Assembly: GCF_000003605.2 (NCBI RefSeq)
Contig: NW_003135352.1
Location: 277,588-327,068, forward strand
From: Saccoglossus kowalevskii
Taxonomy: Eukaryota > Hemichordata > Enteropneusta > Harrimaniidae
Direction: 5' to 3'
Length of the DNA: 49,481 nucleotides
Both the position numbers and the translations under genes were made by a program. The notes under the pieces are model-generated. The model worked only from the letters and a program-made list of their open reading frames with translations. It had not been told where the DNA came from and made no database searches. Within the stretch, counting starts at the first letter, position 1. Every line of letters begins with the position of its first letter. Shown one piece after another: positions 1 to 49,481 of the stretch.

Positions 1-271
1 AAGGTTTAAGCAAGTTATGCGTTTTGAACTCCTAAAATTGGAAAAAGCAGGATTACATGACAATTTTAAGCCAAAGAACCCTGATACCCTGCACAAATCT
101 GACATAAGTAAGCACATGACAAAATAACACTATCACATGTACGAAGATACTGATTCATAAACACACTTTAGTGGATGAAACATACGATACACAAAAACAC
201 TTACTTTACATATAATACAGTGAAAAGTTAACATCAATCATGAATATAATAATTACGAATCTAGTAATTTG

Positions 272-435
272 TTAAAGCTGAGGGTCGTCATCTGCGCACA
301 CGCGTGAATCGAGTCCCAAGCGACGATAACAGCACACGCTAAAAACGCAAAGGCTCATGGGTAGACGCTTGTTTGTAAACAATGACACGCTATGGCCATC
401 TGACGCGTGCGCAAGTGACGACTCCCCTGCTTTAA
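272..435. mobile_element. TTAA-flanked MITE, family A copy 1
   Basis: 164 bp, starting TTAAAGCTGAGGGTCGTCA and ending in the inverted form GACTCCCCTGCTTTAA, with inverted ends of about 30 bp. Copies at 47994-48158 and 49017-49181 share the interior (CAAAGGCTCATGGGTAGACG). No coding capacity. TTAA at both ends suggests mobilisation by a piggyBac-type transposase. Confidence 0.85.
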
Positions 436-693
436 GTTTCCACAAATTATGTTTGAGTTCACTAGAAACAGGAAGACGACAATTAGATTCCTTGATACTT
501 GAGAACAATTTAAACTTATTTCAAATGACATTTGTGTAGAATACATATGCATAGGTTGATGTAATTTTAAATACTAGTGGTTGAATCATTTTATTTAACA
601 ATTGTAAACCTAAAACCATGACAACATTTAACTCTTGATAATCCCTAACCCTGATCTACAACCCAATTGTAACCAACCCTCTACCCCCAGAAC

Positions 694-903
694 TACTGTA
701 AAACATGTTTAAATAGCTACATGCCATTTTAGCAAATTTGAATCCATGCATAAATTAACTGAATCTCAATTTAGCTGAAGTACCAACAATCTCATTGTGA
801 GAATATACTTTATTTTAAATTAGCGACATCTTGAATTAGCGAAATTACAGATTAGCTAAATTAGCTAAAATAACATGCTAGCTAAAAATACAGTTTTACA
901 GTA
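694..903. mobile_element. MITE family B copy 1 (TACTGTA ends)
   Basis: About 210 bp running from TACTGTAAAACATG to TTTTACAGTA. The interior repeats short 'TTAGCTAAA' and 'TTAGCGAAA' phrases. Nearly full-length copy at 25625-25835, inverted partial copy at 14055-14222. A TA target duplication is likely. Confidence 0.82.
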
Positions 904-1130
904 TAGATTTGAGTTTTACATCTTGTGCTTTATATTGTGCTTTAACAAACTTTATATTGTACCAAATGTATATATTATCAAAGAAACATGGAAAGAATTA
1001 TTTGGTTTACTGTTTTTGCTAGTACCACAGTTCTACAGCAATGCACAGAATGCAAATATAAATATATGGCCTTCAATACACGTTTTGGTGGCCATTTTAA
1101 TTTGAATAGTTAAATCCACCAGAGCAGAAA

Positions 1131-1140
1131 TTTATTTATT
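1131..1140 (-). terminator. KIFBP polyadenylation signal (two overlapping AATAAA)
   Basis: On the minus strand AATAAATAAA begins about 80 nt after the KIFBP stop codon, giving two overlapping hexamers. This would make a short 3' UTR of roughly 100 nt. Position is the only evidence. Confidence 0.55.
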
Positions 1141-1218
1141 GAGGCTCTCCATTTTTTCATGTTGGAGTTTCTATTCTAAGTACAGTATCAAGGGATAACT
1201 TGTAAAGTGACATATTGT

Positions 1219-1308
1219 CTATGTGGGGTGGATTGTAGACTGCTTTTTCATCAATTCCATTTTCAAAGGAACTAGACTGATCATTTCTTGACATATTTCA
1301 TATTCAGT
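1219..1308 (-). CDS. KIFBP: KIFBP exon 15 (stop codon)
   Basis: 90 nt, phase 0 in, ending TAG at 1219-1221. Encodes TEYEICQEMISLVPLKMELM..., matching ELELSKEMVSLLPTKMERF at the human C terminus; the last residues differ. Confidence 0.92.
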   Translation of the reverse strand, partial: TEYEICQEMISLVPLKMELMKKQSTIHPT

Positions 1309-4300
1309 CTGAAATTGGAAAAAAATTACATTTGCATTTACGTAAAATTAAATTTGCATATACAACTAATGTAGGATTTAGATTTATTTTAAAATGATGA
1401 AACATGATATTGATAAACAGGATATTTTTAAAGTAAAAAATACCAGGATAGGCAATTATTGAGGTCAAAAATACCAGGATGTACATTGTGAGAGGTGAAA
1501 AATACAAAGATGGACAATTACTGAAGTCAAAAATACCAGGATGTGAAATTTGTGAGGTCAAAAATACCAGGATGTGAAATTTGTGAGGTCAAAAATACCA
1601 GGATGTGCAACTTGTGAGGTCAAAAATACCAGGATGTGCAATTTGTGAGGTCAAAAATACCAAGATGTGCAATTATTGAGGTTAAAAATACCAGGATGTG
1701 CAATTTGTAAGGTCAAAATTATCAGGATGTGTAATTTGAGGGATGAAAAATACAAAGATGGGGAATTGCTGCGGTCAAAAATACCAGAATGTGCAATTTG
1801 TGAGATCAAAAATACCATGCTGTGCAATTTATGAGGTCAAAAATACCAGGATGTGCAGTTTGTGAGGTCAAAAATACCAGGATGTGCAATTTATGAGGTC
1901 AAAAACACCAGGATGTTAATTTTTTGATTTGAAGTTGATATTAAAATAATAAATATTTATACTTTAAATAAAGAGTTAAATTCAATCCATACTTACTCTG
2001 AGTATTCCGATGAACTGTGTATTTTTGTTCAGATAATTCACTACAAATCTGTATTTCTCAATACTTTTGTCTAAAAATTCTAATTTTGTGTCCAGATCAA
2101 TAGTTATGTATTTGGAAAGTCTGTGAAAATAAAATATATTCACTGTCTATAAAAATGAAGAAATACAGGATATTTTACATCCAACATTATTAAGCAATGT
2201 GAATTCCACATATGAAAGGACTATGCTGTATTTTCAAGATGTTGGGCATTTTGAAAATAATTTTCGCAATTTTGCTTAGTTCATCCTACACCAAGAGATT
2301 GGATTGGGAAGATGTTTAATAATAATGTTATTACAAGGATATGGCAGTCAGAGAGAGTACATGGTCAAATCGACCTCTACTGTGCGTCGACTGACACTCT
2401 CTCTGCATTGTCTTTATGCATACTTTCTGGTATCCTTATAAAAAAAATTATTTTATCAATAGAAACCAAAATCAATTTGGCATATGAAAATAAAAATTGA
2501 AAAAAAAATATTACATACAGTCTTCCCATACAAAAGTATGCAACCAATGTCGGCTTTACAAGGTCATCTTCCAACTTCTCTGGCATTACTCCATCAGGGG
2601 ATTTCAGTGATTCTGAAATATGTAGATCGCAATAGGTTCTGATAGGTTAATACGGTTTATAAACTTTCAACCATGCTATTATACAATCTTTGCAGCTGTG
2701 CAAAAACAAAATTTGCGAAATTCACTCACTGTCTAAACCCTTTAAACACCACATAATAAATGTGCATAATGTTATTTATAATATTTTAAAAATTTGATCA
2801 AGACAGAAAGTTAAATCAATCTAGTCTAAAATTTACAAAAATGTTTCAAAAAATACACAAAAATATGTAAAATGTTACAATCTAAATTTTAACATGAAAA
2901 ATCCCTCAAAGGGTTAAAGGCACGCCCAAATACCAGAAAATCCCACATTACCACTGCATTTTGTCAAGGCTTACCTATGAATGTTTCATACATCTTGATA
3001 CTTTGTGAAATTCTGGGGGAAAAAAAGGATGAACAAAATCAAGTTTTCAGGTACTGTTCACAACCTTTCCAAGTAAAACTGTTTGGGGGCCCTATTACTA
3101 AGACACTTTCTACACAAAACCACAAGGTGGCGCTATATACTATGACACTTAATACTTACAATGAGTTTATTTTGCTGATGGCATGTGGTGTAATCCTCTG
3201 ATTAGACACTTCTGTTAATGATATTTTCAAATCAACCATTCCACTGGAAAACAAAAAAAGATGCCGAGATCAGAGATAGGAATCTACCATCTGCATTTTT
3301 GGCATGTCCAATTTTTTCTCACAAATCACAGAGATTATATTTATTGTAGAATTACTTTTTTTTTATATTTTCAAATCAACCATTTCACTGGAAAACAAAA
3401 ATGCCAAGATCAGAGATAGGAGTCTACCATCTGCATTTTGGCATGTGTCCAAATTTTCACACAAATCACAGAGATTATATTTATTTTAAAATAAACTTCG
3501 AGTAAGTTACTTCGATAATAGTTAGAATCAACTGAAACGATTTTGTTAGTCATTGCTCTAAATGATCAGACCGAGTGCTTTGGCTCAGTTGTGATATTGA
3601 ACAGAATAGCGTCATGTCACCAAGAGGTGTTTTCGAAAATTCAGTCTTTTTTTCCCGCAAATACCTTCATTACAGGTAAATGCTGATCCTTTGTGGATTG
3701 AATTTCCATTAATACATGTATTTCCATGTAGCATTTCAATTTTTAATCCAAATATGATAATTCAAATATTTGAAGCTAATTATTAAAATAGAAGTCAACT
3801 AAGACAATAGCACTGGTGCTCACTGTGATCATATCACTTTTCTCTTACACATACAATGTTTACCTGTAAGTTTCTGCCATCTCGTACTGCAACTGCCTGC
3901 AGTACGCTAAATAATGTTGTGAATTTAAATCTTGTAGAACGTCTTGCAACATATCCAGCCTGCGTTTGTGCATTTTACATTGCCTCTCAAGGTCAGGTTC
4001 AAAAAATGCAAGAAGTTTGAATAAATGGCTGTGATCCTGCAAAGAATGAACACAAGCATGTTTCAGTCAAAGTTTGCAGGCAAAAATGTGCGATTTATCT
4101 TTCTCCTTTCACATTTCTGTTAAATCGGATGTTGGGGTGGATTCCATACTATGCACACTAGTGTCTGAAATGTGTTGTTTATTTACTTAGAATGTGAATA
4201 ATTTACATCCATACAGTCCCAACAACTACTGCCATTTAATAAGAGGTTATAGCAAAACTGGTTTTTAATTTTGCTGATAACAGAAATCTGCCAAATTAAA

Positions 4301-7300
4301 TCCAAGTAAACATGTGAAACAAAAACTAAACTTATTATTTCACTGCTAAAAACCATGTTGCTATGAAAAGACAAGTCTCTGCCACTCACCGCGAAAGCGA
4401 CTCACCGCGAAAGCCACTCATCACGAAAGCCACTCATCATGAAGCTACTAGTGCTGATATAAAATAAACTATGGAATACTGACCTGCACAATACTAATAT
4501 TATCCGTCACATGACCATCTATGACGTAGTATTCCTTTGCTTCTAGGATATATTTCTGACCAACTAGGAAGACACTTCTCGCCTACAGAAGCAAACACTA
4601 TTTGTACATCATTTTTGGAGTTGAGTTGAAGCATATGTACTAGACAGAATTTGATACGTGAAAAACACCTGGCAACAAATAAGCTGCTCTCTGATAGGTC
4701 AGAATGTTAGGTGTTTGTGTTGGGTAGCCAATTAAATACAATCTTGCAAGTAACCTCGCAGTGATCCCATTTCTGTGGTAGAAAAGTGCTGTTAGGTTGG
4801 TTTTAAATTTCTGATTGTGGTTTAAATGCAACAATTAACCAATTTTTTAACTTCACGAAATGCAACTGACCTCTTCAAAAGATGTCACCAATTTATCTGA
4901 GACTGCGCTTTCAAGCGATGTCAATTCCAGAGACTGAAACCTCAACGACAGCTTGGCCATATCTTTCTCGCTCTCGGCATCTTTATGGTTGTCCTCTTTT
5001 TCCTCCACATCTTCCTTCTCCTCACACGCTGCACCTTCCGCCTCATTTGTCTTTGTTTCCTCTCCCGCTCCATCATCTCTGTTATCATTGGATGTGGCAG
5101 AAGCACTCTGTCTATCGCTCTCGCACTCTTGTAAGAGTTGTTCTCGCCTTTCAGTGGCCTCATCGGAAATCTCTTCACTCTGTAACTTATCCCTAAACAG
5201 AGACATCAATTTGTAACATAAGTTTGAAATTTATGGTTTTTAATATTAAATTTTTCACAAATGAGTCAGATACAACAGCGTTCGATACTTTTTACTAAGT
5301 TCAAAAAGTTATCAACTGTGACATTGAGGGCGCTGTCACAATATAAGATCTTATTCATATAGGGACTGTGCATTGTCACAGAAGCTTTTGGGGAAGGTTA
5401 CCATTTTAGTTGCTGAACATTAATTTTACATTTGTCAATATTATGAAAAAGTACAAAAGAAAATATGCAAAAACGTGAAGGAATGTCTAAGAAAAACACA
5501 GTACAAACACTTTACTGAAATATACATTTTTGCTAAAACCCGAAATGTAGCAATATTTGCCAGGTTGTATTTCAAATATGGCTCCCTGACTAATGACAGA
5601 AAACGGACACTCATGCATGCAACTTCAGAATTGTCTAGCACATTAATAGCCGAAGGAAGACATTATACACATTGTGAAGGCAGCCGATTATTTCTGATAT
5701 AAACTTGAACAACAAGTCATGCATGGATATATCAGATATATCATTTTGTTTATAGTAATATAGTTGGAACTTAAACATGTAAGAAGTATAAATTTAGAAG
5801 ATGATGCTTGATTATGATGATTTTTTAAAATGATTGATATCTTGTATCTGATCGTCAAACGAATAGTTGTCCATATTGAGAAATATTGCTCTGGAACAGG
5901 ATTAATTAAAACAAAATGGCCACCAGTCAGCCATTTTAAATACATCTTTATATCTATAATATGATGTATAATAAATACATAAAATTTGAACTTAATCAGT
6001 CAAAGCATGGCAGAGACATGACACTAGAATTGCATTCATTAAAACAAAATGGCTGCCAGTCGGCCATTTAAAATTGAATCTGAAAAATAAAATAATGTGC
6101 ATCAAGGTCCCATAATGTCCAATGTATGTACCAATTTTGAACAAAATCCATCCATAAATGCTTGATTTTGATGATTTTTTTAGCACAAAAATGGCCACCA
6201 TTCGGCCATCTTGAATCAGATCATGAAACAAATTGATGTGTACATGTATAATATTATGTATGATGTATGTGTATGTGTGAAGTTTCATTGTGATTGGTTC
6301 AGGCATGTTTAAGATACAGGTCTGGAAGCATTGAGTTAAAACTGCGTCCAAACACGGACTAAAAAAATTATGCTTTGAAAAAATGAAGGGCTGTGATACA
6401 TGTTATTATATTTTGAAGTAGATATTCATGAATGTTGCCTTGTATTGTGTTCCATTATACTAGCATAAATTAGGTAAATTTGGGTGGAAGGACGTACAAA
6501 TATGTCTACCTGTAATGCGCGAATCTGATTGGCTGTCATGGTCATGAGGTATAATGCCTTGGGGAGAACCCTGGTAGTAGTACTTACTTTGAAGTTTGTA
6601 GTAACAATATGCAGTACTTTGTCCAACATCGTGCAATATCAGCTTTGCGGTATTGTACGGGGTCATCCTCCTCATTTTCGGATATTTCACTCGGGTCTTT
6701 TTGTACGTATGTTTCTAACGCTTCACTGAAAATGTGACTGGCACTCGCTGAGTAAAATAAAAACATTGATAATAATCAAGAGTTGAGTGGTATTGGCTGA
6801 AATCAGTGAACAGAGCTACGCGAGGTTTAACAATTTCTAATATCTGAGAGTGTGACTCTCGCCATGAATATTTATTAATATTTTCACCACCAACTCGTCT
6901 GCCAACTAAATAGGTTGAAAAGTTAAGAATATTTTTTAGAGTTTTCCTGTTTTCAAGACTTCATAATCATAAATATGTCCGTTCAATAGACACTTAGGTA
7001 TATAACAATGCTCACCCAGACAATGTCTTGCTTGTGTAAAGTTATCGGCAGTCAAATAATACTGTGACAAGGTAGCACAGTTAACAGCCCAATCAATGGC
7101 ATCATATTGTTTGGTTTCCAGTTGTCTTTGAAGTGTTGTATGACAATACATTGCTGACTAGAAACAATAAAACAATATTATTTAATACATACTGTTACGT
7201 ATGTACCCGGATGTATATATAGGTAATTTACATGGAGTCTGCAACTTACTATGTCCTATGTAGTGGTATGATTTCATGGTATGATGTCCAACCAGAAGCA

Positions 7301-10300
7301 AATTATCGTATACAACACATTTGCTTATGTAAACAACAGAGGTGTTTATGTGTTCAGAGTAGGTCGTATTTCTCGTATTCTCAGATGCAAGCATCTTTTA
7401 CCGCCTAGCAGTCATCACCAATGAAATAAAAAAACAGTTTTGGCCAGTTGTTGAGACTCTACTTGATGTGTACCAAGGTAGTATATAAATTTGGTTGTTC
7501 AGGATAGTCCCAAAGTTGAGGTTGTGCTGTTTTTACCAGCTCTTCAATGTTACAGCGTGTCCAAACGATATGAAACATTTGGCCATGGAAAATAAAGGTT
7601 AATGCAATGATTGTGCAAAGCTCTCACTAAAAACAATCACCACCAATGATGAATGTTGCTGGCTTTTCAGAAGGAAAAAAATTACAAGTATAGAAAAGTT
7701 ATACTGATTAATACAGCTGCCGGTGACCAATCAGTGAGAGAAAACATTCCTGGCAAAAATGATGGTCAATATCTCAAAAAGCTTCTTTTAATATTTATCA
7801 ACTCAAAGTACTAAACATTTCTAGCTAAAGCGTGTGATCATTAAAAGAGAGAACTTGTTGAAGCCAAATACCATGTCATCTGACAGCGATCAAATTTCAT
7901 GGTCTAATGTGGAAGGTTAGAGCTTTAAAGATAAGATAGAACCAGTTCAAATACCTTGTCTTTATCATCTAACTTTCCATAGATCTGAGCCAAGTAGTAA
8001 AGCGTTAGTGTATGTAACTTCTCCATATGTAAATGTCTCTGATGTTCTGATAATCTGTCATCATCTGATAGGAATAATCTGAAAAGAAAAAAATTAAATT
8101 AGATCACTTATCTTAGCTAATCTGACAATTAATACTACCAGTAGTCCACACACTCATACAAACTTCATGGTATGATGTTGAGGATCCTGTTGCTTGAGTT
8201 GAACTTAGCATGGTTACAGACACCAGAATTAAATTGCAGTAAAAAAATTTGATGCTGTATCCTATTCTGCAATATATATTTTTAAAATCACTAGAGTTTA
8301 TAAATTCAATTTATAGTGATGTTGTTGATTTTCAGTAAACCGAAAAGAATTTTTAGTGATTTAAAAAATTTGTCACAGAAATTTTTTTTTTTTAAAAGAC
8401 GACGTACAAAGTAAATTGTTTCGAGTTTTATCACCTTTCACAAAATAATAATTTGTTCAAATTTTTTTTTTCAAATTAAATTTTTTTTTTTTAATTTTGA
8501 TAAAGATCTGTAGCCAATGATGAATTAACAAATAAATTATGAAAAATGCTTTAAAATTTTGCTTCAACATTTTTAAAAGAGGGAGCAGAGGTGTGGCTTT
8601 TGACATGGATCGTTATGGCATTCATACGCACAACATTTCGCCATGTTTCAACTTTTAAGTAGTCAGTTAACAAGGTCTTTCATAGTAGCATTTCTATGGG
8701 ATTGACGTACTAGCATGAATGGGTTCAATTATCAGTGTTCACTGATGACGTCATTTGACTGGCCCTCTAGAGGCGAAATGACGCCAGGAAAAGCGGACGT
8801 TGTCGCCTGCTTCACAGTCCGTTTTATACCCGATATTTAGGGAATTTCGCAGCACATATAAATTATTTTTATCAACAGAATTCATTCATAGATCTCAGAT
8901 TTCATGTAGAGTGTCAAAAGCCACACCTCTGCTCCCCTTTAAGTGAATAATTATGCTGCTCAAACAACTGAATGGATTATTTTAAAATCTGCAATGAGGT
9001 TATTTATTACGAGTACAAAAAAGATAATACAATGGAAGTTGTAACCAACACGTGAATATACAGTAGATGCGATCGTATATCGTCTGACTGCATACTTTGC
9101 AGTATCATTGTACCTCTTCCCAATCCAACAGATTAGTGTAGAATGTACAGAACTAAGAAAAATGATATAAAGTGTTGTAACATTTTCGCTGTGAACTTTG
9201 TTTTTCAACAACGTCCGCCATCTTGAAATACAGTATAATTGCTCCATATTGGGAAATTTGCATTTCCTAATATGGTAAGATGTGCAAACCCATGTAATAC
9301 TGCATGATAATAACTAATGGCGATATGATGGCAGATAATTAAGAATACTCACTCATTCAAACTGTAAGGAGCAGTATCACTATTATGACAATAATCCTTG
9401 TAAAGCGATTCGGCACTCTGTCAACAAAGAAAAACACAACGTGAATCAGTACTAACCAGTAAAGCAGTTGATTTTAAAAATAAATGCCCGTTTTGTAAAT
9501 GAGGCACCATCACAGTTGAAAGTGAGTTTGCAAATCAGAAAAAGACTCCATGGGTATATTCCTCACAAAGCATGGTGTACGACTTTAATTTTGCGAGAGA
9601 CAAATTCGTCAGAGGAAACCATAAAATTTTGTACAGCAGCGAAAATTTCGCAGGGGTTCTATGACTTTCCAAAAATTTTGTCTTCATGAATGGCATAAAA
9701 TCAAGAAAATTCCCAGCAGCAAAAATGAAAGTCTTTACAATACAGGCCAATGCTATAAATACTTTACAAAACACACTTTAGCATACTGTATAATACTTTA
9801 TTTTCGCTTGGAATTAATTTTTCGTTATTTTTGCTGAAGGAATGATTCAGTGAAAATAAAATCTAGCGAATATACCTTTTTTTCCTATATTTTACATTCA
9901 ACTCACCAAAAATCAGTGAAAATAAATTCCATACAAAACACCCAAAAAGTCTTTTCAGCGAAAATTAATTCCAGCTAAAATAAAATATTTAACAGTAATA
10001 CTTTTATAAGAAAACATACCTGGAAAAATTTGAAACTTTTTTCGAATTCGCTTCTTGCTGACCAGAGTATACCCAACTGATTCAAACTAGCGAGTACAGT
10101 ACTGATACATTTCGTATTGGCTTTATTGTCCTTTAATAGCAGTAGACATTTGTTGAGATGCTCCTCCCCTGATGACAGCTCTTCGCATTCAATGAAGTTC
10201 AAACCAAGTTGATATTCTAAAGTAGCCAACATGAACTTGACATCTAGTTATTAAAAAATAACAGGGCGAAGAGTTAAAGCAAAAACTGGGATCGTTTATT

Positions 10301-11745
10301 TATCGTCATCCTTTGTGTCAATCCCTTCTGCTGAGAAACGGACAAAACAGAAGTGCACCACACATAGCAAAATATGGAAATACACTCAGTTATTAATCAG
10401 AACTGTGTTCTACTCGGAACTGGCAGGGTGCCCTCTAGAGAATAAATTAGAGATGTATTTATTCAGTGACAGTGCCAACAGTTAAATTAATAATCTGGTC
10501 TAGTCGCTTGAACTTCACTAAGACATCAAAGGCAATTTCCTAAATGCTCAAGAAGTTTGCATTAGCATCCTTCACAAAATACAGATTTTTCTTCTATTCT
10601 GATACAACGATAAAAATTTCTCAATATTTGCCTTGACAATCTGGTGTTCTTTTGACTTTGAAGTTCAATCCCTATAGTAGTGTTTATTTGCTATAATAGT
10701 TATACCTGCTAGTGACTCTAACTCTAACTAAATTATTAACTGTAGAGGCAGCCATTGGTAAGAGTTGCTTAAGACCCCCTCACCCATAACTCTAATCCTA
10801 TTCCTGCCCCTCCAGTACCCCTCATCCAATTCAATTGTATATACCCCTCTTTGGGTCACTTATAATTATTTGGAGGGGCATATTGAATAACATGTACATG
10901 GGATGGCTGGAGTATTAGGGTTAGGGTTCAGGTTAGCGGTGAGGGGAACTCTTTTCCTATGACAATCCTTAGATAATATGTTATTTCAACACGAATTCTA
11001 GATAAGATTGTGGTTGTGGAACAATTTTATCTGGGAAGAGAGGGTTATAACACAAAACAGTGGCCTTTACTTCCCAGCTTAAAAAAAGCACACACACAAG
11101 CAGATCATACCTAATTAAGTATCCTCTCTCAAACTGAGAACTCACCATCAATTTCTTCATTTTCATTCAATAAAGCCTGTACTGTTGACTTCAAGTCGAG
11201 TAGAATTTCCCTGGCTTCATATTTTGATTTGTAAGGCTGAGTCTCTGGGTCAATCTACATGTATAAAATGGTGCGTAGATACACGTGTATGTGAACAAAA
11301 TATTTACAAAAAAAAAATATATTCCAAACCGTAGCCATGGAGTAATAGGAGTTTTAGAAACCCTAGGGAATAATTTGAACACAACAAATCCTGGAATTTT
11401 TTTTTACCTGTAATCGATAAGAAAAAAAAATCCGTATATCTATTAAACCGTGCTCCATCGCACACTGAAGACAGTGTAAAGGCATGGTGGTAAAATTCCG
11501 AGGGTAAAATACCTCCATGGTGAAAGTGTCTAGACTTGGAATCACGGACATGTTCCGAAAGTGACAAATGCTTATTTCGTTATTTTGAAATGTATTGCAA
11601 ACGTTGTCACTCAAACAATAGCGTACATTGTGAAATGATTATGTTAAGTACATGCAATCGGACTTACCTCCTCCGATAATTTCCTTGCTTTGTCAAATTT
11701 TGCGATTTCTTCACTACCCAACAAATTGTCCATGGAAGCAGCCAT
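1219..11745 (-). CDS. KIFBP: Kinesin-family binding protein KIFBP (KBP), complete, 15 exons
   Basis: In vertebrates KIFBP is a cytosolic helical (TPR-like) protein that binds the motor domains of selected kinesins and blocks their grip on microtubules; loss in humans causes Goldberg-Shprintzen syndrome. I joined 15 exons (11668-11745, 11146-11254, 10020-10243, 9353-9417, 7955-8078, 7016-7157, 6588-6747, 4871-5192, 4484-4582, 3864-4036, 3160-3243, 2975-3012, 2519-2612, 1997-2120, 1219-1308), all with GT donors and AG acceptors and all in phase, totalling 1926 nt (641 aa plus TAG). Blocks that I recall from human KIFBP (621 aa) are kept in order: PYKSKY, EELSSGEEHL, LGILWS, LYYLAQIYG, ATLSQYY, ARHCL, IARCWTKYC, LEAKEYY, DGHVTD, HLFKLLAFFE, CKMHKRR, and EMISLVP near the C terminus. 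An acidic stretch at about residues 336-378 is expanded. The start is the first ATG of exon 1 (MAASMDN). Homology and splicing agree throughout. Confidence 0.94.
1430..1920. repeat. 31-bp minisatellite in KIFBP intron 14
   Basis: About 16 head-to-tail copies of a 31-bp unit whose core reads GTCAAAAATACCAGGATGTG followed by CAATTTGTGAG. The middle copies are almost identical and the edges are degraded. It fills most of the 688-bp intron between exons 14 and 15. No unique spacers lie between units, so it is not a CRISPR-like array. Confidence 0.93.
1997..2120 (-). CDS. KIFBP: KIFBP exon 14
   Basis: 124 nt, phase 2 in and phase 0 out (AGA|gtaagt). Encodes SKYITIDLDTKLEFLDKSIE then KYRFVVNYLNK, matching the GKIITADPKKELENLATSLE and HYKFIVDYCEK helices. 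Confidence 0.93.
2519..2612 (-). CDS. KIFBP: KIFBP exon 13
   Basis: 94 nt, phase 1 in and phase 2 out (AGA CT|gtatgt). Encodes ESLKSPDGVMPEKLEDDL and KPTLVAYFCMGRL, matching DSLRDPNKVFPEHIGEDVL and RPAMLAKFRVARL. Confidence 0.95.
2975..3012 (-). CDS. KIFBP: KIFBP exon 12 (micro-exon)
   Basis: 38 nt, phase 2 in and phase 1 out (ATA G|gtaagc), acceptor ttttttcccccag. Encodes ISQSIKMYETFI, equal to KSALKYYQLFL in human. Found by following the alignment, since it is too short to stand out as an ORF. Confidence 0.9.
3160..3243 (-). CDS. KIFBP: KIFBP exon 11
   Basis: 84 nt, phase 2 at both ends. Encodes GMVDLKISLTEV and ISKINSL, matching DMMDLKVAIADR and VKKINNL of human. The acceptor and the first coding bases are duplicated upstream (see 3365-3484). 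Confidence 0.92.
3221..3344. repeat. Tandem duplication, copy 1 (includes KIFBP exon 11 acceptor)
   Basis: About 124 bp covering the first 23 coding bases of exon 11, its acceptor and the flanking end of intron 10. The next 120 bp (3365-3484) repeat it with few changes. Confidence 0.88.
3365..3484. repeat. Tandem duplication, copy 2 (decoy acceptor)
   Basis: Near copy of 3221-3344. On the minus strand it keeps the tract and the CAG acceptor (ending at 3388) followed by exon-like SEMVDLKI, but then meets TAA within nine codons and has no donor, so use of this acceptor would truncate the protein. Confidence 0.85.
3864..4036 (-). CDS. KIFBP: KIFBP exon 10
   Basis: 173 nt, phase 0 in and phase 2 out (TAC AG|gtaaac). 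Contains DHSHLFKLLAFFEPDLERQC and KMHKRRLDML, the best conserved stretch of the family. Confidence 0.97.
4381..4444. repeat. Four 16-bp tandem units
   Basis: Units at 4381, 4397, 4413 and 4429, each a variant of GCCACTCACCGCGAAA. They lie in KIFBP intron 9, 39 bp from exon 9. Confidence 0.85.
4484..4582 (-). CDS. KIFBP: KIFBP exon 9
   Basis: 99 nt, phase 0 at both ends. Encodes ARSVFLVGQKYILEAKEYY then VIDGHVTDNISIVQ, matching ARELFLLGQHYVFEAKEFF and IDGYVTDHIEVVQ of human. Confidence 0.96.
4871..5192 (-). CDS. KIFBP: KIFBP exon 8 (acidic linker exon)
   Basis: 322 nt, phase 2 in and phase 0 out (GAG|gtcagt), the longest exon, about residues 301-408. The middle (about 336-378) is rich in D, E and K and looks disordered; the end (LELTSLESAVSDKL) resembles the human ELCDAISAVEEKV helix. 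The assignment of the ends is firm; the acidic middle is not alignable by eye. Confidence 0.9.
5800..6230. repeat. Degenerate repeats with GGCCAT palindromes
   Basis: Within KIFBP intron 7 the phrase AAAATGGCC...GGCCAT occurs three times (about 5912, 6047 and 6187), twice next to a diverged 'TGCTTGATTWTGATGATTTTTT' block (5804 and 6159). It looks like two or three copies of an old repeat with a self-complementary core. Confidence 0.65.
6588..6747 (-). CDS. KIFBP: KIFBP exon 7
   Basis: 160 nt, phase 1 in and phase 2 out (TCA AA|gtaagt). After a variable acidic loop it carries YRKADIARCWTKYCILLLQ, matching HQRKGEIARCWIKYCLTLMQ of human. Confidence 0.94.
7016..7157 (-). CDS. KIFBP: KIFBP exon 6
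   Basis: 142 nt, phase 0 in and phase 1 out (CTG G|gtgag). Contains YCHTTLQRQLE, IDWAVNCATLSQYY and ARHCL, a near-continuous match to the human protein. Confidence 0.95.
7481..7545. repeat. Dispersed repeat shared with 12861-12925
   Basis: About 65 bp starting GTATATAAATTTGGTTGTTC and continuing with an AAAGTTGAG...TTGTG..GTTTT block; the second copy is at 12861. Similarity stops on the right, so this is probably one end of a larger unidentified element. Confidence 0.7.
7955..8078 (-). CDS. KIFBP: KIFBP exon 5
   Basis: 124 nt, phase 2 in and phase 0 out (AAG|gtatt). Contains LHTLTLYYLAQIYGKLDD, matching THNLYYLAQVYQHLE of human KIFBP. Acceptor tttttcttttcag is strong. Confidence 0.94.
8573..8942. 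mobile_element. TTAA-flanked MITE, family E
   Basis: 370 bp with inverted ends of about 31 bp (GAGCAGAGGTGTGGCTTTTG near 8585; its complement near 8918) and TTAA at 8573-8576 and 8939-8942. Inserted in KIFBP intron 4. No ORF of note. Confidence 0.85.
9353..9417 (-). CDS. KIFBP: KIFBP exon 4
   Basis: 65 nt, phase 0 in and phase 2 out (AAT GA|gtgagt). Encodes SAESLYKDYC..., equal to the SSEALYNQY helix of the human protein, followed by a variable linker. Confidence 0.9.
9784..9997. mobile_element. MITE family C copy 1
   Basis: 214 bp from TACTGTATAATACTTTATTT to AATATTTAACAGTA, with long imperfect inverted ends (TTTTCGCTTGGAATTAATTT against its complement). A second copy is at 43763-43981. 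Confidence 0.84.
10020..10243 (-). CDS. KIFBP: KIFBP exon 3
   Basis: 224 nt, phase 1 in and phase 0 out (CAG|gtatg). Encodes the first TPR-like helices with CEELSSGEEHLNKCLLLL and LNQLGILWS, the family's most recognisable N-terminal blocks. Its donor is only 22 bp from a MITE (9784-9997). Confidence 0.95.
10745..10965. mobile_element. MITE family G copy 1
   Basis: About 220 bp with imperfect inverted ends (CCCCTCACCCATAACTCTAA on the left; GGGTTCAGGTTAGCGGTGAG on the right). The interior CCCCTCTTTGGGTCACTTAT recurs inverted at 26895-27110. The TTAGGGTTAGGG here belongs to the inverted end and is not a telomere. Confidence 0.72.
11146..11254 (-). CDS. KIFBP: KIFBP exon 2
   Basis: 109 nt, phase 0 in and phase 1 out (GAT G|gtgag). 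Contains PYKSKYEAREILLDLK, which matches the PYKSKYSAR block of vertebrate KIFBP. Confidence 0.94.
11668..11745 (-). CDS. KIFBP: KIFBP exon 1 (start codon)
   Basis: 26 codons, MAASMDNLLGSEEIAKFDKA..., ending GAG|gtaag in phase 0. It takes the place of the short N-terminal helix of the vertebrate protein; conservation is weak here, so the start rests on position, an in-frame ATG and the strong donor. A second in-frame ATG at codon 5 is possible. Confidence 0.85.
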
Positions 11746-12860
11746 GTTTGAATTACTGGCTGCTATAGCGCCTCGTGTGGCAAAGTACGATCCCGGAATG
11801 TCTTTCGTTTAAACGTGAATACAAGTATTAGATTTTGTGTCGTAAAATAGAGCTCCACCAGACACAACTTGCTCGGACCATGCACAGACACATATGATGG
11901 TGCTATTTACCTTTCAGTCGTTTATACAATCTGATTATAATCCAATGAAGATATAGGCTCTATTTTTTTTAATTTATATATTGTGTTTATTGTTATTTTT
12001 TGTTTATTTATGGTATTTTTTGGTTTTACTTGCCGTTATTAATTTTCTTTTATATATTATTTTATATCTCGGTCGTCGTAACGTAGTTAGTAGTACATTA
12101 GACCAAATACATGGCCAAGCATTTTGTGTAGTTTGTTAATTTCTCGTAAACTTCATATAATAGAAAAAAACAGTGAGTTTTCATAGATAATGCTAATGGA
12201 TAACATTCTCCTTCGCAGAGACTATGGGTCTTTTATCACTAAGCTAGGTAGTCGCCAGGGCCCACTAGTTCACCTAGGTCAGGTCATGGGCTCGAAAACT
12301 CTGCAAGCATCAAATCACAGGGATAGAGGGACTGTGATCAAATACAATAAAATTAATCAAACAACGAAAAATGACCCTTATTTTACCCTTGATTTTGTTT
12401 TCATATTGAAATAACAATCTGTTACTATCACAATGTGTTAATTTCACGCGTATCCATAAAACAGTATTACATATTCAGTTTCCATAAATGTAAATATTCT
12501 GGTTGAAGTCGACCCGTTTCGTGAAACATACAGAATGGAACAGGATAGAATGGAAAATTGGCGTGGCAATTGCTTTGATATCAGTCTAAGGAGTTACTTG
12601 GGTGGGATATTATAACGAAGGAACGGAATTTCCACAGTTGCATGTGCCCGCTTTCTAAGGTCTACTATGCTCACAGCGACTGTAATCAGTTGTATCCTCG
12701 GGGGCGGACATCCGGGCATTTTCACCGCCTGGCAACCCGCGGCGGTGAAAACAAAGGCCCAAAACTCGCGTAAAACGGTACTTTGTGATGACTCCTCTGA
12801 ACAGTGCAACAAAATTAGCCCTACGTGTGTAACATCACAGTTATAGAGGGAATGTGGTAA

Positions 12861-12925
12861 CATATATAAATTTGGTTGTTCGCGATTACTTTAAAGTTGA
12901 GTTTGTGTTGTTTTGCTCGAATTTT
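12861..12925. repeat. Dispersed repeat shared with 7481-7545
   Basis: Same phrase as at 7481 (ATATAAATTTGGTTGTTC). It is followed by a GC-rich stretch to about 13035 that I could not assign. Confidence 0.7.
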
Positions 12926-14054
12926 CACCGGCTCGACCGGCGTTCCACAGCAGCGCGCACAGAGCCCATAGAAATGCATGGTACAGTGGTGCGCGTCTTA
13001 GCAACGTGGAACGTCTGTGACGTAGCTCCGCCCCCGAGGATAACACATGTATATTGACATACTAAGTATATAGCATATATAGCGCCCTCTTCTGGGAGTT
13101 GCGAACCCAAATATTATGTCGTGGTACCTCGGCATATGTTTGCCCAACACGATTTGCAATAACACTTACCTCGTCTGAATATGATTTTTGTTTGGAGAAG
13201 AGCGTTTAATACGTCTAGCCAAACTATTTGGCGTGAAGAAATATGAGTATTATTTTTGGGAAAAATCAAAGTTTGTCCCGAAAATACCCAGAATTATTTA
13301 CGATAAAACAGTTTGGGCTGAACGCGACGCTGTCCTCAAAATGGCAAATTCATGTAATGGTGTCTGTCACAACAGAACGTTGTGGGCACAGGAAGTGAGG
13401 TGCACCATGGGAAAGTCACCATGCGTATAGTGTTTCATTGATTAAGAAGTGTAGTGGATATACAATTATTCAAACATCATTTCAACTATGCATTCAGAAT
13501 TCAATCATACACGCAGACGACTTTCGTCTGACAACATTTTCCCGCCCAGTTGACTCAAAATATCACGAAAAGTCAGCAAATTTAACGTGTAGTCTCATTG
13601 CAATATTCTGGCGCGTATATCTCCTGCACACCCAAGACAGATTCCCGTATACGTTTTCTTCAATGAGTGAGCATGAAATGAGTGGAGCCAATGTGACAAA
13701 GACATGCAGACACGTATATATATTACGATGTACTCTCCTGGAACGTTAAGATTTAATTAGTTGATTCCGATGCATTCATCTATGGATACGTTTTCGTACA
13801 AAGGAATAAAAGAATTATGTTGTCCATAGTGTGGACTATATACCAGACGCCCTAGGCGTGTGACAAAGGGTCCTCGCCCGTATTGTTACTATGTGCGACT
13901 CAGCTGGTGCGACTTTCGAATTTCCCAGCCACCAATGTTAAGGTTTTTAGTGAGACCCCCTAGGTTCTGAAACAATAGTCTTGCACATATGACAGTCAAG
14001 CAGTGATAACAGAATTATGACGTCATCCAGCCGTTCAAACAATGAATTCGTTTC

Positions 14055-14222
14055 CTGTAAAACATACTACCATGCTATTATAGCTAATTTCGCTAATTCA
14101 AGATGTCGCTAATTTAAAAAAAAAAGAATATTCTCACAATGGGGTTGTTGGCACTTCAGCTCAATTAAGATTCCGACAATTCATGCATTGAGTCAAATGG
14201 CACTTGGCTATTTCAAAGTAGT
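14055..14222. mobile_element. MITE family B copy 3 (inverted, incomplete)
   Basis: Inverted relative to 694-903: reads TAGCTAATTTCGCTAATTCA then ATTCTCACAAT. One end is eroded. Confidence 0.75.
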
Positions 14223-14589
14223 TCAAGTCATATGACATACCAGGTCACGTTACCTACCCTATAAATACTGTAAGAATTCGGAATTAGAGGTCACATCTTT
14301 CAATGTAGCATTTCATCCGACGCAGGTAAGATTCTTTGGATCTGACAGGAGTCAGTGAAAATCGCGGCAATTTGTTGCAGTGAAAATATTTCTGGGGTCC
14401 TAAACCATGGAGTCTCAGTGACTTACTCGAAATTGTGTCGTCACAAATTACGCACAAGCAGTGAGAATTAAACGGCTTACAGCGTGTATGTATAACTAGA
14501 TATGAGCCGAGATTCCCTGGTCAACTTGGTCTTCACCATGATGATATCGTATTTTTTAACTGTTTATGAGTTAAATGCGGAAATGTCGG

Positions 14590-14635
14590 TTCATTCATTC
14601 ATTCATTCATATATTCGTTCATTCGTTCATTCATA
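14590..14635. repeat. (TTCA)n microsatellite
   Basis: About ten TTCA units with TTCG interruptions. Confidence 0.9.
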
Positions 14636-15325
14636 TACTAACTCATTTATTTCTTTATTGACCTGTGATGATCAAGCAATATTAATTTATTTTGACAAGA
14701 AATAACATAAAATAATTATCCAATGAGTTTGGAAAATCTTTCCAATATTTTAAAATTTAGTGAACATTGTAAACTCAACATCTCAGTATGCTAACCAAAC
14801 GTAATAATGTTGGGACAAAGATAATAAACAGGACAGAAGCAGCAAAATATACAATAAAATCACGTGACAAGAAAAAGATTTGTAAAACCGATATGTCTAT
14901 TAATATGGTGTCGAACAAAACACGTTCATACAGAAGTATGTTAGGATTATCCGCCAATACGAGACATCAATGTAAATCACTTTTTAATTCACTTCATGTC
15001 TATATTCCACCCTTTACCACTGCGTATAATTTCCTGTTAGAAGCCACTTGCGATAATTGTGTCTCTAAAACACATTACTAGTAAGTGGTTTCATAAGAGC
15101 GTTTAATCACGTGCTGTAATTAGTATTACTACATACAATATGACAATCTCTTTACACTCAGGCAAAACTAATTACTCTTGATATTACTATAATTGTTGTC
15201 AGTACTATTCTCTAACAAATGTTTCGTAATCCGGTGCTGCTTGCTAAAAAGAGTTACAGCGCCCCCAAAAGGGTATAATTTCCTTGTGGCGTCTGAACAA
15301 ATCAATGACGTATTTCTGAATATTG

Positions 15326-15331
15326 TTTATT
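15326..15331 (-). terminator. Polyadenylation signal of the secreted-peptide gene
   Basis: AATAAA on the minus strand, about 140 nt downstream of the TGA stop at 15469-15471. Confidence 0.5.
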
Positions 15332-15468
15332 GCAATGTTTGGTAGTCGTGTTGGTACACAGTACATTTTGAGCTACTCAAGATGTATTGTATACCAGGTT
15401 GATATAATGCCACGAGTTCATAAAAAAACACCTAATTCGCGATTTCGTTTGTTATTTTAAACTTTGTT

Positions 15469-15897
15469 TCAACATCCGTACATTCCTTTTCCCAAGCCTC
15501 CCATTCGCCCACGTTTGCATTTGTTGTAAGGTCTGAATCCTCTTCCCGGATTCCGTTGCGATGGTCGGCTGTTTCGCATTCCGGTATTCGGCCCCCTTTT
15601 CTCCGGATTCGCCAGCTTCGGCAATATATTCAAGGCAATGTAACGGTACAAATTCTGTAGCAGAACGTTTTCTGCGAATGTCCGGGGATTTTCGTAATCT
15701 ATTTCATTTCCGTAAGCCGTGTTGTCAATTTCGTAAGTCGTGTCTTCATCATACACGTCATCCTGAAGTTCTGGGTAGTCAACATCGTATTCTCCCAACT
15801 CGTCCCACTTGTACATGTCGTCATTTCCGGTAAGTGATCTGGCGGTTCTGATGTGTTTCAGTTGGCTGTCGTCCACGGCGGCTTCTATCGGGGCTGC
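15469..15897 (-). CDS. Main exon of the secreted precursor (pro-region and basic tail)
   Basis: 429 nt including TGA; acceptor ctatttcag|GCA, phase 0. Begins AAPIEAAVDDSQLKHIR with no methionine near the acceptor, so it needs an upstream start exon. It is GC-richer than its surroundings and open for 143 codons, both signs of coding sequence. Contains the acidic Tyr-rich pro-region, KR site and Cys-ended basic tail. Confidence 0.78.
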   Translation of the reverse strand, partial: AAPIEAAVDDSQLKHIRTARSLTGNDDMYKWDELGEYDVDYPELQDDVYDEDTTYEIDNTAYGNEIDYENPRTFAENVLLQNLYRYIALNILPKLANPEKRGPNTGMRNSRPSQRNPGRGFRPYNKCKRGRMGGLGKGMYGC

Positions 15898-18800
15898 CTG
15901 AAATAGATGAAAATAAGAATTCTACTAAAATATTCCAAATAAAAGAGTGATCGTTAGTATGAAATAACGGGATAAAGTGTATTCACGAGCCATTCCTAGA
16001 TATATGTATAATCTCAAACAAAAACGGATCTGCTTCATTACATTAATTATATTTAAAAATGTCACTAATATCGAGTTTGACCTCGAACTATGGGATATTT
16101 TGACATTTAAAAATACTTTGGTTTATCCGCGGTATAAGCAACCATTGGGGGAGGGCATTGCTTAGCCCAAATTTGGTCATGTGACCCATTCATCTGGTCA
16201 TACGTTTATTCACGTAAATCCACACGTTTCATTGTTTTTATACAGATTGTAAACTGCAAAGATCGTATTCATATGCAGAGTGTAAACGCGGCGATGATAA
16301 CTTTACATAATTTGTAAATCATCATTGTATTAGTTACATATTAAACTGTACAGAATGTGTAAACCGCTATTTTAAATCAGACCTGGAGAGATAGAGATCT
16401 TCCTCAATTATTAAAACAGTTGAGAAAGGTTGGCAATCACATCAGACAGAATCTTTATCGACTGTGTTAGGCCAATTGTATTTGTGTCAATTGCTCCGAA
16501 CAGAGCGAGACGTCTCCAGACGTCTTAGCCAAGCTGCAAGGTCTGATTAACAATAGCGGTTTACAGTTTATGCACATTCATCTGTAGCAATTTCACTTAG
16601 CATGTGTATACAACTATAGAAATTACATTCTGCATAAGTGTGATCGATTTACATTCTGCATGAGAAAAAAAATATTTAAAAAAAGAAATCAACAGGTCAC
16701 ACGACCATGAGTGCTATAATTCTTTCTCTGCTGAATAAACACATGCATACTGCAACAAAGCATTCATTTCACTGATACTAGCGTATATAATTGAGCGTAT
16801 ATTGAACATATTTATTGGAATTTAAATTTCCTGATATACCAGTGAAACGGTGAGTTCTATTAAAATTTGACACGTCCACACGGATTTTAATGAGTAATCA
16901 GCAAAATTAAAATCCAGTGAATAATGAATTTACAGTCTTTGTCTTTGAGTCCCAACCGCTATGCTAGAGTGTCCATAAAATAAACTGGTCATCGTTTGAA
17001 TAAGTAGAAAGAAGTTTTTTCAAGCTATATATATATACACTATTATATATATATATATATTGGTGACAAATTATGCATAACGACCTTGACAGCTTATTAG
17101 GGTTAACCATTCAATTAAATGGCTCAGTATTACACTAGACTGGTAATGTGAATTTCACGGAATAATTACTCCCAGCAAGCACAACGCGCGCATCAAATTT
17201 ATTGAACGACATGCGACTAATGATGTTTTATACGCTATACAAATAGTGTTGGTCTCTAGTATTGCACCCACTACTTGTGTATTTACCATCTCGAAAATAA
17301 GAACATTAAAACAAGCATCCTTGGGGGGAAACCAGTCATTACAAGCTGTGCTGATTGATGCTTAGCACCCCACGGGGAGTGTTTAAAACGGACACAACAC
17401 TATTCCAATTGATCATAATAAATTAATAATACTGGGTTTGACCTGTGACCAAGTGCAACTGAAGCCTTAATATGACAAGCAAACGTTAGTGCATTTTGTA
17501 ACTATATTTTTCTGTTTCAGCAAACGATATATGTGTGATGAGATGCGTAACTGCATATTTTATGTTACAATATAAATTCAAATTCGTCAGCAATATATTA
17601 TCTGAGCATTTGACACTTTGGTCAATGTGACTCCATAATATACATACGTTATAGCGGGAATTTCGTACAACACTATTATTCTTGTATTAGTTATTTGGAA
17701 ATATTCAATATATAAAGGGTGAAAAACCTTTTGAAACCTCTAAATATAAATTGTATTGGTTTGCCAAATTAATGATTTATCAACATCTCAAAGACATATA
17801 GGAAGACTCATAAATTCCAGGAAACATCAAAATTGCAATGCAAGGTGCAAAATGAAGTCTTGAACTTTATGTTTTCGCCGACTTATACTAAATGTAAATG
17901 TATGTCACGTTTTATACTCGCTTAATACTGCAAGGCAAATTCCGAAAAAAAACGACCTCGTTAATTACCTATTACGAATTTGCCGTAGCACAGAAAAATA
18001 CCTAATCAGTAGTTTTGAAGCATCGTCTGACGCCATTCAATCATTACATTTCAGAAGAAATATCTGATAATTTCAAAAAGAGGTTGCGTTAAGCTAATAA
18101 CATTTCCATGTAATTAAACGTCACTTTGGTAAGTGAAAGGTATATATCGCAACAACTTGTCTTTGGGAAATATAGCTTGTGCAAAGCCAATGTGTGAAAC
18201 ATACACAATGGGGAGACGACTTTAGGGGAATTCCGGACTCCGCTTGTGTTCGACTAGACCTGCTGGATGCAGGGTGGCGCAATAAATAACCATACCATCA
18301 CAACACAATACCCTGTCCCCAGAGTGGAATATTGTTATTAATTATGCTTACAATTCAGAAGAGGCATCAATGATATTCAACTTATAATCTTTTTACGTTT
18401 CACATTCAGCCTGTTGGTATGCGTTTTTATTCTAGATTGTCCTCTTTACAACCACTCAACATTAAGTGTGCGTTTCTGTTTTTTCAGAACCAGTGCCAAT
18501 ATAAGCATAGCAGTAGTGCAAATTTTAATTTAAAGCAAAGTCCTTATAAATGTACGTTTTGTTTACACATGGAATACTATACGTGTCTTGGCATACAATT
18601 ATAACAAAGGCTATACATGCGTTACTATAAGTATAATGCCCAGACACGAAAGTAACATTTAACAATTAAACTAGAATAATATCAAAGTGTGGCTTCATGG
18701 AGATTGTTACAAAGGATTTATCTCTTAATTCAATTGTATATAATATATAGTCTTTATATCAAACTGACACGAAATAATATATATATATAACTTCATAACT

Positions 18801-21800
18801 ACATGTACCCGCCGTATACCGCAATAAATACGCCTTCTTAACGGTTATCTTCTAAGCGAATGCGCGTGCGTGAAGCAACATGTGTATTCCCGTGCCGGTT
18901 GTTCTATTAACAGACAGATTGACAGGTCGGCATACTCGTGACACCTTCAATTAAATGAATTAGTTGGACGTGAAGTAATTGGTAATATAATATATATAGA
19001 CATTTGGGAACGCCAGTCCTTGGCTTCGTCGTGTATAAGTAGACACAGTGGCCTTTGGGAGGCCTTTGTGACAGAGCGTATTGAGTACGATATATGTTTT
19101 GTATTACACACACCGGAGGTCCTGTGCTTCTATGAGAGCGACAGGAGAAATACTCGCATAATACTTTTGACATTATATATATTAAATAAAATAATGTATG
19201 CATTACTGGAAAGCTGGTTTATCGGAATATGTGACCATAGGCGTACTTCATGTAAAAGTTAAGTTACGGTGAATGCTGTGAACAAAGACGGAATAGAATT
19301 AAAAAAAAATCGAGGCGCCCGTTTCATTTATTGTACTTAACTAAAACATTTAACACTACGACAAAGACTTTTCGTTTTCGACATTGTGAAATTATTTCGT
19401 GTTTTGATGATTTTGACAAGATTTTTTGTTAAAAATAATTCATAACAACAAGTATTTCCCATACTCCTATAAATAATTGTCATGGTTGAAAATACAAACT
19501 ATGTAGTATGTTCAACAACTCATGTATGAACAATAACTTTAATAATTATGATTATACTTGGTAAAAATACTGTATTTTTCTGTATAAAAACGAAAGAATT
19601 TAACAATGTCGAAAACGAAAAGTCTTTACGCAGTGTTATTTACATGTATTGCATTTCATTCACGCACTCAATCATGATTCAGAGCTCATCAAAGTATTTA
19701 CATTTAATTTATGTGACGTGTTTGCGATATGTTCACTTGACTTAAATTAAAAGTACTGACAGAGAAATTTAAAACATGTCGTTTTGTGGTTCATTACACT
19801 GCATTATACTTTCAGTAATATTATATGACTGAACACCCGGAAACGAGTCGATTGGAAAAATGTGTATATGTAACTTAATCACTTGAGCAAATAATATTCA
19901 CAGGGGAATGATATATGATAAGAGTGCATTGCAGGGTCGAGAATATGGGACGTTAGCAAATGTAAAAAAAGACATAGTGTGGGATTTCTATTATGATAAT
20001 GTCATGGAAAAGAGCTGAAAAGTGAGGCAAAAACGCCGTTCAATTACATAGTATATTGTTATTACTTGGAATATAAATCGATGAATAGACGCGTGATATG
20101 TTCGATCACGCCAATAACGCTGCATGCTCGTTCTAAGTTTATGCATAACGCGCACCGTCAACGATTCATGTTTAAGCGAATTTGAACAAAGCGACTTCAC
20201 ATTCCAAGTCGTCCTATAAGTCTAAACTTAACATACAAACATTTGGTGTTTTATCAAATGCTATATACACTAGACGTTTATCTTTGTTGTTTTCATAACA
20301 ACCAACCACGAACAAGGAAGACAAATAATAATTATGACGTATATGCCTAAAAGATACCACGTAATTTGTTTTTAACCTACGTCCTAACTTCCCACGCATA
20401 TGACGCACACTACATAGAAAGATCTTTGTCAGACATATCACAAGACATTTGCAGTTATATAATCTAGTCCGGGTCATAACAAAGAATCGTATAAGTTTCC
20501 CCGTTCTGCATACGTAATTGCAACAATTCCCATACTTAATAAATATGTTAGTGAGCAAAGTTATAACGCGAATTGTAAGACTTTAATACTGTTTGGGTCT
20601 CATTCTACCTTTGAATGTACAATTCCCTCACCACTTTACCAAAGACGTAAAAGTCAATTAACAGCAAACGGCAGACAAAAGAATCTTTATTATTGCAAAA
20701 ATATATCGATAATGTACGACAATATTTTACTCCAACAAGTAATATATATTTAATTTCTTCTCTTCCTGGGGAGTTGTACACCTCGTGCAAGGTTTGCGAA
20801 TCGGCAAGCAAGTAATAACATTGCTTAATTTCCCTCCTACAATCAGTATGACGTGTTTGATTCTTTTGGTAATGCCTGGAACCGTTTTCTAAAGCTGCAC
20901 TACCTTTTGTTGCGATGTGTGATATGTTCATGTTGCATGAATTGAAGCTCGATTGCTCAAACATCACACATATTCCGGCAAATGCGCTCAATTATCAAAC
21001 TATTGTGTTTCTTCAAATGATCGATATCATCTGAATTTTATGCATAATGGAGATCAATAGTAGCCACCCACACTTCGTCTGCTGAACGAGAAGGGCTTTT
21101 CGTTTCTGTATGTGTCTCATCCTGAAATGTGACTTCAAATATGTTCTGTTCATTTTGTCTAATAAAACCGTAAATTAAGATTTTTTTTATGAAAAATGAA
21201 AGAGATGTGAGATAAATCACCCTGGGTGACCTCGATTCATTCACAAATGTTTGGATACCTTGAATCGATTCCAGTATTCATCACTCATAGGTGCACAATT
21301 GAACGTTTTTAATGGTGCAATATATGAAACAAAATGTTATCACTCGTTTTGAAATATCTGACATCACTTCTTGACTTTGACTGCTCTCGCCGATTTGACC
21401 GAGTGTATTAGAGTTCTCTTCTTTTTATTGGGGCATGGTGTTATTTATATTGTACATGTTATTTTTTACGATGTAAGATTCTGTTGTGTATTGATGTTAT
21501 TGCTAGTATGTATGATGCTATTTCTAGTATGTATGATGCTATTTCTAGTATGTATGATGCTATTTTTAGTATGTATGATGCTATTTTTAGTATGTATGAT
21601 GCTATTTCTAGTATTTATGATGCTATTTCTAGTATGTTTGATGCTATTTCTAGTATGTATGATGCTATTTCTAGTATGTATGATGCTATTTCTAGTATGT
21701 ATGATGCTATTTCTAGTATGAATGATGCTATTTCTAGTATGTATGATGCTATTTCTAGTATTTATGATGCTATTTCTAGTATGTATGATGCTATTTCTAG

Positions 21801-24800
21801 TATGTTTGATGCTATTTCTAGTATGTATGATGCTACTTCTAGTATGAATGATGCTATTTCTAGTATTTATGATGCTATTTCTAGTATGTATGATGCTATT
21901 TCTAGTATGAATGATGCTATTTCTAGTATGTATGATGCTATTTCTAGTATGTTTGATGCTATTTCTAGTATGTATGATGCTATTTCTAGTATGAATGATG
22001 TTATTTCTAGTATGTATGATGCTATTTCTAGTATGAATGATGGTATTTCTAGTATGTATGATGCTATTTCTAGTATGAATGATGTTATTTCTAGTATGTA
22101 TGATGCTATTTCTAGTATGAATGATGCTATTTCTAGTATGTTTGATGCTATTTCTAGTATGTTTGATGCTATTTCTAGTATTTATGATGCTATTTCTAGT
22201 ATGTTTGATGCTATTTCTAGTATGTATGATGCTATTTCTAGTATGTATGATGCTATTTCTAGTATGAATGATGCTATTTCTAGTATGTATGATGCTATTT
22301 CTAGTATGTTTGATGCTATTTCTAGTATGTGTGATGTTATTTCTAGTATGTATGATGCTATTTCTAGTATGAATGATGCTATTTCTAGTATGTATGATGC
22401 TATTTCTAGTATGTTTGATGCTATTTCTAGTATGTAATGATGCTATTTCTAGTATGTATGATGCTATTTCTAGTATGTTTGATGCTATTTATAGTATGTA
22501 TGATGCTATTTCTAGTATGTTTGGTGCTATTTCTAGTATGTATGATGCTATTTCTAGTATGTTTGATGCTATTTCTAGTATGTATAATGCTATTTCTAGT
22601 ATGTATGATGCTATTTCTAGTATTTATGATGCTATTTCTAGTATGCATGATACTATTTCTAGTATGTATGATGCTATTTTTAGTATGTATTATGCTATTT
22701 CTAGTATGTATAATGCTATTTCTAGTATTTATGATGCTATTTCTAGTATGTATGATGCTATTTCTAGTATGTATGATGCTATTTCTAGTATGTATGATGT
22801 TATTTCTAGTATTTATGATGCTATTTCTAGTATGTATGATACTATTTCTAGTATGTATGATGCTATTTCTAGTATGTATGATGCTATTTCTAGTATTTAT
22901 GATGCTATTTTTAGTATGTATGATACTATTTCTAGTATGTATGATGCTATTTCTAGTATTTATGATGCTATTTTTAGTATGTATGATACTATTTATAGTA
23001 TGTATAATGCTATTTCTAGTATGTATGATGCTATTTTTAGTATGTATGATACTATTTCTAGTATGTATGATGCTATTTCTAGTATTTATGATGTTATTTC
23101 TAGTATGTATGATGCTATTTCTAGTATGTATGATGCTATTTNNNNNNNNNNNNNNNNNNNNNNNNNNNNNNNNNNNNNNNNNNNNNNNNNNCTATTTCTA
23201 GTATGTATGATGCTATTTCTAGTATGTAAGATGATATTTCTAGTATGTATGATGCTATTTCTAGTATTTATGATGCTATGTTGTTATTTCTAGTATGTAT
23301 GATGTTATTTCTGGTATGTATGATGTTATTTCTAGTATGTATGATGCTATTTCTAGTCTGTATGATACTATTTCTAGTATGTATGATGCTATTTCTAGTA
23401 TTTATGATGCTATTTCTAGTATGTATGATGCTATTTCTAGTATGTATGATGCTATTTCTAGTATGTAAGATGATATTTCTAGTATGTATGATGCTATTTC
23501 TAGTATGTATGATGCTACCTTCATTGGCTGTATTGTTATAACCTCCGACAATTGTTTGAAGAATTCTCCGATTATTTCCCGATTATTCGAATCATTGTGT
23601 GAGTAAACCACAGTAGGGTAGAGGTATTAGTACGTGTATTGTGAAAGGGGTTATCTGTATTATATTATTTCCACAAAGTAAGACTTTGATTCTGTTATGT
23701 GTGAGGTTAAAATGTATATTATTACTGTTAAGTGACACTGCACGGACTTGCACACGTCAATGTAATTTCTGTAAAATAATTATTGGATATTTTAACGTTA
23801 CAATTCCAGTTTAAAGTGTATAACAGCACGCTTGATAAAAATAGGACATCAGCGCCCACTAGATTGTCTAGATTGAATGTAGCATTATTGAATCACGAAA
23901 TAACATTTAAAAACAGATTACTTGCATCCTGTATAATACACCTTTGGGGGAGTTATTGCCGTTGCTAATACAGATAATTAGTAAACTAATCGACACTAAA
24001 TTAGGATTATTTGACTACTTATTTCATTAGTGAGTGACACAATAATGTGTTCAATAACAGACCATTAATTTACAACAATAATAACGCGAATAACTATAAT
24101 TTTCATCGTTGGTGAGTTTCGCTATCAACGCGCATGCGTAGGCGTCTCGTTGAATCGCGCGTGGCTGGTTTACAAGTGTCTGTATGGACATGATTATAAT
24201 TGATTTGACATTCATTCATTCATTTGAGTTCTCCAGCTGTTTGTCGTAATTAGAGTACGTACGAATGTTACCAGGGAGTAATAGTATAAGATGGGCTCAC
24301 CCAATAAAGATATTTTCTAGTTCTCCCCGTTATTATTTTTAATTGAGAGTCTGGACTAATGTAGATTAATGGCTACAATACTGTGAGCATGACACAACAG
24401 TTATCGATGGTTTATTATCAGAAGTTAAAGTCATACATAAAAGCAGGATTCGTAAAAAAACATAGCATTATTATTATTATTATTATTGCTAGTGTTTTTG
24501 TTTTGTTTGTTTTTTTACAACAGCTGAATTTATATATATATATATATATTCGACATCAGTGTCATTAATTGGAAGGTGATTGAATATATAGGTGTGTATA
24601 TCAGGATTGTTGGAGGCGTACTTATGGAAGTGGGCGATATTGCCGTGATTTGTTCATTGGAAAATATTTTTAGATATGAATGCAGGGGCGTTTTATCACA
24701 TTTTATTAATAATAGCTTTACTCGAATTCTATATATTTTGACACTTTTACTGACAAAAATACATATGTTGAGTGCATGCGCAGTGAAGTGATTTCTTTCA

Positions 24801-27800
24801 TTTTCATTTGTTCGTTTTAGATAATTAGCATGTGCATGTAACTTGTACATTTCTCAAACGATATTTGTTTTGACGTAGTCAATTGTACTTTGTGAATGAT
24901 TCTATTTACTTTGAAAACATACATCTCGACTAAGCAAAACGAAATGTAAACACTCTCCGAATGGCATCCACATAGGCCGTTTGAAGACCCGAAAAAAGAA
25001 AACCGTAGGTGGTCGTTGTCCATCCACCCCTTTTCTATTAGTAAACGGGGCCAATCAATGTATAAATGGGATGTGGATCGTGGATTCCATCAAAACCTTT
25101 AGTTAGGGGTACCCCTTTAATTATAGATTTCTAAAAAACATGTTTTTCATTAACAAAAAGTGTTTCAGCATTTTGCACTCATTCATATATTGTTATTAAT
25201 TTATCGAGCAAATATAATCCCCTTAAAAATAAACCTCCCTTGTCCGGTGAGCAGGGAAGTAGCAGCTCGTGGATTTTAATTTGTACCTTAGGTCAAATAC
25301 GCTGGAAATATGGTTACGTATTAGTTGTCGTTCGCTTTTTTTTCTATTGATAACCAACCGTACTTGTAATACTTCATCATAATAATAAATGGCGTGTTAG
25401 TCCGCAAGTAAGACAACGATTGGAAACACTGAATAAGGTTAATGAGGAATTGGGGATGAGTGTCATTATCATAAGAACAACTTGCGGTTCCTTTGACTCT
25501 ACAGTAAAATGCGAGCGCATATTTTAATTGACGGACGACTCAAATATGAAACTCGATCACGATGAGTTTCATGGTTGTATTTACAACTGTTTATGGCCGC
25601 TGATCGGCCATTTTATATGTTGTATACTGTAAAACACTTTGAAATAGCTACATACCATTTTAGCTAATTTGACTCCATGCATGAATTAACTGAATCTTAA
25701 TTTAGCTAAAGTGCCAATAATCTTACTGTGAGAATATACTTTATTTTAAATTAGCGAAATCTTGAATTAACGAAATTGTGGATTAGCTAAATTATCTAAA
25801 ATAACATGCTAGCTAAAAAGACATGTTATACAGTACTTAACATGGTTTAGCTGAAAACACGGCCGTTGAAAGCCGAACGACACGACCCGCCACTTCACAT
25901 TTGAAATACATTCTAAATACGCTATCAGTGCACGCATTTCGTTCCAAGGGAAATAACGAAACCTGCTTCGAAATTATCTGTATTTGTCACACAGCACATA
26001 TAGGTGTTGAAATTATAATCGATAAAAGAGTTTTTTAGTATGTTTTTTTTTTAAATTGTATGTAATTGAAATAATAAATTATCCAAACGTGCATGCGCAA
26101 CAAACTACTAGTACGTATCATAATCATTAATGCACACTCGTTCATTATTACGAATACACTATCAGCGTAATGCAAATCCAAGTTTTCTCTTCACGTTGAA
26201 CATACACAAATGTCTCTTTAAAGCTTTATCGCGTTTAGTGTTTTCAAAAAGTCGAGTGAATATTATACGAATACCACCGACGAATCTGCGTTGGACGACC
26301 GCCCATGGGGTAGAGCAATCATAATCCAGTAATCGCTTCCCTTCATTTCCAAAAGATTAACTCACAATGTATGGTAATTGAGTTGTAATCTAAAGTGATG
26401 GATTACCGTGACCTTGAGGGGAGCTATGCAGATCACAATACCGGTATTAATCGCTGTGTTTTTCGTGAAACATTTGTGAGATTTTCATTTGACTAAATTA
26501 TGCTCTTGTACGAGGTTGCAATAATTCACATGCTGCAGTGAATACATATTGGAATGATCAATATACCGTTCGAAAGAACTAGATTTGTCCGAATAATAAT
26601 TCGATTTGTTTGCAATTGTACATTTTTTTATGATGAGAAATGTATTTGTACTTATGCTCTCAGTAAAGGTAACCACGTGGCATGTGTTTCATTGAATATT
26701 TGTTGGCAGTGCACACCTTGCTTTGTGATGTGCCTTCTACTGCACTGTACTCACGCAATTTCTCGGCGTTTCAAGTGAGATCCTCAACTCGTTAAGGACA
26801 CTAAGTTCTTCTTAATTGATAGTTGCGGGTTTCCGTCGTTTACACCTGCGCGTCACGTGTGCTAAATCAATCGTACACTCAATTAGCATATACAGTTAGG
26901 AGTCCCTTAAGGCCGTTCACCCATAACCTGAACCCTAACTCTAGCACACCAGTCCAAAAATTCAGTATTAATTAATTCAGTAATTAAAACAGTAATTCAA
27001 TATGTCCCTCCAAATAACTATAACTGAACCAAAGAGGGGTATATACAATTGCAATAGGGGAGGGGCGCTGTAGGGATTGGGTTCAGTTAGGATTAGTGTT
27101 TTGACTGGGTGTTATTTTACTTCATTTAATCTAAGTTTTATTTGAACCCGTTTAAATTACTGGTATTCAGTATATAGAGCACTAAACGGATAGTTTGATG
27201 AGCGAAAAGTGCATGCTGGGTATCCCCAGGATTGCCTGAAAGGCATTGATGGGATAATGATCGAGGCGATCAACAACAAAGATGAATCCGAATAACCACA
27301 GCACGTTTTGTTTTTGTTGTTGTTGTTGTTGTTGTTGTTGACTTGATAAAGTAATAATTATGTTTGTCAATCTACTAGTAGCGTATTCCATTCTTTCCAT
27401 TCTTTTTTTTGACCAAAAAAACGGTAGAACGAATGCCATATATGTGTTATATCTACTCAAACGTGCTTTACTGGGAAATCAACTTGAATGACAACGATGG
27501 ACACCGGGCGGGACGCCGGGGCGCTGATAGGAATCACGTCGCTTATTGACATTGCAAACGGGGGAGAACGTGCTTTCACTTCAGGTAATACATATTAATT
27601 ATGCGATTCCGTCCTTGTGCAACGTGTTTTTGTCGAACAAAATGCGTATAATACGATGAGTTGTAGGTCACATAGTCATCATGAACTGATCGATTTTCTC
27701 ATAATAGTTCAGGCATTATCTGTTTGTTTTCGTCAAAGTGTTCATTGCATTGTTCAATGTTGATAAAAGAATGTACGCAACGCCGATGTAAGTTCACTGG

Positions 27801-30800
27801 GTCTAAAATTAGGTAAGCTAACATATTTTGGCGATAAATTTATTGAAACTTTAAATCAATCGTATGTACCTTGTTGTAAATTTACCACCCCTCTACCGTT
27901 TTTTACGGAATTAAATGGAATACTAAAGTATTCGCAGGACAATAATATGTGTATTTTCGCCGTCGTGCTTTACATGTTGTATATTTCATTATTTTGCATG
28001 AACTTTTTGCAGAGATCACCGTGAATTACATTACCCCGCATAACGACAGGAGTCGAGGGAGATGCGACTTTACGTAACGCCGTCTTCTTTTAAATGCAAT
28101 AGTTTCATGTGATGATTGATGACGTCACAATTCTCATAAACGTCATTTCAAAAACAGGAAGCTATTCAGACTTACATAAACAAGTGAGATTTGCGAAAAC
28201 TCTTTTTTAATGCATGAATATTCATATTTAGTTGCAAAATGAAAAAGCTGTCATGATGTAAATTATCCAGTGGTGATTACATACAACAGACTGAAGTATA
28301 TTGCCGTAGTTTAAAAACCTTTTCCGTCGCTTGTAATACTCTACAATGTAAAAAGCTAACATCGTTCGACCAGACGATGGAGACTTTGTTAGCAATTGAA
28401 AATTGTTATAAGTTAATGAGTTATTTACGGACTTATAGATGGAAACATACCATTTGGGATTTGGATAGTAGTGAATGGTAATTGACTGATATCAACTCGT
28501 CATGCCTCTTACTCGAAGCTAAAACTTACTTAAAACTAAAACTACGGTTTACTTTATGTTCTTTGCATTTTTTTGGCGTGGGAGCTCATACGCCTGCAGT
28601 ATCGGGTTTCTGAAGTCATTTTTTTACGCTTAATAGAAAATCAATGCTTATATCGAAGATCTTAAACTAACGCATACCGGAGACGAATCAATTCTTCGGT
28701 AGTCGCTCACGTGTTGCTATTTTGGTATGTACTCAAGTACCCTTATGTATTGTGAACATATCGACAGTATTAGACGCTACGATTTCCCACTACATCGGAT
28801 CCATTGTTTTCAGTTTTATTTTTGGAAACGTATTTTCAAATGTCAGTCCAGTCTACATTTGATGGATTCGTAATGGAACCAGTCGCATGAGAAGAGACTT
28901 CCTATTCGCAGATCCTAATACTATTGGCGTTTAGCTAATATTAGATTGGTTTCTCGATAATAACATTTTATAGCTGATTGTATAGTGAGCGTCACGGTTC
29001 CAGTGGAAAACATTGAACTCATGGTGGACAGTGTAACAAGCACGCCAATCACGTCTCGGCTTCCTGGTTAGTTGTGTACCCTCTCCGTCCACGCAACGTG
29101 TCAGCTTACGAATTTGGAAATCGATATTGAAGCTATGGGGCCATTTTGGCAAATTTCTATCTTGATACCACTTAGACATGTCTGAATAAACAGGACGCAT
29201 AGCGTATGATTTCTGAATCTTATTAAGAAAAACTTAAACATTTTTCATCATTTGTCAATATAACATTTAAATATTGTGACAGCTGACGATTTATCAAACA
29301 TAACTTTACAGACAACTTATTAATATTGGCCTGAATGAGCTTCGTAATCGTGACTATGTGCCGTAATTTTCATGCAAATATGGCACATGGTACTAGTATT
29401 ACCTCTGTCGCATCACTATGTCGCTTGCAGCGCTCACGTCTCAATGCGCCGTACAAAATGGCGTTGTGTTAGCTGCTTCTGGCCATGTTGTACGGCTGGT
29501 TGTTGCACATGAACACTCCTTGGCGAAAATAGATATCTATTTAATAATCGCTTATAAATCTGGTTATGTTATAAAAAAAGACTTCAAGACAATCAAATTA
29601 TTTGAAAAAACAAAACATTTTTAGAGGTGGATTTTAGTTCGAAAAGATTGGTACAAAGGCTGATATAGTGACGCTCTCCCAATTGAGTTTATTTAAACAT
29701 AACTATGAGACCGACTCACCATTCTATACTGTTTCGTACCTAATTAAAATAAAGTCAGCGTCTGAGTAAGTATCGTTCTGAGGATACGTATCCATCTACA
29801 GAGAATAGACTTCACAGTTGAACCATCGTCAAATCGCATCCGTTCAATCCTCTAAGCAGTAAGCTGTGGCATTATACCTTGACAATTCGGAATGATTTAA
29901 ACGAGAGATTCACGCATTGCTTCCGGAAAGCATGCATGTACTTATTTCCGTTTTGTTTGAGGCCACACACCATTTCGACGTGTTTCTTTTACCCAAGGTA
30001 CTACACATGATTCCACAACTTTTATACCTCATTCTTCTCATTTAAATAACAAATATAGGTCCTTGAATTTGACAACATGTCAATAAATGAATGGCGTCAA
30101 ATGAACTTGAACTAGAATGGATGGGTTATTTTAAAATGTTTTGAGCTTCGATGAGTCGAGCTGAGGTATTCATAATACTTATTGTCCGTCAGCGTCCGTC
30201 GTCGTCAACTTTATATTGTTGACCTCTTCGTTAAAACAGTTAGACATATGGCTTTGATACTTTCCATAAAATCATGATTGGTTTTTATTCAAATTTGTTA
30301 TTTTTAAGAATATGTCTTATGATTGTTTTTATTATATACCGCATGTTATGAGTTTTCGATCGTATGTATTGTGATGTTAGAATACAATATAAACGTTTAT
30401 CCTGGGATTCTAAATATTTGTTCTTACTGAATGCAACGATTGTTTCTGTCCTGGTGTAATGAAGTATCAAGATGCCGTGTGTACATCGTGTAAATCTCTA
30501 TCGCATGTCACAGCGATATGGGTCTGCCTAACCACGGCAGGTACTGGCCTAACATAAGTATAATCATATCTGAACTATTTAAATGCTTCGAGATTTGAAT
30601 GAAACATTGGGTTTAGTAATAATAAGTAGACGATAGCGTTTCGCAAAACTCTTGGTTGCCGTTTACAACTAGATGTTAATAACTCATATGACAGGAACAC
30701 AGATAAAAACGGTGTCAGTTAATCTGCGTTACATTTATAATTACAAAATTGTCGATGTATGAACATCGTTTTAATGGAGAATGCGAACATGACTTGAGCC

Positions 30801-33800
30801 TGAGGAGAATGAACTTCAATGACGTGGAACCGTCATGAAAGAGTAGGTGTAATTGATTGAGAAGAAACTGGAAATGATGCGAAGAAGCAGATAAGATGCT
30901 TAAGTGATGGAAGCGGAAATGACGTCACACAAATGACGTTACTACTTCCGGTAAAATGATGTATTGAAGAAAGATGAAATTGTCAGCAATACGAAACTCA
31001 GTCTATAACGGTGATTTGGTTGGATATGTTAATAATGTAATTTCCGTTGGGAAATCAACAGGGATCGTTTTCCCGTAGAATGGCTTATATAGATAATATC
31101 TTTACTTAAATGTGTAACCTTTAGATAACATTTTTGTACAACGATGTACATTTTTGTCCTTATAAATCACATCGTCATAAATGTATCTCTTCTGTGATGT
31201 AAGTTCGCTTATCTAATTCATTTTTTCGTAACGTCACTGTCATTGTTGGTATGATTCGATGATCTGAATATCGGGTGAACATTTGGTTCAATTACTTGAA
31301 ACAGATATCGTAATCGTGGAATGGAATGGAATGGTTGTCAACTTGCCGTATATATTTTTAGTGATATATTTTCGACATAAAACCCGAAGCGTGTAATTGT
31401 CTATCCAAGATGTTTGTCATAACGGTGTCATCCATGCGCAACATGCCACAGGGGTCGTTCCAATTGGAAATTATTCGCGTGTAGCGATGTTTGAAAAAAA
31501 CGCAACAGATTACAATGTCAAATGTCACAGTGTCTGTGTTTATAAAGAATGGGAATACTAGGAAACGTGAACCAAATAGCCCAATCTGAGATTTAAGCGC
31601 TGTCTGGAGTTTTAAATAGAGAGAAAACTAGATAAAGTTTTTGTAAAGAAAAATCATTGGTAAAAATAATTAGTTGAATTATTTGTATGAAAAAATATAT
31701 TATATGGAGCGTGGCATTTTGACATTGTGTGGTCACTAGAATATAGATATGGCTGGAAATATATTAAATTTAATTTACTTAATTAATTGACTTTATAACT
31801 AATCAAATGTTTAAAATGCTCAATGTACACATCTTTAATATCTGAATATCTGAATGCGCATTTCAATATTTCAGTATGAACTTTCAAAACCACAGCCAGC
31901 TTTGCGGTAATGGTCGTCGTTGTGTAAGACTTTTTGACTCCCCCCCCAAAAAAAAAACTAAACAGACAATTTACGACAGACAGGAATATCAATTTGTATG
32001 AATGATGATTTTATAATGAAAGCAATTACCTGATCACAGTTTCACACAAAAAAGTCAATCAATTCGATATTAACTTTATAATATTACAATTAACGATAAA
32101 TATAAGCGTTATATAACAATATTCAGACCGGTCTAGTTACATCTAGATGCTAATGATTTAACGTCGCAATAATGCATCATAAATCTGTTATTCTACAGTC
32201 ACGTTTCAATTGAGTTACCGGGGATGGTTAATGTCATTCTTTCCTAAAGTTTCGTGTACGTGTTAATATGATTATGTTTACGGGTGCGTATTTAATTACA
32301 TCTCACGAATCTACAACGATTAGATGCCCTTCTTTCTGACATAATGATTTATCCATTTCTGGGATACCCCCAAAAAGACTTAATTTATTATTTTAGTGTA
32401 TTTACACTTCATGCGTCGATGTCTGGTGTAAAGTTGACTGTAAGGACTACTTCTCATTTTTGCCACACGTCGAACTGGAAGCATCGATGTATAACGGGTG
32501 CTGCGTGTAGAGTAAATGACACAATTTATCAGTTGCATGCACTGCATTTTGAAGTTTACTACATTCATCGTCATCTGATAGTATTCCATCTTGTATTTTA
32601 GTTCATATCGAGAATTTAGATTCATTATGTTATATTATGGGTTACATGAGGTGTTTGTATTTGACACGTGATCTTATCACAGATAATTCACGCTGTTATA
32701 CAGATCATAACTTTGGAGGATTTGCGATGAGAAATCATTTGTTTATCTATGACAATCATGTCAAACTCGTCTAAAGACGGAAGACAGTTACGTAGCCATT
32801 TAATCAACCAAAATACATCGCACTAAATACTATGGTCAGCAAAGCATGAAATTACACTGTGTATTATACTATATATGGCTTGGACTTGAAGAAAAGTTTC
32901 GACTTGTGCCACGAGCATTGGAAATGAGAGAAAATGTTACATATTGCCTTAAATATTTTCCTTTTGTTCGAATGAATACAAACAGATACATTGCACGCTT
33001 TATTATTTGATTACTTCTAATACAATACAATGCAATAATGTCACGTGATATTGAAAACATCATTCTAATACGTGTTGTTAATAACACAAGCACATTGGTT
33101 TAACACCGTCTGCCATACGTTCGCGTAAAGGTCCTAGCAAAAATAACAGCACCAGTTGCAATTACAATAAATGTAAGTCATTTAGGCTTATTTTACTGAC
33201 TTGTCAAGAGAGTAAATAGTCTGTATCTTTATTGTGTCAATGTTTTCACATTGAAAAGAGGAGAAAGTTATCTAACTAACTCACGTGGTTAATTGTTTGG
33301 CTTTGCTTCCGGGGTGTGGTGGCCCATACACTGATCTGTACATACTATCGAACTTTAACATTTAACTTAATTTTCATGTCTTCTATCATTATCAAAAATT
33401 GGATTTTGAAACATCACCTATTTACTATCATATCTTGTATGGATCAGATTTAAATTCAAGGATAATTTATTACAGTCTAAGGCGTTATCGTCTTTTGTAA
33501 CACGCATGCGTGGGTTCGCGTGCAGTTAATTTCTTCCTATTCACATCAATAAACTATGTCGATTGATTTTATCTATATTAGTAGTGTAATCATTAACATA
33601 CAAAGCTTCTTCAATATTTATTTTACTGTAAATTGCAGATGTTATCGGATATATTGATGGCGGAGTTGGAATTGTGTTCCACAAGGCTCCCCAATATATA
33701 AGCCTTGCAATAAACTTTAAAAACAATGTTTCAATACAACCTCCTTAACAAATGTATATGTGAATTACCGGTATATATAATTAATATGCTTTCACCAAAA

Positions 33801-36800
33801 TAGCAAAACAGAATTTTTTTTTCAAATCGCTCATAACTAAAATATCATCATCTCACTGTGAGCCAAGTGTCACTATTGTGTTTTAAGAGATGCATAAGAC
33901 ATCAATGTATAATACAAAATATGATCATATACCACAAAAAGTTATAAACCAAATAATTAAGAAATCACAATAAGAAACATCTTCAAATAAATATATAAAT
34001 TTGAAATCGTGAATAATCACAATAAATAATACATTGCAAGATATATATACTCAAATATTATTTGGGGGAATTGGCCATACAAGGGTTGGATTGCAAGGGA
34101 AGTCATAACGACAATTACAATAAAAACATGGCTAGCACGATTGAAAGTTTACTTTTCGTCATCCAAAAAATATATTTCTATGAAAAGAAGTTGATATCAA
34201 CAGACCTTCTTCGGTTGTATTGCGGTGTAAAATAGATTTACAACATCATGTTATTAGACATGGCGACTGCTGGTTTTAGTGTATGTAATAGTTATATGCA
34301 AATTCCATATGCATCGGTTCGGTTTATTCAATACTAAAATAACCCATATAGGTATGGAATGTGTGTTTGAGACACCGTGTAATCTTTAAAAGTATAGTGT
34401 ACGATAAAGTTATCTAAATCTTCGTTGGTCATTTCCGGTATACATATTTACACCAGAAGTAAGTCATTTGATAGTCATTTTGAGTCATCTCGAAACCGCT
34501 TGGTAGGAGATCTTTATACAATAAAACCCTGCACGAATTTGTGCTCAGTAGAAATAACATGTATTTTAAACTGAGTATTCGCATACTCAAATTGTGCAAA
34601 ATAAAAAGAAATAAATCAATGCGCATAATAAAAATAGAAATAATGCCAATAATCAAAACAGAAAGGTTAATTCCATGATGAAAGAGGTCAATGCGCATAA
34701 TCGAAACAAAAGAGTCAATGCGCAAAATAAATCCATAGCAATATATTAAAACGCAAATGTGTTATTGCTTGCAATGCTTTAATCTGTCAAGTACTGAGCC
34801 AAACTGAACTGTAGTAGCAGATGAATATACACGAAGAAAATTTCAGGATATGCAAGCTATGAAATAAAACAATGATTATTTGCAGAAAGAATTAACATAT
34901 ACATTGATTACAAATAACATATGAACAAATTCGGCTAAAACGCAATCCATGACCATATTTAAACCGAAAATAAAAATATGAACCCAATACATCTGATATA
35001 GCTGTTAATGATCATATATCGAGGCCGGGTGAAAGCGGGGCTGACGGAGGCACGTCGTATCGTAAATGTAACCAGATACGTGATGGGTATAAAAGGAAAC
35101 AATTTGGTTAGCCATACCTTTATGTAACGAGAGACTATGATAGCGATTGTTGTACCGCGCAGTTTGTATGATAATACCTTTGCTTAATTGACGAGTTCTG
35201 TGGTGATAATGGGCGTATTGATCCTATAATTTGATCCATAACCACATTGGATCACAATATGTGTATCTAATATCATCGCAACTGAGATATCATGTAGAGG
35301 ATCATTAGTCAAACAGTTAGGGACCAACCAATGAGTATTTATATGGAGTGAGATTACTGACAAGTTTAGGTTCATCGCGTTCTTGGTTATTGGTTGTTTG
35401 CTTTTTTTTTATTTCAGTTCTATTATTTCACCATTATTTTATAATTGTTACTAGAGTCATTTGATAGTTCAAGTGCTATACGAATATTACGTAAGATGCC
35501 GCTCTACATTACTCTACTGCAACTTACTTTTGAACATTGGCTTGGTTTCTCGTGAATTCCTGTTGAAGTCACAAATGGGTGTCCCATTTAAGTCACAGTA
35601 TATACAGGGTCAATGCCATAAATTGATGTTCTTCTTAAGTCACAGTATATGCGAGAGGGGCATTAACATCACTTTACCATCAAAATAGTTATATATGCTA
35701 CATAGCAACAACTCCACAATACAAGTATATTGGTATGACGAATTTATAACGTATTTTACCCTAGTGGCTCTGGACTGTTCCCATGGATACATGTATTAAT
35801 GTAACTTATCAAATATTAAAATGTGTAAGACGGTTTTATTTTCTGTATGTTCCCCCCCCCCAGTTCGTTTACATTCTAAACGCATGATTTTTTCTATCGT
35901 AATTATATTGATAAAGATATATTGATAATCAATTGGGAATTGATTTGTTTCTAAGCATCCCGTATAAATGTGTAATTGCATTACCCGCCTCGAGGGGTCG
36001 CGTTTATGACTTGCACAATGTAAGAATTGTTTAATGGGAGCGATATCGCAAATAATAAATCATAGGTATCAAACCCCAATGATAACAAATCACGCAGTAT
36101 CCAATTGTAATTAGTTTCATTGCCATCTGTTGAAACATGTGACATCATCATACACGTCACTGGTCTTGATTTCTTGGAATCTATTTGTAAAGACGTTGGT
36201 GCTATAATGTATTAACAATGACTCATTACTATTCATACATAATTACCCGCCGTAAATTGCGTTCCGCAAAGATCAATTGGTGTATGATATACGTAAGTCT
36301 TTATAAAACGTGCGAGAACGCCACAGATGAAGGCATATTTTGAGCAATCACGTCTGTTGAAGGTAGTAATGAGAAATGTCGAAGGTAAAACACTGACTCG
36401 CAGCATATAATGAAGGCAATTTAACGTTCTCTCGGGTTAACTCGGCGTGTGTATCGCTAAAATCGCTAATTGTAGTGTTAACACGTTACATACGCACGAT
36501 AACATGTTTTATCAACATTACACCGTAGTAATTACAGGGTGTCTTTTCGATGATAGAGGCACGTACAGAGTGTCCTCAGTTAGTATCATTATAGTTTCGA
36601 TTAACATCAGTGTATCTCAAGATAGACATCGCATGTGTGAGTTAACCCTTAGAACGCCGCTCCCAAGGTGGTTGTGACAATTTGTAGTTTTTTTTTAATC
36701 GCGCTTATTTATTTAGTTTTTCGTAAAAAATCTTCGTCAATTTGAAAACAAATGGTTTAAATTTCTATTGCGTGCGTGTCTTAGCCATTTTTTAAACAAA

Positions 36801-37519
36801 CAATCCGGTTTGTTTAGCGAAAGATGATAAAAGATGATTTTGGCGTTTACAGTGTTAAGAAAGACGGGACGTCGCGTCAGCGTCCTAACAATGAAACGTT
36901 GAGGAAAAGCGCACTCGTTGTTACGTTTTTTTACTGCGCTCAAATTCTACGTATTCAGGGAACAACAACTAATATGTAAATGTTGATTTCATTACTTGGA
37001 ATACTTAATATAAATCTAAATGCACAGTAGTTAAACAGTTAGTGGAATTGGAAAATGTAAAGTTGCAAACTTACTACAATACATTCAATTCCATGTAGTC
37101 GTAAAATACGAGACTCGATATACTCGATAAGTTAAATTGTAAACGCCGTGCGAACGAAAAACTTCGTACTATTGAACGACAGTGATAAAGTCGTTATAAT
37201 CAGTTTACCATTTCTACAAAAGAGTCCTGTTCAAGTCAAGCCATTTTGCTAATAACAATACTGATAAAATGTCCCCCAAAGATTGAAAGACATATCTTTT
37301 TTCTGCGTACATCAAAATTATTACTGAATTTATAGAAAAAATACAGAAACATTCACATAATTTTGATTAAATTGCAGAAATATCATAATTATTGTTAAAA
37401 AAATAGAATCAACTATTCATAATGAACAGAGCAAAATATAATCGAGTGTTACCACATACCTGGCAGCTAGCAAATATTTGTAAGAGTACAGCGAGGAAAG
37501 GCAGTGCGTTTAGCATCAT
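15469..37519 (-). CDS. Secreted cationic peptide precursor, unrecognised, two exons
   Basis: Joined exons 37460-37519 and 15469-15897, phase 0 to phase 0, give 162 aa. Residues 1-20 form a hydrophobic signal peptide (MMLNALPFLAVLLQIFASCQ), with cleavage plausible around CQA|AP. Residues 21-121 are an acidic pro-region (23 D/E; tyrosine-rich, e.g. EYDVDYPELQDDVYDEDTTY). It ends at a KR dibasic site (NPEKR), releasing 41 residues that begin GPNTGMRNSRPSQR and end CKRGRMGGLGKGMYGC: seven Arg, three Lys, no Asp or Glu, and two Cys 15 positions apart, the last being the C terminus. An acidic pro-piece plus basic Cys-ring peptide is typical of peptide hormones and of cationic antimicrobial peptides; I recognise no family. 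The exon pairing is inferred from phase, signal peptide and the absence of a better partner, across a 21.5-kb intron. Confidence 0.62.
16247..16665. mobile_element. Foldback / long inverted-repeat element
   Basis: Left arm 16247-16386 and right arm 16538-16665 are imperfect inverted copies; the inner ends match best (GTAAACCGCTATT...AATCAGACCT against its complement at 16538-16566). A perfect AGACGTCT pair lies in the loop (16508-16525). Confidence 0.65.
17026..17060. repeat. (TA)n microsatellite
   Basis: Two TA runs separated by CACTAT. Confidence 0.9.
21487..23518. repeat. 21-bp minisatellite, about 95 units
   Basis: Head-to-tail 21-bp units built on GATGCTATTTCTAGTATG plus TAT, about 2 kb and interrupted by a 50-N gap, so the true length is unknown. 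Because 21 is a multiple of 3, two plus frames (repeating YDAISSM and CMMLFLV) and one minus frame (HTRNSII) stay open for hundreds of codons; these are not evidence of a protein. Unit variants are clustered: AAT and TTT variants in the left half, GATACT and TATAAT variants in the right half. A 1-bp insertion near 22436 shifts the reading frame. Confidence 0.97.
23142..23191. other. Assembly gap inside the minisatellite
   Basis: 50 N. Repeat units flank both sides, so the gap is a collapsed or unresolved part of the array. Confidence 0.99.
24466..24549. repeat. (ATT)n and (TA)n microsatellites
   Basis: An ATT run at 24466-24488 and a TA run at 24531-24549, with a T-rich spacer. Confidence 0.88.
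25625..25835. mobile_element. MITE family B copy 2
   Basis: Same length and order as 694-903, including 'GTGAGAATATACTTTATTTT'; starts TACTGTAAAACAC and ends TTATACAGTA. It lies in the large intron of the secreted-peptide gene. Confidence 0.82.
26895..27110. mobile_element. MITE family G copy 2 (inverted)
   Basis: Carries CACCCATAACCTGAACCC on the left and GGTTCAGTTAGGATTAG on the right, and the reverse complement of the interior of 10745-10965 (CCAAAGAGGGGTATATACAA). Confidence 0.72.
27311..27341. repeat. (TTG)n microsatellite
   Basis: Nine to ten TTG units. The glutamine run in the minus-strand ORF at 27182-27460 comes only from this. Confidence 0.9.
28931..29212 (-). CDS. Possible alternative last exon of the secreted-peptide gene
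   Basis: 282 nt open from an acceptor (aataagattcag|AAA) to TAA, with AATAAA about 110 nt further on (28815-28820). From the acceptor it is in phase 0, so it could be spliced directly to the signal-peptide exon at 37460 to give a second small secreted product of about 113 aa. The encoded 93 residues are rich in W, R and H, have two Cys (RKLTRCVDGEGTQ... and WRACYTVHHEF) and a KPRR site between them. Base composition is higher in GC than the flanks. I recognise no family. A chance ORF is a fair alternative. Confidence 0.3.
   Translation of the reverse strand, partial: KSYAMRPVYSDMSKWYQDRNLPKWPHSFNIDFQIRKLTRCVDGEGTQLTRKPRRDWRACYTVHHEFNVFHWNRDAHYTISYKMLLSRNQSNIS
34616..34735. repeat. Degenerate short repeats (TCAATGCGCA)
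   Basis: TCAATGCGCA recurs at 34616, 34688 and 34714, each followed by an A-rich AATAAAA-type stretch; a decayed short tandem array. Confidence 0.6.
37460..37519 (-). CDS. Signal-peptide exon of the secreted precursor
   Basis: 60 nt, 20 codons, ending CAG|gtatgt in phase 0. Two ATGs in a row start it; a 10-residue hydrophobic core (LPFLAVLLQIF) follows. About 230 nt upstream, back to a TATA-like box, contain no ATG on this strand, which supports this start as the first of the transcript. Confidence 0.65.
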
Positions 37520-37741
37520 GATGGCAGAGAAGACTTCGATATTTGTACGCGATGCTGATCAATTTGCGACGTTGATTACGCTTAAACTCGGGATACCTTA
37601 AAGATGAAGATGATAGTTATTGGCAGATGACTAAACTCAACAACGCTTCGACTTGACTATTTCTATGACTTCTTTGATGAGAAAGACTTGATAACCGATC
37701 GTAAAATAATCGCGTGTAACCGAGTACAAATTATTCAGCTG

Positions 37742-37749
37742 TATATATA
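37742..37749 (-). promoter_or_regulatory. TATA-like box for the secreted-peptide gene
   Basis: CTATATATAC on the minus strand. Transcription starting about 30 nt downstream (near 37715) would give a leader of roughly 200 nt without an upstream ATG before the signal-peptide start at 37519. Confidence 0.4.
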
Positions 37750-39649
37750 GGAATATCATCGCCCACTGTACCAAATACGAAGACGCGTACATAGCGGGAT
37801 CTAATTTGCATACCTCGTGAACGATTGTAATCGACATACGGGAAGAAGCTCGTTCAAAACTACGCCCTCAATACGAATACTGACCGGGATTTCGAATTAC
37901 TTATTATACTTTATTCAAAAGGCTGTTCGAATTAGATCATTAAATGATGTTAGCCGAAGCACAACCATCATAAATGAAGGTACAACCATCAACCTGTTGA
38001 ACGCTAGCGCCAACTTTTTTGTCTTTTTGCACACATTTCGTCAAAAAAAATATGGTAAAATTGAAAGTTGTGTTCGTTTTATCCAAAAATAGTGCAGAAA
38101 TTATAAAAAAAATCAATACAGACTAATGTGCAAAGTGTTTCACTTACATTTTGGCGGGAAAATCATGGCCTGTAAAGTGGTAGTCAGCATAATGGGTTTT
38201 AATGAGAATCGTATTTTTTATGATACTATTGCAATATTTATTTGTCGATATTAGTGCAATTGTACCTCTTTTAAACAAATATTGTTATTATTCCAAGTAA
38301 TTATCTGAAGGCAATTTACATAACACATGTGTTCTATTTGCGTTCTGTTACACACATCTATTCACGATACCATTGAATAGGTATGGCTGTTATTACCTGC
38401 GCGTATAACCATTGCTCATAGGTTACTTCGTAACGTTATTTATTAAAAATTGGTATCCCACAAACCATCTTTTAAAATAAGTACATTTCACTTGAACATC
38501 ACGCGGACGTAGTTACGTATACATCACGTGGACCTTAGTCCCAAGTGGCCGCCGACATCTTGTCGAGAGCTGGAAAGTCGCGAGGCACTCCTACGCACAG
38601 TTCTATTTCTAAGAATCAATATTCTAAACAATTTTGATATAAAGTATTTACTTTCATAATACCATGTGCCATAATCAATTATTTTAATACATACATGTAT
38701 GTAATGTATAGCATTTTTAGGGATTGACCATTAGAAACTATGGTAGACTTGGGCAAGTGGTATCGGAGGCAAGAACAATTTACATGTATTTTTATTTTTT
38801 ATAGTATATTAGCAGGTAAAACAACTCCTGAAAAAAACCGTGCGTAGTGAAGGCTGCCTATGAAAAACGCAACTCTATGTGGGTCTATGATTACGCGTAC
38901 TGAAAGGTTAAAAAATGAACAGCAAAAACAAATCTCGTGGCGTTCTCACTCTCAACGAGACCTCGGCGGCCATTTGCATGAAAGGTTTATTGAATATTGG
39001 TGTATACTTTATTATACACACTTTGTAGATCTTATACTATATATATTTCTCGAGCACTATTGAATATTGTCTACATAACATATTTATAACACATACTTTA
39101 CCTTGGTGTTTTATTTTCTATCATGGTCGGGGCCGTAGTTTCAGGAACACCGTGAGTTAACAGGGGGAAACAACGTAATTCTTGGTTTAAATCTTGCAGC
39201 CGTTTCAGGTACAATATCCCTCAGAATGGGGTTTCCATCCATTCATGACATTGAGGCTGAGTGGTGAACTTGACAGAGTCCCACTCCCTGTTTATAAATA
39301 TAAAATACTGTTAAAGACTTTTAAATATGATGATGAAACGAGGACTCACTCACAAATATACTAATGTGAATTCAACACCATACATTTTGGGAGGGCAAAA
39401 AATTACAAAATATCGCATAATTGTGGGTTTGTAGAAGTGTGGTTGCAACAAGGCGTGAGCAATATAAACGTGTTTTTCAGGTGTTTTAAACAAGGCTGTG
39501 TGGAAATTGATATCGCAAACTAGTCATAATTCATAGCTCCAGCAAATTAGACACGTATTCACTCCACAAAAATCATCCAACCCTCAAGCCTTATCTGCCT
39601 TAACCATCCTCATAGCTGCATATATTACGCATGTCTGCCCACTCACTAA

Positions 39650-39985
39650 CTCAAAGTTGAAACTTGGCGCTGAAACAACTTTCCAATCTCGGATGTGTCG
39701 AAGACGAATTTCAATTTTTATTAGTCTGCCCCGTATACAATGAGCTGAGGTTCCAATTCATGCCAAGGTTATTTTTTCAACCTCTCCTAATTTACATATT
39801 CTATTCCCCTTTATCAACTGAACATAGAGGATACATTTTATATGCCTTTAAATCCAAAAAAAACCTGCCGTTGTGATTGTTTATTATTTTAACTCACCTC
39901 CAGCGCATTATGATATATACATACTTGTCACTGATGTTGTATTTCTAGGCCGGCGGCCTCTAAGATTGAATGACAAACTGAATTT
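39650..39985 (+). mobile_element. Non-LTR retrotransposon 3' end (degenerate)
   Basis: The ORF at 39664-39876 reads LGCVEDEFQFLLVCPVYNEL then RFQFMPR...AFKSKKNLPL and stops. The C-(3)-EDE-x-F-(3)-C-P-x-Y-(2)-LR pattern is the usual C terminus of LINE-type reverse transcriptases in invertebrates (the usual His is Gln here). A T-rich 3' UTR follows with a self-complementary AGGCCGGCGGCCT at about 39948. The frame is broken by stops upstream, so only the tail of a 5'-truncated copy remains. Confidence 0.72.
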
Positions 39986-41760
39986 TATAATATGCAAGAT
40001 TAAACACTACGTAAAATAAATAATTTATTATACTCAAGAACGACTAAACTTTAACTTTCAAACAAATGTTTGGCAGATATTAGCCTGTGGATATATATGA
40101 TAACACTCACAAAAACGATCTCAGATTACATAACTATCAGTTCAGACATCAGGTTTCTTACAGAAGACAAGTTATTATGACGCGTGATATACATATATTA
40201 TATAATATTATCACTGCATTCAAAACATATTTTGCTGGCTTATTCAGTTTTCAGCAGCGGGTAGTGGATGAAATACCACTGAGGGCATCATACAGCAGTT
40301 GGTATATACGGTGGAAAACAGCGTGATTCAAACGATTCACAGTCAATTCGTCCCAACACATTCGTCCTACAAGTCCATCCGTTCCAATTCACATTCGTCC
40401 CATAGGTTGACATCGACGTGCAGTATATGCTATGTCTTGTCGGTTTACGTTGCAGATTCGGCCAACTGTACACGCTTGCTAAATACCACGAACTATGACT
40501 ACCCAGCACCACCATACTTGCTTGTATTCACCGTGGGGTGGCAGGTCAATCGCGCCCATTTGTTTTGGGCATAGTGTAATAGTTTACTAGTATGTTAAAT
40601 ATACATTGCATACAGATAAAAGACGGGAAGTCCGCGCTTGAATTAATTGTTTACATCTATGCGACGATTTAAATAGACACTGAAGTTAAGGCACAAATCG
40701 AGTATAAGATTTAGTTTATCTTCACTGACAGCTTGGATATATACATTGCTAATAAGTTGCTAAAACTTTTTAATTTAAAAGCAATGATATTTAAAGCCAT
40801 GTACCAAACAGGTTGCGACTAAAGAAATGTCAAAGAAGAAAACATACGCAATTAAGTGTATCGTTGGTGCACATTAAGCCACGCTGCTGGATAAAGGTGA
40901 AAATAACAATTATATAAAATCTGCATAACAAGCAATGACTTACTTACAGAGTGGCTGGGACGTTGGTGAACAATTTACATTACATAAAATTTACATATTT
41001 AGCACGTTAGATTTTTTAGATGACCTTGCTCTAGAAATAAATGCACGAGACGCTGGAGAAAAAGCGAAACGTGCTCATTTGAAGATTACGCTGACATGTG
41101 TAACTAGTCGGGAGAAAAGCGAAAAGTACAATATACCTGCAGGAAACAGCGAACGTGCAAATGTCCCGACTTCTGGACATAGATGTATTTCTTTTACAAG
41201 GACCGGCCTTAATGGGTCTTCACTTCAGATCGCCAATAAATAAGATTTTCCTTGTGTGGGCCACGTTAAAAGAGAAAGGCAATATTTTGAGGTTGTGTCA
41301 TACTTGACAACATTTCAACTACCCCAAGTGTCCATAGAATTTCGCAAAATTGTATATATTTGAATTTCTGGCCGGTTGTTTCAGTTGAAGCAAGATATCA
41401 CGATAGCTTAAACAAAAATCCTATAAATCATACAAATACAGATGTTGGAATACGTCCATATTTCATCGTCAACAGATGTCCTATGAAACATAATCTATGT
41501 TGACCAGTGATGTTGCATCTACGTCATCGACCATGTTCACGGGTACCAACAAAGACCATAAAACTGTTCCACAAACACCCGGGAATGAGGTATTGCCAGA
41601 TTCAACTCGAGAATAAAATGCACACAGACGAACAGATAAACAGACCATAAACTTATTTACGCGACTTTCCTAATGTTCAATAAATCCAGCAACAGATTAT
41701 GATGTTACATTTGTGGTTTGAGAGGCTGAAATGCGTGTATACAGGGTTTGGCACTGCGGC

Positions 41761-42058
41761 TTGAAGGACGGTAGTCGTCGCGCCGCGCATGTGCGACATT
41801 TGGGTCGATAAACATTGATCTTCCCACAATCCAAAATACTCTTCTATTACAAATATGAGGTTTAACCTGGGCGCGACTTGCACTAATTACAGCCGGTGAC
41901 TCCTTCGATTACATCCAATCACCTAAAATATCTAATTAAAGCTTGGTAACGTCTCAGTTTGTACTCGTTGATCTGCACAACAACCAAAGTCGCCATCTTT
42001 GTCTATACAAGACGCATATATCTCGCGCATGCGTGGCGCGACGACCATCGCCCTTTAA
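41761..42058. mobile_element. TTAA-type MITE, family F
   Basis: 298 bp with GC-rich inverted ends of about 38 bp (GGTAGTCGTCGCGCCGCGCA on the left, TGCGTGGCGCGACGACCATC on the right). The right boundary is TTAA (42055-42058); the left is TTGA, a one-base decay of it. Confidence 0.78.
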
Positions 42059-42839
42059 CCCATACTTCCTACACCTCCATCGCAGTTCTGGTGTGTGTGT
42101 TTTTTGCGATATTTTGAATCTCAATATGATATCTTGTTTTTCTCCAGGCACATCCTTCTAGCTCGTACTCATATACAGTGGAAATCGATTCAGGTCGACA
42201 GTTCAAGATGAGCAACTTGCAACATTCAGTTTTGATTAGCGATTGGAGAGTACATCCAGTATAATATTACATCAATAATGACCTGTCGCAAACGGGAGGC
42301 GTGTGTTTACAAACATTTAGCGACAACTTTTTTTATTTATAGTAATCAACGTTCACCACATTTATAATAACCATCGGCTACATTGTCCCTGAATTTCTTC
42401 CAGTGTGTGTTATGCCTAGACAATACTTTATTTTGGTCATTTAAATATTAAACACAGTGTCACTGCAATTGTCGAACTGCATTGTGCTGTCTGGGTAGCC
42501 TTGGTTATCCTCATAACTTTGTACTCTATTATTGGACTGTGCGCACTTAGAAGAATGTATTGCCAATCCAATGGAGCCAAATGGAAACCCGTAAACTTGT
42601 ACCCCGGGGGGTGTCACTCAATCCAAATCACATTATGGGAACGTGCCGTCTTTTGAAGGTCGTAATTTTTAGCAGATTGGTCTCTAATTGAGCATAGATT
42701 TGCTTGCCTTTAGGTCTTATACTAGGTTAGCCTGGCTAGGATGGGCCGGGGGATGGGGTCAGCTTTTTTAATTTCCATGTATTTACCCGAGTTTTAGTAC
42801 TTTTATTTATGAATAGTTTCAACCAATAACCGAGTACTT

Positions 42840-42935
42840 TTAGTGACAATTTGGTCTCTGATGGGATATACAAAATCACTATTTGGTCTATAATGGGGTA
42901 TGGTTTTGAGGTGAAAATGGTCTATGAGTTGGTCT
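42840..42935. repeat. Degenerate TGGTCT repeats
   Basis: TTTGGTCTCTGATGGG, TTTGGTCTATAATGGG and ATGGTCTATGAGTTGG follow one another at about 30-40 bp spacing: a decayed short tandem array, followed by a GC-rich tail to 43015. Confidence 0.55.
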
Positions 42936-43762
42936 GGGGTTTTACTTCCCGGCTGCACACCCCTACCAAACTGAAAGGCCAATTCTCCCCGAGCCAGAGC
43001 CAGTCTGGTTCTCGATTAACTTGCACCATTCTGAATACTAGTTTTAGACATTGCCCAAATGTTTTCTTAATTTCAGGTCCACTAGATTGCCCAAATCACC
43101 AGGTTTCTCATAACGAAGATTGAAAGGTGGGACTTCTCAGTGTACAGTTACTTTCTGGCTTGTAGTGTGGTGTATTCTCCCTGCAGGACAGATCCCTGCG
43201 ATAACATACATGGTTTTTCTGCATGATCCTTCGATTTATCCAGATGCGGTGGTCCAATGTGCTTTATTAAAACATGGAAAATGACACTATGACCCAAAAA
43301 GCATGTACGAAACTTGTTTGTATATTATAACATACCATTGTCCATATTTGGACATTGCATTACATCATTGTCGTACATTATCAGATAATAGAGTACTGTT
43401 AAAGGCTCTGAAACTGCATAACATTTTGGATGTTGCAGAAGAAATGAAGACTAAATAAAAGTGCAATACTTTAAGCAAATTGTAATAAAGTAATTCACAT
43501 GAAGCGTACATGAGCTTTAAACATATGTTTGACTCAATATGTTGTCTGTTGGTCCTGACGTAAAGCCATACACAAGTGAATGTTTCAATACAATGGTGTC
43601 CAACACTGTGACCCAGTCACTATACGTGTCAGGTTTTGGGTGTAAAACAAGATGATATCAATGTAGATATGTATATCATAATAATTCCCCACAAGAATTG
43701 ACTCGTACACCAGCTTGCATAGAATCAACATCTCATCAAACATGGCACTGCACGTCATTGAT

Positions 43763-43981
43763 TACTGTTAATACTATATATAATATTTTCGCTTGGATGT
43801 AATTTTCGCTATTTTCGCAGAAGCTACGATTCAGTGAAAATAAAAATCAGCGAATATACTTTTTTTCCTATATTTTAACATTCAACTCACCAAAAATCAG
43901 TGAAAATAAATTCCATACAAAACACTCGAAAAAGTCTTTCAGCGAAAATTAATTCCAACTAAAATAAAGCATTTTACAGTA
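43763..43981. mobile_element. MITE family C copy 2
   Basis: 219 bp, same orientation as 9784-9997; shares the interior CATTCAACTCACCAAAAATC block. Starts TACTGTTAATAC and ends TTTTACAGTA. Confidence 0.84.
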
Positions 43982-44589
43982 GGTGAATTTCTGTTTACTG
44001 CGAATTCTTGCGTGTTGTGTGAAAGACACGGACCGAACATCTGCTGAAGTTTGAACTTGAGTTTCTGGATTTTTTATAGCAAAATCTCGTAATGCTGATC
44101 TTTGAGAGGGGAATATTGAATTGAGACATCCTTATTTCAACAAAATTGACCCTCATCAAATGTGAATAGCACATTATTGATAGAGGAAATACCCCCAAAA
44201 TACTTTCACATTTGTCAATTCCCATGTAATGCTTGATATACCAACAAAGATATGACCTTTGTTTTTCCATTTTTGACGTTCGGTTTCATGGCAGTGAACA
44301 AAAAATGGTCTATTGAATTTACAAGACTGCAAGAACCTTTGTTTTATGTTTGACCTCTATATCATTTTATGCAGTATGAATGACAGTAACAATTTTTGCA
44401 GACACTCTTGACTTTGCTTGTCATACTTTGCACGCAACTTTTGTAGGAGTATTGTATTTTCAGTTCAAGTTCATTAAAAAAACAATTCTTCACCACAAGA
44501 GGGCAGCATAATGGTCATAAAAACTCTCATACTGGCGTTCTTTCTTCTTCATACAAAATCAGATGCGAACCCGTATGACTAGAGTTTTT

Positions 44590-44640
44590 TTAAGAGTATT
44601 CCAACATTTTCAGCAAATTCACTATCTTGGGAATTTGAAC
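44590..44640 (-). CDS. TTI1: TTI1 last exon (stop codon)
   Basis: 51 nt, acceptor gtttgcag|GTT in phase 0, encoding VQIPKIVNLLKMLEYS and TAA. It matches the LLKEL-type end of vertebrate TTI1 and is the only phase-compatible ending I found, though short enough for some doubt. Confidence 0.72.
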   Translation of the reverse strand, partial: VQIPKIVNLLKMLEYS

Positions 44641-47412
44641 CTGCAAACTATAAAACAATTCACAATGTTAAAATAATCTGAAAACCCAGAAAGTATTGTT
44701 CAAATCAAATCACAAAACATTGATACAAAATTTTTGTGATAATCACTGATTTCATCTGACATCAGCCTAAATGTAAATATTGCGGGATTATATAAAAATA
44801 TATCCTCTGAAAGCTTACATATATGCAAAAACGATAGTTCAAATGTCGAACCAATGTTTGTCAGAGGCATTATCTGACGGCCAATTTCGCTACTGTGCTT
44901 TTTTTGACTGTTCCAACCTATGGGGGTATTTAACCTTTTCATCACCAGAGATTCTCACCCCAATTTTTCTGGAAATGAACCCAAATTTTGGACCCAACAG
45001 ACAGTCAATTTTCGTTTTTTTACTCATAAAAAAATTTGCTATTTTTGTACCAATCTTCTGAAGGAAAGAACAGACTATAAACATGACTATTTTGTGAATT
45101 TATGATGAAAATAGGGAACTGGTGGTGAAAAGTTTAAAACACAATTTTCTCAACACTTGCCAATGTAGCAAAACCAAAGAATTATTCAAATAATGACAAT
45201 TTATTATATAATATACAAGATAAAAAGACACACTTGATTCTTTACCTTAATCTCTGAAAATCCTTGACATGGTGGTTTTAGCGTATTTATCGGAGTGTAA
45301 ATATCATTTAATACCAACCATGTCATGTCCGGTTCTATATTGATAAAACTTTGAAATGTACACGATGCTGCCTAGAAAGTAAGTCATAATCAATCTTATA
45401 TCATATTTCTGTCAATGTATGACTTAACATCTCTTGGAATGAATGATAATGAAAACAATGCACACAAAAAGTGAAAATGAAAAAAAAATCATGTCAGAAA
45501 AAAAAGCCAGGAATTGGTAAACATCAATATCTCGGAGGTGGTGCTGTCTAGATTCAAAACAGATTCACAAATATTGGCTTAAAGGAATTCACAGGAATTT
45601 ATTGCTAAACATAAATCTGAATTGATCATCATTGTATATTTGCTTGAAATTTGAAGATATTTTTCCAGGGTTTATAAATAGTATTTTACTTTGCATAGAC
45701 AGGGCAAACCATCACAAAATGTTGTCCTCTTCAATTTGATTTTTGCTGGCAACCGAGTATGGTGTTCTGTTTCAATCCTCAGTTGCCACTTAATAAGTTA
45801 CAGCATGTCCTAGTATGTTATGAGGTATCTGCATCCTATCTTATTAGGAAATGTTTATTCCAAATAAGGAATGATGATGCAATATTTCCAAGATGGTTGA
45901 CAGATGTATCCTATCTTATTAGGAAATGTGAATTCCAAATAAGGAATGATGATGCAATATTTCCAAGATGGTTGACAGATGTATCCTATCTTATTAGGAA
46001 ATGTGAATTCCAAATAAGGAATGATGATGCAATATTCCCAAGATGGTTGACAGATGTATCCTTCCCTATTAGGAAATGTGAATTCCAAATAAGGAATGAT
46101 GATGCAATATTTCCAAGATGGCTGACAGTTGTATACCACTTTAATAGGAAATACCAAATTCGGAATAAGGAATAATTATGCAATATTTCCAAGATGGTGT
46201 ATTTGTTTAACAATGGAACAGTCCCCCCAGATTATTACGAAAAATCCTACGCATACTTAATCAGTATGGATCACAGTAACAAATTTTGCTCTTGACTGGC
46301 ATGTGACAATATTCAAAGCTGAACAGCAGCTTTGGGAAGTACAATAAAATTCCTTAGTTTCAGAAATTGTTTTACTTTGAANNNNNNNNNNNNNNNNNNN
46401 NNNNNNNNNNNNNNNNNNNNNNNNNNNNNNNNNNNNNNNNNNNNNNNNNNNNNNNNNNNNNNNNNNNNNNNNNNNNNNNNNNNNNNNNNNNNNNNNNNNN
46501 NNNNNNNNNNNNNNNNNNNNNNNNNNNNNNNNNNNNNNNNNNNNNNNNNNNNNNNNNNNNNNNNNNNNNNNNNNNNNNNNNNNNNNNNNNNNNNNNNNNN
46601 NNNNNNNNNNNNNNNNNNNNNNNNNNNNNNNNNNNNNNNNNNNNNNNNNNNNNNNNNNNNNNNNNNNNNNNNNNNNNNNNNNNNNNNNNNNNNNNNNNNN
46701 NNNNNNNNNNNNNNNNNNNNNNNNNNNNNNNNNNNNNNNNNNNNNNNNNNNNNNNNNNNNNNNNNNNNNNNNNNNNNNNNNNNNNNNNNNNNNNNNNNNN
46801 NNNNNNNNNNNNNNNNNNNNNNNNNNNNNNNNNNNNNNNNNNNNNNNNNNNNNNNNNNNNNNNNNNNNNNNNNNNNNNNNNNNNNNNNNNNNNNNNNNNN
46901 NNNNNNNNNNNNNNNNNNNNNNNNNNNNNNNNNNNNNNNNNNNNNNNNNNNNNNNNNNNNNNNNNNNNNNNNNNNNNNNNNAACACATGTTATTCTTACT
47001 TGTTGAAGACTGCCTGGTTGCTTATTACTGAGATACGAAATGCATGACGTCAACGTAGACAGACATTCATTTTCTGGTAAATCAATCTTAAAAAAAAAAA
47101 TTTTTTTCTAGTCAAAGCAATATATCAATGAGTTATTATAGATGAAATAGTCCCTGTTTCATTTAAATATAGTACATTCAAGATCGGCATTGTACGATAT
47201 AATTGTAGCGAATCACACATTTCACATCAGGTTATGAAACAAAAAGTCGTATTTTAATGAAAGCAGATAAAACTCAATTCAATATTTGTTTAAAATAATA
47301 GCCAAACAAGATTACATTGCTCACCATTTCAGAGAGTTTACCAATTCCATTCAGAAACGCCAGTTGTTTTTTGTATCCAACAGTGTGCTTGTATGCTGGT
47401 CCTGATTTTAGA
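44590..47412 (-). CDS. TTI1: TELO2-interacting protein 1 (TTI1), last four exons, 5' part missing
   Basis: TTI1 is a HEAT-repeat protein of the TELO2-TTI1-TTI2 complex, which works with HSP90 and R2TP to stabilise PIKK kinases (mTOR, ATM, ATR, DNA-PKcs, SMG1, TRRAP). Four exons in phase (47325-47412, 47000-47086, 45246-45371, 44590-44640) encode the C-terminal 116 residues. Matches to human TTI1 as I recall it: GPAYKHTVGYKKQLAFLNGI against [30 protein letters not shown] against CLIYLSVKQP; EPDMTWLVLNDIYTPI against DPDSTWFLLNELYCPV; and the end IVNLLKMLEYS against NVLQLLKELQ. The first exon here begins in phase 2, so at least one more exon lies upstream; I could not find it in 47413-49481, so it is probably beyond the right edge. 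Confidence 0.87.
44930..45137. mobile_element. TTAA-flanked MITE, family D copy 1
   Basis: 208 bp between TTAA at 44930-44933 and 45134-45137, with inverted ends TTAACCTTTTCATCACCAG and its complement. CCTTT next to TTAA resembles piggyBac-type ends. It sits in the last TTI1 intron; the other copy is at 48639-48854. Confidence 0.85.
45246..45371 (-). CDS. TTI1: TTI1 exon (second from last)
   Basis: 126 nt, phase 0 at both ends (tttctag|GCA ... AAG|gtaaag). Encodes AASCTFQSFINIEPDMTWLV then LNDIYTPIN, the signature C-terminal block of TTI1. Confidence 0.9.
45833..46200. repeat. 75-bp tandem repeat, about 4.8 copies
   Basis: Units read TCCTATCTTATTAGGAAATG ... CCAAGATGGTTGACAGATG with near identity in the middle copies. 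The 75-bp period keeps plus and minus frames open (repeating YLIRKCEFQIRNDDAIFPRW), which explains the ORFs at 45759-46213. It lies in a TTI1 intron. Confidence 0.93.
46382..46981. other. Assembly gap
   Basis: 600 N within the TTI1 intron between the exons at 47000 and 45371. ORFs that run through it are artefacts. Confidence 0.99.
47000..47086 (-). CDS. TTI1: TTI1 exon (third from last)
   Basis: 87 nt, phase 0 at both ends; acceptor is a long T run ending aag, donor CAA|gtaaga. Encodes IDLPENECLSTLTSCISYLS then NKQPGSLQQ. The 600-N gap starts 18 bp past the donor, inside the intron. Confidence 0.85.
47325..47412 (-). CDS. TTI1: TTI1 exon (fourth from last)
   Basis: 88 nt, phase 2 in, phase 0 out (ATG|gtgagc), acceptor tttcttag. 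Encodes LKSGPAYKHTVGYKKQLAFL then NGIGKLSEM. Confidence 0.87.
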
Positions 47413-47839
47413 CTAAGAAAAAAGACAAGTATATACTGTAATAAAATTATTAAATTTTTTTACCAGTAAACACTTAAAGATGTTGGTTGGCGCCTGTATC
47501 CAGTTCGATATGGGAGTCATAAACAGCGCATGTAAAATAGATTGTTTGTTTCCTGACATTCGAACACGAGCTGCGTGACGACCGCTTTCCTTCAATAATT
47601 GCTTCAATGTATACATTTTAGAATTTATATTTAGCTTCGTCAATGTCTCTTTTCATTATGTGTGTAGTTGAAACCTGCCCCTCACACATTACTTGTTTGC
47701 AATTTCCAGATTCTGTTGTTGCGATAGATAAACAATGTAAACAACTTAGTTTTACAACTTTCCCATGGATGAGATCAAAACCGTACTTTCCCAAAAATCC
47801 TGTACCATAAATTGATATTACTTTCACAAAAGACAACAT
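47413..47839 (-). other. Coding-like region of unknown nature (two overlapping frames)
   Basis: Two minus-strand frames follow each other: 47839-47618 (MLSFVKVISIYGTGFLGKYG, then KLSCLHC and other Cys) and 47643-47413 (KQLLKESGRHAARVRMSGNK...HALFMTPISNW). They overlap by 26 bp and would join with one frameshift. I recognise no family. It could be a decayed transposon gene or pseudogene in the TTI1 intron, or chance. Confidence 0.25.
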
Positions 47840-47993
47840 TTTGCAAATAGGAAAACACTTTTGGCATTTGTTTGTTTGTTTATTTTTAGAACAAGATCTA
47901 CAGTCAATTTTGTGACATGTACACCCTAATAATACTTTACTTTAATACTAATAACACCACAAACAAAATGAATATTATTTATAAATATCACAA

Positions 47994-48158
47994 TTAAAGC
48001 GAGAGGGTTGTCACCTGCGCACACGCGGGAATTGAGTCCCAAGCGATGATAACAACACATGCTAAAAACGCAAAGGCTCATGGGTAGACGCTTGTTTGTA
48101 TACAATAACACACTATAGCCATCTGACACATGCAGAAGTGATGACTCCCCCTTTTTAA
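47994..48158. mobile_element. TTAA-flanked MITE, family A copy 2
   Basis: 165 bp, same orientation as copy 1, TTAA at both ends; the interior is highly similar to 272-435 with scattered substitutions, so it is not a very recent insertion. Confidence 0.85.
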
Positions 48159-48638
48159 ACTAACTTTACAGGAACTTTCGACGACAAATAATTTAATGTT
48201 TTGTTTGACATTCAACATTCTTGCCTCACAATTGCTAAATACCTTTCGGTATATTAGGCTGAAAAAAAAAGTATCTCTGTTTCTAGTTTTTGTGCGCATA
48301 ATTTTTAACTGTGTGGCTCGAACGTTTTTTTTTCCTTCTAAAGCATTCCAAAATGCGCTTGTACTTGCACTTGTCTCAAATTTCCCCCATGTTAGCTCAA
48401 TATTAAAAAAAAAAAAAAAAAATCGCCTCGCCGATTTTAAAATTTTCATTTTAAAATTTCCATGAAACGAGAAACAGAGAATTTTTTTTTCCTGGCCTTA
48501 GATGACAGCTTTCAATACGACAAGATGACAGTTAAGTCAAAGCATATGCATACATGTCAAGAAAACCTGTAAACCGACAGCTGCTCTCTGATTGCTCTGA
48601 CTGTCAGGTAAGTAGCCAATCAGAATTACAATCTTGTA

Positions 48639-48854
48639 TTAACCTTTTCACCACCAGACTTTCTCGCTCAAATTGTTTTACTTTTTTTTTTTTTTAGAAT
48701 TTAGAGCCAACGGACAAAATTTGAGCCATTTTTCAGTTTTTACTCAAAAAATGTTACTATTTTTGTCATAATCTTCTGAAGGTAAGTGCAGACTATAAAC
48801 AGGACTATTTTGTGAATTTGTGATGAAAAGAGGGAACTGGTGATGAAAAGGTTG
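48639..48854. mobile_element. TTAA-type MITE, family D copy 2
   Basis: 216 bp, same orientation as 44930-45137, starting TTAACCTTTTCACCACCAG and ending CTGGTGATGAAAAGGTTGA; the right TTAA has decayed to TTGA. The interior ATCTTCTGAAGG...GCAGACTATAAACA block is shared. Confidence 0.83.
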
Positions 48855-49016
48855 AGTATAACAAGCATAATGTCAGTCTTCTAAGTTTTGCACTCTCATC
48901 GTTATTTTGAACAAACATTCATTTATCTTTTACATCATATAACCTGAAACGTTGCGTGTTCAACTTTACTTGACCCCTACAAATTACAATATTCCACAGG
49001 ACTTTGAAGAACACAA

Positions 49017-49181
49017 TTAAATCAGGGGAGTCGTCACCTATGCATGCGTCAGGTGGTCATGGCATGTCATTGTTTACAAACAAGTGCCTACCCATGAGCC
49101 TTTGCGGTCTTAGCGTGTGTTATTATCATCGCTTGGGACTCAATTCCCGCATGTGCGTAGGTGACGACTCTCTCGCTTTAA
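49017..49181. mobile_element. TTAA-flanked MITE, family A copy 3 (inverted)
   Basis: 165 bp, reverse orientation relative to copies 1 and 2, with TTAA at both boundaries (49017-49020 and 49178-49181). Confidence 0.85.
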
Positions 49182-49481
49182 TACCTTGCATAAATATAGG
49201 GTAATTCAATGTGACATAGAAGTCATATTTTGCTACAATTAAAGTGACTTGCGCAAAACTTAGGATTATATGTCATCTTGTTCATGTTTTCATTTTTATA
49301 TGAATTAATGTCAATAGGATACAAACAATGAAAAAAAAAAATTGTAAATATTTGCATTTTTACACTGGTTCCTAAGGTGATATACTTGCTATCTTTATAT
49401 TTTCAGATATATAAGGTAAAAAAGTAATTTGTGCGAGTATGTTATTGATGTAATCTTAAAAACATTTCAAAAATTTATTTT

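Follow-up and report, generated by a model that had tools for sequence, protein, structure and literature searches.

What does the minus strand of this locus encode in the hemichordate Saccoglossus kowalevskii, and if it specifies a secreted peptide, of what kind is that peptide? We addressed this within a window of 49,481 nucleotides, the whole stretch of DNA that was analysed, in which an initial annotation had joined a signal-peptide exon (37460-37519) to a terminal exon (15469-15897), phase 0 to phase 0; both coordinates and phases agreed with this on re-examination. Together, the two exons look like a gene for a secreted peptide precursor, with one match in the S. kowalevskii genome. The mitochondrial contig of this genome uses a hemichordate code (PMC2697986), which led us to discard an early idea of a mollusc. 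Its predicted product has 162 residues and is built from a 20-codon signal exon and a 143-codon terminal exon. The features, in the order of transcription, are as follows.

37742..37749, minus strand: TATA-like box CCTATATATACAG, about 220 bases 5' of the first ATG, a consensus match only
37460..37519, minus strand: exon 1, MMLNALPFLAVLLQIFASCQ, predicted signal peptide; donor CAG/GTATGT, phase 0
15898..37459, minus strand: intron of 21.6 kb, deduced from its flanking exons
15469..15897, minus strand: exon 2, an acidic pro-region followed by a basic tail (142 codons and a stop)
15595..15897, minus strand: pro-region of 101 residues with KR at its end; 23 D/E, 9 Tyr, predicted helix
15472..15594, minus strand: predicted mature peptide of 41 residues, net +10, GPNTGMRNSRPSQRNPGRGFRPYNKCKRGRMGGLGKGMYGC; putative cleavage after KR
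15472..15519, minus strand: C-terminal Cys-x14-Cys unit of 16 residues, putative disulfide ring with KR inside
15326..15331, minus strand: AATAAA, some 140 bases past the stop, a candidate signal for polyadenylation

Exon layout and the search for signal exons

The donor (TGCCAG/GTATGTGG) and the acceptor (TTTTCATCTATTTCAG/GCAGCC) are each in phase 0. Signal peptides were called by our own hydropathy and donor criteria rather than by a dedicated program. With cut-offs that were chosen when the exon was already known, exon 1 was the sole passing donor site upstream of exon 2 on the minus strand (about 33 kb scanned), and the opposite strand of the same stretch gave one passing site, which lay within a minisatellite. 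Loosening the cut-offs left the minus-strand result the same and gave at most two sites on the other strand. The GC content of exon 2 was 48.7%, against 33.9% and 32.6% in its 1-kb flanks. The deduced intron contains a minisatellite whose 21-base unit is repeated about 97 times (21487-23517).

Coding signal across exon 2

Coding potential was scored with a table derived from 438 codons of KIFBP, taken from the same window. On this measure, exon 2 scored +4.6 nats, compared with a mean of -30.8 (sd 7.5, maximum -6.3) for 3000 Markov sequences, and its score was matched by none of 2000 random sequences also when the acidic KIFBP piece was removed from the table. The pro-region reached 17.3 nats, which none of 2000 random sequences equalled and which ranked second in the window, behind a KIFBP exon. 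The 41 codons of the tail carried no coding signal of their own (-12.8 nats, a value that 1676 of 2000 random sequences attained), indicating that exon 2 owes its signal to the pro-region and not to the tail. Synonymous choice alone gave a weaker signal, with random sequences equalling or exceeding the observed value in 78 (exon 2), 39 (pro-region) and 1068 (tail) of 2000 cases. Because the window has other stop-free runs of 120-160 codons, the length of exon 2 is weak evidence on its own.

These scores bear on the possibility that the gene model is partly wrong: the exons may come from two genes, the true signal exon may lie at another place, or the frame assigned to the tail may be incorrect, in which last case the basic Gly/Arg tail would be a by-product of a GC-rich stretch. 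The model is known from sequence alone and its intron would span 21.6 kb; the highest-scoring other coding segment within that intron (20755-20913, a weak 8.1 nats, the listed KIFBP pieces starting from 8.9) may represent an additional small exon. Across the tail, the +1 frame is stop-free and scores +7.4 nats, above the annotated frame, and since the tail codons themselves lack a coding signal, an assembly indel could conceivably have placed the tail in the wrong frame. Against an erroneous model, the splice sites and phases agree and a single signal exon passed on this strand. Moreover, no GT was found between bases 15644 and 15512 of the window, and the top donor within exon 2 scored 1.0, lower than all nine KIFBP donors (1.1-7.7), which makes a tail-dropping or frame-shifting splice unlikely; without a donor in exon 2 that equals the weakest of these, a shift of the tail frame would need a sequence error. 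We consider a partly wrong model quite unlikely.

Anatomy of the predicted precursor and its possible functions

An acidic, Tyr-rich pro-region, a KR processing site and a basic tail ending in Cys had been described for this product, and a recount bore out each of these: 23 D/E and 9 Tyr in the pro-region, KR at residues 120-121, and a 41-residue tail with ten positive charges (3 K and 7 R), no D/E and Cys as its final residue. A net charge of +10 in the tail was reached by 10 of 100,000 shuffles, in a test that presupposes the reading frame. The precursor has two dibasic sites only, one of them precisely at the border between acidic and basic parts. The other, a second KR at residues 148-149, lies within the Cys-x14-Cys unit and had been overlooked, as had the spacing of the two tail Cys, which stand 15 positions apart with the second as the last residue. 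These two Cys probably form a C-terminal disulfide ring, and the disulfide could instead link two molecules. No amide signal was found at the C-terminus of the tail. With a GRAVY of -1.43 and with A/I/L/M/F/V/W making up 5 of its 41 residues, the tail is strongly hydrophilic; it has a pI of 11.6 and includes 10 Gly and 10 K/R. An AlphaFold2 model of exon 2 alone (pLDDT 55.8, pTM 0.23), too poor for a fold search, placed a helix at exon-2 residues 71-96, with block pLDDT of 65-81 up to residue 90, and at this low confidence showed the tail as coil.

On balance, we lean slightly towards a two-exon gene for a secreted prohormone of 162 residues, the precursor of a cyclic orphan peptide that would serve this hemichordate as hormone or neuropeptide. 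Judged from the letters only, the precursor has the general features of neuropeptide and peptide hormone precursors, namely a signal peptide, a convertase site and a product of peptide size. The segregation of charge, the KR at the charge border, the few hydrophobic residues in the tail and the single helix of the pro-region support this reading. The missing C-terminal amide signal, the higher score of another frame across the tail and a disulfide that may join two molecules count against it. The signal peptide would be cleaved off, the acidic pro-piece would hold the basic tail in solution and assist its sorting, and a proprotein convertase would cleave after NPEKR. Pairing of the two tail Cys would then yield a 16-residue ring, and neuroendocrine cells, or secretory cells of another kind, would release the peptide, which would act on a cell-surface receptor. 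If the KR inside the ring were cleaved as well, the product would be two chains joined by one disulfide.

The initial annotation had left the function between antimicrobial peptide and hormone; a secreted precursor of no recognised family held up, and between the two functions the anatomy leans towards hormone. As an antimicrobial precursor, the protein would carry an acidic pro-piece that neutralises a cationic tail, microbicidal once cleaved, for which the charge layout, the net charge and the pI speak. However, the small hydrophobic fraction and low GRAVY value of the tail, together with its modelled coil at low confidence, are unlike a typical membrane-active amphipathic peptide and suggest a hormone instead; antimicrobial families are also often multi-copy, in contrast to the single match here, and this function appears unlikely. 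A structural or matrix-type secreted protein, of mucus, egg coat or the like, is likewise improbable. In such a protein, the basic Gly/Arg tail would bind acidic polymers and the last Cys would cross-link, which is consistent with the Gly-rich basic composition of the tail, the Tyr-rich acidic pro-region and the position of the final Cys, but the protein is small, lacks a visible repeat and carries KR at the charge border.

Comparison with known peptide families

In keeping with the claim that the precursor fits no recognised family, Pfam and PDB searches returned nothing convincing. Viral and prokaryote contigs gave 2 and 35 pattern matches, respectively, none confirmed as a relative, as expected for an animal gene. 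In the genome itself, a motif made of WFMRFG, a neuropeptide name from PMC10508912, and a dibasic site had 0 matches. A literature text search with four stretches of the protein found it unmentioned; figures, supplements and the works of Mirabeau and Joly 2013 and Jekely 2013, reportedly the main catalogues of S. kowalevskii neuropeptides, were outside its scope.

Starfish precursors share part of this layout. According to PMC4772807, the MCH-type and somatostatin-type precursors place a two-Cys C-terminal peptide behind a dibasic site, and Arnp11 and Arnp15 have an acidic spacer ahead of a Cys-containing peptide, a partial match that we counted in favour of the hormone reading. The details differ from each known type. 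The ambulacrarian somatostatin type reads CxxxFxxxxxxC (PMC4772807), a pattern absent here, where Arg stands at the F position, 14 residues separate the Cys and the ring is of another size. The MCH type has Met or Ile behind its first Cys, and its second Cys has a basic residue penultimate to it (PMC4772807), whereas in the acorn worm tail Lys follows the first Cys and Met-Tyr-Gly precedes the second. Eclosion-hormone-type peptides have six Cys (PMC5627052), against two in the tail. The orphan starfish peptides Arnp11, Arnp15, Arnp18 and Arnp22-25 are, like the product of this precursor, short, Cys-containing and of no known family. They are described in PMC4772807 with six Cys (Arnp11 and Arnp15) or nine (Arnp18), unlike the two here, with two Cys at a distance of four residues (Arnp22, Arnp23 and Arnp25), or with two in a 14-residue peptide (Arnp24).

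The tail could also be taken for a natriuretic-type ring that has diverged strongly and would be the first from a hemichordate, acting as ligand of the multi-copy family of natriuretic-receptor-type proteins encoded in the same genome; we regard both the identity and the pairing as very improbable. ANP, BNP and CNP combine an acidic pro-region with a basic C-terminal one-ring peptide, a layout resembling that found here, and in CNP, as in the tail, the ring lies at the extreme C-terminus and ends in Cys. A gapped alignment to the human ANP ring has C..GRM...G and the final GC in common. However, the natriuretic ring core reads CFG...DRI...SGLGC, and the tail lacks CFG and DRI. The family has a 17-residue disulfide loop (PMC12343078), compared with 16 residues from Cys to Cys here.

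Shuffling did not support the resemblance. The ANP score was reached by 9.2% of shuffles (15.3% with the final Gly-Cys fixed), the best score among the three hormones by 11.6% (19.9% with Gly-Cys fixed), and the BNP and CNP scores were ordinary (47% and 24% of shuffles); over ten comparisons the fractions ran from 0.09 to 0.70, no more similarity than expected by chance. BLASTP against ANP produced no alignment, and PF00212 gave no hit to the precursor, exon 2 or the tail at E up to 10, in a search whose HMMER filters discard many weak matches. Over the whole genome, PF00212 had one match of 20.9 bits (cut-off 27), and the same search gave matches in 3 of 14 control genomes. The genomic match was rejected as an out-of-frame chance hit in a gene that we read as sacsin-like, and a natriuretic identity based on the look of the ring was dropped after the shuffle test, the BLASTP search without alignment and this chance match. 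The idea that the receptor cluster lacks cyclase domains was dropped as well, because N makes up about 14 kb of the 20-kb stretch that runs on from the L029 exon. The genome holds natriuretic-receptor-type exons, and no canonical natriuretic peptide was found there; a divergent ligand is thus conceivable, and the ring peptides of this genome are natural candidates. As a well-formed precursor outside recognised families, the predicted protein offers a concrete candidate to pair with orphan receptors.

The predicted gene and its product

The predicted peptide gene comprises two minus-strand exons separated by a long intron.

Features of the peptide gene and its neighbour
37519 to 37460, minus strand: exon 1, the signal exon, encoding MMLNALPFLAVLLQIFASCQ, with 3' end CAG followed by GTATGT
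15897 to 15469, minus strand: exon 2, preceded by TTTTCATCTATTTCAG, 142 residues and a stop
About 220 bases 5' of the ATG, minus strand: TATA-like box of the peptide gene, read from sequence
About 140 bases 3' of the stop, minus strand: AATAAA of the peptide gene, read from sequence
2377-11745, minus strand: KIFBP, the nearest gene downstream of the peptide gene and in the same orientation, with its start (MAASMDN) at 11745

Joining the exons gave a predicted protein of 162 residues. The first 101 residues past exon 1 (the pro-region) contain 23 acidic residues and 9 Tyr and terminate in NPEKR, while the remaining 41 (the tail) have ten basic residues (7 Arg, 3 Lys) and lack acidic ones; the residue counts of the initial annotation for both parts were correct. 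This charge split of the exon 2 product was matched by 10 of 100,000 shuffles in a test that takes the reading frame as given. The tail ends in a pair of Cys set 15 positions apart, of which the second is its final residue. The signal exon, the charge-split frame, the KR at the charge border and the Cys pair are established from sequence, and on balance we read the precursor as one that probably encodes a hormone or neuropeptide. A proprotein convertase would cleave it, the two tail Cys would close a ring, and the secreted peptide would act on a receptor.

Evidence for the two exons

In ~33 kb upstream we looked for ATG-to-GT stretches that combined a donor with a hydrophobic core and a cleavage site of small residues. 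The sole minus-strand match was the signal exon proposed initially, as two nested ATGs, and one site, located in a minisatellite, turned up on the complementary strand of this DNA. The donor weights and cut-offs were our own, the cut-offs being chosen with the exon already known, and the initial donor cut-off would have excluded three of the nine KIFBP donors; after lowering it to 1 and hydropathy to 1.8, the minus strand still yielded the signal exon only and the other strand at most 2 sites.

A 21-base minisatellite (~97 copies, 21487-23517) lies in the long intron with both strands open for hundreds of codons, making it a trap for ORF finders. Another intron segment, 20755-20913 on the minus strand, was weakly coding-like (8.1 nats vs 8.9 for the weakest listed KIFBP piece), leaving room for one more small exon. 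Elsewhere in the window are a 75-base tandem repeat (45833-46198; 4.9 copies, 91% match), a 31-base repeat (1436-1916; 15.5 copies, 82% match) and a 107-codon minus-strand stop-to-stop run (47618-47941) holding the Cys-rich stretch CHKIDCRSCSKNKQTNKCQKCFPIC, for which a Pfam search gave no match.

Exon 2 has 48.7% GC, compared with 33.9% and 32.6% in its 1-kb flanks. The neighbouring KIFBP gene, whose exon 2377-2646 matched Pfam KBP_C at E 2.6e-5 with 24.2 bits (the curated cut-off is 29.5), supplied nine pieces with 438 codons in all for a codon table. On this table exon 2 reached +4.6 nats, against a mean of -30.8 (sd 7.5, maximum -6.3) for 3000 Markov sequences that were free of stops and matched the local composition. 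Dropping the acidic KIFBP piece from the table left the outcome unchanged (0 of 2000 random sequences matched the score). This signal came from the pro-region, which alone scored 17.3 nats (matched by 0/2000) and ranked second, behind a KIFBP exon, among coding segments on both window strands. Synonymous codon choice, in a test that disregards amino-acid make-up, was only moderately unusual (78/2000 for exon 2, 39/2000 for the pro-region, 1068/2000 for the tail).

The tail alone gave no coding signal: 1676 of 2000 random sequences reached its score of -12.8. Its +1 frame is stop-free and scored +7.4, so that the Gly/Arg-rich tail could in principle be GC-rich DNA read in the wrong frame. Against a gene model wrong in part, a donor search of exon 2 found no GT from 15644 to 15512, KR codons included, and the top donor within the exon scored 1.0, below all nine KIFBP donors (1.1 to 7.7), which argues that splicing leaves the tail in place and in frame. 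A frame shift there would need a sequence error, and we consider such a partly wrong model unlikely.

Family searches and the putative terminal ring

We queried Pfam with the precursor, with exon 2, and with the tail both on its own and joined to the helix before it; no family was convincing, the only match being TPR1-like (E 0.2). Against PDB, the precursor had six matches up to E 10 (best 0.65) and the tail none. Its single match in the animal's own genome (572 Mb, 4830 contigs, as searched) was its own locus. The precursor is an orphan by family searches, which is not a claim that it is unlisted in S. kowalevskii peptide catalogues. AlphaFold2 on exon 2 alone, from a single sequence, gave a mean pLDDT of 55.8, the best-supported element being a helix (residues 71-96) just N-terminal to the KR site, with the tail as coil; such a model would be compatible with a prohormone and proves nothing.

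The putative ring, Cys-x14-Cys, contains a second KR, so a two-chain product is possible too. In PMC4772807, starfish MCH- and somatostatin-type precursors carry a C-terminal two-Cys peptide behind a dibasic site, a layout shared here; published features of both types are absent from the ring. The ring also resembles C-type natriuretic peptide in its terminal Cys and human ANP in its GRM. We therefore aligned it globally with ANP, BNP and CNP and shuffled ring interiors 20,000 times each. Scores were matched by 9.2%, 47% and 24% of shuffles, respectively (15.3%, 70% and 40% with the final Gly-Cys held); the mean of the three was matched by 20% (35%) and the best by 11.6% (19.9%). The natriuretic look of the ring therefore does not speak for kinship, and a divergent natriuretic-type ligand is very improbable. 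An antimicrobial peptide precursor and a structural secreted protein are each rather doubtful alternatives to the hormone or neuropeptide reading.

Receptor-type exons and the mitochondrial contig

The ANF_receptor profile had 117 matches in the own genome, two of which were searched against PDB. One exon (L029) matched the natriuretic clearance receptor at 5e-27, receptor A at 3e-18 and other families at 3e-6 or worse; the other (L021) lay closer to GABA-B receptors (1e-12 vs 9e-9). Of 64 candidates scored across the genome, 22 (counting the L029 exon itself) matched this exon at E <=1e-10 with identities of 28-100%, and contig C1740 carries 11 of the 22; the lower ones, the L021 locus among them, need not be natriuretic-type. 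L029 and L037-L047 form a multi-copy exon family on contigs C1740, C2308, C2725 and C704. These receptor-type proteins may or may not carry a cyclase domain, as about 14 kb of a 20-kb stretch starting at the L029 exon are N; cyclase-domain matches numbered 103 genome-wide. According to two sources, GC-A and GC-B are a vertebrate novelty in a clade with insect and one echinoderm sequence (PMC1435932), and natriuretic receptors have been identified in insects, crustaceans, arachnids, molluscs and cnidarians, with some evidence of the peptides in oyster, crab and earthworm hearts (PMC12343078); on these distributions, natriuretic-type receptors in a hemichordate would be unsurprising in themselves. 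A whole-genome search found no canonical natriuretic peptide, and receptor-type exons without one pose a ligand question and give no answer.

The mitochondrial contig (C4830, 17,037 bases) has ten ATA codons in its cox1 stretch, one at the very start and nine at sites that are usually Ile or Val, and the single AAA sits where Lys is usual. By our own reading of gene names, the nad1, nad2 and cox2 frames are on one strand and cox1 is on the other, an inversion relative to vertebrate gene order. According to PMC2697986, ATA as Ile is common to echinoderms and hemichordates, and AAA as Asn is specific to echinoderms, AAA being Lys in Saccoglossus. Together with these assignments, the codon placements make it most likely that the animal is a hemichordate.
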